Shown in pieces: positions 1 through 64,000 of a stretch of DNA of 64,000 nt. Numbering within the stretch: the first letter of the stretch is position 1; each line of letters begins with the position of its first letter. The DNA is taken from contig OZ023205.1 of NCBI GenBank assembly GCA_963995525.1, positions 55,844,677 to 55,908,676 of the forward strand. Direction: 5' to 3'. The translations under genes and the position numbers were made by a program. Under the pieces are notes generated by a model. It saw nothing but the letters and a program-made list of their open reading frames with translations, made no database searches and was not told where the DNA came from. The DNA is from Escarpia spicata. Lineage: Eukaryota > Annelida > Polychaeta > Sabellida > Siboglinidae.

Positions 1-53
1 CGATGGCACGAGAACGCATCACATCAATTCGGAACTACAAATATAAATATTAC

Positions 54-57
54 GGTA

Positions 58-110
<53 letters not shown>
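54..110. repeat. (AT)n microsatellite
   Basis: An almost pure TA/AT dinucleotide tract. It produces a spurious Tyr/Ile-rich reading frame and is not coding. Confidence 0.9.
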
Positions 111-114
<4 letters not shown>

Positions 115-361
115 GTTATATGGAAATAAATACCCCATGTATAACAGTAACAAATCCGTAGATAAAATAAATCTAAAACATATTTTCAAGATGTAAATAA
201 AATAGATTTCCATAATCTTAAAAGTGCTAGCAGTTTGTTTTGAACACATTGGAATTTGCTTCCGTAACAATATTCGAAACGAGTTTAGCTTTTATTATCC
301 GTCTCGCCACAACGAGAGTCTCAGGTCTTCTAAACCCATTCATTGTTCCAAAATAACTTAC

Positions 362-475
362 CTTGAGAAGAAATCTGAATAGCGTCCCATCTTCCTCCTG
401 CGTAGGATCGGCGTAGCCAGTCTGCAAGACCATGACGACCAGCAGCAGTCCGAAGGCAATGAATACTCCTCGCAT
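362..475 (-). CDS. Signal-peptide exon of a small secreted protein (first coding exon)
   Basis: An ATG at 475 (minus strand) opens a 38-codon stretch. It has a classic secretory signal: a short basic start (MRG), a hydrophobic core (FIAFGLLLVVMVL) and a plausible cleavage site after GYA, followed by an acidic segment (DPTQEEDG). The frame runs in phase 0 into AAG|GTAAGT, a full consensus 5' splice site at 362/361, so the residues beyond it in the open frame are probably intron. The remaining exons would lie below position 1 or were not recognised; the sequence below 361 is AT-rich and starts with a microsatellite. The product class (neuropeptide, antimicrobial or other secreted precursor) cannot be decided from a signal sequence and 17 further residues. 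The exon structure is seen; the function is unknown. Confidence 0.5.
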
Positions 476-1082
476 CTTTACTGTTTCGTTCCTGAACGCC
501 TCTCGGAGATCACTGAAAGAAACTGCACAAACACGTCGGCTTGAAAGATGTTGGTCTGTTTAAAGAACTGTCGAGTCTTATACCCCACAGAAGACGTCAA
601 CATGTTGGTTCGGTCACGCATCACCGAAGCCGGGTTCAGGCGGGTAAACTAGCTGCACCAGGTATAACTAAGATAGATCAAAGTTAAAACAATGGTTCCT
701 TTGTGAGTCTGATATTGCTGAATGGGCTGTTGTTGTTTATTCCGAATACTCTGGAATGTTTACCTGAGCTATAGGTTAATCTATGGTCGGTTCTTACGAA
801 TGGTATGCAAACAGCAAAGTTGTTGATTTTCTCCAAATATGTTCGCCTCTTAGATTCTTGAAATATACATGTTGACCTGTATGAACTGTATTGTGGGGCA
901 CCTGAAGTCATGTAATGTTGCTTATGAAATGTCGAATGTGTAAGCTGTGGTTATCATTCGATACCCTACGAATTACATGCCATACGTGTTATTCTAACTG
1001 TGTATCTAACTTTATTTGCTCCCTATGTCACATGTAATGTTTTGTAATATGTATATCTAACATTTCAACACGTTTATTATGC
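476..1082. other. Non-coding, no feature recognised
   Basis: AT-rich sequence upstream of the secreted-peptide exon. It may hold that gene's 5' UTR and promoter, but no clear TATA box or initiator stands out. A 75-codon minus-strand open frame at 684-911 has no recognisable domain and looks fortuitous. Confidence 0.4.
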
Positions 1083-1471
1083 AAAGAACTTAGTTTCCTA
1101 GTTGTTTCCAGCACTCGGCAACGTTCTATTAACTGACTAGTCTGTATATATTGTGGTTATAATGTTATGATCTTATGAGGTCTCATTCAACTAGCCGCCT
1201 TTTTCAGAACATTATCGCCAAGCCGACCTTTCTATGCTGGCATTGAGGGTGGTCACTGCCAGGGTGCTTGTCGTCCTCAGTGGTTCTTTTACGTTCCAAA
1301 TTGAGATGGGACCGACATTAACGTGATCTCCGAGTCACGAGGGATACACAGTCCTCAATGTTGAGAGCCTAGTTTTTACACCAAATATACCATACCTGCC
1401 CGGTCCGGGTATTGAACTCGGGGCGCCGGCATGTCAGGCGGATGTGCTAAACACTACACTATCGCGCGCCC
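1083..1471 (-). mobile_element. tRNA-derived SINE, copy 1
   Basis: On the minus strand the element begins with a tRNA-like head. A box A-like TAGTGTAGTGTTTAGCAC lies at 1461-1444 and a box B-like GAGTTCAATACCC at 1419-1407, with tRNA-like spacing. About 300 bp of tRNA-unrelated body follow, ending in a conserved tail (CTAGTTGTTTCCAGCACTCG on the plus strand). The same sequence recurs at 50438-50774 in the same orientation, and its tail recurs at 30267-30360 in the opposite orientation. An internal Pol III promoter is inferred from the boxes. Confidence 0.75.
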
Positions 1472-2552
1472 TTTTTGGAACTAATCTAACATTTTGGATG
1501 TAAACCCATAGCACAGTATGTTATGTCGACTGATACAATCAAAGAGAAATATGTATAAATAGAGCGTATTGTCTAATATGCTAATAAGATGAATGTCTAC
1601 GTCTTCGTTGCTGTTTTTTGTCGGGGTGCGAAGTATCAGATATCCAGCCCTTCATCTCTCCGATCTTGATGTTGCCGATAACATCAGAAATGTCTACAAG
1701 TCACAGTTAACGATATTTGTACTTAGCGCTAGACTTTAGGTGTACGTATTTCACGGAGCGAACAGATCTTCTTCTTAGCTAAAACCATGCAGCACATAAC
1801 TATTCAGGTACATATACAATATATACAATGTGTCAATGTTGTCCATACGTTTTACCATATATTCTATTAGATGATAGATGTCGTACAACATACGAAATTC
1901 AGCCAGGAAACTGCCCTGTGTCTGACGTATTGTAGACGACATCCAGTTTTATTAATAATATCTCACCAGCTAGAACGTATCGTCATTTGTCCACACCCTT
2001 CGTGTGTAGAGAGACCGCACAATATCGAAACACCAGATTTTATAATCTATAAGTTAGTATTGACTTTGATCCGCTGTTTTCATACAAAATGTGTACGTGC
2101 GTCGCGCCCGTACGTTCGTGCATGCATGTACATGTTTGTATGTGCGCGCGCGCGTGTGTGTGAGAGAGCGAGCACGTGTTTTCTTAATCACAACCATCTA
2201 TCCGTATGTATATCATAGATATAACTATACTTATCCAGCGCTCTCCTCATATATAACTCTAGACAAATAGGTATCACCTAGGGTAGGGTCACGACCAAGA
2301 GTTCAGATCGACCGTGAGGTGACGATAATACCGTATAAAGGGGGCAAATGGCCATTGATTGTGTGATTGATTGAACCGAGTTATTCTGCAATTCCAGACA
2401 TAAATCGGTTTATCCGTTGTTGTAAACAAGATGCGGTGTGGATACTGTAGCAACGTTCATATGCACGCTATTTGTGTCGTCCGGACAGCTTGACGAAAAC
2501 ATACGGCGGGACAGAATCTTTCGTAAGTGCCAGAAAATAGTCTCTTGCCTGG
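1472..2552. other. Non-coding, no gene recognised
   Basis: AT-rich, with a short (GT/GC)n tract near 2130-2175. The 115-codon plus frame at 1871-2218 runs through that simple repeat and has no domain signature. Confidence 0.4.
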
Positions 2553-3895
2553 AACAGGGGACCGTTTCACTAAGATATTAAGCTCTTAAGGAAAATCCAT
2601 CCTAGAACAGAATTTGACGGAAAAATCAAGGAGTATTTTCAAAATGCGTTTCACTAACGTGATCGTTAAATAACTCTTAAGGCAAAGAGCGATATTTCCA
2701 TCATGATAATCGATAATCTACACAGTTGGCACAAGTGCGTAGAGAGCACCAACAACTTAAACCGAAATTGTGCCGTCGAGTATAGTAACATGAAGGGCAG
2801 TAATGCGCAGGTTAAGTTAGATACAGCTTAAACTTTATCTTTGCTCAACATTTATTAACAAATGTCACAACAACCTTGACCTTCGCAAAGCCGTAAACAG
2901 TTAAGCACACGTCAACAGGTCACGACGTTAATCACTTAATGTCGTGTAAACAAATCATGCTTTAGCAAACTTTTAATCGCTGACATTTGGAAGACTTATT
3001 TGGCTGTGAACAACTGGTTATCTGCGTGAAAGTGGACCCAAATTAAAACGCAGTTTGTAAAATCTAGCTGTTTATGAAAGCTTGATTAACGAATAACGTC
3101 GTCTTGACTCTTGGAATTTTGCATTTTTAGGACTGTTTTTATGGACCGTATCATATATGGCGCATCCAGGATGAATTGTTAGTGAAACGCAGTTTGTTAA
3201 GAATGTTAGTGAAAGGTGTTTGCGTACTGCATACGCGCGGTTATCAAGTGTACCTGGGGCTGGGGTCCGTTTCACTAACATTCTTAAGAGCTCTTAGGCT
3301 CGATTTTTGTCCATAAAATTGAGTGTTCTCCTTACCTAGGAGCAAAAATGAAAAACTGCGTTTTAACAATTCAACCTGGATACAATCCATAAAAACGGTT
3401 CTAAAAATGCCAATTTCTAAGACGACATACCACTCTTTAACTAAAATAAAAAGCTAGAATTTACTAACTGCCTGTTTCTTTAAGGTCCACTTCCACGCAG
3501 AAAACCAATTGTTCACAGCCAAATAAGTCTTCCAAATATTAGCGATTAAAAGTTTGCTAAAGCATGATTTGTTTACACGACATTAGTGTCGTGTCCGGTT
3601 GACGTGTGCCTGGCTGTTTACGGCTTTGCGAAGGTCAAGGTTGTTGTGACATTTGTTAATCAATTTTATGCAAAGTTTAAGCTGTATCTAACTTAACCTG
3701 CGAACTACTGCCCTTCATAATACTATACTCGACGGCACAATTTCGGTTTAAGTTGTTGGCGCTCTCTACGCACTTGTAAACTAAAAATTGTCAACAACGA
3801 CGCTCCCGTCAAACGACGTGGTTATTCTTCCGGCTGCCGTAACCCAGATTCAGGTGGCTATTCTTCCGTGAGTTCCGGTGCGCATGCGCAGTAAG
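2553..3895. repeat. Foldback (long inverted repeat) element
   Basis: Two arms of roughly 300 bp, about 2724-3030 and 3482-3778, are reverse complements. For example, TAAACCGAAATTGTGCCGTC in the left arm is matched by GACGGCACAATTTCGGTTTA in the right arm, and AAGTCTTCCAAAT is matched by ATTTGGAAGACTT. A roughly 450-bp spacer lies between them. The outer flanks 2553-2710 and 3790-3895 occur again, inverted, at about 14475-14640 and 14210-14330, where the arms are missing. The organisation fits a non-autonomous foldback/MITE family. No transposase is visible. Confidence 0.75.
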
Positions 3896-3930
3896 CCTAC
3901 TCCAGCATAGCATAGCCGCGCATGCGCAGG
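3879..3930. promoter_or_regulatory. Two NRF-1-like GCGCATGCGC palindromes upstream of a start codon
   Basis: TGCGCATGCGCA-type palindromes occur at about 3880-3891 and again at about 3918-3928, just 5' of the ATG at 3953. They match the known NRF-1/initiator-type palindrome of animal TATA-less promoters. The first lies in sequence shared with the dispersed repeat at 14.2 kb, so the promoter may have been supplied by a transposable element. Function is inferred. Confidence 0.4.
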
Positions 3931-3952
3931 TTCGACGCAGCGTCTTCACAAA

Positions 3953-4224
3953 ATGGCAGTCAGGAAAGCGTTCGTGGGTGTTAACGTCGGTGACAAATTT
4001 TGTTCCTTTTCCCAGTTATCCGATAAACTCAAACGAGTGCAAGATGACAGTTTTGTACAACTCTATATGCGTGATTCGAGGACCATTGACGGTGCCAAGC
4101 ACCGTATGCCGAACGTTGCCGCAACGGCCAATCCACATTTGAAGTACTACTCTGTCCAGTACTGTTGTGTTTTCGGATGGAAAGTACACAAGTCCGAAAG
4201 CAAAGGCACAAGAGCCGCAGCACA
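3953..4224 (+). CDS. ZSWIM3/FAR1-like protein, exon 1
   Basis: The ATG at 3953 opens 90 codons plus two bases, ending at CACA|GTAAGT, a strong donor (phase 2). The peptide has the pattern of the N-terminal FAR1-like domain of ZSWIM3-type proteins: VGDKFCSFSQLSDKL, then RDSRTI, then LKYYSVQYCCVFGWK. The family is related to domesticated MULE-type transposases and normally continues with a transposase-like core and a SWIM zinc finger. That core is not seen in this window, so the gene is either incomplete here or a short derivative. It is read with exon 2 at 5509, whose phase matches. The family call rests on motif recognition and not on an alignment. Confidence 0.6.
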
Positions 4225-5508
4225 GTAAGTCTGCTTATTTAAATAATTATATCTTATTCAAAGTCCTATCTTATTATATCCCATATATATATGCCTTCCT
4301 TGGGCTTGGCCACGTAGCCATGGCGGTACTTTGCAGTTTAGCCTTAACCTTAGGCTTAGCCTTAGGCTTAGCCTTAGGCCCACACCTCGAAAAAACATGA
4401 TGACGGTCACCTACAGCCACCAAACTTAACACCATATATCTAAAACACCTATTTTACACACACATATATATACTTGTGACGTGATCAAACAATTACATTT
4501 TTTACTGTCTTTTATCGATCAAAATGTACAAGAAATTCACCCGTTTTTGCGTGTACTCATTAGCTCCACCTGGAACTCCGGTAGGTGGCGCCACTTTATG
4601 GTTGACTTGAGACGTGTGGATATATCACTATTCACATTTCAATAATATTGTACGACTATTGTAACATAAAGTCAATAAAATACGCGATATAAAATAAATT
4701 CCCTTTAATTCAGTATCGACAGTAAGTGGGGGTTTATTACGACTATGGGTTTGTGTAAATACTGGTGCATTTTAATATTGTTTATCAGAGGCAAAATTAC
4801 TGAAAATACACGTATGACAAAACTACAGTTGAATGGGCCAAACCGTTTTTGGATATTAGACTTCTCATCTGTTGTAAGTCCAAATCACAGTGACGGAACA
4901 CTTGTCTTATAAGGGAGGTGGGGTGCGTATGCTATTAGTTAAACCTCAATTTTAAAATCTTTACGAAAATGAACCAATGACATTGCAGCAGGGTGATTCA
5001 TAAATAATTTTGTTTACTTGAGCTAATTAAACACACATGAAGATGTTGTCATTGACCCTAATGAAGTCTAAGGACAATGATTAGCTGGAGTAGGCCATAG
5101 CCAGAGTCTGTTATCAGATACTGTCTACTGACTGGACCTTCTGGTCAATCAAGCAAGTGGCATTGTTTTCTGAATGTCTGCTAATTAGGCTGTGTAATAT
5201 TATGTAATTGAACTGCTTGAGACGTCTGGCCTTTGATGAATTCACACCCTAAGGTGACTTTGTCTGGTGCCTTGCCAAGTCTCATCTCCATCCCCGATGG
5301 CGAAACTAACAGTGTACTGAGCCCATAACCGAACTGCCATGCCCAATTTGTCCATCCAGCATGCTTATGGAAATGTACCGACCGTTACCTTACTGTTAGC
5401 GTTTAATTAGCGCTTACTTATCCGGTCAGGTACAAGGTTGGATCATAGTTTAGGTCAGAACATTTGTGAGTGACGTCAGCTGTGTTCATAATTAAAATAT
5501 CATTTCAG
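4225..5508 (+). other. Intron 1 of the ZSWIM-like gene, with telomere-like hexamers
   Basis: Bounded by GTAAGT at 4225 and TTTCAG at 5508. Near its 5' end, about 4337-4380, TTAGGC and TTAGCC hexamers alternate about six times. The remainder is AT-rich without recognisable features. Confidence 0.55.
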
Positions 5509-5617
5509 GACACTAAAAAGACAATGCCAAGCTGGAATTAAAATTGGACTCGGAGCCGACTACCAGCAGCTTGAGGTGAAAACAATAGATGTCATCCACA
5601 ATCATGAGGTGTCGGAG
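5509..5617 (+). CDS. ZSWIM3/FAR1-like protein, exon 2
   Basis: The acceptor ATCATTTCAG|G precedes a 109-bp exon that completes the split codon of exon 1. It encodes a continuation of the FAR1-like fold, including RQCQAGIKIG and the hallmark VIHNHEVSE (a His-Asn-His-Glu block near the end of this zinc-binding domain). It ends in phase 0 at GAG|GTAAAG. Agreement of phase and of domain content with exon 1 makes this pair convincing. The next exon is uncertain: an AG acceptor at 6600 (TTTTTACAG) is followed by sequence with no recognisable domain. Confidence 0.6.
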
Positions 5618-6837
5618 GTAAAGCAGATTGACTGCATCTTTTTTAGAATTTATGTACAGATAGTCTTTTATATAAATAAATGTTACTACTTAAAATAATA
5701 CTGTATTTCACCTGTATAATATTATTATAATGTCGTAGAGACTTGTCTCGCGTACATCAACACAAATTTCATAAAACATTTAATATGGTAATTATATATA
5801 ACAATATTTCTAAATTGTATTTATCCAGACGGATTACAATTTGATTTCACATATATAATTACAATATATTACTGTACAATATATATATATATATATATAT
5901 AATTAATAAATGATATCCATTACATTATATTTGCCTGGATAAATACAAGTTAGAAACATTGTTATATAAAATTACCATATTGTCATTTTTGTGGCGAATA
6001 AATAATTGTTATAAAATTTTAAACAATATTTACAAACAGTACATCATAGTTCTCAGGCCTTGACATTAAGGTTTTGAATCCACTGGCCCAGGGTGCCAGT
6101 AGATTGGAAAATTTAGTGGCCCACCTGTGAAAGTTACCGGCCCGGATTTCGGTATGGTCCTGCATAATCTTGTTTATATATATATAATATTTTACTCCCC
6201 GAAGGAGGACCTTGTAGGCAGACACTGCTAATAATTTAGGCAAGTTAAATTATCATTAAAGGCTAGGGTAAGGTAGAGCCAACATTTTGAAAATAAATAT
6301 CACATCGTGGACTTGCTAAGACTGACTTGTGCAGGCAATATCTCACACTTATTGAGAAATTATGTGCACACTTAGCCTAATGAGAATCTTGGTGTAAACA
6401 TGACACGCTAAGCATCATTGACATTGTGAAAAGCAATTTAATTAGAGTTTTAATCTTCTGTGAGAATCTTCTAATCAAAACTGTTCTTGAATGTCCTTTA
6501 ATTTGACTTTGCTCATTCTGTATGAACCCTGATTGTGCCTATTATACATCTGCATTCTATGACTGCATACATAATGCTAATATTTACATCCTTTTTACAG
6601 CCATGCTGTGCTGGTTTACAAAGAGAGACACGGCTGTGGCGGCACTCCATGGTGACCGGCTGCTGAGAGATGCGGACATTAGCAGGAATGTGCAGACAGC
6701 TGCTTGCCTTGACAGCCATGTGTGCCTCGCGGCCATTCAAAAGTACTTTGATACAATCAGTAATTCCACTTGTTTATCAACGTTTCTGCACCACCAATTT
6801 CTACGATCTTTCTCCGCCAAATATAGCCTCGATTCGA
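5618..6837. other. AT-rich intron or intergenic sequence, possible undetected exon near 6601
   Basis: Holds a (TA)n tract at about 5879-5900 and a good acceptor (CCTTTTTACAG at 6600). An open plus frame of about 80 codons follows the acceptor, with no domain I recognise. About 90 bp at 6745-6838 recur inverted at 15726-15790, next to the second CR1 copy, so part of this is dispersed repeat. Confidence 0.35.
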
Positions 6838-7239
6838 TTATGCGGTAGAATATATAGGAGATAAAGTAACAACCATCAAACTACTAACATAAGATAATAT
6901 ATGTGTAAGCCAGGGTATACCTAAGCCAATACTTGCTAGATATTTTGATTAGGTAACATTGTTGTTAAAATTAACAAGGGCGATAGTCGGGCGGCGTAAC
7001 CTAAATAAATAAAGCAGCCTAACGTAACGTAATTGATTGTATTTAAATTAGGTCACTACCGGTAATGTTAGCGTTCGTGTCAGGATAAATAGTCGGCTGT
7101 GTAATTGAAATTTGTAACCTAAAGTGTGCTGTAGTACACAGGAAACAGTCTTTATAAAGACTAAGTTAGTTAAGTTATTAAATAAATTCTGATCGGGATA
7201 TGGCGCCTTGCAAGCGGCAAGTCAAGGCAAAGCGACACT

Positions 7240-8348
7240 TGGTGCCACAGCTGGGTAGATTTTGCATTGTCCGGCTGTGGGAAGTCATGGGCAGAAACCA
7301 TGGAGGAAGGATTCACCTTTCAGTGCATTGGGTGTTGGAAGGTGGAGTGTCTGCAGAAGGAGGTAGTTAGGTTGACAGATATTGTGAAGGGAATGGAGAT
7401 GGGAATTAGCAAGGAGGCAGGTCGAATGGAGAGAGACGACAGGGAGAGAGGTGAGAATACTGCAAGACTGAAGGAGAATAGCAGTGGCAAGAAAACTGAG
7501 GAAAGGAGATTGAGAGGATGGAAGGTGATTGGAGGGGAAGAAATTTGAAAATCGACAACAGAAAACGTGACAAGCGTGAAGGTGACAGGGGAAAAAGTGA
7601 TCATAGAGAAGGAGGGAGGGAAGATGGGACGGGAGAGGAGATCGGAAAATGAGATGGGACGAAAGAAGAAGGGACGAAAGGAAGTGAGAGCAAATGTGAT
7701 AGAAGAGAAGTCGATAAAAGGGACGCTGACAGAAGGAAAGGTGACAAGAGAAAAAGCGACAGTAAAGAATGGATCGGAAGAGAATGTGACAGGAGAGAAG
7801 ACGACAGGGGGGAAAGACAGATGCAAACCGAAGAAGGAGCTATTCTAAGGCAGTGATTGAGGGGGCAATGAGGAATGAGAGGGTGTTTCTGGGCGACTCC
7901 ATTATGAGAAAGACGGACAAGACACTGAGCGAGGGGAAGGACGTCGTTGTTTGTTTACCAGGGGCTAGGATTGAACATGTAACTGACAGGGTAGAGAAGG
8001 TATTGGCACATGACAAGGGGGGGGTCTATACTGGTACATGTAGGAACAAATAATGCAGACAGGGAGGGAACAACTGCGATAGTACAGAAGTATAGACAGT
8101 TAGTGAGGAAGCTAAAGAAGACTAGAGTTGAACAGGTTATTCTGTCAAGAATTTTGCCAGTAATGGGAGGAAGGGGGGCAACGTATAGAAACTGCAAGAG
8201 GATGGCGATCAACGCACTAGTTGAGCAGATGTGTGAAGAAGAGGGGGTGGGATTCACAGATTTATGGGGATACTTTGTTGGGAGGGAAGATATGTACATG
8301 AGAGATGACCTCCATCTTAGTGGAAAGGGGGCAGCAGTTTTCTCATAG
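7240..8348 (+). pseudogene. CR1-like ORF1 (PHD-like finger plus SGNH esterase domain), broken
   Basis: Three open segments in different frames make up ORF1. The first retains part of a PHD-like finger (SGCGKSWAET, FQCIGCW). A highly charged, repetitive Lys/Arg/Glu stretch follows. The last part, about 7885-8345, is an SGNH-hydrolase (esterase) domain with GDSIMR (block I), HVGTNNA (block III, GTNN) and DDLHLSGKG (block V, Asp-x-x-His). ORF1 esterase domains are established for CR1/L2 LINEs. A frameshift lies at a G-run near 8020, and stops separate the segments. Confidence 0.75.
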
Positions 8349-8464
8349 AACCTGCTGCGATCTGTTGACAGTGGGACAGGTTGCATCTATTTAAACTAGA
8401 TTCGCAGGGATGACTCACAAAAAAGCCTGAAAATGGAGGCATAGATAAAGACAGCACAAATAAA

Positions 8465-11331
8465 TAAGCAAATAACAGTCTGGAAAACTCTTCTGAAGCT
8501 GGATATAAATGTGTTTGTTTAAATGCAAGGAGTATAGTAAACAAAAGAAATGAACTAAACATTATGGTAGAAGATATTGACCCTCATATAATAGGTATAA
8601 CCGAATCCTGGACCAACACCGATATATCAGATGCTGAATTGGGACTGACAGGATATGTAATGTTTAGAAAAGATAGAATAGGAAGAAAGGGAGGTGGAAT
8701 TATTTTATATATTAAAGAATCTATTCAGGCTTATGAAATAAAATTAGAAAGAGAAGCAGATTGCGAAGAAGCTGTTTGGTGTAACATAGTTACAGGAAAC
8801 TCAACGTTAACAGTTGGGTTAGTTTATCGAAGTCCAAACATAAGCATAGAAGAGAATGAAAAAATACAAAACGCTATAAGGGAAGTAAGCAAACGGAACT
8901 GTATTATTATGGGGGACTTTAACCATGGGCATATACAATGGAAATCTCTACAGAGTATGGGGAGTGAGGACCACACGTTTTTAGTTTTAGTTCAAGATAC
9001 ATTCCTTTCTCAACATGTGCTAGAACCAACCAGGGGTAAGAATGTGTTAGACATAGTTTTGTCCTCACAGAATGAATTAGTTGACAATGTCAAGATATGT
9101 GAGCCACTGGGGAGTAGCGATCACAACCAGATACATTTTATCATCAAAGTAAAATCAGAAAGGAATAGTAAAAAGCAGTATAGGAGAAATTTCCACAAAG
9201 GAAGGTATAAGAACATGAGGAAATATTTAGCAAAGATAGACTGGAATAAGACACTGAAAAATAAGACGGCAACAGAATGCTGGAATATATTAAAGAGTGA
9301 AATTAAATGCATAGTCGATAAATTTGTACCCTTCAAAAAACAAGGAAAACGGTCCAAAAAGAAACACTTATCGAAAGAAGCCATTAGAAAAATTAAGTAT
9401 AAACAAATGATGTGGAAGTCATATAGATGTAGTGGAAATGATGGAGACTACAACAATTATAAAGAAGCACTTAACCAAGCTACAGCTGAAATTAGAAATT
9501 CAAAGAGAAGCTATGAACAACAATTAGCTAGTAATATAAAACATGACAGCAAGAGTTTTTATGAGTATGTTCGAAGCAAACAGAAAGTTCAAGATAAGGT
9601 CGGTCCTCTAGAAGATAGTGCTGGAAATATAATATCAGAGGGATTCTTAATGGCAGAAGACCTGAATGAGTACTTTAGTTCAGTGTTTACCAAGGAAGAT
9701 ATTAGTTCACTGCCAGTACCAGAGGCTAAGTTTAAGGGGGCAGATTCAGACTATTTAGGACAATTAATTGTAACTCCGGAAATGGTAGCTAAGAAAATAA
9801 GGGCTATGAAGGATAATAAATCACCTGGAGTGGATGGTATTCCACCCAAACTACTACTGGAAATTGTAGAACAAATTAGCATACCGCTTGCAACAGTTTT
9901 CAACTTGTCATTAGAAGAGGGAGTGGATCCTTTAGAATGGAAAGAAGCAAACATTATACCGTTATTCAAAAAAGGTTCGAGAAACAAGTCAGAGAACTAT
10001 AGACCAGTGAGTTTAACATCTGTGATTTGTAAATTATTAGAAAGACTAATTAAAGATCACATGGTGGATTTTCTTGTTAAACAAAACTTGATAAACCCAT
10101 CTCAACATGGTTTTTTTAAAGCGAGGTCATGCTTAACAAATATGTTATGTTTTTTGGAAGACATCACTAAATGGGTAGATGAGGGATCACCAGTAGATAT
10201 CGTCTACTTAGATTTTCAAAAAGCTTTCGACAAAGTACCACATCAAAAGATTACTGCTTAAACTAAAGGCTCATGGCATAGGAAATGGTATAATAAACTG
10301 GATAGAACAATGGCCGATTGACAGAAGACAACGTGTAGTAGTTGATGGGGAGGTTTCAAACTGGAAATCGGTATTGAGTGGGGTACCACAGGGATCAGTA
10401 TTAGGTCCTATATTATTCTTAATATATATCAACGATTTAGATGATGAAATAACAAGCAAGGTGTTGAAATTTGCGGATGATACAAAAGTGTTTAGAAGGA
10501 TTAAAAGTGATGGAGATAGACAGCATTTACAAGATGATCTTGACAGGTTGATCAAATGGTCTGAAAAGTGGCAAATGCTGTTCAATTTTGGGAAATGTAA
10601 ATGCCTCCACACAGGACATGGGAACGAAGAAGTAGAATATACAATGGGGGGTACTGTACTAAGTACTACTGTAAAAGAAAAGGACTTAGGGTTAACCATT
10701 AGTGCTGATATGAAGGTTTCAGAGCAGTGCGGAATTGCAGCTTCAAAGGGAAATAAAATCCTTGGATTAATTAGGCGAAACATAACGTATAAGAAAAAAG
10801 AGCTAATAATACCACTGTACAAAACAATAGTTAGGCCTCATTTAGAATATTGTATTCAAGCGTGGAGGCCATATCGCAGGAAGGATCTAGATATGCTAGA
10901 AAGAGTGCAGAGGAGAGCAACTAAAATGATACCAAAACTGAGTGATCTTAGTTATGAAATACGCCTAAAAATGCGCTTTAACATCACTTGAGACCAGGAG
11001 ATTGAGAGGAGATCAGATAGAAGTGTTTAAAATATTGAAGGGTTATGAAAATATTGATAGAAATATTTTTTTCTCAGTTAAGAAAGATAGAAGAACTAGA
11101 GGACATGAACTTACATTAGCAAAGGAGCAGAGTAGATTGGATATAAGAAAGTTTTCATTTTCACAAAGGACTCTAAATGAATGGAACAGATTACCTGCTG
11201 ATTGTGTGGGTGCTAGTAGCGTGAATATGTTTACAAATAAAATCGACACACCTCAGACGGGCGGGATACACATAGATAAATGGGTTGGACTCTCGATAAG
11301 CCAAAGGGCTTCCTTGTCCACCTGCCATTAA
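8465..11331 (+). pseudogene. CR1-like ORF2 (APE endonuclease and reverse transcriptase), frameshifted
   Basis: The open frame begins just after a TAA near 8460. It shows the endonuclease motifs LNARSIVNKRNELN, IGITESW, GGGIILYI, GLVYRSP, MGDFNH and SSDHNQI. The reverse transcriptase follows: SPGVDGIPPKLL, ENYRPVSLTSV, YLDFQKAFDKVPH (catalytic Asp), GVPQGSVLGP and KFADDTKVF (the FADD catalytic pair). The C-terminal domain includes LGLTISADMKVSEQC and RTLNEWNRLPADCV. Frameshifts occur at about 10255 (inside the RT core) and about 10990. It is otherwise close to intact. Confidence 0.85.
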
Positions 11332-11420
11332 AGTTAATTCTCTGGGTGGCAATCTTGTTAAATCTTGTTAAATCTACAAAGGCTTGGCAGGCAGTGCAGA
11401 TCATTGCCGCAGAACTTTAG

Positions 11421-11582
11421 GAGGAAGCGGTGTGGCATTGTGCCACACTCACGGAGGCACTGCATGACGAAGAATGTATTGTTTGTGAAAGCTGTCTGCA
11501 GTGGTTTTACTTTAAATGTGTTCCCCTGAAGGCAGCCCCAAAAGCAAAAAATTGGTTTTGCAAGAGTTGCAAAGATTGTTAA
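11421..11582 (+). CDS. PHD-finger last exon, possibly of the ZSWIM-like gene
   Basis: An AG acceptor at 11420 (GAACTTTAG) opens a frame ending at TAA 11580-11582. It encodes the second half of a PHD-type finger: CIVCESC, QWFYFKC, then NWFCKSC. C-terminal PHD fingers with the same CESCLxWFHFKC..KAKNWFC pattern occur in transposase-derived animal proteins. The usual His zinc ligand (WFHFKC) is Tyr here. The exon lies 45 bp past the CR1 3' end and may be the terminal exon of the gene started at 3953, which would put the LINE in its intron. That link is inferred; it could also be a stray fragment. Confidence 0.4.
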   Translation, partial: EEAVWHCATLTEALHDEECIVCESCLQWFYFKCVPLKAAPKAKNWFCKSCKDC

Positions 11583-12239
11583 ATGCTGATAATTGCTTGT
11601 ATGTCAATGTTTTTCATATTATTTTGTGTACATTGCATAATGATATTATATAATAGGTTGATAGGTGTAAATTATAATGGGTTAACTCATATTCCAATGA
11701 TCATTTGGCAGTTCCTTGCAATTGGATATTAATGTGTAGCATTGGTTCCCTTGATATAATGCAATGTACTTACGTAGTTTACCCAGTGAGTATGTGTATA
11801 TAATTATTAACTTGTAATGCAGTTTAAATGTAATTGTAATTTGGAACAGTAGGAGTGTTTGCACTGATCATTATTTTGCATGCCGATTTATGCAATCGAC
11901 ACGGTTGTAACAAGCAATGCGTTTGTTTGCATTCCAATGCCTGCATATTATTTTAGGCATAATTTATTGTTATACGTAATTTATATCCGTTTATTACATA
12001 AATTAATGCTATCAGTATTGTGTTCGGCATTTAATTATGTCCAGTATGTTTTTCAAGATCACTGGTGTTGTTATGTTTAAATAGTATTATAAGTGCGCCT
12101 ACACGTTTGCATGTGTCTTGTGCTGTGTAAATGCTGTGTGATTTATTTCATGATAATACATTATGTGAATACATTGTTGACAGAATAGTTATTACCGTAT
12201 ACTAGTAGTGCGTTGACAGAAAGTGATTGCCTACGCTTC
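11583..12239. other. AT-rich, no gene recognised
   Basis: Probable 3' flank of the PHD exon. No open frame with a recognisable domain. Confidence 0.4.
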
Positions 12240-12635
12240 AGTACAGTAGTCCCCCTCTTATAAGGCCTTATAAGAGGGGGACTACTGTACTTCAGCAAAT
12301 CTAAAGTGGCCTCTGGTGAGGAGGAACCACCGATGAACGTGGACAGTTGATTCGTCATAGATAATGTAATTTGTAACACAAGTACGAATGCCAATTCGGC
12401 ATGATGAGTGAATGGTAGGCCTACTTAATTTGTTATAAACATCGACATCGTCTTGTGATTAAAAAATAGCAGTTTCGGCTGCCGAGGGGTATATTCGTCC
12501 TGTAATCCCGGCTGTTAGCTGGGTGGCCGCTAGTGAGGGGTGGTTTGTATTAGACAACGCTAATGCAATGAAAATATCGCCGCGTAATCCGGGTGGCCAT
12601 CAGTGAGCGGGGTCTTATAAAAGGGGGACTACTAT
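12240..12635. mobile_element. pogo/Tigger-like MITE with a perfect 52-bp palindrome at its left end
   Basis: The left end reads CAGTAGTCCCCCTCTTATAA from 12244, and the right end (about 12610-12633) is its near-perfect reverse complement (TTATAAAAGGGGGACTACTA). Both are flanked by TA. CAGTAGTCCCCC..TTAT is the known terminal sequence of pogo/Tigger DNA transposons, whose target duplication is TA. Positions 12240-12291 form an uninterrupted 52-bp palindrome centred on 12265/12266, as if two termini were joined head to head. No transposase is present. Confidence 0.7.
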
Positions 12636-12639
12636 ACTT

Positions 12640-13760
12640 TGTTCAGTGCATGTTAGGCAGCAAAAAAAGTTGGAAAACTTGCTGCTAATGAACGCCCTTG
12701 CTTTAGCAACTAAGGAAACCTGCATTTCTGAAATAACAACGATCCAAATAATAATTACAATGACGACGAGGGTAAGCATAGCTCAAACTAGTATAGAAGA
12801 CATTAAATATACAAGAAACAAAAAATATATACAAAACTTCTTAAATGTAAGAATGTGGATGAAGAAACAGTAAGGAAAACAATAAATGATCTCCCAACTA
12901 AAAACAGCAGTGGATTTTATGGAATTTCACCAATACTGCTAAAAATTATTGAACCGGCAATAATTAAATCGCTAACCATAGTAATTAACCAAGTCATTAA
13001 TACTGGCATATTTCCTGATAAAATTTTAATCGCAAAAGTAGTTTTCAAAGAGGATGACACAACTCTAATAAAAAATTACAGGCCAATTTCTCTCCTTCCA
13101 ACTATTTCTAATGTACTAGAGAACGTCATTCAGCGTCATCGGTACTGATGAAGTCGACGTGATATGTTGACGAGAGCCTCTAGTCCTCTACCAGGTAAAT
13201 TAAACATCTTGGATATGAAAAATGAAAGTTTCTGACTAGAGAACATTATCCATAATCAGTTATCCACTTATTTTATTGATTCTAAGCTATTTTTGATAAT
13301 CAGTACGGATTTAGACCTAACCATTTGACTCGAACTAATAGATAGAATAATTATTGAAATGGACAAAAAGCAGTTACCAATTAGTATTTTTCTTCACCTT
13401 ACCATTCGATATTATTAAACAAGTTTATGGCAAGACTCTTATTCGAAAGCTATTTAAGCAACTGGAAACAATATACCGAATTTGAAGATACTACATCTGA
13501 TACTTTACCTATAAAAGTAGGTGTACCACAAGGGTCCATCCTTGGACCACTGTTAATTTACTATAGATATAATTGACTTTCACAAGCATGCCAAATGTTA
13601 AAATTTATAATATATATGCTGATGATACCACTTTATTTAGCACCATTGAAACTTTTAGTGATAAAGCACAAAACAGAAATATAGAATCTCTAATAAATGA
13701 AGAACTCAAAATAACTGTAATAAATGAAGAACTCAGAATATTCATAAGTTGCCACTAAAT
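12640..13760 (+). pseudogene. Degraded LINE reverse transcriptase fragment
   Basis: Broken frames carry RT landmarks in order: NSSGFYGISPILLK (about 12900), NYRPISLLPTISNVLENVI (about 13080), GVPQGSILGPLL (about 13520) and NIYADDTTLFSTI (about 13610). The intervening fingers region and the catalytic Asp of motif A are largely lost. It is a jockey/CR1-type non-LTR RT relic. AT-rich decayed sequence continues to about 14030. Confidence 0.7.
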
Positions 13761-14039
13761 AAAGGTAAAATCTAAATATAAGACCTTCCAACTGCCAAAC
13801 AAACCTACACAGAGCCTATTTCTCAAAATTTAAAATATAAATATTGAGAGAGTGGAAGAAATTAACTTCTTAGACTTAGGTTTAACTCTAGATACTAACT
13901 TAAATTGAAAAAAACACTGAAAAATCAAATAAGTTTTCAAAAACTATAGCAGATTAAAACACGTGATACCTTTAGAAATAAAAAAAATATTTTATATAAT
14001 GCACTGCTATTATTTCGTTTTAATTATTGTATTATGACA

Positions 14040-14642
14040 TGTTATCGCCGCCAATTGCGGTTACGGCTGCCGTAGCAGGTACAGTACACACGGCACCAAA
14101 CTTAGTCTTAGCCAACACTCTCGGAACTTTAACTCAAGCACTTGCGATTACAGCACTCTCAGAATGTTAGCGCTGCAAATTGCGGTTACGGCTGCCGTAG
14201 AATGTGACAGATTAGTAAACGGTATACGCGCATGCGCATCGGAACTCACGGAAGAATAGCCACCTGAATCTGGGTTACGGCAGCCGGAAGAATAACCACG
14301 TCGAATTGCACCGTGAGTGACGCGGATATAGTGTCCCCTTTGATATGTCGGCGGCTTCTGCAATATTTTGTTTCAATTCTTCGCGCAGTGAACAAAAATT
14401 CATATGTTGAATTTTCAAACACTTTTTGACAACTGTTCAATCTCTTCTGCCAAACTGTGTCAACTGTGTAGGTCATCGATTACCATGATGGAAATATCGC
14501 TCTTTGCCTTAAGAGTAATTTAACGATGACGTTAGTGAAACGCATTTTGAAAATACTCCTTGATTTTCCCGTCAGATTCTGTTCTAGGATGGATTTTCCT
14601 TAAGAGCTTAATATCTTAGTGAAACGGTCCCCTGACCTTTGG
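14040..14642 (-). repeat. Second, inverted copy of the 2.5-3.9 kb repeat (arms deleted)
   Basis: Positions 14210-14330 are the reverse complement of 3790-3895, including the GCGCATGCGC palindrome and GGTTACGGCAGCCGGAAGAA. Positions 14475-14640 are the reverse complement of 2558-2715. The long foldback arms are absent. The element is therefore dispersed and the copies differ by a large internal deletion or insertion. Confidence 0.75.
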
Positions 14643-15189
14643 CTTTGCTTGTTCCATTTGCTGCCATGCGAAAAGTGAATTTTTCATAATTTGTGCTGGG
14701 ATTTTGAATAGAAATGAGATGGATACTCTTTATCTAGAAATGGAAAGAAAGACCCATCGGTGCACTAAACTACAAGGTATGGTTGACAGTAAGATGGGTA
14801 GCGTCTAGTATTTAAACTAAGCGAACACAGGGAAGGGGTCGCCAGCTATAGCTATAACCAGAGATAACATTTTCACACAGTTGGCGTTCAACCATAGCCG
14901 TATGTTGCGTCATCTGTTTTTGTTTGTGAAATAGTATAGCCGTGTGTAGTTTTCCAAATCTGGAAATCAGAAATTGAGCAGAAGTAGTATTTTCTTGAAG
15001 GAATTCGCTAGTGGGGTGGAGGCCTGTACGTTAATATTGCGTTGGCCAACGTTGAACGATCATTGTGTAACTTGCTTCATTTACAGACGAACCCTAGCCG
15101 GCACCACGACTGGACAACATATGTTTACGACGACTATGTTTGGGTGCTATACGATGATTTAATTATATTATGTGCCGGTACACACACAC

Positions 15190-15223
<34 letters not shown>

Positions 15224-15970
15224 CGCACACATACACGCGCGCGCGCACACACACACACACACACATACACACACACACAAACGCACTCACGCACGCACAT
15301 ACACACACACACATATATTATGAATTAATTATATTATGTACGGGTACACACACACCATACACTCACGGACGCACGCACGCACACGCACACGCACACGCAC
15401 ACATACATACATATATATATAACACAAAACCCACGCACAAGCACACGCTCAGGATCACGCACACATACATATACACATACTCCTTTTATTGTGTAAGGCT
15501 ATGTTAAATGTATTATTTGAATTATCGAAAACAGTTAAAGTGTACCTTTGTTTGTATTCATAACTGACGGACTTGAAATTATGCCATATTATTGTAACAA
15601 ACAAACTGTTTTGTCCGCAGCTCTTTCCTCTGTGATTTCATGTAAGCCAGCTAGAATCGGCTAAGCGAGACAAGCACACGCTTGCATGCATGCACGTACA
15701 TACGCACGCACGCACGCACACACATTCCAATCGAGGCTATGTTTGACAGAGATATTGGAGATGCAAAAAAAGTTAACAAACAAGTGGAATTACTGATTGA
15801 TAAGTATTATTCTTGCATTAATATCATTCATAAAGTAGCAGTAAACATATATTGAGCAGCAGTTGTGCTTAAAGTTAGTTAGATAAAGTATTTTAGAACA
15901 CTTTAGTCTAGTGAGTGATAATAGGGTAAGTTAGCCTACGATAAGTTGGTAAACAAAACTTAACAAACCT
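14643..15970. other. Non-coding; dispersed repeat with CA microsatellite
   Basis: Positions 14900-15190 form a dispersed repeat that recurs at about 63685-63965. In both places it ends in a (CA)n-type tract, here extending to about 15420 with CACG variation. The His/Thr-rich frames in this tract are simple-repeat artefacts. The rest is AT-rich without features. Confidence 0.6.
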
Positions 15971-16415
15971 CATTATGTGGTAGAATATATAGGTGATAAA
16001 GTAACAAACATAAAACTACTTACATAAGATAATATCTATGTAAGCCAGTACCTGCTAGACATTTTTATTAGGTAGCCTTGTTTTTAAAATTAAGCATTTG
16101 CGATAACCGGGCGAACTAAGTTTATGTAGCTAGGGCGCGGTATAACCTAAATAAATAAGGCTGGCTAGCGTAAAGTAATTGATTTTATATAAATTAGGTC
16201 ACTACCGGTAACGTTAGCATTTCTGATAGGATACATAGACAGCTGTGACTATAACCAAAAACTGTAACCGAAATAAACAAGGCAACCTTACGTAAAGTGT
16301 AACATTTGTGCACAATAAACAGTCTTCTTAAAGACTACATACACAGTGAATAGTGTAAACACAGGTGATTAAACTATTTTAAATAAATAATTATATTATT
16401 ATTATTAAACAAATT

Positions 16416-17337
16416 ATGATATGGCGCCTTGCAAGCGGCAAAGAGACACTTGGTGTGCGACGACTGCCACAGTTGGGTGGATTTTGCCATATCCGGCTGT
16501 GGGAAGTCATGGGCAGAGACCAAGGAGTTTTTTACCTTTCAGTGCGTGGGGCGTTGGAAGGTGGAATGTCTGGAGAAGGAGGTAGCGAGGTAGCTAGGTT
16601 GGTAGATATTGTGAAGGGGATGGAGTTGATAATCAGCAATAAGACATGTGGAATGGAGAGAGACGACAGTGAGCGAGTTAGGAATACTGTGAGACTGAAG
16701 GAGCAGAGTTGTGGCAAGAAGACCGAAGAAAGGAGACTGAGAGGAGGGAAGGTGATCGGAGGGGAAGAAATTGGAGGATCGACGGCAGGAAATGTTACAG
16801 GCGTGAATGTGACAGGGGAGAAAGTGACCATAGAGAAAGAGGTAGGAGGGAAAAAGAGACGGGAGAGGAGAGAAGGAAATGCAATTGGAGGAAATGAAAA
16901 AGACGGATCAGACACTAAACGAAGGGAAGGACGTCGTTGTTTGTTTGCCGGGTGCTAAGATAGAACATGTGACTGAAAAGGTAGAGAAGATATCGGGGCA
17001 CGGCAAGGGAGGGAACAACTGGGATAGTACAGAAGTACAGACAGTTAGTGAGGAAGTTAAAGAAGGCAAGAGTCGAACAGATTATTCTATCAGGAAGTTT
17101 GCCAGTAATGGGAGGAAGGGGCCAACATACAGAAACTGCAAGAGGATGGCGATAAACGCACTAGTTGAGCAGATGTGTAAAGAAGAGGGGGTGGGATTCG
17201 TAAATTTATGGAAATACTTTATTGGGACGGAAGATATGTACCTGAGAGATGGCCTCCATCTAAGTGGAAAGGGGCAGCAGTTTTCTCAGAGAACTTGTTG
17301 CAATATGTTGACAGTGGGACAGGCTGCATCTAGTTAA
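16416..17337 (+). pseudogene. CR1-like ORF1, copy 2
   Basis: Codes for a PHD-like finger, a charged repetitive middle and a damaged SGNH esterase. The DGLHLSGKG block V is kept, but the block I GDSI and GTNN regions are deleted or scrambled around 16880-17040 compared with copy 1. The last segment retains MAINALVEQMCKEEGVGFVNLW. It is non-functional as an esterase. Confidence 0.7.
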
Positions 17338-17987
17338 ACTAGATTCGCAGGGGGGATTCACAGAGAAGCCTGAAAGATAAAAATAAAGACAGCAGAAATA
17401 AATCAGCAAAGAACAGCATAGAAAACTGTTCTGAATCAGAATATAAATGCGTTTGTTTAAGTGCAAGGAGCACTGTAAACAAAATAAATTTACTAAACAT
17501 TATGGTAGAAGATATTGACCCTCACATAATAGGTATAACCGAATCATGGGCCACCACTGATATATCAGATGCCGAATTGGGACTAACAGGCTATGTAATG
17601 TTCAGAAAAGATAGAATAGGAAGAAGGGGAGGTGGAGTTATTTTATATTTTAAAGAATCTATCCAGGCTTATGAACTAAAATTAGAAAGAGAAGCAGAAT
17701 GCGAAGAAGCTGTTTGGTGTAACATAATTACAGGAAACTCAACATTAAAGGTGGGGTTAATTTATCGAAGTCCAAACGTAAGCGTAGAAGAGAATGAAAA
17801 AGTACAAAACGCTATAAGGGAAAATAACAAACGGGACTGTATTTTTATGGGAGATTAAAACCATGGTCATATACAATGGAAATCTCTACAGAGTACGAGG
17901 AGAGTGGACCAAATGATTTTACCTTTAGTACAAGACAGTTTCCATTCTCAACATGAGTCAACCAGGGGTGAGAATGTGTTAGACATA

Positions 17988-19180
17988 AACTAAAACATGA
18001 TGTAAGAATACATTACGTTGTCGTTATAATATTATAATACATAGGTTATATATGCTAACACAACTACACATTTCGATTATTGTGTGGGCCATATATAACA
18101 TTAAAATGTACATGTATGTATTTAAAAATACAATAAATTACGAAGAGTCACGTTGGCTTCTTAGCTCTAGTGGAAGAGAATTCCAGAAAGTGGGACCTGC
18201 ACATGAAAATGCGCGTCGGCCAGGTTAACTATTGGAACAACCATGGGAAACTGGTCGGCCGAGCGAAGAGTACGACAGGGAACATATGCACATATACGGT
18301 CAGCAAGGTACTGTGGTGTGTTTTCATACACAGCGCCGTGCATCAAGGTGAACAGTTTAAATTGAATTCGCTGCGCCACAGGTAGTCAATGCAGCTGTCG
18401 TAGTGCCGCCGTCATGCTGTGTTGGTCACGCCGACGTAAGCAGAGGACGACGCGCGCAGCTGATCGCTGGACCATCTAGGTCGGTGCAAGAAGATTCCAG
18501 TAACGCCGTACAGGGCCCCGTTTCCGAAGTCAAGTCGCGACGTGACTAGCGCGTGTACAAGCGACGGGCACGCTGAAAGCGGGAGAGATTATCGTATTCG
18601 CGCTATGCCACGTAGTTGGGCGTAGGCAGCCCGACAGGTACGGCTAAAGTGTGCGGCCATCGACATCGTGGAGTCGAGCTGTACTCCAAAGTCACGTATG
18701 TTGGCGGAAGTGCTGACGTTGCAACCGCAGACGTCGATGGTAAGAGGCGGTGGCTGTGGATCACGGTTGTTTGGTGCTGCAAACAGTATCGCCTCTGTCA
18801 TCGCCTTGTTCAAAAGCAGGTAGCGCGACGCTAGACATGCTTTCACGTCAGCCGCACAACGGGATATCCGATCGGCAGCAGACGCAGAATCGTTTCGCGG
18901 AAAATCGACATAGAGTTTGGTGTCATCAGCGTAGACATGGTAGCGAACAACGTGCTTCTCGAATACGTCGAAAGACCAGCACAGTATAAGGAAAATAGCA
19001 GAGGGCCCAAAACACAGCCCTGTGTAACCCCATGTCGTAGTCGGCTGTCGCAAGAAAGATGACCGTTAACGCTGACGCACTGTGCTCGGTCGGTTAGGTA
19101 AGAGGCGAGACAGCAAAGTGCGTTGCCTCGCACGCCGATTCGGTCTAGTTTAGCGACAAGAATGTCAAGGTCGATCGTGT
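17988..19180 (-). mobile_element. 5'-truncated LINE nested in CR1 copy 2
   Basis: Copy 1 reads straight through this point (AGACATAGTTTTGTCCTCAC), whereas copy 2 has about 1.19 kb of different, GC-richer sequence. Read on the minus strand it encodes the C-terminal half of a different RT: DILVAKLDRIGVRGNALCC, GVTQGCVLGPLLFSLY, HVYADDTKLYVDF (catalytic YADD intact) and IRDFGVQLDSTMSM. Frameshifts separate the pieces. 5' truncation is the usual outcome of target-primed reverse transcription. It dates this LINE as younger than the CR1 copy. Confidence 0.8.
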
Positions 19181-21405
19181 TCCTCACAGAATGAATTAGT
19201 TGACAATGTCAAATTATGTGAGTCACTGGGAAGTAGTGATCACAACCAGATACATTTTACCATCAAAGTAAAATCAGAAAGAAATTATAAAAAGCAGTTG
19301 AGGAGAAATTTCCATAAAGGAAGATATAATAAGGAAATTAGGAAATATTTAGCAAAGATAGACTGGAACAACACACTGAAGAATAAAAAAGCAACAGAAT
19401 GCTGGAATATCTTAAAGAGTGATATAGAGTGCATCGTCGATAAATGTGTTCCCTTAAAAAAACAAGGGGAACTGTCCAGAAAGAAATACTTATCGAAAGA
19501 AGCCATTAAAAAATAAGTACAAACAAATGATGTGGAAGTCATATAGACATACTGGAAATGACGAAGACTACAACATTTACTTAGCACTAAACCAAGATAC
19601 AACTGAAATTCGAAGAGAAGCTACGAACAAAAAATAGCTGGAAATATGCATATGTTCGGAGAAAACAGAAAGTTCAGGATAAGGTCGGTCCTCTAGAAGA
19701 TAGTGCTGGAAATATGATATTAAAGGGATTCTTAATGGCAGAAGACCTGAATGAGTATTTTAGTTCAGTGTTTACCAAGGGAAGGGAAGATATTAGTTCA
19801 CTGCCAGTTACAGAGGCTAAGTTCAAGTGGGCAGAATCAGACTATTTAGGACAGTTAATTGTAACCCCGGAAATGGTAGCAAAGAAACTTAGGGTTATGA
19901 AAGATAATAAATCACCTGGAGTGGATGGAATTCCGCCCAAACTACTATTGGATATTGTAGAACAAAGTAGCGTACCACTTGCAAGAATTTGTCAACCTAT
20001 CATTAGAAGAAGGAGTGGTCCTTTAGAATGGAAAGAAGCACACATTATACCTTTATTTAAAAAAAGGTTCTGGAAACAAATCAGAGAATTACAGACCAGT
20101 GAGTTTAACGTCAGTCATTTGCAAATTATTAGAAAGACTAATTAAAGATCACATGTGAATTTTCTTGTTAAACATAACTTGTTAAACCCATCTTAACAAG
20201 GGTTTTTAAAAGCGAGGTCATGCTTAACAAATATGTTATGTTTTTTGGAAGATATCACTAAGTGGGTAGACGAGGGATCACCAGTAGATATCATCTACTT
20301 ATATTTTCAGAAAGCTTTCGGCAAAGTGTCCCATCAGAGGTTACTGTTTAAACTAAAGGCCCATGGCATAGGAAATGGTTAATTAACTGGTTAGAAAAAT
20401 TGCCTATTGACAGAAGACAACGGGTAGTAGTTGATAGGGAGGCTTCAGACTGGAAATCAGTTTTAAGTGGGGTACCACAGGGATCAGTACTAGGACATAT
20501 ATTATTCTTAATATACGTCAACGATTTGGATGATGATATAACAAGCAAGGTGTTGAAATTTCCTGATGATACAACATTGTTTAGAAGGATTAAACGTGAT
20601 GGTCATAGACAGCATTTATAAGATGATCTTGACAGGTTAATAAAATGATCTAAACAATGGCAAATGTTGTTCAATTTTGGGAAATGTAAATGCCTCCACA
20701 CAGGACATGGGAACGAAGATGTACAATATATAATGGGAGGTTATGTACTAAGTAATACTGTAAAAGAAAAGGACTTAGGGTTAACCATTAGTGCGGATAT
20801 GAACGTTTCAGAGCAGTGCGGTATTGCCGCTTCAAAGGGAAATCGAATCCTTGGATTAATTAGGCGAAACATAACGTATAAGGCAAAAGAGCTAATATAG
20901 GCCATATCGCAGGAAGGACATAGATATGCTAGAAAGAGTACAGAGGAGAGCAATTAAAATTATACAACTGAGGGATCTTAATTACGAAATACGCCTAAAA
21001 GAATGTGGTTTAACAACACTGGAGACCAGGAGATTGAGAGGAGATCAGATAGAAGTGTTTAAAATATTGAATGGTTATGAAAATATTGATAGAAATATTT
21101 CTTTTAGTTAAGAAAGATAGAAGGACCAGAGGACATGAAGTTACACTAGTAAAGGAGTAGTGTATATTAGATATAAGAAAAATCTCATTCTCACAAAGGA
21201 CTGTAAATGAATGGAACAGATTATCTCCCGATTGTGTTGGTGCGAGTAGCGAGAATATGTTAAAAAATTTAATCGACACATACCTTAAAAGGGCGGTATA
21301 CATATAGATAAACAGTATTGGACTCTCGAAAAGCCAAAAGGCTTCCTTGTCCACCTGCCATCTAGAGTTAATTTTCTGGATGGAATCTTGTTAAATCTAC
21401 CACCC

Positions 21406-22392
21406 ACCTTGTGCTGATAATGGCTCTATGCGAGAGTACCTGATAACTTGTCTGGACACGGTGTTGCAATGAAGCCCACACTGTGTGTTATTTTAAGTGG
21501 GGATTTTAATCAATTCAAGGACTCGTTTTGTGCACACATTATGGATACGAGCAACTTGTTAAAACATCCACACGTAATTGTGCAATATTGGACAACATAT
21601 TCTGGATGGCAATCTTGTTAAATCTTGTTAAATACTGGCGCACATACACATACTCGCCGGTCACAACAAAAATAATAACATCATCACCCCTCAATTAGCC
21701 ATATAAAACCCATTGTTTCTGCTCTGATCCATCTTTGTAACATATGCTGCAGCTCGAGAGTTGCCGACTTTACCCGGCTTCGGCGATGTGTGACCAACTT
21801 TTTTCCGCTGTGGATTTTCGTTTTAATTTTTGCATTTGCATAAAAGGTTATACTTGGAGCAGTTTATTTCTTGAACAATTTTGTATTATAAGGTTCCAGG
21901 ATTCTCCTTATATGGTCTTGATACCTTTTTAGTTGTTTTGGTTCCAGAAAAACAGAGTTACTATCATGATCAGGGCAGCCTCATCATGATCAGGGCAGTC
22001 TCGTATACGGCACCATTGGATTTGATATTGACATACTTTTCACATATTAGACTCCATTGTGGTTATAGCACGCTGAATAACACAAGTCTCGTACATGCCA
22101 GCACTGATGTGAGCACATTCTTCTCTTTGTTGTGAACACCACATTGGTTAGTAGGATCAGGAATCTACTCCCTCTGCCAAGTATGCAAATGTAAATGGTT
22201 TCCACTTCCCCCCTTACAACACTGAATATTGACCATGTAGCTAAATTCACTCATCAGGATCCCAGTGAGCATGTTCAGATTGAATATCACTCTATTTACA
22301 CTTGTGCTCATTGCTCTGGTGCACAAGTTAACAGTATATGATTCTCACAAACCATCTGACTATCACAATGTGAACTAAGTAAAATTCTATGA
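21406..22392. other. Non-coding, with a second decamer repeat
   Basis: AATCTTGTTA decamers reappear at about 21609-21632, matching the CR1 3' terminus, so the region 21406-21632 may be the end of another CR1 fragment. The remainder has no recognisable gene. Confidence 0.4.
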
Positions 22393-25300
22393 GAAGTCCT
22401 TTTTTGTACCCTTGGTACCGGACTCTGTCTGTTCACACAGGCTTTAGCAGACAACTGGTGCAAACGCCATGGTAAAGTTGCCACTCATCACAGGAAGAGG
22501 CTGGTACTTCTGTACCTATCCCTCCTAATACTCCTCACCTCTTACGCCCCTGAGCCTAACCCTGGTCCGTCCCACCGTTCAGAACTAAGCGACAGCCACT
22601 ATCCCTGCGGAACCTGTGACGTATCCGTCAGCTGGTCAGAGAAAGGCGTAGTATGCGACACTTGCGGGATGTGGTTTCATGCCCACTGCCAGAGTATCCC
22701 TACTCTCAGCTATGAGAAGTTGCACTCGGAAGACGTCCAATGGCACTGCGCTACCTGTGGCAACCCCAATAGTGTAACAGCTTTTGATCTTCATGGAGTC
22801 GATTGGTCTGGCAACTCTCATCCTTCAGCATGTGAAATCTCAAACTCTGACATCTCAAGTCCAACACCAGCTGAGACCAGCTTTCAACCACATCACGCCT
22901 CCACTCCCACTAGGGCAAAGCAACAAAACAAATGGAAGAATAGACCACTGCGAATCTTGAACGTGAACTTCCAGTCTTCGGTGGGGAAACGGGCTGAAAC
23001 ACTCCACTTGCTTGATACCATGAAACCTGACATTTTGATAGGCACTGAGACCTGGCTGTCTGACGCAGTTACCGACAACGAAGTATTCCCAAACATATTC
23101 ACCATCTACAGGAAGGATAGACGCAGGAAAGGAGGTGGAGTACTGATTGCGGTTCGTAACAGTCTGAAGAGCTACTTGGTACCCGAGCTGTCCACTGGAT
23201 GCGAGATGATATGGGTGGGGGTGAAACTGCATGGCACGAAAACCCTTTACCTGTGCTCCTACTACCGCCCAAACGTCGCGGATGAAGACAGCCTTAGGAA
23301 GCTCGGTGATTCGCTTAACAAAGCCACAAAGTTCCCGAATGCTCACTTCCTCATTGGAGGGGATTTCAACTTTCCCGACTGGGATTGGGCTACTATGTCC
23401 ATGAAACCTAAACCTGTCCATCCTCGTCTCCACAACAGTTTCATCGATATGATCTACGACCATGGTTTGGAACAGCTTGTCATGGAACCAACAAGATTAG
23501 AAAACACCCTGGATCGTTTCCTGATGAACAGCCCACAACTGATCCCAAGAGTCGAAGTGATCCCAGGACTATCAGACCACAACATCCCGTACTGTGAAAT
23601 CAATATTGCAACACAGAAAATCAGGCAATCTCCACGGAAGATACCACTGTACAAGAAAGCCGACTGGGAGAGTAAGAAGATGGCATTGAAGGACCTTCAA
23701 GCTGAACTAGTGAGAGAGATTCAGCCTCACTACTGAGGAATTGTGTAGTAGGTTTAGAAACACACCCTCACTAAGGCAGTATCATCCTTCATCCCACACA
23801 AGGAAGCACGCCAAAAGATCAGCAAGCCATGGATCATCCCAGACATCCTTAAACTGGTGAAGAGACGAGATCGGGTGTACAAGATGATGAAGAAGCAGGG
23901 CTCGGAAGAACTAAGGAAGGAGTCTAGGTGCCTATGCAGCATGATACAGCACAAGATACGTAGCTCCTACTGAGAATACATCAATGATGCGATCACAGTT
24001 GACCCCGAGTCAGCAGAAGGCTCCCACTCTCTGAAGCGTTTTTGGACCTTCATCAAACACCATATATCTTCCAAGGCTAGCATCTCCCCCTTGAAGGTCA
24101 GTCATAACAGACCCTATGGTCCAAGCACAAGCTCTGAACAACCAGGCCGTCTTCAGTGAAGTGACGGAGTATACTGATGAAGAATTCCAAGCCAGGTGCC
24201 AGATGAGTTATGGTGAACATTCATCCACGCTGACTGACTTCGTCATCTCAGAGGAGGGAATTTATAAGATTCTCACCAAACTAGATCCCTACAAGGCCTG
24301 TGGCCCGGACCACATCAGTCCACGGGTACTTAGAGAACTGGCAACTGAAGCGGCTCCGATTTTGACTACTATCTTCCAGTCCTCAATCAGCACAGGCGAA
24401 GTCCCATTGGACTGGAGAGAAGCCAACATAACGCCCGTTTTTAAGAAAGGCGAGCACTATGATCCAGCAAACTACCGCCCCGTATCCATCATAAGCGTTC
24501 TATGCAAGATCCTAGAACATGTCATCGTCAGCGCTCTGATGAATCACCTTGAAAGCAATGGCATCCTCAGGCCAGAACAACATAGCTTCCGCAAAATAAG
24601 ATCATGTGAAACACAACTACTGGACTTCACTGAAGAACTCAGCGAGAACACGGAACAAGGCCACCAAGCCGACATCATAATAATGGACTTTGTGAAAGCC
24701 TTCGACAGGGTTAACCACAGTATCCTACTACATAAGCTACACCACTATGGAGTCCAAGGCAAAGTCAACCAGTGGCTCGGGGCTTTCCTCAGGAATCGGC
24801 AGCAAGCAGTAGTGGTTAACAATGCTACCTCAGGCTACGTCAGTGTGCGCTCAGGTGTACCACAGGGGGCAGTTGTCGGCCCAGCACTATTCCTGGCCTA
24901 CACCAATGACCTCCCAGAACAACTCACTTCGCGGACACGCCTATTTGCTGATGACACCGCTGTCTATCTCCTCTCCTCCACTGACTACGACCAACACCAG
25001 CTACAACTCGACCTCCACAGACTAGAAAGCTGGGAACAACGATGGGACAAGGCTTTCCACCCAGGGAAATGTATGACTCTCCCTGTCACCCGCAAGAGGA
25101 CCATAGTGGAGTGCCAATACCTACTCCATGGCCGTACCTTGGCAACGGTCACCTCTGTAAGTACCTCGGCGTTACCATCACCCGAGACATCTGCTGGGAC
25201 CAGCACATTGACAACATCTGTGCTAAAGCCAACAAGACCCTAGGTGTCTTAATTCGCAACATCAAGATCAGCGCCACCCAGCTGAAGGAGACAGCATACA

Positions 25301-25735
25301 AGACCTTCGTTCGTCCCATACTGGAGTATGCCTGTTCAGTCTGGGACTTTACACACAGCGCAACATTGACAAGATCGAGGCAGTCCAGAGAAGAGCCGCT
25401 CAGTTTGTAGTCAACCAGTACCAGAATATATCTAGTGTAACCACAATGATCAACATGACTCAAATGGCCTTCCCTCCAGTACCGCAGAAAGGTGGCAAGA
25501 TTGACCACGTTACATAAAATCCTTAAAAACCAAGCCGTAGTCGATCGCTCCAAACTCCATCCTGCTACGATCAGACAAAGAAGAGGGCACTCACAGCAGC
25601 TCTGCCAGATCCAGTGCAGAACCAAGTACAGACAACATTCTTTCCTCCCCAGTACCATCAAAGACTGGAACGATCTGCCTGAAACAGCTGTAGCTGCCAG
25701 CACCCTTGACACTTTCAATGCAAGGGTGCCATAAA
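22393..25735 (+). mobile_element. APE-type LINE with 2A-like motif, PHD finger, endonuclease and RT (lightly damaged)
   Basis: The open frame from 22393 includes a hydrophobic stretch (LVLLYLSLLILL) followed by EPNPGPS, resembling the NPGP of 2A-like sequences known from some invertebrate LINEs. A C4HC3 PHD finger follows (CGTC, VVCDTCGMWFHAHC, WHCATC; about 22606-22765), then an APE endonuclease (NVNFQSSVGKRAE, IGTETWL, GGGVLIAV, SYYRPN, IGGDFNFPDW, LSDHNIPY). A stop at 23736 precedes the RT (NYRPVSIISVLCK, IIMDFVKAFDRVNHS, GVPQGAVVGPALF, FADDTAVYL; 24116-25243). The C-terminal part is shifted by one frame at about 25150. The ending FLPSTIKDWNDLPETAV is typical. Confidence 0.85.
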
Positions 25736-28448
<2,713 letters not shown>

Positions 28449-28735
28449 AATAAAGCATACTGTTCTCAGAACTTAATAAATCAGTAACATATCCAACCGT
28501 TTCGCTTCTCTGCCAGATCGGGTAATCATCACGCGTTCGCTAGGAACTACTAGTGTATCTGTGCTCGGAGAGAGGGGGAGCTGCACTATCTGGTTCGGCA
28601 GTGGGCAAAGAGACAATACCAGTTCCTAACGAACGCGTGAGGATTACCCGATCTGACAGAGAAGTGAAGTTGTCGAAACGGTTGGATATGTGACAGATTA
28701 ATTAAGTTCAGAGAACAGTATGCTTTCTGTGACTG
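28449..28735. repeat. Inverted repeat hairpin, about 105-bp arms
   Basis: Arm 1 (about 28452-28555) contains AAGCATACTGTTCTCAGAAC and CCAACCGTTTCGCTTCTC. Arm 2 (about 28620-28724) carries their reverse complements with a few mismatches. The spacer is about 65 bp. It could be two abutting inverted copies of a transposon end or a hairpin MITE. Confidence 0.7.
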
Positions 28736-28942
28736 ATGATAACCGTGTTTGCAGAAAGGTGGCGCTTCGTCTGCTTACGTCGTGTACCGCCAGGTGGTCG
28801 CCGTCTACTTCGGTCTGCACGTCAAGCTCAGAGGCGCATCAAAACAAAAGGATTGGTCAATCTCAAAATCCATAAGTGGTATTCCAGTTGTCAACATATG
28901 GGTCAAGGTGCGGTGGATAAACAATGTTGTAAAGATCAGTTT

Positions 28943-31200
28943 TTAAATGTCGACGGAATTTTGTAATATTTTCAACTGATCTAACACTAAGAGGGAACAT
29001 AGAACAAAAAAAGCCCTAGTTCCAATGTTAGTGTTGACTCTAGAAACAAAAAGTAGGTCAGAACTAACTGATTGAAGATGGATAGGTTTTCTTACAGGAG
29101 TAAGCAATGAATGCAAATAAGATGGTTGCTTACTGGACAGTGCCTGGTATGTAATGGTACAGATCTTAAATATTATACGATATCGTACAGGGAGCCAATG
29201 CAAATACTTCAAAAGTGCTACAGAGCGAGAAAAATGAAGATATCTTGTAACTACTCTTGCTAGACAATTTTGGACACGCTGAAGTTTTGTGGTATCCTAG
29301 CTAGCGATATTATAACGGAGGGAATTGTAAATACGCGTAGGGAAAAAACCACCCAGTTTACTACGTTGCATTGGAGTACCACTAATGATCAATTCAGTTT
29401 TATTTGCATTTAATTTCAACTTGTTGTCAGTCGTCCAGTGGAAGATATCTTGAAGGCAATCACTAAGTTGGTTAAGGGAGCGATTTGTATCCGGGGTAGC
29501 CAACGAAATGTAGATCTGAGTATCATTAGCATAAAGATGATTATCCAAGTTATATATTTGTATAACAGAGCTTAGTGGCGTGGTGTAAAGAATAAAAAGC
29601 AAAGGCCCAAGAACAGAACCCCGGGGAACACCAAATAAAGCCGGCAATGCAGCTGAAAAGCAGTTCCCAATCTTTATAGTTTGGTATGTAATCTACCAGT
29701 TAGACATGAAGAAAACCAGCTTAGAGCTGTGCCAGATATGCCATACCACTTTAATAAGCGTTCAATTAGAATGCTGTGATCAATCCTGTCAAAAGCGGTA
29801 GAGAGATCTAGTAAGGTAAGTGCAGTCACTTTACCATTATTAATGTTCAATTTAATGTAATTATGAACTTTTAAGAGGGCAGCCGCTGTTGAATGAAACT
29901 ATATGCCGATTGTGACATATTAGTTAAGACATCTGTACTAATGTGAGACCTTAGCCGACTTGCTACAACCTTTTCTAGTATTTTGGAAATAAAGCTGATG
30001 TTAGAAATAGGTCTATAACTGTTTTAGGTCGTGTTTAGGCAGAGATGACTTCTTAAGAAGTGATGTGACATGGGCGTAATTGAAATCTTCAGGAAAACAG
30101 CCAGAGCAAAGTGATACATTTATATTTGTTATAGGTCCAATTAGTGTATCGAGACATGCTTTTAGCAGTATTGTTGGAAATGGATCAAGTGCACAAGATT
30201 TATTTGGGGAGGACATCATTATTTTCCTAACTTCAAAATGTTCTGAAAAAGGCTGGCTAGTTGGATGAGACCTCATAAGATCATAACATTGTACCCACAA
30301 TATATACAGACTAGTCAGTTAATAGAACGTTGCCGAGTGCTGGAAACAACTAGGAAACTGTTGCTGGTTCAAATGATACAAGTAGAGAATTTACTTGTGG
30401 AAAATCCACACTGACATTACGTAAATTATGACGTGGGAAAGCAGAACGAATAATACTGATTTTATTCTTAAAGTGACTAGAGAACGAATCACATAGAGAC
30501 TTAATTGACACATGATCAGGTAGCGATGGAGTAGGCCATCGGTGTAGAATGTTATTCGTGCAGTTCCATAACTGACGCGGGTTATCAGGCTGATTTATGG
30601 ACATATTTGTAAAATAATCTGATTTATCTTTGGCCATTTGTCTGTTACAGATGTGTCATTGCTTAGAATAGCGCGACCTATCAAATGGCGAGTGCGATTT
30701 GCACCATACACGCTCTAAATAACGACGACGCCTTTTAGATAGTATAATTTCGGAAGTCAACCATGGAGCCGGTGGCCTTTCTGACACACATGTGGATTTT
30801 GTAGGTGCATGTTTGATAATCAAACGTAGTTGTAGTTGTAGAAGGTATATCCAAATGTAGATTAAAATCACCAAGAATATAACATTCTGAATGAATAACT
30901 GCCAGATTTTCCAACATATCCTGAAAGTCTTCAAACAAATTTGCCGGATGTCCTGGAGGGCGATAGATACAAACAAAGTATGCGGAGAAAGAAGAATCTG
31001 AAATTTCAGCACAGATGGACTCAAAACTAGAGTATTCAGGGTTAGAATGTAATTTAACTTTGAACTGCTGTGATATAAGAAAGCCAACACCACCTCCAGG
31101 CTGTCTTATCTCGTACATATCGAACGTTTGTAGTGGCCACCCGAATGTTTTGTCTAACAGCTGGCCCAGGATTGAGACTTACATCCCCTGCTAGTAATCA
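28943..31200 (-). pseudogene. Degraded L2/CR1-type LINE (endonuclease and RT)
   Basis: Read on the minus strand from 31118. Endonuclease pieces come first: QPGGGVGFLISQ, SFESICAEI, CIYRPPGHP, LGDFNLHLD. A middle region follows, then RT ([48 protein letters not shown]) and the C-terminal LHWLPVRYRIIFKICTITYQ block. The catalytic YADD is YAND, and multiple frameshifts separate the parts. A SINE fragment (30267-30360) interrupts it. Confidence 0.8.
30267..30360 (+). mobile_element. SINE tail fragment
   Basis: Reverse complement of the tail of the SINE at 1083-1190, including GACTAGTCAGTTAATAGAAC and TTGCCGAGTGCTGGAAACAA. Only the tRNA-unrelated end is present. It lies inside the decayed LINE, so it inserted later or arose with it. 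Confidence 0.65.
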
Positions 31201-32862
31201 AATTATTGCTAATTTCAATGTTGGCGTAGAGTGGGGGATTGGCAGTAACTTTTTATTATAACAACATGAAGACATGGCAGGCTATGCGAAATTGAAATAG
31301 AATGATGGATTCTAGTGTGATTAGGAAAAAGCACATTAAAATGATTATATGTCAATAGTTTACATAAAACTAAATCTTTATCCCTTGCAGCAACCGAGCA
31401 AGACAAGCAGAAAACACCTAATAAGAACAATGGTGACATAATTATGTTACACTATTATTATATTTAGTAGACATTAATAGACCAAAACCATATAATTATA
31501 TATCATATAGATAATAAATATATTCTACATTGTGGTTTGTTTACATATGACTCTCGATATTAACCTGCGGGAAAGAATAAATGCTGTGATTAGACACACA
31601 GAACCAAGCCAATTGGAAGAAATCTGTACTCTATTTCTTTAGCGCTAATTCCCGCATAGCGGATCGATGCGCTGAACAAGCAATACAATCACTGTATATT
31701 AATATATTGAAAACTAAACACTGGTTTTAAGAGATATAATACTGAACATTAAAATAGAAACACTAATTTTAAGACAAATAAAATAATGTCCGTCACGACG
31801 AAACAATTTAAATTAATTAAAATGTATAATGAAAATATGATATACAGACACATATATAAAATATATGTCAATTAAGAACGTGATATTGTGTTAAAACGTA
31901 CAGTCATATCAAACATACCACTAGCACACAATATAACAAAAAAACAAATAAATAAATATAATAAAAGTAAAAAAATAAGTCTTGGTCAAGAAAGAAAAAC
32001 AAAGTGATTAGCGGGTCTGTGTAAATCGCGGAACGAGGGGATGAATGCGGAACAAGGCTGGACAGATGTAAACTCTCTCTCTCTATATAACATTCAATGT
32101 GTGCTTCGCATGAGACTGATATTTCATGCATAGTTAACATTAATGGAATACAACCTGCATGGCAATATGAAGGCATAGTATTTAGATTAAGGTATGTGTT
32201 ATGCGATGGAACGTCGAGCAACGGGAGTAACATAACTGTGATTGCCTGAACTGCTGGTAGGTTTCAAACGGTCCATCGACGTTCCGTCTTATGAAGCAGT
32301 GTAACACAGTCTAGATATTATGCCTTCATATTGTCAAACAACTTGTATTGCATCGATATTTAACATTGCATTACGTATGAGTCTGATTCGAAGCACACAC
32401 CAAATACTAGAGTGAGTTTACATCGTATCCTCCTTACATATACAGACACAGACATCAAATATAATTGTCAATTAGGAATGTGACATGGTATTAAAACGTA
32501 TAGTCACATCAAACATACCACGAGCACACAATACAAAATAAATAAATATAATAAAAGTAAAAAATTAAGTATAAAACTGTCTATAAATATCAATTAAAAT
32601 GATAGCTTAAGCTACAACTAACAACTAAAAGAAGTATAAAAACATCTGGAAGAATTAACATACCATTATCGCTATCTATCACTAAAGTCTGTATTTAACC
32701 CCCGATAAGGCAGTTACGACACGGGGAAAGAAACTCAACCGGAAGCGATATTTTTAAATCGCCTGCTTGAAGGGAGTTTTTCGAAGAGATTGTGAATCCG
32801 TGAGAAGTCTGTTAGCTCTCTTCCTATTTGTGTCACTGTATATCGCAGATAGACGGTTGAGT
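31201..32862. repeat. AT-rich region with hairpin inside direct repeats
   Basis: A direct repeat of about 115-150 bp occurs at about 31838-31985 and 32435-32580 (shared GTACAGTCATATCAAACATACC-like core, then AATAAATATAATAAAAGTAA). Between the copies, about 32085-32225 and 32270-32405 are imperfect reverse complements (GGCAATATGAAGGCATA matched by TATGCCTTCATATTGTC). No coding domain is visible. Confidence 0.6.
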
Positions 32863-34720
32863 TCACTGCCGACGATCTTCGATGCTGTTTTTGCCACTCA
32901 GTCTAGCCTGATCTTTTGACGCTGGTTGATATTTTCGAACCACACATATGGCGAAAGGAAGGACACTCTCAATAGCTGAGCGATTTAACTGAAGAAGAAT
33001 GTCTGTCCTTTGCCCGAACTTCTTCAGCTGGCGCAGGTAGTAGAGTCTTTGCTGGGGCTTCTTCACGAATGCATCCGTATTGTTCTGCCATCATAGGTCA
33101 TTAGAGATGATGAAGCCCATAAATTTGAAGCAGTCCACTTTTTAGATGGCTAAGCTATTAATAACAATGAGAGCAACTGGGGCTTTCTGCTTTCTAAAAT
33201 CAACGATCATCTCCTTTGTCTTGGACGCGTTCAGATGAAGATTGTTTTTGTCACACCACGACACCAGCCTGTCCACTTCGTGATGGTACCCAGACTCATC
33301 GGAGTTCGTCACCAACCCTTCCAAGATGGAATCATCTGCAAACATGACCAGTTGTACGGAGAAATGTTGGGTTACGCAGTCATTCGTGAAGAGCGAGTAA
33401 AAGAGCGGGGAGAGCATTCAACTCTGGGGAGTTCCGGTGTTCAAGATAATATTGTTGGAAACCATATCATTCATTATGCCGAGTTGATGACGGAGCAGTA
33501 GAAAGTCAAGGATCCAGTGACACATGAGGACATCTACCGACAGCAGACGTAGCTTGTCGACAGTTTCTGCGGGACGATCGGAGTGAACGCGGAACTGTAA
33601 TCTACGAACAGGATGCATGCATACAGGTGCTGCAACACGAAGGAAAGGGAAATGCAACAGCGGCGTGAGTGGACAGACCATATGCGCGAACTGGGGTGGA
33701 TCCATGTTAGAGTTTGGACCGACTTCAGTTACTTCAGAACCTTGTACTCCAGCACCTTCATCACCACTGACGTCAGGGCCACTGGGCGGTGGTCGTTCAG
33801 AGCTGTCACGTTGAATTTCTTCGGAACAAGAATGATAGCTGCTGCCTTGAGAGAGACAGGAACAGTGTGCTGATGGAGTGAGGAGTTCCGTAAATACAGG
33901 AGCCAGTTTATCAGCGCAGTGTTTCAGTGTGGAGGTGGAACATTGTCAGGACCAGCTGCCTTCCTGCTGCTCTGCTGCTTGAAGAGTTTCCACACCTCGT
34001 GCTCCTGCATGGTAAGAGGAGGACGGAGTGGCATAGCAGGGTCGGACGGACTGCCCGAGACAGGCGTCAAATGCTGACGGTCGAAGCGAGCGTAAAAGTT
34101 GTTGAGGTTTTCCGGTGATGCAGAATCATAGCCAGGAATGAATGGCTTCTGCTTGTAGTCAGTAACACTCTGCAGGCCCTGCCAGAGGGCGCGGGTGTCG
34201 TTGGAAAGCTTCAAGCTTGCGCCTGTAATCAGTCTTTGCTCCTCATATCTCTCCTTGGACATCGTACCGCACGATAGGCATCCCTGACTGCTGTACTGTA
34301 GCAGTGATCCAATGTTTTCACCTCTCTACTGGCACACTTGACATACTGCTTATACTTTGCGAGGTCTTTAGACAGCATAGTGTGGTTGAAATCACCGAAA
34401 ACTAGCATAAGTGAGGCAGGGTTAAAGTTTTCCACTGTGGCGATCTGATTGGCGAGAACGCTGATCGCAGCAGTAACGTTGACCTGGAGTGGAATGTACA
34501 CACCCACCATGACAATGGAGGTAAACTTTCGCTTCAGGTAAAACAATTTACACTTGATGATAAGAGTCTCAAGTTCAGGGTAGCAAGTAGTAGACTAAAC
34601 TGATGAGTCATTACACCATCGCTGATTTACCATGAAACCGCCTCCTTCCGTGTTTTACAGAGCCCCATGATGTGTCTATGTTTGATAAAGATTGGCAATC
34701 TGACATTGAATTGGTGTACG
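32863..34720 (-). pseudogene. Degraded LINE, second minus-strand relic
   Basis: Minus-strand frames from about 34550 downward give an endonuclease piece (YIPLQVNVTAAISVLANQI, LVFGDFNHTML), a linker (SSRKAAGPDNVPP), RT (CVLSPLFYSLFTNDCV-like, VMFADDSILEGLV) and the C-terminal KKPQQRLYYLRQLKKFGQ, AIESVLPFAICV. The order and motifs are those of an L2/Rex-like LINE common in aquatic animals. Stops and frameshifts make it non-functional. Confidence 0.75.
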
Positions 34721-35750
34721 TTGACTATCCAACAAACATGCATGTTGTCGTTCAGATTGTAAAATAACACATCTAAATACATGTGACATTAAACAATTTT
34801 TCCTGAATTGACATTAAAACAATATAACATCCATGTTTCTATACATTAGCAATCTGAACACCATGATATTTATCATGGCCAAAGACAACTTATTATTGTT
34901 GCTGATTACGTTTCAACTAGAATTTCAAACACCTTACAGAAAGAACGGCAGTACTTAAAGTCAGACCTTTCAAGAACAAAAAGTTAGTGTAAAAACTATC
35001 ACCAACGTAACCTTGACGGAAATAAATGTTTCCAAGTTCAACACACATTTTGATACTTATTAATTGAAAAAATTCAAAATGAATGGTGGAGGGAACGGTC
35101 GTGGAGAGATACATTATTATTTGAAGGCATGACAGCGCATAGGCGCCGGGTCCGGGGCAGGGGGTTGATGAGAGAGAGAGAGAGAGGGAGAGAGGATTAG
35201 TCCCCCATTATTTTGACAAGGGTTGTTTGTAGATTTATGGTGAGTTTCAAGCGGGGTGTAGTTGGAATGTCTTTTGTTGGCGATATTTGCGAGCCTTGGG
35301 GGACTGCACTTTGAGGACTTTGTTGGAGATTTTGACGAGTCTCGAGGAGGTCAATGTGGAGGGATTTTTGTTGACGATTTTTGGCGACTCTCAAGGGGAT
35401 GCAGTTGTAGATTTTTGTGAGCTCACAAATTTAGATCATTTTATAGTCTGGTGATAGGCATAATATGAGTACTAAGTTTAAACCTATGTCACTGTTGCAC
35501 CACTTAAAAAAATATATTACATAAAATGTTTATTTATCGATTAGACAATTTCAGTACCAAACACAACTTAGATAAATATTTCAACATGGGTCATTCAGTA
35601 CCAAAATGGGTCCTAACAACCGTTCATCGGAACTGAATAGGCAAATAAGGAGGTTTCTTGTGGACTACTTTACATTAGTGTAAGCGCAGCACCTACTTGG
35701 CAAACCTGCGACTCCATGCCGCGGCAGGATGCAGTCTGGCGTTCTTGGTG
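34721..35750. other. Non-coding
   Basis: AT-rich with a short (GA)n tract at about 35168-35190. No supported gene. Confidence 0.4.
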
Positions 35751-37010
35751 TCAGGTAATCCGCTGCAGCAATGACGCTCTGTGAAGATGGATCGCTAGCC
35801 CGACGAAACGCGTCAACCCGACTGAACCGTCTAATAGACACGCGGACGCGCTTTTACGTTTCGGTAGAAATGCAATAATATTATCTACACAGATTGTTTT
35901 AACAACGTCCAGCGCGCACGTGATTGATTCCAACGGCAATGATCGTTTATTGTACTTATTTAGAGTTTTAATTAGATAATGATATATTTCCATTCATTCG
36001 TACTAGGACTTTTTCATTTGATTAATTCAGTTAAAATCGATATGACATCATAATTAAAACAGCAATTCGCCCTGGCTCTACTTTGTCCTTTGGATGTACC
36101 AACGTGCGCCTGGGTTGGTGTTTTGTTAACTGTTTCTAATCCATACATTTTCGGTACTCGGTCAACTCTCTCTGACACCCCCTGCAGTTGGTTTCTGTAG
36201 GTCTTTTTCCTGTCTATCTTCTTATTCTTGTAACTATCTGTCACCTTTTCACATCGCAGGACGGGTCGCCACATACACTCAGGGCTCCGTGGAAATGTTC
36301 CTACTCTTCCATCTTGTCCCCACCTTCCGATGTGAAAGTGTCACACAGGTATTCGGGGTTCAGACTACTACTAACTAAATAGTAGACTAAAACTGAGCTG
36401 CCCATCGCAACACGGAACTTTTTCTTGTACTTTTGTCCTCGAAATCTAAATATTATTTTCCCGTGAACAAATCCCAACAACTACAAGATGTTCTCTTATT
36501 CAATGGCTTGTTACTCTCTAGTTTTTTCTGATTACCCACACGCTTCTGTAATCGGTTTCTTCGTGATCCGTGAAAACATTTCGTATGACGTAACTTATTA
36601 CCATTCGTCCACTTTCAGTTCTGTCATTTCTCTCACCACTTCTTAGGAATTTTCTGTATGGACTTCTGTTTTTTCCTACATTCATTTTCTCCTCATATTA
36701 TTTCGTTTATTTCGTGACCGTCCTCTTGTTCGCAGGTACTACGGTGATTGATTTCTCATTATACAGTTCCTTTAGAGTTTCTGTCTGGTTAAATTCTCTT
36801 TTGGAGCGTTGTTTATACACGCCTCGGTGTCTACCCGAAGCTTTTCTTTTTGATCACGTGGTAATGTTAATTGTTCTGCTGCTACGATGAACTTCCCGTT
36901 CGTTCGGTACTTTGTTGGTGTTACTGCGTAATTTATCCCCTTCGCTAATATATTGTTTTGAACTCCGGACAGTCTGTATTTAGACATGTTTGTAACCCAC
37001 CTTTTCAGCG
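35751..37010 (-). pseudogene. Penelope-like element reverse transcriptase fragment
   Basis: The minus strand from about 37010 reads LSGVQNNILAKGINYAVTP (matching the LS..E...LSKGLNFA.TP block of Penelope-like elements), then AEQLTLPRDQKEKLR, then VVPANK (the known VPADKG motif, Asp to Asn). Near 36150 it reads RVPKMYGL..VNKTP (PKLYGLPKVHK motif), and ALDVV near 35920 resembles the motif A segment. Stops and frameshifts are frequent. No GIY-YIG endonuclease is visible. The family call is from motif order. Confidence 0.6.
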
Positions 37011-37216
37011 GTCGTCTGTGTGGATCAGCTACGTTTGTTACGACTTATCATGCGTGTACGATGACGTCATTAGACGTCAAGTACTAAAGACGTTTGCGTG
37101 GTATGCAGACGAAAGCCTCCACAGTGTAATGTACGTTTTGGCTATGTTAGGTACACTATGTTTTAATAAAGTTGAACTATCCGGAAGAAGTTTGAGTAAC
37201 TTGAAGTGGACAGTGA

Positions 37217-37231
37217 TATATATATATAGTA

Positions 37232-37271
<40 letters not shown>

Positions 37272-37275
37272 GTAA

Positions 37276-37352
<77 letters not shown>

Positions 37353-37362
37353 ATAGTAGTAG
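37217..37362. repeat. (TA)n followed by (TAG)n microsatellite
   Basis: TA tract at about 37217-37268 and TAG trinucleotides at about 37268-37362. The Tyr-rich frames are artefacts. Confidence 0.9.
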
Positions 37363-37514
37363 GCATCCTGCAGTCTCGTAAGACTATGTATCTGTGTCCT
37401 GATGTCGAAGATCGGTTGTCGGCTGGGCATCGTCTGTTGTGGCTATAGAGGCTAATGCTTGAGTGGCAGTCTTAATTGCATATGCTGCACTTGAAGACGC
37501 TCTTGGCTCTGTTC

Positions 37515-37680
37515 TCAGCCTAGGTGTTTTTTTCTGCGGTTGCGTTTTTCTTCTGCTAGCCTACGGAGAGTATCCTCTCCTCTTTTGAGGCCCCTGTGTA
37601 GTTCCTGCCTCCAAGTGGATCGCAGATGTGAACGTAATGCAGCTCTCCTTCCAGTGGCCAGCCCTCCGTCGAGGATATAT
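37515..37680 (-). pseudogene. LINE 3' coding fragment
   Basis: The minus strand reads DGGLATGRRAALRSHLRSTW and RLAEEKRNRRKKH, related to the C-terminal tail of the LINE at 47115-47870 (LYGELATGKRA..RPHLRF). A short isolated remnant bounded by a (TA)n tract at about 37676-37752. Confidence 0.55.
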
Positions 37681-37695
37681 ATGTATATATATATA

Positions 37696-37755
<60 letters not shown>

Positions 37756-37864
37756 GTCATTAAGTTACTTCAGCGACCGATCTTTCAGAAACAATATAAA
37801 CTACAACAATTCACAGCAGCTATTTTATTGCGACTGACAATTTATAAAGTGTTGGCCTCAGAGA

Positions 37865-38530
37865 CTGTGAACACTGCTGGAAGGATTATACCGATGCACA
37901 TTGTAAACACCCTTGATAAGATTAATCCGACCAACTGTGTTAACAGTGTTAACATATCTGAAAATATTACACCGACCAAGAATGTGAACACTCCCAATAA
38001 GATTACACCTACCACGAATGTAAACACCCCTGAGAAGATTACACCCACCGAAGTTGTGAACACTCTTGGTAAGACTACACCGACCAATATTGTGAACACT
38101 CTTGATAAGAATATACCGACTAGGATTGTGAACACTCCTAGTAAGATTACACCGTCTAAGATTGTGAACACTCCTGGTAAGATAACACCGACTAAGATTG
38201 CGAACATTAATGATAACATTATATCAACTAAGTTTGTGAACACTCCTGGTGAGATTACATCGACCAAGCTTGTGAACACTCCTGGTAAGATTACACCGAC
38301 TAAGATTGTGAACACTCCTGATAAGATTACACCGTCTAAGATTGTAAACTCTCCTGGTAAGATTACACTGACTAAGACTGCGAACATTAATGGTACGATT
38401 ACACCGACTAAGATTGTGAACATTCTTGGTAAAATTACACCAACTAAAATTGTCAACACTTCTGGTAAGATTAAACCGACTAAGATTGTCAACACTCCTG
38501 GTAAGATTACACCGACTAAGATTCGATTAC
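37865..38530. repeat. 36-bp minisatellite, about 18 units
   Basis: Unit of 36 bp repeated roughly 18 times with point differences. On the plus strand each unit reads as 12 residues close to ITPTKIVNTPGK, open from 37842 to 38583. On the minus strand it reads as hydrophobic VFTILVGVILPG-like units, also open. No signal peptide or supported flanking exon was found, so coding is undecided. The frame is kept because the unit length is a multiple of three. Confidence 0.75.
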
Positions 38531-38656
38531 AACAGCGAACATCATTCCCATTCCTGATGAGATTACACCGTCCAACAGCTTGAGCATACAAGAGGGCATT
38601 GCACTGATCAATGTTTTCAATATTCCAGATAATACTGTGAAACTTCCTATTCAGAT

Positions 38657-39050
38657 GGTGTCGGATGTTTCGGCGCACGCGATAGCCGGAATTCAAAGCA
38701 GCTGGAATCTAAGGACGAATGTTTCGGCCCACGTTGTGTATACCATGATTACATTTACAAATAAAGTATAATCATGCATACATGCTGCACACATACGCAC
38801 GTAAGCTTACAATACAACTAAAGTATATGCACCATCCAAACGACAACAATAACAACGGTCAGTTAGAATGCGTTCAGTCGAAAGTCAGATTTTACAACCT
38901 AACCAGGACGGACGGTTCGGCCCATGGAGCCAGCTGGCACCATCTACACAAACGGTTGATTCGGTCCACGCGAGCGCAAACACACCGGTTTGATGGACGG
39001 ATGGTTAGGCCCATGGGCCGAACCCTTCATGAGCCGAAACATCCGACACC
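38657..39050. mobile_element. MITE with 18-bp perfect terminal inverted repeats
   Basis: GGTGTCGGATGTTTCGGC at 38657-38674 is exactly the reverse complement of 39033-39050. Subterminal variants of TTCGGCCCAYG recur at about 38716, 38910 and 39015 in both orientations. About 394 bp long with no coding capacity; non-autonomous DNA transposon by structure. Confidence 0.65.
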
Positions 39051-40283
39051 CATTGCGACATCGGTATAGTCAGAAATACACTTCACGTCTTCGCATGATC
39101 CAATCCGGTTCACCGTTACGATTAATGAAAACTTGTCATTGTTTACTCGTGTTGACACGCCGTACGGAACTTAATGTAACTAACACAACACGTGACACTG
39201 TATCTGGTTTGGCAAATTAAATGAATGGATATCCATCGTGATTGGTATAATGTGCTGTCAAAACGATAGCGACGAGAAACTCTTTCTCACGCATAATGTA
39301 CATATTGTTGAATGTTTATTGATACAATTCTCCTTTCCTCAGTTTAATCTACAACCATAATGAATATCGTAATTACGGATGATTCTTGATTTTACACAAC
39401 TTCCCCAGACTGTCGCAGAATTAACTGCTGACGTTACAAAATTGTATTCGTTCCAAGGTTTGTTGAATAGAAGATTTAAAGGCGCTCGACGTCGCTGGAT
39501 GACAACGAACTTGTAGTGAATTCAGAAGACGGAGAACAGCAGCAGTGTCGGCTTGAGCAGGACATGTGTGCCGTTGAGGAGAGCTGTGCAAATATAGCAT
39601 GATGTTCAGCAGATCATCGATAGTCGAACGGAGGGATAATAACCGCAGGAAGAAAGGCAAAACATATACAGAAGTGGAACAGTAATGTCATCAACGTATG
39701 GTGATGACGATGCACAATAATCGAGTGGTATGTTCTTCTACATCGCGATATCCAGGAGATTTGAATTGCGGATGGAGATGACTAAGCATGTACATTGGAG
39801 ATGTAGGTAACAACAAAAGTAATATGTGATTGGCAACAGGAATCCGGTGGAAGTACTTAATTGTTATATACAAACGTTGACATTTGCATGTCAGAGAACA
39901 TTCTCAATATGATGTTGTTAGTTTGGTTATATTTCTTTTTTTAACGGACGATTAAAATACTTTGAGTTACTGTTTTGCCTTTCGTCTGCTTGTTCATTTG
40001 CTTTATATTTTTATAGCACAGACACACACGCACACACATCGCACACATCGCACACATCGCACACATCGCACACATCGCACACATCGCACACATCGCACAC
40101 ATCGCACACATCGCACACACGCACTCACATACACATAATAATATGTATATACATACGTTGATGTTGAATATGAGTGGTTGAAGTCTACGCCCCACGCGAA
40201 AACGAGAGCAAAATGATGATGCCTCCTGCCACTGTAAAAACAAGTTGTCTGTCATAAAACAGCATATTAAATTTAGTTTCCGT
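39051..40283. other. Non-coding with a 9-bp tandem repeat
   Basis: At about 40031-40118 the nonamer CGCACACAT repeats about ten times. The rest is AT-rich with no supported gene. Confidence 0.5.
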
Positions 40284-40417
40284 TTATGCAGCTGGCATTT
40301 CTGCAGGTGTGTTATCGTATCGGATCCTTTTGGTCCGTTGATTACTTTTTTGAAATGCACCCGTGGGCCCCGTGGGAAGAATATATTTGGGGTTTAACAT
40401 TTCAAAATGTTTCACAC
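40284..40417 (-). CDS. Possible terminal exon of the TSP1/EGF gene
   Basis: An acceptor (CCATTATAG) at 40418 is followed on the minus strand by two bases that complete the phase-1 codon left by the exon at 41273-41332, then 43 codons to TAA at 40284. The tail is basic and Pro/Thr-rich (NQRTKRIRYDN) without a membrane segment. The phase match is the main evidence; no domain is recognisable and transcription is unproven. Confidence 0.35.
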
Positions 40418-40835
40418 CTATAATGGATATCAAATAATTAAAACTGAAATCTTTGTAGATGACATTGTTGCTTTCACGGCGTAATTTCATCGAAGGGGAT
40501 TATTAGCTTTACGCTGATATAGAAACACATTAATTTCCGCCGTTGTACATCCACGTAGGACTTTCTGAACTGTTGAGCCTCAACATCCCAAGCCCACAGC
40601 CCTCCACGGCGGTAATTCGTGTGGGGCTAAATCTACGAACAACCAGCGAGCAGGACTACACAATTTCAGACACATACTTTCAAAACTTACGGAGATATGC
40701 GGAAAGAAAAAAGTAACCAAACAAACACGCAGAGATTCACACTCAGGTTTATCATTATATGGAGGCGTATTTTCCCCGTACAAAGCCGGGTCTCTCATCT
40801 AGTAGTATATAAATGAAAGTCTTCGCGCACCCACA

Positions 40836-40866
<31 letters not shown>

Positions 40867-41071
40867 GCACGCACACGCAGATAAAACAAAACACACACAA
40901 TATGACATATAGTACTTGGCGATGTCTGAATCAATTAGCTATGTATTTCAGAAGAAAAAAAAACAACGACAGTTATTTATATATAAAATTACATTACGTG
41001 TTTCCTATTTATGCATGACATTTGTATAGCATTTCTCATACCTGAGAACATTGTTGGTAATCAGTTTACCA

Positions 41072-41072
41072 A

Positions 41073-41117
<45 letters not shown>

Positions 41118-41165
41118 CACTGTATATATATATATATACATATATATATACATATATATATATAT
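41072..41165. repeat. (TA)n microsatellite
   Basis: Long TA-dinucleotide tract within the intron between the two downstream exons of the TSP1/EGF gene. Confidence 0.9.
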
Positions 41166-41272
41166 TGTAAGAGATTTGCGATATGTGTGCGTTTAAACTG
41201 GTAGTATGTAAATAATACCGACGTAGTACGTGCATATAAACGTAATATTTAAAATGTAATCATTTCAGTTAC

Positions 41273-41332
41273 CTGATGTTGCTATCACAGCAACGTTACT
41301 GGAACAGGTAGTTGTTGAATCGTGTAATCTAA
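41273..41332 (-). CDS. Linker exon of the TSP1/EGF gene
   Basis: 60-bp exon between a strong acceptor (a T-rich tract then CATTTTCAG at 41333) and a donor (CAG|GTAACT at 41272). It is open only in the frame set by the EGF exon (phase 1 in, phase 1 out) and encodes a Ser/Thr-rich segment with one Cys (STTTCSSNVAV). Symmetric phase makes it a skippable module. The role is unknown. Confidence 0.5.
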
Positions 41333-41667
41333 CTGAAAATGAAAAAAATTACACGTACGTTACCTTGCATGTAAGATGCAATCATTTAAATGGATACATA
41401 ATTATTACCATACCAACTATACGTGCATATAATATATAACATTCAGTCAATCGATGGTATCGTTATTAAAATATTAAATGAACCGCTATGTTTATAAATA
41501 TGTCCACCAGATCAATATATATATATATATATATGGTACATCGCAGCAGAAGTGAGACCATGCATATGTGTATACTACCATCTTCTTGTTAATTACAGCA
41601 TCTCTTATTATGTTTGTTACAATTGCATTGGATACATAACACATAGTATAGCAATAAGCTCACGTAC

Positions 41668-41781
41668 CTACGTCACAATTGGGGCCAAACCACCCGGACA
41701 GACACTGACATTCGTATCGCTTACGTCGGTTGACGCAAGTCGCATTGTTGGCACATGGATCGTCTTTACAGCTTAATGTAC
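41668..41781 (-). CDS. EGF-like domain exon
   Basis: 114-bp exon with acceptor TGTATCAG at 41782 and donor GTACGTGAG at 41667, phase 1 at both ends, which is the classic symmetrical EGF exon. It encodes the six-cysteine pattern C-x4-C-x5-C-x8-C-x-C-x8-C (CKDDPCANNATC, then YECQCLSGWFGPNC), complete in a single exon. EGF modules act in extracellular adhesion and signalling; no calcium-binding D/N-x-D/N-E signature is present. It follows the TSP1 exon in matching phase. Confidence 0.8.
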
Positions 41782-42059
41782 CTGATACATTAACATAGTT
41801 TGTTCGACCTTTTGATCAGTAGATGATGCACAGAATGCGAAGATGAATCAGAAGAACAACGAAAATGAAGAAATACACGTATTTAAAGGTAAACGCTGCA
41901 TAAGATGCACATATGTATAAGTATGATGTCTTAGCTATCACATGATCACGAGAACATACATTACGTAATCTTCCATGTTTGTTTTGAGTCATCTTTCATC
42001 GTTCTACATGATATGTACCCCCAAGAAACTATTGTATTTCCTGATATATGTCGACCGAC

Positions 42060-42480
42060 TTTCATGTGATACGACACGCCATATAACACGCCATTTGAAA
42101 CCTCTTTTGATAAGTCATATTACACGTCATATGACACTTCACTTGACACGTTATCCAACATGCCATGTGACACATCATGCGGTACGCGATATCACATGTC
42201 ATGATATATGTTACGCGACACATCAATCGACACATCCTGTGACACATCTGGATGCATGTCATGTGACTCGTCATGTGACATGCGACGAGTAATGCAACAT
42301 GTCATATGACACGTTGTGGGATACATATCATGTGACATATCAATTGACAAATCGTGTACAGATTAATATGAAACGTCGAGCGACAATTCATGCGACACGT
42401 TGTCACGTCATGTGACAAGTCAGATAACACGTCAAGAGAAATGCCATGTGACACGTCACGGTGTGCTACACCACGTGGCA
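42060..42480. repeat. Degenerate TGACAC/ATGTCA short-repeat cluster
   Basis: About 420 bp in which CATGTGACACGTCATATGACA-like segments recur with variable spacing of roughly 14-17 bp, most of them near-palindromic (TGTCA..TGACA). It lies in the intron between the TSP1 and EGF exons. Confidence 0.6.
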
Positions 42481-42511
42481 TGCCTACAGCCAAGTTAGTC
42501 CGTTGCGTAGA

Positions 42512-42549
<38 letters not shown>

Positions 42550-42668
42550 GTGCGTGAGTGCTTGTGTATGCAACAGAGCGTCTTAGTTAAGTACCACGAC
42601 ATATGCTTACATGTCTTAGTATCAGACCGGAAACATTGGTGAAATATGTGAAGTAAAGTACTACTTAC

Positions 42669-42916
42669 TGAACTGACAACAGTCGCCGTAAGCGTGCTTT
42701 TGGCAGCTACATTTGTCATTGAGGGAGACGCCGAATACACAATTCAGTCTACACGCTGCCGTCTCGCTAACATCCGAGAGTGGTGTGTGACACATTCGTT
42801 GGCAAGTTTCGGCAGACCAATGTGTCTTGCAACATACGTACCGCTCTCTTGTGTGCACGCCACCACAAGTCAAGTCGCATGGGCCCCACGGCTCCCATGG
42901 GAACAGTTGGCAGGTC
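42669..42916 (-). CDS. Thrombospondin type-1 repeat exon with cysteine-rich tail
   Basis: 248-bp exon with acceptor TTCTGTAG at 42917 and donor TTCA|GTAAGT at 42668. It opens with a TSP1 core: WEPWGPCDLTCGG followed by VHTRERYVCC, matching W-x-x-W-x-x-C-x-x-x-C-G-G-x-x-x-R-x-R-x-C. Further cysteines follow (CQRMC, CRLNC, CSCQ, CC). The donor phase (1) joins the EGF exon exactly. TSP1 plus EGF indicates a secreted or cell-surface matrix or adhesion protein. Upstream exons carrying the signal peptide were not found. A weak TSP1-like relic with a stop lies at about 42965-43060. Confidence 0.75.
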
Positions 42917-43186
42917 CTACAGAATACGCCTTCAGTTCTAAATCAAACTTAACAGTCACCTTATTTGATTAGTCTCCAGCGTTGTTGACACATTCCCTTA
43001 CAGCTCAGATCTTCTCAATCACGAAGACGTGTTGTTCCAAGAGCTAATCTCAATATTGCCATGTGTGCATTTTCTGTAGATGCATCCAAAATCTAAAATG
43101 AACTCCCCATAACTTTAAAATCATATAAATATAACTTGTTGCGGTTCTAAGCACAGGTTTTTCTGTATCAAGGCGCTATTGAAATG

Positions 43187-43255
43187 TATTATGATTATTA
43201 TTATTATTATTAGTAGTAGTAGTAGTAGTAGTAGTAGTAATAGTAGTAATAGTAA

Positions 43256-43308
<53 letters not shown>

Positions 43309-43332
43309 ATAGTAGCAATAGTAGTAGTAGTC
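43187..43332. repeat. (TTA)n/(TAG)n microsatellite
   Basis: ATT trinucleotides followed by TAG/TAA trinucleotides; Ser-rich and Leu-rich frames there are artefacts. Confidence 0.9.
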
Positions 43333-43857
43333 TAGTCGGAAGAGGGGGGTATCGTCCACCCCTCGGAAATCAACTTCTAATCGGCGACTCGAGATCGGAA
43401 AAAATGCATAGAAAACGATGAGTTATGTTAAAAAGTCGTCCGGATGTCCCACGTTTCATTTTTATGCAAATCAGTGCCGCCATTACCGAAAAATCTATGT
43501 TTCACTATATGTCAGCCAATATTGCAAATAACAGAACAAATAAGATGTATAGACACATGTTTTGAAGGTCAAATATCATAATAAAACTATTCTTGAAGTG
43601 ACCACACGTGTCCGTGGCATACTAGTATGCAAATTAGTGCCGCCATTACCGAAAAATCGATTAAAAAATATATATTGCAGATAAGTTGAGAAATGGTTTT
43701 TGAGGGCAATAATAAAAAGCATCGTGTTGTTTTTGCGATCACAGGTCAAGGGCACGTGCTAGGGGGTGTCAATTCAATGTGTTTTAAATAGAAATTCCAC
43801 TAAATTAATTTATTAACTCATTTATTGAAGTACGTAATAACAGAACGGAAGACGTCT

Positions 43858-45723
43858 TCAAACATTGCAAGGGAAGTATTCTCCATTATCAGATCCATCA
43901 CTCATCATCACGTTCAATGAAACCGTAAAAGTCAAACTCGTCCTCTTCTTCCTCTTCCTCCTCCTCCTCCTCCTTCTTTGAGGGTTTCGTCGAGGTGATC
44001 TCGATTGCAAGACTAGGTCATGTTGAGAAACGGAGCGGGGTCTGCGATGGGGATATTCTCCTCCTCGGCGAATCGCTTCATTAACAGCCTCTCCATTGGG
44101 TAGGGCTTTCAAACAGACTCCCAGATCGAACGTATTCAGGACCCAATTCTGACCAACCTCAGCCGTGGCTACCTCCGGGCGCTTTAGTAGCTCGCGAACA
44201 ACTGTGTTGTCAGTGATCGGTTGATGGATGGGCGTGAAGTAGTCCACTGTTGATTTTCTGGGCGGGGGAGTCCCGGGTACAGAGGTGAAGCCCCGTAGTC
44301 CAGGCACGGGCTGCTTGCCGCTGCTTCCGATATACCTGTTGAAGAGCCAGACATAGTACTCTTGCATCTTAGTAGCATAGACGGCGTCGTTCTCTGCAGG
44401 GGGTATGAATGATGAGCCATCAGGAAACTTTGGGCCAACGCGAGTGAAGTGTAAGGGTGGGAGAGTTTGTGGTTTGTTGACGTTCAGGCTACGCAGTTGC
44501 GAATTGTCGATGATAGGCAGCGTTCGGAGCTTGGGGCTCTCGAACCCAGGCCTGACCTCCTGCACCATGATTCCCCCAGCACTGTTGACAATGTTGCTGC
44601 CGTGCGCATTCGTAGTGGTTTTATTCAAGTTGTCACACTCACAATGGAATACGACGTTGCCCTGTCCCGTCACGAGTTGGGGCGTCAAATAGACTAATAC
44701 TTCGTCCTGGTCCTCTAAGCCAAAATTGTAGCCCTCAGAGTGGCCAAGCCTGTGCAATATCATGGTCAGCTGCTCGCTTTGGAACAAGTGCCTGACAGTC
44801 AAACAGAGAAGCACGTGTTTTGGTAACTTACATTTTCCCTCCGACATTGCACGGAACAGGTCTTGCCGGATGGAGAATACCAGACGCTTCATCTTTTCGC
44901 TCGTCTCCACGCCTTCCTTGCCGGCCATAACCATGCTGAGGAACCGTATGAGGTCTGTAGGTAGGAGTTTTTCAGGACTGAGCTCCATGCCGTCGGCTGT
45001 TGGCGGCCACGGTAGGCCTTCGGACTCTCTGAAAGCTCGTAGAATATTACGAAGAAGAAGGAGAACGACGTCTTGGTACTTGTCTGCGCTTCCGAGGGTG
45101 TAAGCTCGTGCAAGAGCATTAGAAACGGTGATATTCGAGCTGTACACGAGCCAGAATGAAGTGGCATCAGCTTTGTCGTGATCGACCTTCGTGAAGTAGA
45201 CATGGTCCTTGATTGGGTCATTCTGTAGGCGTTTCAGAAGTTTCTTCGCGCGATAGGTCAAGCTCTTGTATCCATTCCGTTTCAGTTCGTCGACATAGAG
45301 CAAGCGCAAGGAAGATAGCCGTAGGACCTCATTCTGCTGGACGACATGTGTCTGAATGAGCTCTAGTGCCGAGACGAGCGCCTTCTCGTGGGCGGCTGAC
45401 ATGCGAGCATGTTCGGTATCCTTTGCTCCTTCGGCTATGCGAATCCCGCGCTTATAGTTAGCGAACGCTGTGCGGAAAGATCTCAAGCATGATGGATGGT
45501 GTTTGGCCTCACCAGCAAAGAGGTCTTTATTTTTCACCCGTCGATGCAGTCGAACTAGACCCATTTTCTCTTAGCCCCATGATGCCATTTGCTCCCATGC
45601 ATTTTCTCTGTTCTTCCAAGACGAGAAGTCTCCAGCTCGCTCAGTTTTGCGATCACCATCTTTGATCTCTACTTTGTCACAGAAAATGCACTCTGGTGGG
45701 AAGATGGGTCCAGCGGAACTCAT
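43858..45723 (-). pseudogene. Uncharacterised transposon-associated protein with N-terminal zinc-finger-like segment (one in-frame stop)
   Basis: The frame opens at ATG 45723, meets TAA at 45571-45573 after 50 codons, and restarts two codons later at ATG 45564, running 568 codons to 43858 without another stop. The leader has CIFCDKV and a Trp-containing linker, and the main part continues with GEAKHHPSCLRSF; together they resemble a C-x2-C...H-x4-C finger, which suggests one original protein. Later features are a CECDNLNKTT..HGSN block, SGNQRE-like charged stretches, PVPGLRGF and a poly-Arg/Lys segment near the C-terminus. Similar proteins are multicopy in corals and molluscs, to my knowledge without an assigned function. 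A DDE catalytic triad cannot be picked out. It is either a once-interrupted pseudogene or two ORFs. Confidence 0.6.
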
Positions 45724-46258
45724 GTGATTCACAGTGATTGGTGGATACGTCGGTCCCGGATCTTATGAAGCTGCTGTAGTTTTTCACTTGAATTCCTTTG
45801 ATTTCACTGAGGGGTGTAAAACGACCAATTTTAGACATGGATAGCACATGAAGGATGCTTGTATGCGGAGAGTGTATGGGGGCTGCAGGATCGGCGCTCC
45901 GGTCACTTTTTCTTTTGAGTATGATGGCTTAATATCCACTTTGAGGCTTAATATCCACAAATTTGTGGATATTAAGCCTGGAATATTAATCTGGAATGGG
46001 AAATAGAAGTCACCATTACTATTAAGACTAGCAATAAAACATTAAAATAACGCCATTTGTGAAATTATTGCACTAAAAAACCCTCTGTCAACGTATTTGC
46101 AATACAGCTCAAAATTAAATTATTTTCGGTAATGCTGTCACTTTACAATTTATATGTTAACTTGTTACAGTGATCTTTGCTGGAATAACAGTACATATAC
46201 ATATTTTCATTTCCATATAAAATGTGTTTTTTTCTAAGGAATCTGGCCAAAACATATG

Positions 46259-46262
<4 letters not shown>

Positions 46263-46342
<80 letters not shown>
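46263..46342. repeat. (GT)n microsatellite
   Basis: Pure GT dinucleotide tract inside the right part of the 43.6-47.0 kb element. Confidence 0.95.
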
Positions 46343-46343
<1 letters not shown>

Positions 46344-47114
46344 AAGCATTCAGGACGCGACCTTTCCTGTGTAATCATCGAGGAAGTGAAGGTTTCAAAT
46401 AGAGCTGTGGACATACAGGGAGTGGCTTACCAAATAACTGAGATCGAAGACAGACGACCATTTTGACTTACTCAGTGAAGAGTCGTCAGTCTTCGGATTT
46501 GGTTTCATCAGAATTAAGCACGATATTCGAGAAACCGGAGTTGGTTGAATATCATAATAAATTACTGGTTTTCAGGACACCGGAGAGTATCAACGAATAT
46601 TCTCATTCGTTTTCGTTCACGTTATAATTATTTGTCGAATCTGTCGATGCCAATAAAACAGTTGCATAAATAGGCCACGCTAGAGGCGACACACGAACTA
46701 TATGTTATACTCGCTAGGGGACGATTACGTCGAATTTTTGGCTAGTTTAAGATCTGCGCTCCGGTCACCTTTTCTTTTGGGCATGATGGCTTAATGTCTA
46801 CTGTTTATTAAACCACTGTTTATCTGGAATGGGAAATAGAAGTCACCATTAATATTAAGACTAATACAACACATTAAAATAACACCATTTTTAAATTATT
46901 GCCCTTAAAAAACCCCTGTCGACTTATCTGCAATATATACTTTTTATTTGGTTTTTCGGTAAAGGCGGCACGAATTTGCATACTAGTATGCCACGGACAC
47001 TTGTGGTCACTTCAAAAATACTTTTATTATGATCTTTGACGTTGACCCCTTCTGCACAGATAAAGTGGTCGTTTATTGGTGCTCTGTATGGGGGTATTAG
47101 GATATTAACAGCAT

Positions 47115-47870
47115 ACATAATAATACTGAGGGGCAGCTACAAAACCCCGTGAATCACTTTGTAGAGGCGTGCACGGATTTCGGGCTGACAATCAGCTTGA
47201 GAAAGACTAACGTCATATGGCAGGATGTGGTCACTCCCCCAGCTATTACCATAAGCAAACAACGAGATAGAGGTCGTCCACCTCTTCAACAACCTCGCAT
47301 CCATCACAGCTGCATATTCCCCTTCAAAGCGGAAATCAGCAGAGCAGAAGGATTGGGAGAGCCGCCTCAACACTTGCCAGGCTTACGCACAAAGTTTGAA
47401 ACAGCAAAAACGCTGACGGAGAACACAAAGGTGACAGTACAGGAAAATCAACTGCATGCGCTGCCTGCGGCGGATCCTCACGATCTGCTGGAAGGACGGA
47501 GTCCCCAACACATAGATCCACTCACACGCCTGTAAGCCTGCTAACCCTGTTAAGGCAACGCCGCCATCGCTGGCTCGACCACGTGCATCGGATGGAAGCT
47601 GAAAGACTCCCAAAAGGCATCCTTTATGGAGAGCTGGCCACAGGAAAGAGAGCTGCATGACGTCCCCATCTGCGCTTCAATGACGTGTGCATTATATACT
47701 TGAAGGCTCTAGACATGGACGTTGCCAACTGGGGGAGCTTGCTTGAGATCGATCCATATGGAGGCAGAAACTAAGCAGGGAAAGAAGAGGAGAGGGTAGC
47801 CTCTGTAGGTTAGCTGATGAAAAACACAGCCGCTGGGCAAAAAACAGAGCAGCCAGCACTTTCACATACA
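47115..47870 (+). pseudogene. LINE C-terminal RT remnant
   Basis: The plus strand begins FVEACTDFGLTISLRKTNVIWQD, the connection region typical of RTE/L1-like LINE RTs. After frame changes it continues with HRWLDHVHRMEAERLPKGI and LYGELATGKRA, the usual C-terminal RLRWxGHVxRM and LYGEL blocks. The catalytic RT core is missing. It abuts the right inverted repeat of the 43.6-47.0 kb element. Confidence 0.7.
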
Positions 47871-48720
47871 GCAGATAACACTATAATTGTCACTCCCGAA
47901 TCAGCGTGTATAACCAAAACAGACGCTGCAGTACAAACTGATCTTTGACACCAGTGAGCAAATTCAAGGTCTCGTTTCTCAAGTAACGCTTACTGCAGAT
48001 GCATTACTATTAGAGAACATCCATGTCTATGCGAAGTGGCCCAAGACAAGTGGTTGCCCACGACAGAGTGTTCATCCAAGACAGGTTCTACTGTGTTTTT
48101 TCCTGCTGCCATACGCAATACATTTCTAAGAAATCGCGATGCCTATGCGATATACGCAAACATACTTTCCAATGTTTTATTCTTTTGAACGTTGTCAATA
48201 TTACCAAAAAATAGATAAGCGAGCGAAAAATGAAAACTCGAAGAAACACGTCCAAAAACACGATCATTTGAAAGGATGCACTTTCTGTTATTCTAGTATC
48301 GTCTAGATTTCCCGGTACCCGTTCACAGAATACCTATAAACGAACCTACAATCTTGCCGTTACGTTTTCGAACGATGTTGGCGGCGGGTATTTAGTACAA
48401 TAATCTTCCGATTAAGGCGCTGTTTTCCTGATTTGCATAGGTTCAGACAGGCGCACTTCACCATTTCTTGATTTCATGTTAGAAGCTCCACCACTTCTAA
48501 ACGGAGGCGAAAGTGACCTGCTTTAATGGCAGCGAAACCGATCTCTCTCGGTATATATATATCGCTCTCTCTCGGTATATATATATCGCTCTCTCCCTCC
48601 CTCCCTCCCTCCCTCCCTCCCTCCCTCCCTCCCTCCCTCCCTCCCTCCCTCCCTCCCTCCCTCCCTCCCTCCCTCCCTCCCTCCCTCCCTCCCTCCCTCT
48701 CTCTCTCTCTCTCTCTGTCT

Positions 48721-48761
<41 letters not shown>

Positions 48762-49721
48762 GTCACAATAACGTACGCCAAACAACGGCGAATAATGTAG
48801 AAGATTCGCTGTGTTGTGTTGGTTGATATACGTGATTGTGACGTCACGCCTACTTCGAATATGTAAGTTTCGCCGCTGTTTAACAGTAGTATGAAATCAG
48901 ATAGTGGTGCCTCAAACGGCAGATTTGTAAACAGAGTCAACGGAGTCAACGGAGTCAACGGAGTCAACGGAGTCAACGGAGTCAACGGAGTCAACGAACC
49001 AACATCATTCGCAGTGTCTAAGACACCAAAAATGTCCGTTTATAGTTTAGGACTGATTACCAGGAAACCATTTATACGCTTGAATAACAGAAAGCGTAAG
49101 CTGTCAAACGGTATCAAGATTGTTGTATCGGACGAACCGCAATGGTCCTAGCAATCGTTAAAAAAAGCGTTTTGGGAACCTGTTTGAGTTGCAAATTTTT
49201 GGCTAGTTTATCTATTTTTTTATATTATAGAAACCGTTTCCGGTCTACCAAGTTGCGTTCCGTTTCGAAGTAATATCTGCACCCATGCATTGCGCTGAAC
49301 ATACTGATTGCATGTGTAATAATAATAAATGTATGATGGGCCGACGATGATCGTGCCCTTGATATATAAATATGCTCTTTTCATAATACTCTGAAGAAAC
49401 GTTTGCGATATAGAGCTATTTTGTAACGTATTGAAACTTCATACCAATTATTAATTCCATGTTACGCAAACAAATTGTTAGATAACTTGGTTTTAGTGAA
49501 ATATGTGTAATTACCGTTGAAAAACCACCGTCCTGCGAAATAATTTCCACAGCGTTATGTGTCTGGGCGGTGGTTAAGCAATAAACAGTATATATTAAAG
49601 TAACTGCGCCTATTTTTGTTGCAAGTCTCACTCAAACTTGTAAATCATAAACAGGCAACGCTCGGGTCTAGCGGGGATCTCGGGGATCAATGGAGGGGGC
49701 GATCAGTTGCTAGCTGACTAT
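47871..49721. other. Non-coding with simple repeats
   Basis: (TCCC)n at about 48594-48700 followed by (TC)n to about 48760, and at 48933-48995 the nonamer GGAGTCAAC about seven times. No gene is supported. A plus frame through the nonamers (NGV repeats) is short and has no other support. Confidence 0.5.
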
Positions 49722-49847
49722 TTACAAACTAGATATCCTAGTCATACAATCAATGGTTCCGTACGTTCCGCATGATTCGCCGATCTCCGAAGCTTGGATC
49801 TCCCCAAAGTTGATCACGAAAACGGCAAGAAGGACGGCGAACTTCAT
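49722..49847 (-). CDS. Short secreted peptide with signal sequence and two cysteines
   Basis: ATG at 49847 opens a 41-codon frame ending at TAA 49722-49724. Residues 1-19 form a clear signal peptide (MKFAVLLAVFVINFG, cleavage likely after IQA), followed by SEIGESCGTYGTIDCMTRIS with two Cys. A possible donor (ATT|GTATGA) within the last codons means this could be the first exon of a longer protein. No family is recognised. The upstream region (higher coordinates) lacks a clear TATA box. Confidence 0.45.
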   Translation of the reverse strand: MKFAVLLAVFVINFGEIQASEIGESCGTYGTIDCMTRISSL

Positions 49848-50437
49848 GTTATTGTAGACGGTTCAAACGAATGTCCTGTACGAAGAGAAGATACAAGTTA
49901 GCTTATACCACGTCAACGAATCGGGCAAAATTCGGATAAAACCCGTTCACGTTGCATAGGAAACTGAGAGTGATTATAATCAAGACTGGTTCTCTACTGT
50001 TAGATGTTGTAGTTCGTGAACCTGAATGTGCAAACGATGAAAGCTAAACAAGCACATGTTGAGTATGTTTTCTTGTTCAGACATTCGGTGTTTTAACGCT
50101 GTACACACAGTGAAATGTGCGGAACTAAAAGGAGGCGTTTGTGGTGAGATGTTGTCAAGTAACGGTAGTATTGGAGGGGCCATCTGAGCGAGACATGAGT
50201 GGAGGAGTCTGAGACAGAGCCTTTTTATGGGGGTTAGGAGGAGAACTAGTAAAAAGCTTCGGTTTACGTAATCGACATAAATCGGCGATATTAAAAATAG
50301 TTTAGCTACAATCACAAACGTTGAGGAAAATAAAGGTTGATGAGTAAATAGCCAATTTCCTCAATGATCCACTGACTACGAAATTCCAATCGTTGATCGT
50401 TGATATGTTGAGCCAATTAAATTATTTAACATGTAAT

Positions 50438-50774
50438 GTTTTAGTTCCTTCCAACGCTGGGCAACGTCCTATTGACTGACTAGTCTGTATATATTGTGGT
50501 TAGAATGTCGGGTCTTGTAAGGTTTCATCATAGTGTCCGCCTTTTTCACAACATTATCGCCAAACCGATCTTTCTATGCTGGCACTGAGGGTGACCACGG
50601 CCACGGTGCCTGTCGTCCTCGTTGGTTCTCTTACGTCACAAACTGAGACGGAACCAATATTAACGTCATCTCCGAATCATGGGTTTTTACACCAGTATAC
50701 TATTGCCTAACCCGGTCCGGGTGTTGAACTCGGAGCGTTGGCATTGCTAACAAACTACACTACCATGCTCTAAA
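50438..50774 (-). mobile_element. tRNA-derived SINE, copy 2
   Basis: Same element and orientation as the copy at 1083-1471. It has the shared tail (CTGACTAGTCTGTATATATT), body (CGCCTTTTTCACAACATTATC) and tRNA-like head with box B-like GAGTTCAACACCC and box A-like TGGTAGTGTAG on the minus strand. It lacks about 35 bp present in copy 1. Confidence 0.75.
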
Positions 50775-51906
50775 TATCAAAGGTGCTTTCTCAATTCGAT
50801 GTTTTTGTCATTCAAATTAATTTACCAAAAATGCAAACTTTCATAATAACCACTACGACATGCTAGTTTGTTTAAGCAATGTTGTACGTGCATTTTGTTT
50901 GTAAAACATCATACAAACTGTTACCTTATTTTAATTTACAAGAATAAATTCAAGCGATTTTCAAAATTGTAATAGACAAGCGAATGCACGAATCAATTAG
51001 CCTCCCCGCAGTTAGCGTACATATAAATTTTCGATCGCACGCGTAAAATTGGATCGGTAGAAAGCGCCACAGTTTCACAAGTAACCCTTCATGGGAAAGT
51101 CTTATGAGCGCACACACAATACGAGTCAATTACTGTGAGCATTGCGGTGTGGCCGCGTTGCGTTCGTCTATGAGTGAATTGTGCGATAATGCACACTACA
51201 GTTTGGCATGTTTTGCATGGCTGAAGAATACTGAGTCAGAACGAGAGATAGTGGCTGTATCGGTTACTATATTTATAGTATCCTTTGGTGTTCTGCGGGT
51301 CCTTCACCTGCATTCTGCACAATGGGATAATGATCAGCCGATTCTGTGCAGCCACGGCTACGCTGGTAATTACTTTATCGACAAAGAAAGGACTTACAAT
51401 TTGGTGTGTCATTGCATAATATACGTCGCCGAAACAGTGATTCACTAGTCTGAATACAAAAGATGTTGTTGTATTCCTTTGTTGCTTTTGCTTTGGTGGA
51501 TCAGACGTGAAAGAACGACCGAAAAGTCCCGTCGCGTAAGTGCGAACATAATTTATATACAATAACATACAGGTGGGTTTTCGATGTTATGGAAACCAAC
51601 ATGTTTTAAAGTACCTTAAGGGAAATAAAACGCAATCATGTGGGCATATAAGTAGTAAAGGAGACCGCGCTGGCCCCCGACTCGTGCCAAGATCAAAGGA
51701 GATCAAAGGCACCGCGGGTCACAAAGATCAACAAAGGTCAAGCAAGTTGACCCGGCACGATTGAAAAATCTACTTATAAAAAATGAAATATCTTAAGTGG
51801 GTTTGACAGCTTACTTATAAAAAACGTATGATTGATGAGTGTGGCAGGATGATTGATGAGTGTGGCGAGACAGTACGTAGCCGAGACAGACAGTACGTAG
51901 CGCCCT
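50775..51906. other. AT-rich left flank of the virus-like element
   Basis: No recognised gene. A 114-codon plus frame at 51104-51448 has no domain signature. Around 51690-51770 a GATCAAAGG motif repeats (AGATCAAAGGAGATCAAAGG, ACAAAGATCAACAAAGGTCA). The composition changes to GC-rich coding sequence about 1 kb further right. Confidence 0.4.
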
Positions 51907-52214
51907 CTGGTGTAGCGAGATAGTACCATTTCACTACCCCCCCTAGCGCCTCCTGGTGTCTTGTACTAGAAGGATATTCGTCTAGAAGGTTCGGAGATGG
52001 TTATGCTAGTACGAAAGAAGGTTATATAGCGGTTATTTACCCTAGCGGTGGTATATTTGCGCCCCTGGTGTAGCGAGATAGTACCATTTCACTACCCCCT
52101 AGAGCCTCCTGGTGTCTTGTACTAGAAGGATATTCGTCTAGAAGGTTCGGAGATGGTTATACTAGTACGAAAGAAGGTTATATAGCGGTTATTTACCCTA
52201 GCGGTGGTATATTT
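51907..52214. repeat. 158-bp tandem direct repeat, two copies
   Basis: 51907-52064 and 52065-52214 are near-identical, from CTGGTGTAGCGAGATAGTAC through GGTTCGGAGATGGTTAT to CCTAGCGGTGGTATATTT. Non-coding; at the left edge of the virus-like island and a candidate terminal or subterminal repeat or origin region. Confidence 0.85.
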
Positions 52215-52406
52215 CACCGAACTTATATAACGATATTAGTAGCGCCCTCTAGGTAACGGTTCTAGCACTTTGTATATTATAACAAGACCTTTGAACGAAT
52301 CCCTTAGCTAGCGGCTATGCTATTCTTTCGCGCCATTCTTTTTTACAAACCTTCACCCGGTATGACGCTTGTTGTTGTTGTTGACACCAAGCGTAATCGG
52401 TAACAG

Positions 52407-52566
52407 GCGTCCAAAGTCCATTGAACGATGCTGGCTGACTGAGCTGCTTTGGAGAATAATGCTACTGTATTATTCATACCGTAACTGCGTCCAAAGTCCA
52501 TTGAACGATGCTGGCTGACTGGGCTGCATTGGAGAATAATGCTACTGTATTATTCATACCGTAACC
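52407..52566. repeat. 80-bp tandem direct repeat, two copies
   Basis: 52407-52486 and 52487-52566 differ at only a few positions (GCGTCCAAAGTCCATTGAAC through TATTCATACCGTAAC). Non-coding, between the 158-bp repeats and the first virus-like gene. Confidence 0.85.
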
Positions 52567-52697
52567 TAGTAGGTAGATGTAAGCTTGTCTTTATAGAGGG
52601 TTCAGAACAACTAGTTGGAATATAGAGTTCAAACGGATAATAACGGTGTGAACATAAAGACAACGAGGAGTGCGGTGAGCAATATTATTATATTCTA

Positions 52698-53520
52698 CTA
52701 TCCCCAGCGTACGCCGTAAGCACTGGGTGGTCCACCACCACTACCAGTACTGTTATAGGGAGGTCGAGGGGGGTCCGGATCAGGTCCGAAGCCGGCGCGA
52801 ACCTCCACCAGCGAGGCACGATCGTCGGGGCGCTCCACCAGCGAGGCGTCGGGGCGCTCCACCAGCGAGGCACCGAGGCGTCGTACACCAGTCACAACGC
52901 ACGTGCGAGCGGCCGGTACCGCGGGGCGGCGATATAACGTCGGCGGCGGTAGTTGCGTGTCCGGGTCGACGGCCGCCTCTGGCGGTGACGTAGGAGGTGC
53001 CTCCTGTCGTAGCGGCGCGCCCCTAGGCAACCCCGCCGATCCCCAGCGGCCGGTCGTAGGAGGTGCCTCCTGTCGTAGCGGCGCGCCTCTAGGCAACCCC
53101 GAGCCCCAGCGGCTAACGGTGGTCGATTGAGTCCGCCTAGCGCAGTACCCATCGTCAAACCACCGAGGCGCCTCATCAGGGTTATTCTTCCGGTCCCTGT
53201 GCCGTGGAAACGGCATAGCGCATTTGGCCTGTAAGAAAACAATAATAAACTATAATATTACAGTGATTAAAAAAGGTCTACAGTTTAAATTGGTGGTGAT
53301 ATTATAGCGCATTTGTCCTGTAAGAAAACAAAGTCTTAAATAATAATAATAATTAAATATACTACAGTGATTAAAAAAAGGGTCTACAGTTTAAATAATA
53401 AAATAGACCCACGGTATCGAAGGAACTGTAGTTTTTGTAAATATCGCTTAAATATTAAAAAGAAAGCGTGAATGTTAAAAAGGTATATGGGTAGTTACGT
53501 ACCGTCCGTGAATATGCCAT
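52698..53520 (-). CDS. Proline-rich virus-like protein, two-exon gene with 274-bp intron
   Basis: Exon 1 coding is 53503-53520 (six codons from ATG 53520), ending at ACG|GTACGTAA, a strong donor. The intron is 53229-53502 and exon 2 is 53228-52698, entered through TTTTCTTACAG|G. Both boundaries are phase 0 and the frame stays open, giving about 182 residues. Without splicing, an ATG at 53216 would give 172 residues. The protein is rich in Pro, Arg, Gly and Ala, with internal duplications (two copies of LPRGAPLRQEAPPT, repeated ASLVERPD) and no recognised domain or membrane segment. It is transcribed divergently from the RPA-like gene. Structural or accessory roles are both possible. Confidence 0.6.
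53218..53396. repeat. 89-bp tandem repeat that duplicates a splice acceptor
   Basis: 53218-53306 and 53307-53396 are imperfect direct copies (GCGCATTTGGCCTGTAAGAA and GCGCATTTGTCCTGTAAGAA; both end near GTCTACAGTTTAAAT). On the minus strand each carries TTTTCTTACAG|G. Only the proximal acceptor (53229) leads into the long open frame; entry at the distal one meets a stop after about ten codons. Confidence 0.8.
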
Positions 53521-53893
53521 GGTTTAGACTAGTCGAAAAGACCGTGTAGTTCCATAAACGCCTTGTAACGGAATGTTGTTTACTGTAGAACTTCTAGAAG
53601 GTTCTATAACACCACCTGACACGCGGCACGTAGGCCTCGTCACGTAGGCCGGGTTGCGTAATGTTAAACATTTTAATAAAAGCTTAAAAGCATAAAATAA
53701 ACGATCTATAAGGAGCTGTAAGGACTAGAGAATCTTATGGTAAACATATATTTAAAAATAAGACTCTATAAAAGCAATACGCCGTTTGTGCACTTCATAA
53801 CCGAGCGGTTTTTTTCTAGTTTCAATAACCTTGGCAGACTCGGCTGTTGTGTGGTATACGTGTTTACGCGCACGCGCGCTATTCACCGTCCGC

Positions 53894-53900
53894 TTATAAG
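53894..53900 (+). promoter_or_regulatory. TATA box of the RPA-like gene
   Basis: TTATAAG lies 86 bp upstream of the ATG at 53980, in GC-balanced sequence, and is followed by a plausible initiator about 30 bp downstream. A comparable TATA element sits 72 bp before the polymerase ATG, which supports both starts. Confidence 0.55.
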
Positions 53901-53979
53901 TAGTTAGGCTAAGAGCGTCTATGTATTCACTCGGTTTTGACTGTTTTAACGTTTACGAACTTCCTCAGCCGCAGCAGTC

Positions 53980-54777
53980 ATGTCGACGACGGGTTCACCA
54001 CCACCTATCAAACGAACGAAGAAGGCGAAGGCGAAGGGGAAGGCGGCCACCGCAGCAGATCAGACGTCGCCCGTCGGTATCAACGCATCCGGAGCCCGAT
54101 CGACACCACCCGCCGTCGCCGGCAGCAGCAGCAGCCGGGGCGCGCCCGTAGCCCGACCGTCGACCATCGTTGCCGGTATCTGCGCGCCCGTAGCAGTGGC
54201 GACGTCGCCGCCGCCGCCGAGCTCCGAGCCTAGCAGTGCGTCGTCGCCACCCCCGCTACTCGTCCTTCCACCTTCGGTGAGTGTAAGCGAGCTTCTACAG
54301 GCGGGCGACGGTCTCTACTCGATAGCGCCCAACGTAAAGGTGGCCGCTATCTCATGGAGAACCCGGTGCACGTACGAGGGGTGTACCCAATGCCGTCGTA
54401 AGGTGTTTAGATCGTCGAACAGCATTCAGGTATGTGCCTCCCACGGGGTACAGCGCGAGGTGAGACATTATTTCGCGGTTCGGATGATGGTGAGGGAAGA
54501 TGCGGAGGGGTCGGCCGAGATATGGATCAGTCTATTCGACGACGCGATGACCAACCTCGTCCCCTACAAGGCCGACTATCTCGCCTCGATGAACCCCGAC
54601 ACACTGCGCGACACCGTCCTACAGATCGTCGGCACGGTCATCGAGGAGCTCGTCGTACGAAAGACAACGTGGGGGTCGGGGGCCCCGCCGACGTACACCG
54701 TTCGGAGTGTGGCGTCTAAGAAAAGCGACGATGATGATGATGACGACGACGACGACGATGAGTATATTAACCGCTAA
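53980..54777 (+). CDS. RPA-like zinc-ribbon/OB-fold single-stranded-DNA-binding protein
   Basis: 265 residues from ATG 53980. Residues 9-21 are a basic, nuclear-localisation-like segment (PIKRTKKAKAKGK) and 22-100 are low complexity (Pro/Ser/Ala). From about 118 a fold like the C-terminal DNA-binding domain of replication protein A large subunit begins. It has a zinc ribbon C135-x2-C138-x13-C152-x2-H155, then HYFAVRMMVREDAEGSAEIW and SLFDDAMTNLV, the RPA-type beta-barrel strands with a partner Asp/Gly turn. The C-terminus is a run of Asp. The inferred role is ssDNA binding during element replication, next to the polymerase. The fold call comes from pattern reading and needs a profile search. 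Confidence 0.6.
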   Translation: MSTTGSPPPIKRTKKAKAKGKAATAADQTSPVGINASGARSTPPAVAGSSSSRGAPVARPSTIVAGICAPVAVATSPPPPSSEPSSASSPPPLLVLPPSVSVSELLQAGDGLYSIAPNVKVAAISWRTRCTYEGCTQCRRKVFRSSNSIQVCASHGVQREVRHYFAVRMMVREDAEGSAEIWISLFDDAMTNLVPYKADYLASMNPDTLRDTVLQIVGTVIEELVVRKTTWGSGAPPTYTVRSVASKKSDDDDDDDDDDDEYINR

Positions 54778-54800
54778 CGATTCGTTTTTGTGTACTGTAG
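54430..54800 (+). other. Predicted 371-bp alternative intron
   Basis: CAG|GTATGT at 54429/54430 is a consensus donor falling on a codon boundary (phase 0) inside the zinc ribbon. The acceptor TACTGTAG|GAC at 54800 has a CTAAC branch-point-like sequence at 54774-54778 and a T-rich tract. The downstream exon frame begins exactly in phase 0. A shorter, 39-bp intron using the donor at 54762 would lead to an early stop. Confidence 0.55.
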
Positions 54801-55706
54801 GACGTCGAAGAGGCACGGGCGCGGGCCCTCGACTCTATAATCATCGATGCTTTGAGCGCCCTACCCACCGCCGCCGCCGATCTGCTACCGTCGGACACGC
54901 CGATGATATCCCTCGCCCTGCTCGAGGCCGCCACCACTCCGTGGACACCCTTGGTCGAGCCTACCTATCAACCACCGCTGCTAGTCGCTTGCGACTCACC
55001 GCCGTCGTATTCGAGCTCGACAGCATCGCCGCCGCCTCGGTCAACCGATACCAGTCTAGCAGGGGAAACTCGTGGCGAACCGCCGCCGCCTACGTATACG
55101 AGCCTATACCCGCTCCCGATCGACAGACCGGCGGATGATGAGGCGGCATCGACCGTGCTAATATCATCGGGAGACTCGAACGCGCAACAGGGATCGTCCG
55201 GCTCGGCGTCACCGTTTCTCGAGTTACCATCGTCCAGGCCGCCCCGAGCGTGCTTCGCGCCACCTCAGGATGCGGATTTGATGAGGGAGCTGATGAGTAA
55301 TTTCGCCGAGGTGATCGGGGAAAGCATACTCGATCGTGCACGCCGTTACTGCGGTGAATGCGAGTCCAACGAAGGGTGCCCCTTTGTACATGTACAAGGG
55401 TACAGAGCCGGGCGCCCTAGCCGCCACTATCGGCGACTGTTCACGGATGTGTTCAGTATATGCACTCGCTTCTTCCAATCCGTATTGACCGACTACTCGG
55501 ATCGATCGTTAATACCGTGTTTGACGCGTATGATCCTGAACGTTCACGACCGATACGAGCTTCACGCGGATCGTCAAGCCGAAGTTCGTCTCGTACACCG
55601 GGTAACCGCGTGGTTCCTTGAGACCGACTGGCTCCACAGCCGCTCCGATTACGTGAGACTGGAGTCGGCGGTAACGGCCTACCTACTGGGAAGAGCTGAT
55701 TTCTGA
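54801..55706 (+). CDS. Second exon: PPxY-containing virus-like protein sharing the RPA-like N-terminus
   Basis: Open frame of 301 codons plus stop, directly after a TAG that forms the acceptor. It has no ATG before 54903, so it is best read as an exon spliced to residues 1-150 of the upstream gene, for a total near 451 residues. Unspliced, it could start at 54903 (267 residues). The N-terminal part is an acidic/alanine helix, then a Pro/Ser-rich region with two PPxY motifs (PPSY near 55000, PPTY near 55088). The C-terminal domain has YCGECESNEGCPFVH, a possible zinc knuckle, and a helical tail. The family is unknown. PPxY motifs recruit NEDD4-type ubiquitin ligases in many viruses; here that is only a suggestion. 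Confidence 0.55.
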   Translation, partial: DVEEARARALDSIIIDALSALPTAAADLLPSDTPMISLALLEAATTPWTPLVEPTYQPPLLVACDSPPSYSSSTASPPPRSTDTSLAGETRGEPPPPTYTSLYPLPIDRPADDEAASTVLISSGDSNAQQGSSGSASPFLELPSSRPPRACFAPPQDADLMRELMSNFAEVIGESILDRARRYCGECESNEGCPFVHVQGYRAGRPSRHYRRLFTDVFSICTRFFQSVLTDYSDRSLIPCLTRMILNVHDRYELHADRQAEVRLVHRVTAWFLETDWLHSRSDYVRLESAVTAYLLGRADF

Positions 55707-55710
55707 ACAG

Positions 55711-55952
55711 TGCTTAAAAAATGAACTTTAATGGCGAGAATTGCTTAATACAACCTTAGATCAAGAACTTTATTTTATATAACCGAAAAAGAAGAATAAA
55801 GCACACTTGTGCTGAATATCGCTTAATAACACACGTTTGTGGAGAACGTTTTAATAGAAAATATGCCTGCTTATTCGAATATGCGGTGCTTAATAAAGCA
55901 CGTTTTGCTTGTTGTACGACGCTTAATAAAACGTTGAAACGTATAAACACTC
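55711..55952 (+). promoter_or_regulatory. Intergenic GCTTAATA motif array with poly(A) signals
   Basis: GCTTAATA occurs exactly at 55743, 55821, 55888 and 55921, with a variant (GCTTAAAA) at 55712. The copies at 55888 and 55921 contain AATAAA, and another AATAAA lies near 55794. The region separates the RPA/PPxY unit from the polymerase. It probably holds the 3' end of the former; the repeated octamer could also be a protein-binding site. Confidence 0.45.
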
Positions 55953-56204
55953 TTGTTGTTTACTATTACGAAAATCACCACTCCCGTCCTATACTTACAC
56001 TCGCCTGTGATAAAGGCTGCAACACAACACACACACATAGTAGAAGGCGACCCTTTATTTTTAGCTCCACCGTTTCGCCTCACCGTAACTAGGGCAAAGA
56101 TCGCCGTAGGGTCAACCCCGGTAATCAATAGTAGTAGTAGTCCTAGCGACGGCGGCGGCGGCGGCGGTAACAGTCATCATCACCACCACCACCCCACCCA
56201 CCCG

Positions 56205-56211
56205 TATATAG
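56205..56211 (+). promoter_or_regulatory. TATA box of the DNA polymerase gene
   Basis: TATATAG, 72 bp before the ATG at 56277. It lies downstream of the first ATG of the long open frame (55953), so initiation here makes the shorter 1409-residue start the likely one. Confidence 0.6.
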
Positions 56212-56276
56212 AGGCGTGTAGAGCTTCTTTTCAACTAATAACGTGTTTGTTATTGTTCGCTCCGGCTGCAACAAAC

Positions 56277-59200
56277 ATGCCTACTCGTTGTCCCGTATGC
56301 AATCGAGACGTCGTTAGTTTGGTGGGACATACGTGTAGTAGTAAACCACGGGAGTACCGATGTCCGAATTGTGATCAGACGTATAACGGGCGTAGGGTCC
56401 TAGTAAGACATTTAAAGAATTGCGTTAACGGAAATCGAGATGACGATATCGCCTGCCCGAAATGCGGTAAATATTTTCTTCATCGACATTCTCTGTTGAA
56501 TCATATGAGAGTTTCGAAAACCTGCGGTACGAAAAAAAAGGTAGTACCACCACCACCACCACCACCACCACCACCGCCACCACCACCACCGCCACAACCC
56601 GATGATGATGATGACGCGGACGATGAGGGGTGGTCGGCCGGTCTACGGCGTACAGTGCAAGAGCACTGGTCGAGTATACGAACGTCGATATTCCGGGGCC
56701 CTCTTCAGTCGAGATACAATCACCAGCTGACTCATTGCGTGGACACGTCCGTTCTCGAACCGCGACTAAGACAAATGTTTGAGGAACAAACTCGAGCGTT
56801 CAAGATCAATTTAAGTTTCGGGTTTGTGTTAAGACACAAAGAGACGGGTCGTTTCCGGTATTATCATACATCCTGTAATTGTTGCGGACGCTTCCTCGAA
56901 GCCCCGATGCTAGTTACCGACGCCGCCTCGTTCGACCGCTTCCTCGAGACCGTCCGACAACCCGACGTTCTGCAATACGCGATAATGCAACGGCCTGACT
57001 CGGGGTGGGTCGTCGAATTGGTAACAAATGTTACCTATTTCCTCAATGCCATCATCCACCACCCGATCGGGTGTCTGAACGCTCAACTACCCGCCTACCT
57101 GTACGCGAACAGATCGATCATCGCGCTCGCGAAAGACCGTCGAGGTAAGCCGTACACCGATAATTTATGCCTCTTCCGGTGCCTGGCCCTACACCGAAGA
57201 AGACTACTGTCCGCCCCGACCGCCATGGTAAACACCATCCGTTTGACGACCCCCGCCTTACGGCTCTACGCCGACTACAACGACGGGGTGGTGAGTCCCT
57301 ACACCTTCGCCGGCGTGCCGCTGAACGAGCTCGACCGGGTGGAGACGTGCTTCGAAACCAACGTCGTCGTGTATCGACTGATAGATCCGACGACGACCGA
57401 CGGCGGATCGACAGCCGAATTGGTCCGTCGTTCCCTCTACCGATACCCCACTACCATGAACGTCAATCTATACGACACTCACTACTCGTATATACCCAAC
57501 GTCTCGCGGTATACGCGATCGTACCTGTGCAGTAAGTGCGGTGACTCGTTGTGGCGAAAGCCCTCTACGCTACGGCGGCACGAAGCGACGTGTGAGGGTG
57601 GCGTTCGCCACGTCTTTCCCGGCGGTGTCTACCGCCCGACACCGTCCGTGTTTCAGCAGCTGGACGACGAGGGCATCTGCGTACCCGACCACCTCCGCTA
57701 CTACCCGTACAGAGCGACATTTGATTTTGAGTGCTACTTCGACGATAGCGACCTGCCGGCGGATAGCCCTAAGTGCCGGTGGATAGCCCGGCACGAGCTA
57801 CTCAGCGTGAGTATCGCCTCGAACGTCCCCGGTCACGAGGCGGCGCAATGCTTCGTTACGACCGGCGATTCGAACGATCTCGCGCGGCGCCTGATCGTCG
57901 CCCTAGAGGCCGTGAGCGAAGCGGCGTGCGCGGCTCTGCGACCGTCGTACGACCGAGTCTTCGAAGCGATCGAGACGCTCGACGCCGAATGGCGAGTCGC
58001 CGCCGGCGACACCGACAACAAGACCCCGTACACCGCACTCGCCACACGCCTGTGGACGCATCTACGCCAACTCCCCGTCCTCGGCTTCAACTCGGGCAAG
58101 TACGATTTGAACGTAGTCAAAAAGTATCTCACGCCCCTCTTCCTGATCGTCGGTCAGCCTACCTCGACGGCGTTCGCGATTAAACGGCAGAACAATTTCA
58201 TGTGCCTGTCGACGGAGACGCTCAAGTTCCTGGACATCACTAACTACCTGGCCCCGGGATTCAGCTACGATAAGTTTCTGAAGGCTTACGGCTGCAGCGT
58301 AACGAAGGGCTACTTCCCCTACGAGTACGTCGACGCGTTGGGGAAACTAGACGACGACAAACTACCGCCGCGCGAGGCGTTCTACAGCCACCTGAAATGC
58401 GAAGGGATCTCCGCCGAGGCGTACGAGGGTTGCGCGGCGGTATGGCGCGCCGAAGGGATGACCACGCTAAGGGACTTCCTCGTGTGGTACAATAACCGAG
58501 ATGTGGTCCCGTTTTTGGAGGCCGTCGACAAGCAGTTCACCTTCTACCAGCAGCACCGCATCGATATGTTTAAGGACGGCATCAGCGTCCCGGGTCTAAC
58601 GCTCCTCTACCTGTTCAACGATCTCCCGTTGTCGATTCACTTCACACTCTTCAACGAATCGAACAAGGACCTGCACCGGCTCATACAGACGCAGATCGTC
58701 GGCGGTCCCTCGATCATCTTCGCGCGCTATCACGAGGCCGACGTAACCGTTCTACACGGCGGCCACCCGTGTCGCTCGATCGTGGGCTTTGACGCGAACG
58801 GGCTCTACCTATGGGCGATCGCCCAAGATATGCCGACGGGGTGGTATACGCGCCGGCGGGCGGAGACCGGCTTTCGGCCGCAACGTGTACACCGCTACGG
58901 CCGTATGGCCGTGCAGTGGCTAACGTGGGAGGCCGAAAGGACGGGGGTGCGCATAGGACACATGCTCAACGGGCGCGAACACCGCGTCGGCAAGTACCGG
59001 GTCGACGGCTGGTGTCGCGAGACGCGAACGGCGTACCAGTTCCAGGGGTGTTTCTTTCACGGCTGCCCGTGTACGGGGCGCGAAATGAACGACGTTAACG
59101 GGCGGTCGATGACTCGCCTCTACGCCGAGACGAACGCCGTCACCACCTACCTTCGCCGGTTCGTCACCGTCGTCGAGATGTGGGAGTGCCAATGGCGCGA

Positions 59201-60506
59201 ACTGCGACCGCCGGCGCCGCCCGAGGAGAGTCGCTGGACGGCCCCCGGCGCCGTCGTTACGACGTCGACGATCCTGAAGGGCGTACGCGACGGTACCCTC
59301 TTCGGGCTGGTAGAGTGCGACATCGCCGTCCCGGACGCGCTGCGCGATGTCTTCGCCGAGATGCAGCCGGTGTTCAAGAACGCCAACATCGGCCGCGACG
59401 ATCTCAGCCCGTTCATGCGTCGCTACGCCGAAGCTCACGACCTCCTGAAGCGACCTCAACGGACGCTCGTGGGTAGCTTTTTCGGCAGCAAGATTCTACT
59501 CGCGACGCCCCTACTACGGTGGTATCTGGAGCACGGCCTCGTCGTCGACCGCGTGTACCAGATCGTCGAGTACGTCCCGGTCGCCTGCTTCCGCCGCTTC
59601 GGCGACACGGTCTCGGCGGCGCGACGCGAGGGCGACACCGACCCCGACAAAACCATCATCGCCGACACCTTTAAGCTAATGGGCAACAGCTCTTACGGGA
59701 AGACTATTACGCGCGTCGATCTCCACAGGGACACGAAATACTGCACGACGACCGGCGCCTCGACGCTCGTCAACGACCGCCGCTTCCGACAGCTCGACGT
59801 CGTCGTACCCGGCAGCGTCTACGAGGTGGCGCTGAACAAGCGAATCGTCCGCTACAAACTACCAAACCAGATAGGCTACTTCGTCTATCAGTACGCGAAG
59901 CTACGGATGCTCGAGTTTTACTACGATTTTATCGCCTTCTACATCCCGAGACCCCTCTTCCAGTACTGCGCCATGGATACGGACTCGGCGTACATAGCCC
60001 TCGCGGGGCGGAACGTCGACGACCTGGTGGAGGAGGCTAAACGCGAGCATTACTTTCGCCATCGCGGCGACTGGTTCCCGGCCGAATGCTGCGACGTTCA
60101 CGCGGACGCGTACGCGCAGTGCCGACTCGCCGGGCGAGCGTGGGACACGCCGCCGCCCTGTTGCGCTCGACGACGCCTGTACGACAGGCGAACGCCGGGG
60201 CTCTTCAAGGAGGAGTGGTCCGGGCGCGGAATCGTCGCGCTCTGTAGTAAAACGTACTACTGTTTCGGTCGGGACGGCGACAAGTACAGCACTAAGGGGT
60301 TGAATAAGCGTCAGAACGACATCGACAAGGACGTCTTCCTCGCCGTGCTGCGCGATCGACGGAGCCGCGGCGGCACGAACCGCGGCTTCCAGGTGCGCGA
60401 ATCGTCCGTGCTGACGTACATTCAGGAGCGCGCGGCGTTGAGCTATTTCTACGCTAAGCGTCGCGTCCTCGACGACGGCATCACCACGGCGCCCATTCTC
60501 GTGTAG
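56277..60506 (+). CDS. polB: Family B DNA polymerase (virus-like, probably protein-primed)
   Basis: 1409 residues from ATG 56277, chosen because of the TATA box at 56205 and because a zinc-binding segment (RCPVCNRD) starts at once; the frame is open from 55953. In order: C2H2-type fingers (about 5-85), a polyproline run, a conserved region with YTDNLCLFRCLALH (D295), and a 3'-5' exonuclease with Exo I FDFECYF (D483, E485), Exo II FNSGKYD (N605, D610) and Exo III YNNRD (Y738, D742). The polymerase follows: motif A DANGLYL (D839), motif B KLMGNSSYG (K1133, Y1140) and motif C DTDS (D1234, D1236). All catalytic residues are present and there are no stops. It would replicate the element. Protein priming is inferred from the family, not seen. 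Confidence 0.9.
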   Translation: MPTRCPVCNRDVVSLVGHTCSSKPREYRCPNCDQTYNGRRVLVRHLKNCVNGNRDDDIACPKCGKYFLHRHSLLNHMRVSKTCGTKKKVVPPPPPPPPPPPPPPPPQPDDDDDADDEGWSAGLRRTVQEHWSSIRTSIFRGPLQSRYNHQLTHCVDTSVLEPRLRQMFEEQTRAFKINLSFGFVLRHKETGRFRYYHTSCNCCGRFLEAPMLVTDAASFDRFLETVRQPDVLQYAIMQRPDSGWVVELVTNVTYFLNAIIHHPIGCLNAQLPAYLYANRSIIALAKDRRGKPYTDNLCLFRCLALHRRRLLSAPTAMVNTIRLTTPALRLYADYNDGVVSPYTFAGVPLNELDRVETCFETNVVVYRLIDPTTTDGGSTAELVRRSLYRYPTTMNVNLYDTHYSYIPNVSRYTRSYLCSKCGDSLWRKPSTLRRHEATCEGGVRHVFPGGVYRPTPSVFQQLDDEGICVPDHLRYYPYRATFDFECYFDDSDLPADSPKCRWIARHELLSVSIASNVPGHEAAQCFVTTGDSNDLARRLIVALEAVSEAACAALRPSYDRVFEAIETLDAEWRVAAGDTDNKTPYTALATRLWTHLRQLPVLGFNSGKYDLNVVKKYLTPLFLIVGQPTSTAFAIKRQNNFMCLSTETLKFLDITNYLAPGFSYDKFLKAYGCSVTKGYFPYEYVDALGKLDDDKLPPREAFYSHLKCEGISAEAYEGCAAVWRAEGMTTLRDFLVWYNNRDVVPFLEAVDKQFTFYQQHRIDMFKDGISVPGLTLLYLFNDLPLSIHFTLFNESNKDLHRLIQTQIVGGPSIIFARYHEADVTVLHGGHPCRSIVGFDANGLYLWAIAQDMPTGWYTRRRAETGFRPQRVHRYGRMAVQWLTWEAERTGVRIGHMLNGREHRVGKYRVDGWCRETRTAYQFQGCFFHGCPCTGREMNDVNGRSMTRLYAETNAVTTYLRRFVTVVEMWECQWRELRPPAPPEESRWTAPGAVVTTSTILKGVRDGTLFGLVECDIAVPDALRDVFAEMQPVFKNANIGRDDLSPFMRRYAEAHDLLKRPQRTLVGSFFGSKILLATPLLRWYLEHGLVVDRVYQIVEYVPVACFRRFGDTVSAARREGDTDPDKTIIADTFKLMGNSSYGKTITRVDLHRDTKYCTTTGASTLVNDRRFRQLDVVVPGSVYEVALNKRIVRYKLPNQIGYFVYQYAKLRMLEFYYDFIAFYIPRPLFQYCAMDTDSAYIALAGRNVDDLVEEAKREHYFRHRGDWFPAECCDVHADAYAQCRLAGRAWDTPPPCCARRRLYDRRTPGLFKEEWSGRGIVALCSKTYYCFGRDGDKYSTKGLNKRQNDIDKDVFLAVLRDRRSRGGTNRGFQVRESSVLTYIQERAALSYFYAKRRVLDDGITTAPILV

Positions 60507-60746
60507 TAGGCGAGGCGGGGGAACTACCCCTCTAAGGGGCGCCTCTAAGGCGAGGACAGGGCCTAAAGGACTACCTACCCCTCTAAGGGGTAGGCGGCGG
60601 CCGGGTCTCTAGGGGTAGGGTAGGTAGGTAGGTAGGGTCCTGGTACGAAATAAAACAAATGCAACACCTACAATACGTTTCATCGTCTTTTATTCGTAGT
60701 AGTAGCGGTAACAAGCTTGAAAGCGATACTAGTAGTTAATAAGAGT
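60507..60746. terminator. Convergent 3' ends: hairpin and overlapping poly(A) signals
   Basis: Plus-strand AATAAA at 60649-60654 serves the polymerase, and minus-strand AATAAA (plus TTTATT) at 60689-60694 serves the protease/capsid unit, only about 40 bp apart. Upstream, 60574-60594 is a hairpin with 9-bp stem CCTACCCCT/AGGGGTAGG and a 3-nt loop, preceded by a related CCCCTCTAAGGGG palindrome and followed by GTAG repeats. Confidence 0.65.
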
Positions 60747-61199
60747 CTAATGTGGATTTAGCCAGTCGAATACGAGACAGTCGTTAGTCACCCGATCGGC
60801 GCCGAACAGGTACTGGAACCCCTTTAGCGGTAGACCGCGGCATCGTAAGAGCAGGTAGGCGACGCAATATTGTCCGCATACGTTAGAGACCACGCTCTGC
60901 AGTCGCTTGTCGTTGTACGTCCAGCGCGCGTCGCAGTTGCGGCGCAGGAAGGCGCGGAAGTCGTCGTGCTGCGGTGGCAGACCGTACGAGTCGAAGTAGT
61001 CGCCTCGCCCGTCGACGTCCACGTAGACGACCACCCAATGTTCGCCCGGTTCGCCGCCGTCGTCGGTATTGCATACGAAAGCCGCCGGTAGATCGGTGAG
61101 CCGTCGTTTCGGTAGCGCGTCTTTGGCCACGACGCCGACAACCACGCGTCTAGTGAACGGGTCGAGGCGTAGGCGACGTAGCAGCTGAAAAGTGTCCAT
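60747..61199 (-). CDS. Adenain-like cysteine protease
   Basis: 150 residues. The catalytic layout matches adenovirus-type maturation proteases (family C5): H54 in GEHWVVVYVD, D70 in DYFDSYG, a Gln oxyanion residue at about 101 and C108 in NVCGQYC, followed by the helical YLLLRCRGLPL segment. At 150 residues it is shorter than adenain (about 200). The ATG lies one base after the capsid stop codon on the same strand, so the two are probably on one late transcript or use closely spaced promoters. The expected role is cleavage of capsid or core precursors during virion maturation. The catalytic residues are seen; the substrate is inferred. Confidence 0.8.
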   Translation of the reverse strand: MDTFQLLRRLRLDPFTRRVVVGVVAKDALPKRRLTDLPAAFVCNTDDGGEPGEHWVVVYVDVDGRGDYFDSYGLPPQHDDFRAFLRRNCDARWTYNDKRLQSVVSNVCGQYCVAYLLLRCRGLPLKGFQYLFGADRVTNDCLVFDWLNPH

Positions 61200-61200
61200 G

Positions 61201-62496
61201 TTAGCGATCGTACAGGACGTTCCGGCTTTTGTCGATCTCGAGCACCGCCTCGAACTCGCCGTACACGACGACGTTCACCGTGCGCGGGAGAGCCGCCGCG
61301 AAGTGGACCTCGAAACGAAGGGCGCCCTTACGCACGACGTTGAAATGCGGGCCATCGCAGCAGTCGGGCGATAGGTCGAAGCCGAAGATGGCGTAGCCGT
61401 TACCGTAGTCGTGGCGCGTCACATCGAACCCCTCGTCCTCGTACGCTTTTCCCGTCGCCGCGAAGAGGTTCGCGTAGCTGCGGATGTAATGACCGTTCGG
61501 GAAGTCCGGCTGCAACGGCTTGCTCGGCACCTGACGTCCGTCGACGTAGAGAGCGAGAAAGTTTATGTTGTAGTGCTTCGCGTTGTACGGGTTTTTAGTG
61601 TAGTCCCCGTTATAGGCGTCGTTGTCGACGAACATCAGGAACACGCGTCGCGGGATCGTGCCCAGGTAGACGTTCTCGTGCGTATGCGACATCGTCCCCT
61701 GCGCTATCGAGAACGACTTGCAGTCGACCCGCCGTAGCGGGTACTTGGCCGTGCCGATCATCAACGCCTTGATGTGTCCGAGCTGGACGTCCGGGTTCAC
61801 TTTAGCTTTTCGCACTTGTAGGTAGGTCTCCAGTATGACGGCTTTCCAGTCCCCCGCCACTCCCATAAGCGTGAAGGCGTCCTTCGCGCGCACCGCTCGA
61901 AGCTTTATGTCGACGCCGCTCAGCAGGTACCGGTCTTGCATGAACACGTCGACGTGCAGGCGGCCCATCAGCTCCACCTCGTGACCGTCCCGCGTATAGT
62001 GACGCCGCGAGGTGTACCCGCCGTTAGCCCCCGCGGTCGCATCCATGAAGCCGGCCGTATCCTTGAACCACAGACCGCTCGTGAGCTGCGTCTTTTTCGC
62101 ATCGCTCCCGTAACTCAGCAGGGTTTCGAGGTAGGCCCGGTACGGATACGTATTGGTCGACGGCGTCACGAACGTGCCGTTCAGCGCCACGTCGATTTGA
62201 CTGAACAGGGAATGCAGGAAATTGTTGGACGGCGCCACGTTAGCGTCGTGCGCGATATCGGCACCGTCCCCTTGGGTTATTTTCACGCGCACGTACAGTC
62301 TAACGCTCGACAGGTCCGTATACTCGTCGCCCGAGCCCGGGATGAGGAACTCGATGGGGCCGCCGGCGTCGAGCGTCGTCAGCGGCTGGTGATCGATCCA
62401 CTGCCCGCTCTCGACGCTCGTCTGCGTTAGCGGCGGCGTGAATAGGTCCAGTTCGCTCTTCAAACCCTCGCACGACTGCGGATGCACGAACGCCAT
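61201..62496 (-). CDS. Capsid-type protein (F54H12.2-like family)
   Basis: 431 residues from ATG 62496. It shows the conserved blocks of the protein family usually annotated as uncharacterized F54H12.2-like in invertebrate genomes: FVHPQSCEGLKSELDLF, IEFLIPGSGDEYTDLS, NNFLHSLFSQIDVALNG, YPYRAYLETLLSYG, LTSGLWFKDTAGFMD and LHVDVFMQDRYLLSGVD. The gene lies beside an adenain-like protease and a polymerase, in the position of a major capsid gene, and the strand-rich sequence is compatible with a jelly-roll capsid protein. The family membership is recognised; the double-jelly-roll assignment is an inference to be tested by structure prediction. No stops or frameshifts. Confidence 0.75.
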   Translation of the reverse strand: MAFVHPQSCEGLKSELDLFTPPLTQTSVESGQWIDHQPLTTLDAGGPIEFLIPGSGDEYTDLSSVRLYVRVKITQGDGADIAHDANVAPSNNFLHSLFSQIDVALNGTFVTPSTNTYPYRAYLETLLSYGSDAKKTQLTSGLWFKDTAGFMDATAGANGGYTSRRHYTRDGHEVELMGRLHVDVFMQDRYLLSGVDIKLRAVRAKDAFTLMGVAGDWKAVILETYLQVRKAKVNPDVQLGHIKALMIGTAKYPLRRVDCKSFSIAQGTMSHTHENVYLGTIPRRVFLMFVDNDAYNGDYTKNPYNAKHYNINFLALYVDGRQVPSKPLQPDFPNGHYIRSYANLFAATGKAYEDEGFDVTRHDYGNGYAIFGFDLSPDCCDGPHFNVVRKGALRFEVHFAAALPRTVNVVVYGEFEAVLEIDKSRNVLYDR

Positions 62497-62585
62497 TCTA
62501 GCTGCTGCTGCTGTCGACGTCTGTCCCGTTCGCCGCCGTTCGCTCCGACTGCACGCCGCCGCTTCGACCGGTGGCTTTATCCGTC

Positions 62586-63008
62586 CTAGCTACTGAATAT
62601 ATCGTGCGGTTCTTTTTGACGGCGACGGCGTTGTTGTTTCTTCTTACGCGGGGTCGCCGTTACCGCTTTACCCGGTGGTCGGCGTCGCTTTTTCGGCGGC
62701 GGTGCGTTCAACAGCCCGTCGAGAAGGTCGGCGCCGGCCTCCTTCGCGCGTCGTTTCATCGACTGTTTCAGGTTCCCGCCGGCGACGACGTCCCGCGCCA
62801 CGCGCACGCCTGTCTTGAGCGCACGTTTCCCCAACGCCATGGCGCCTCTCTTGATAAGCGGCATGGCGCTTCGAAACAGGCTCCCGAACAGATTACCCAA
62901 GCCGTGTCCCCGCTGCCCCTGGCCGCCGACGAAGAACGGTAGCTGACCACCGACCTGTCGAACGTAGTAGTCCTCGTACACGTTGGTGCGACCGGCGGTT
63001 CTTGTCAT
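62586..63008 (-). CDS. Basic core-like protein with GGQxPxF/QRGxGLG motif
   Basis: 140 residues from ATG 63008 (upstream in-frame codons to the gap lack an ATG). The start is followed by YYVRQVGGQLPFF and GQRGHGLGNLFGSLF, then an amphipathic stretch RSAMPLIKRGAMALGKRALK and a very basic tail (KKRRRPP, RKKKQQRRRRQK). This is the pattern of small virion proteins that accompany F54H12.2-like capsid genes, reminiscent of adenovirus core pX and membrane-active pVI. Val-x-Gly-Gly dipeptides may be protease sites. It is first in the minus-strand late-looking cluster. Role inferred: genome condensation or membrane interaction. Confidence 0.65.
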   Translation of the reverse strand: MTRTAGRTNVYEDYYVRQVGGQLPFFVGGQGQRGHGLGNLFGSLFRSAMPLIKRGAMALGKRALKTGVRVARDVVAGGNLKQSMKRRAKEAGADLLDGLLNAPPPKKRRRPPGKAVTATPRKKKQQRRRRQKEPHDIFSS

Positions 63009-63070
63009 TTTCCTCCTCCGCCGTTTCAAAACAGTTTAGATTTACAGCGTCTGATGTGAAGCGTCGCCAC

Positions 63071-63270
63071 NNNNNNNNNNNNNNNNNNNNNNNNNNNNNN
63101 NNNNNNNNNNNNNNNNNNNNNNNNNNNNNNNNNNNNNNNNNNNNNNNNNNNNNNNNNNNNNNNNNNNNNNNNNNNNNNNNNNNNNNNNNNNNNNNNNNNN
63201 NNNNNNNNNNNNNNNNNNNNNNNNNNNNNNNNNNNNNNNNNNNNNNNNNNNNNNNNNNNNNNNNNNNNNN
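63071..63270. other. Scaffold gap (200 N)
   Basis: Exactly 200 undetermined bases, probably an arbitrary spacer. It cuts the right side of the virus-like element, so missing genes and the terminal repeat may be here. Confidence 0.95.
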
Positions 63271-64000
63271 AATAAAACATATTGATATTGAACAACCTCT
63301 CGAGAGGTAGAGAGATTTACTTGTACTTTTTTTTAATAACTGATAAATTATGTTCTTGTCGGATAGGATGTTCATGTGGGTAGTGATATATTGATATGAT
63401 GTTACCACTTGATCTTGACATGCTTCCAGTCCACGCTCGTATGCTTTCTACAAATAAATTACCGTAAAAAGTAAGAATTTATCAAGCAAGGCTGGTATCA
63501 ACATTAAAACAACAAGTTACAAATGAGTGAAGAGGTTCATCAGACTGGTTGGTTCAAATGAGTGATATGTTTTACTTATTTCACAATCAGTTTACCTTTT
63601 GTTCTCGTGACGTTTCGACTGCTTTCAGCAGTCTTCTTCAGACGACTACCGCAAGATGGCGACACGGTAGTCCTTAAGCACCGACGTAGCCGAATGTTGC
63701 GTCATATGTTTTTGTTTGTTTTCTGATATCTGAAATTGAGCAGAAGTAGCATTTTCTTGTAGGAATTCACTAGAGGGATGGAGTTCAGAACGTTGTTATT
63801 GCACTGGCTAACGTTGGACGATCATCGTGTAACATGCGTCATTCACAGACTGACATCTAGACGAACCCTAGCCGGCACTTCGACGGGACAAAAGATGTTT
63901 ACTACGACTACGTTTGGATGGTGTATTATGAATTAATTATATTATGTACCGATACACTCACACCAAACACACACGGATGCACGCACGCTCGCACGCACGC
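63271..64000. other. AT-rich flank with dispersed repeat
   Basis: No gene. Positions 63613-63641 carry a hammerhead-ribozyme-like core on the minus strand (CTGAAGA, 7-bp stem, GAAA). Positions 63685-63965 are a second copy of the 14900-15190 repeat, again followed by a CA-rich tract. The composition matches host DNA, not the virus-like island. Confidence 0.55.

What the first reader, a model, noticed from the sequence alone, without database searches (positions are those of the whole stretch)
51907..63070. Intact-looking endogenous DNA-virus-like element with polymerase, protease and F54H12.2-type capsid
Seen: convergent units, an open 1409-aa polB with every catalytic motif, an adenain-like protease with His/Asp/Gln/Cys, a capsid-type protein and a basic core-like protein. 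Known: polB plus adenain-like protease plus capsid define Polinton/adintovirus-type viruses. Inferred: this is a member of a little-described animal lineage whose capsid family is catalogued mostly as an uncharacterised protein. It may be able to form virions.
Basis: partly seen in the sequence, partly recalled or inferred. Interest (0 to 1): 0.88.

Follow-up and report, generated by a model that had tools for sequence, protein, structure and literature searches.

The report
Polinton-type virus cut by assembly gap
This stretch of an animal genome holds part of an integrated Polinton/Maverick-type DNA virus with open polymerase, protease and capsid genes; it is a good specimen of a known kind of element, and what lies to its right is hidden by a gap in the assembly.

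The parts
53980..54777 (+). RPA-like ORF, 265 aa: Pro/Ser-rich N-terminal part, zinc/OB-type domain like the RPA70 C-terminal domain (C-x4-C-x2-C-x13-C-x2-H), acidic tail
   Evidence: Rep_fac-A_C E 1.8e-6, 28.2 bits against cut-off 28.5; rpa1 E 9.6e-4 and archaeal RPA E 0.0038 on the same residues, far below those models' whole-length cut-offs; cysteine positions; GC3 0.71, viral genes 0.70-0.83; no relative at E<=0.01
54801..55706 (+). Open frame of 301 codons beginning just after an AG at 54799-54800 (first ATG 54903), with two PPxY motifs and Cys/His residues in the C-terminal part; function unknown, belonging to the element inferred from composition and position
   Evidence: no family above cut-off in Pfam (shorter form), none in NCBIfam
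56277..60506 (+). PolB of protein-primed type, 1409 aa: C2H2-type finger(s), TP-like domain, vOTU, 3'-5' exonuclease, palm
   Evidence: 1,071 relatives at E<=0.001 of 7,994 scored; motifs; DNA_pol_B_2 19.1 bits, below cut-off 25.8; N-terminal folds
56697..57056 (+). Terminal-protein-like domain of PolB (beta-alpha-beta-beta-alpha-beta), little-finger/PAD-like
57156..57509 (+). vOTU cysteine protease domain of PolB; Cys at PolB residue 298 and His at 402
60747..61199 (-). Adenain/Ulp1-type cysteine protease, 150 aa, His54 Asp70 Gln101 Cys108
   Evidence: profile of 4 rows hits African swine fever virus protease S273R E 1.1e-5; relative in L001 hits Peptidase_C5 20.8 bits against cut-off 21.3; window and L002 proteins alone hit no Pfam family
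61201..62496 (-). [quoted passage not shown]
62586..63008 (-). Small basic protein, 140 aa, 23% Lys+Arg, at the position of Maverick PW; core-protein role inferred
   Evidence: 73, 52 and 43% identical to proteins at the same position in L002, L001 and L003; KR fraction
63026..63070 (-). Last 14 codons and stop of a gene at the penton/minor-capsid position, cut by the gap
   Evidence: alignment to L002, L001 and L003 proteins; that these are pentons is inferred from gene order, fold not tested
63071..63270 (.). 200-N assembly gap hiding the rest of that gene and whatever follows
51900..52565 (.). Two tandem duplications (156 bp x2, 80 bp x2) at the left side; membership of the element not shown

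Best explanation
This is an integrated Polinton/Maverick-type (adintovirus-like) double-stranded DNA virus in an invertebrate genome, seen up to an assembly gap; whether this copy is whole or a remnant is open. Shown here by sequence and modelling: a replication unit and a virion unit converge, and their proteins have the folds and active-site residues of Polinton proteins. Inferred: the TP-like domain at the PolB N-terminus primes synthesis at the ends of a linear genome, the vOTU domain then cuts the primer domain free, and the exonuclease-palm part copies the genome. Capsid trimers and a penton build an icosahedral shell, the basic protein condenses the DNA, and the adenain-like protease matures the particle. 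An rve integrase, present in the relative L001 but not visible here, would put the genome into host chromosomes. The RPA-like product would coat the displaced single strand.
For: Capsid double jelly roll. PolB motifs, OTU and little-finger matches, best viral match a Drosophila-associated adintovirus 2 protein, E 2.7e-12. The published TP-vOTU-exo-palm layout was read. Protease. L001 carries polB (its 5' end cut by the contig), ATPase, two further ORFs, rve+chromodomain integrase, penton-position gene, basic protein, capsid and protease in that order; published Maverick modules are polB-ATPase-PM-PZ and integrase-minor capsid-PW-major capsid-protease. L002 has the window's convergent order. 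Gene tail at the gap. dN/dS 0.14-0.53 in 8 of 8 comparisons with L001 and L002. GC 59-62% in the six ORFs against 32-53% in 1-kb steps over 40-52 kb.
Confidence: 0.93

Rival explanations
1. A decayed fossil (a narrower form of the best explanation): the visible genes happen to be open but integrase, ATPase, penton or ends have been lost, so the locus is a dead remnant of a Maverick.
For: Missing parts in the window; the relatives L002 and L003 have broken capsid frames; published work% of vertebrate Maverick copies defective.
Against: The four complete core ORFs (polB, protease, capsid, basic protein) are open, and the missing genes begin exactly at an assembly gap.
Confidence: 0.45
2. A co-opted host locus: the capsid or polymerase is kept by the host for a defensive or other function.
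For: Open frames and dN/dS below 1 between relatives; Maverick genes kept open without terminal repeats are reported beside a Glyptapanteles bracovirus proviral locus.
Against: Selection is measured between different elements, not orthologous loci, so it fits virus-level selection; several genes are kept together; composition is unlike the surroundings.
Confidence: 0.05
3. A new virus family distinct from Polintons that shares only the polymerase with them.
For: The window capsid matches no Pfam model on its own, and the two fold matches named as MELD virus or adintovirus are at 15% and 12% identity.
Against: Gene order, protease and rve+chromodomain integrase in L001 and the Maverick two-module plan agree with Polintons; the capsid is 41% identical to a bracovirus protein, and published work derives some bracovirus-associated genes from Mavericks.
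Confidence: 0.05

Closest known systems
Polinton/Maverick elements
   Same: PolB with TP-, vOTU-, exonuclease- and palm-type parts, double jelly-roll capsid, adenain-like protease, basic protein and penton-position gene next to the capsid, two modules pointing to the centre
   Different: Integrase, ATPase and terminal repeats not visible beside the gap; an RPA-like gene upstream of polB, which the term searches of four papers did not show for Polintons, though Maverick accessory regions carry diverse ORFs
Adintoviruses (e.g. Drosophila-associated adintovirus 2)
   Same: OTU-bearing PolB with best viral fold match to an adintovirus protein; chromodomain integrase in the relative L001
   Different: Hexon not compared by sequence with alpha and beta adintovirus hexons; no row named adintovirus hexon among the 50 fold matches shown, several of which are unnamed
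Escarpia-associated elements L001 and L002 (contigs in an endosymbiont MAG)
   Same: Same genes; L002 is 75% identical at DNA level over capsid, protease and polB end and has the same convergent order
   Different: L001 has both modules on one strand; L002 capsid frame is broken and the contig is only 3.6 kb
Cotesia sesamiae bracovirus protein R9XLG5
   Same: 41% identity over 411 columns with the window capsid, E 7.2e-38
   Different: Lies in a wasp polydnavirus, poor overall superposition (rmsd 16.7); a Maverick origin is proposed for other bracovirus-associated genes, not checked for this protein
Adenoviruses
   Same: Hexon fold and protease type
   Different: Here the terminal-protein-like domain is fused to PolB and the vOTU Cys/His are kept

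Membership tests
Polinton/Maverick | Protein-primed PolB with TP, vOTU, exonuclease and palm | tested here: met
   motifs; OTU and little-finger folds in a low-confidence model; adintovirus, MELD-virus and mavirus proteins among viral matches. Priming itself is inferred
[quoted passage not shown]
   (model, not a solved structure)
Polinton/Maverick | Adenain/Ulp1-type protease | tested here: met
   relative just under the Pfam cut-off
Polinton/Maverick | Penton (minor capsid protein) | tested here: inconclusive
   only the last 14 codons precede the gap; fold not tested, no Pfam match for the L001 protein
Polinton/Maverick | rve integrase | tested here: inconclusive
   L001 integrase finds no match in the window; rve 50.1 bits and Chromo 33.8 bits in L001; the gap and the unanswered genome search prevent a test
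Polinton/Maverick | Genome-packaging ATPase | tested here: inconclusive
   L001 ATPase finds no match in the window
[quoted passage not shown]
   among the 25 inverted pairs shown of 103, two link the left side to the 730 bases after the gap, 25 nt at 76% and 23 nt at 83%, and one shared 13-base stretch was found by exact 11-mers; no ends defined, so the duplication could not be tested; the right end may lie in the gap
Polinton/Maverick | Replication and virion modules facing the centre | tested here: met
   only polB of the published first module is seen
Adintovirus (definition read in PMC11071296) | PolB with OTU-like N-terminal domain | tested here: met
Adintovirus (definition read in PMC11071296) | Hexon recognisable by BLASTp among adintovirus hexons | not tested
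   no named adintovirus hexon sequence was at hand
Adintovirus (definition read in PMC11071296) | rve integrase with C-terminal chromodomain | tested here: inconclusive
   present in L001, not found in the window
Adenoviridae | Terminal protein encoded apart from PolB, vOTU inactivated | tested here: not met
   TP-like domain lies in the PolB frame and vOTU Cys/His are present (low-confidence model); contrast read

The most novel reading that the evidence does not exclude
The element carries a captured host RPA70 DNA-binding domain as its own single-strand DNA-binding protein for strand-displacement replication. A passage of PMC8276246 says that protein-primed dsDNA viruses could be among the very few exceptions to OB-fold single-strand binding proteins, so an RPA-type OB-fold gene beside a protein-primed polymerase would run against that pattern.
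Probability: 0.35. Interest if true: 0.6.

Novelty: new member of a known kind. Interest (0 to 1): 0.4.

Why it matters
It gives an invertebrate Polinton with open polymerase, protease and capsid genes, and ties a very large, poorly named animal protein family to a modelled double jelly-roll capsid and to the Maverick gene plan. If the RPA-like gene is really part of the element, it points to how a Polinton could supply its own single-strand binding protein. Otherwise the locus is ordinary for its kind.

Tried and rejected
The capsid profile hit no PDB chain by sequence up to E 10. In the polB profile search of the PDB the 60 rows shown of 201 are cellular or designed C2H2 zinc fingers, so it says nothing about the palm. 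In the Pfam scan of 75 capsid relatives DUF4909 was met by more members (22, best E 0.0047) than DJR-like_dom (2, best E 1.5e-7). The RPA-like protein had no relative at E<=0.01 among 2,439 candidates; its PDB sequence hits are weak (best an eIF-1A family protein, E 0.012, aligned over the acidic tail; archaeal replication factor A, E 0.24). The PHROGs search gave one match under 0.001, a family of unknown function on a zinc-finger stretch of polB, E 8.9e-5.

An intron joining the RPA-like ORF to the 54801 frame was considered: a GT at 54762 and an AG at 54799-54800 exist, but the reading phases of that pair do not fit, so they are listed as two frames; other donors were not examined. Of 103 inverted pairs only the 25 longest were shown, 19-44 nt at 70-89%; none is convincing as element ends. 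The host could not be named: among the 120 relatives listed of 2,342, the best with a name is from the tubeworm Ridgeia (63% identity), others are from Lamellibrachia and the snail Littorina, and the very best carry no name.

Paper searches (9 of 10 used): no held paper has F54H12.2 or Polinton with tubeworm; none holds Maverick, transposable element, annelid and DNA polymerase together; Polinton with annelid gave 8 papers, one of which was opened; Polinton with replication protein A gave 5, two of which were opened by passages. The Starrett adintovirus paper is not held. No claim is made that this lineage or the RPA-like gene is absent from print. Foldseek against PDB for the PolB model was not run.

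Papers, what was seen: PMC11071296, parts 1-4 of 8 and passages; PMC11071308, parts 1-3 of 6 and a term search; PMC8097293, passages, section 7 and part 1 of 2 of section 14; PMC4028283, PMC2646287, PMC3665748, PMC8812541, PMC12220804 and PMC8276246, passages only. Recalled, from no call: adenain's own residues, the RPA70 zinc pattern, PPxY as a late-domain motif, the content of Dupuy 2011 (seen only as a reference).
Full report
What is in the sequence. The window holds two converging units rich in G+C: 59-62% in the six ORFs, against 32-53% in 1-kb steps over 40-52 kb. On the + strand lie an RPA-like ORF (53980-54777), an open frame (54801-55706) and a polymerase (56277-60506). On the - strand lie a protease (60747-61199), a capsid-type protein (61201-62496) and a small basic protein (62586-63008). 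AATAAA signals stand on both strands between the units (read by eye).

Protease and basic protein. Window and L002 proteases are 74% identical; His54, Asp70, Gln101 and Cys108 are present. A four-row profile hits the African swine fever virus protease S273R at E 1.1e-5, and the L001 copy scores 20.8 bits against a cut-off of 21.3 for adenovirus endoprotease. The window and L002 proteins alone matched no family. The basic protein is at the place of the Maverick PW gene; its role as a core protein is inferred.

What the gap hides. The 200 Ns at 63071-63270 begin inside a gene. Bases 63026-63070 encode the last 14 residues of a protein 86% identical there to the tail of the L002 protein, 50% to L001 and 43% to L003; the DNA match to L002 runs up to the gap. 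In L001 the gene of that protein is followed, on the side away from the capsid, by an rve integrase with chromodomain, two further ORFs and a P-loop ATPase, then polB. The ATPase matches Adeno_IVa2 at 22 bits against 21, but over 37 residues around the P-loop only; many other P-loop families match weakly. Of nine L001 proteins, four (polB, protease, capsid, basic protein) match the window at E<=0.01 and five do not. The Maverick plan in vertebrates is one module of polB, ATPase, PM and PZ and another of integrase, minor capsid, PW, major capsid and protease, usually facing each other, in Xenopus tropicalis on one strand, with accessory regions of diverse ORFs at the flanks. The window and L002 fit the first orientation, L001 the second. 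In the window the ATPase does not follow polB as it does in L001.

Selection. Eight gene or gene-piece comparisons with L001 and L002 gave dN/dS 0.14 to 0.53; dS against L001 is near saturation, 1.8-2.4. This fits genes maintained by virus-level selection but does not date or prove activity of this copy.

The RPA-like gene. It matches the RPA C-terminal domain at E 1.8e-6, 0.3 bits under the Pfam cut-off. Two whole-length RPA models match the same residues at E 9.6e-4 and 0.0038, far under their cut-offs. It has a C-x4-C-x2-C-x13-C-x2-H pattern. No database relative was found, its PDB sequence hits are weak, it was not modelled, and the contigs at hand do not reach this side of polB, so whether other elements have it is open. 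A captured single-strand binding protein is the boldest reading kept here; a passage of PMC8276246 says protein-primed dsDNA viruses could be among the very few exceptions to OB-fold single-strand binding proteins.

Limits. The genome search machine did not answer in eight tries, so copy number, host name and the far side of the gap stay unknown. No named Polinton or adintovirus sequences were at hand for a tree. Terminal repeats were looked for only inside the window.

Noticed in passing
window 53980-54777: RPA70-like zinc/OB-type domain in an ORF with no database relative found; may be a captured single-strand DNA-binding protein.
   Followed up: partly
window 54801-55706: Open frame with PPSY and PPTY motifs and Cys/His residues in its C-terminal part; begins after an AG, with no fitting phase to the GT at 54762 in the RPA-like ORF.
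   Followed up: partly
L001:1-11769 and L002:1-3607: Contigs filed in an Escarpia laminata endosymbiont MAG carry animal-type Maverick genes, so the bacterial bin seems to hold host DNA.
   Followed up: partly
L003:266-4706: A Breoghania MAG contig holds a Maverick remnant with broken capsid, protease and polB pieces, also probably animal DNA.
   Followed up: partly
L001 against window and L002: The virion module is inverted relative to polB between relatives of one family.
   Followed up: partly
P0032 (Ridgeia piscesae, 633 aa): Predicted protein seems, by eye, to fuse the penton-position protein to the capsid; gene-model join or real fusion not checked.
   Followed up: no
window 8564-10261, 22669-23736 and 24116-25243: Endonuclease and reverse-transcriptase ORFs of retrotransposon type.
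   Followed up: partly
window 43858-45564: 568-aa ORF with no Pfam match.
   Followed up: partly
window 37540-38696: Repetitive ORFs on both strands over the same stretch (ITPTKIVNTPGK-like repeats).
   Followed up: no
window 52698-53216: Pro/Arg-rich open frame on the - strand, 68% GC, with two near-repeats; no Pfam match near cut-off; belonging to the element unknown.
   Followed up: partly
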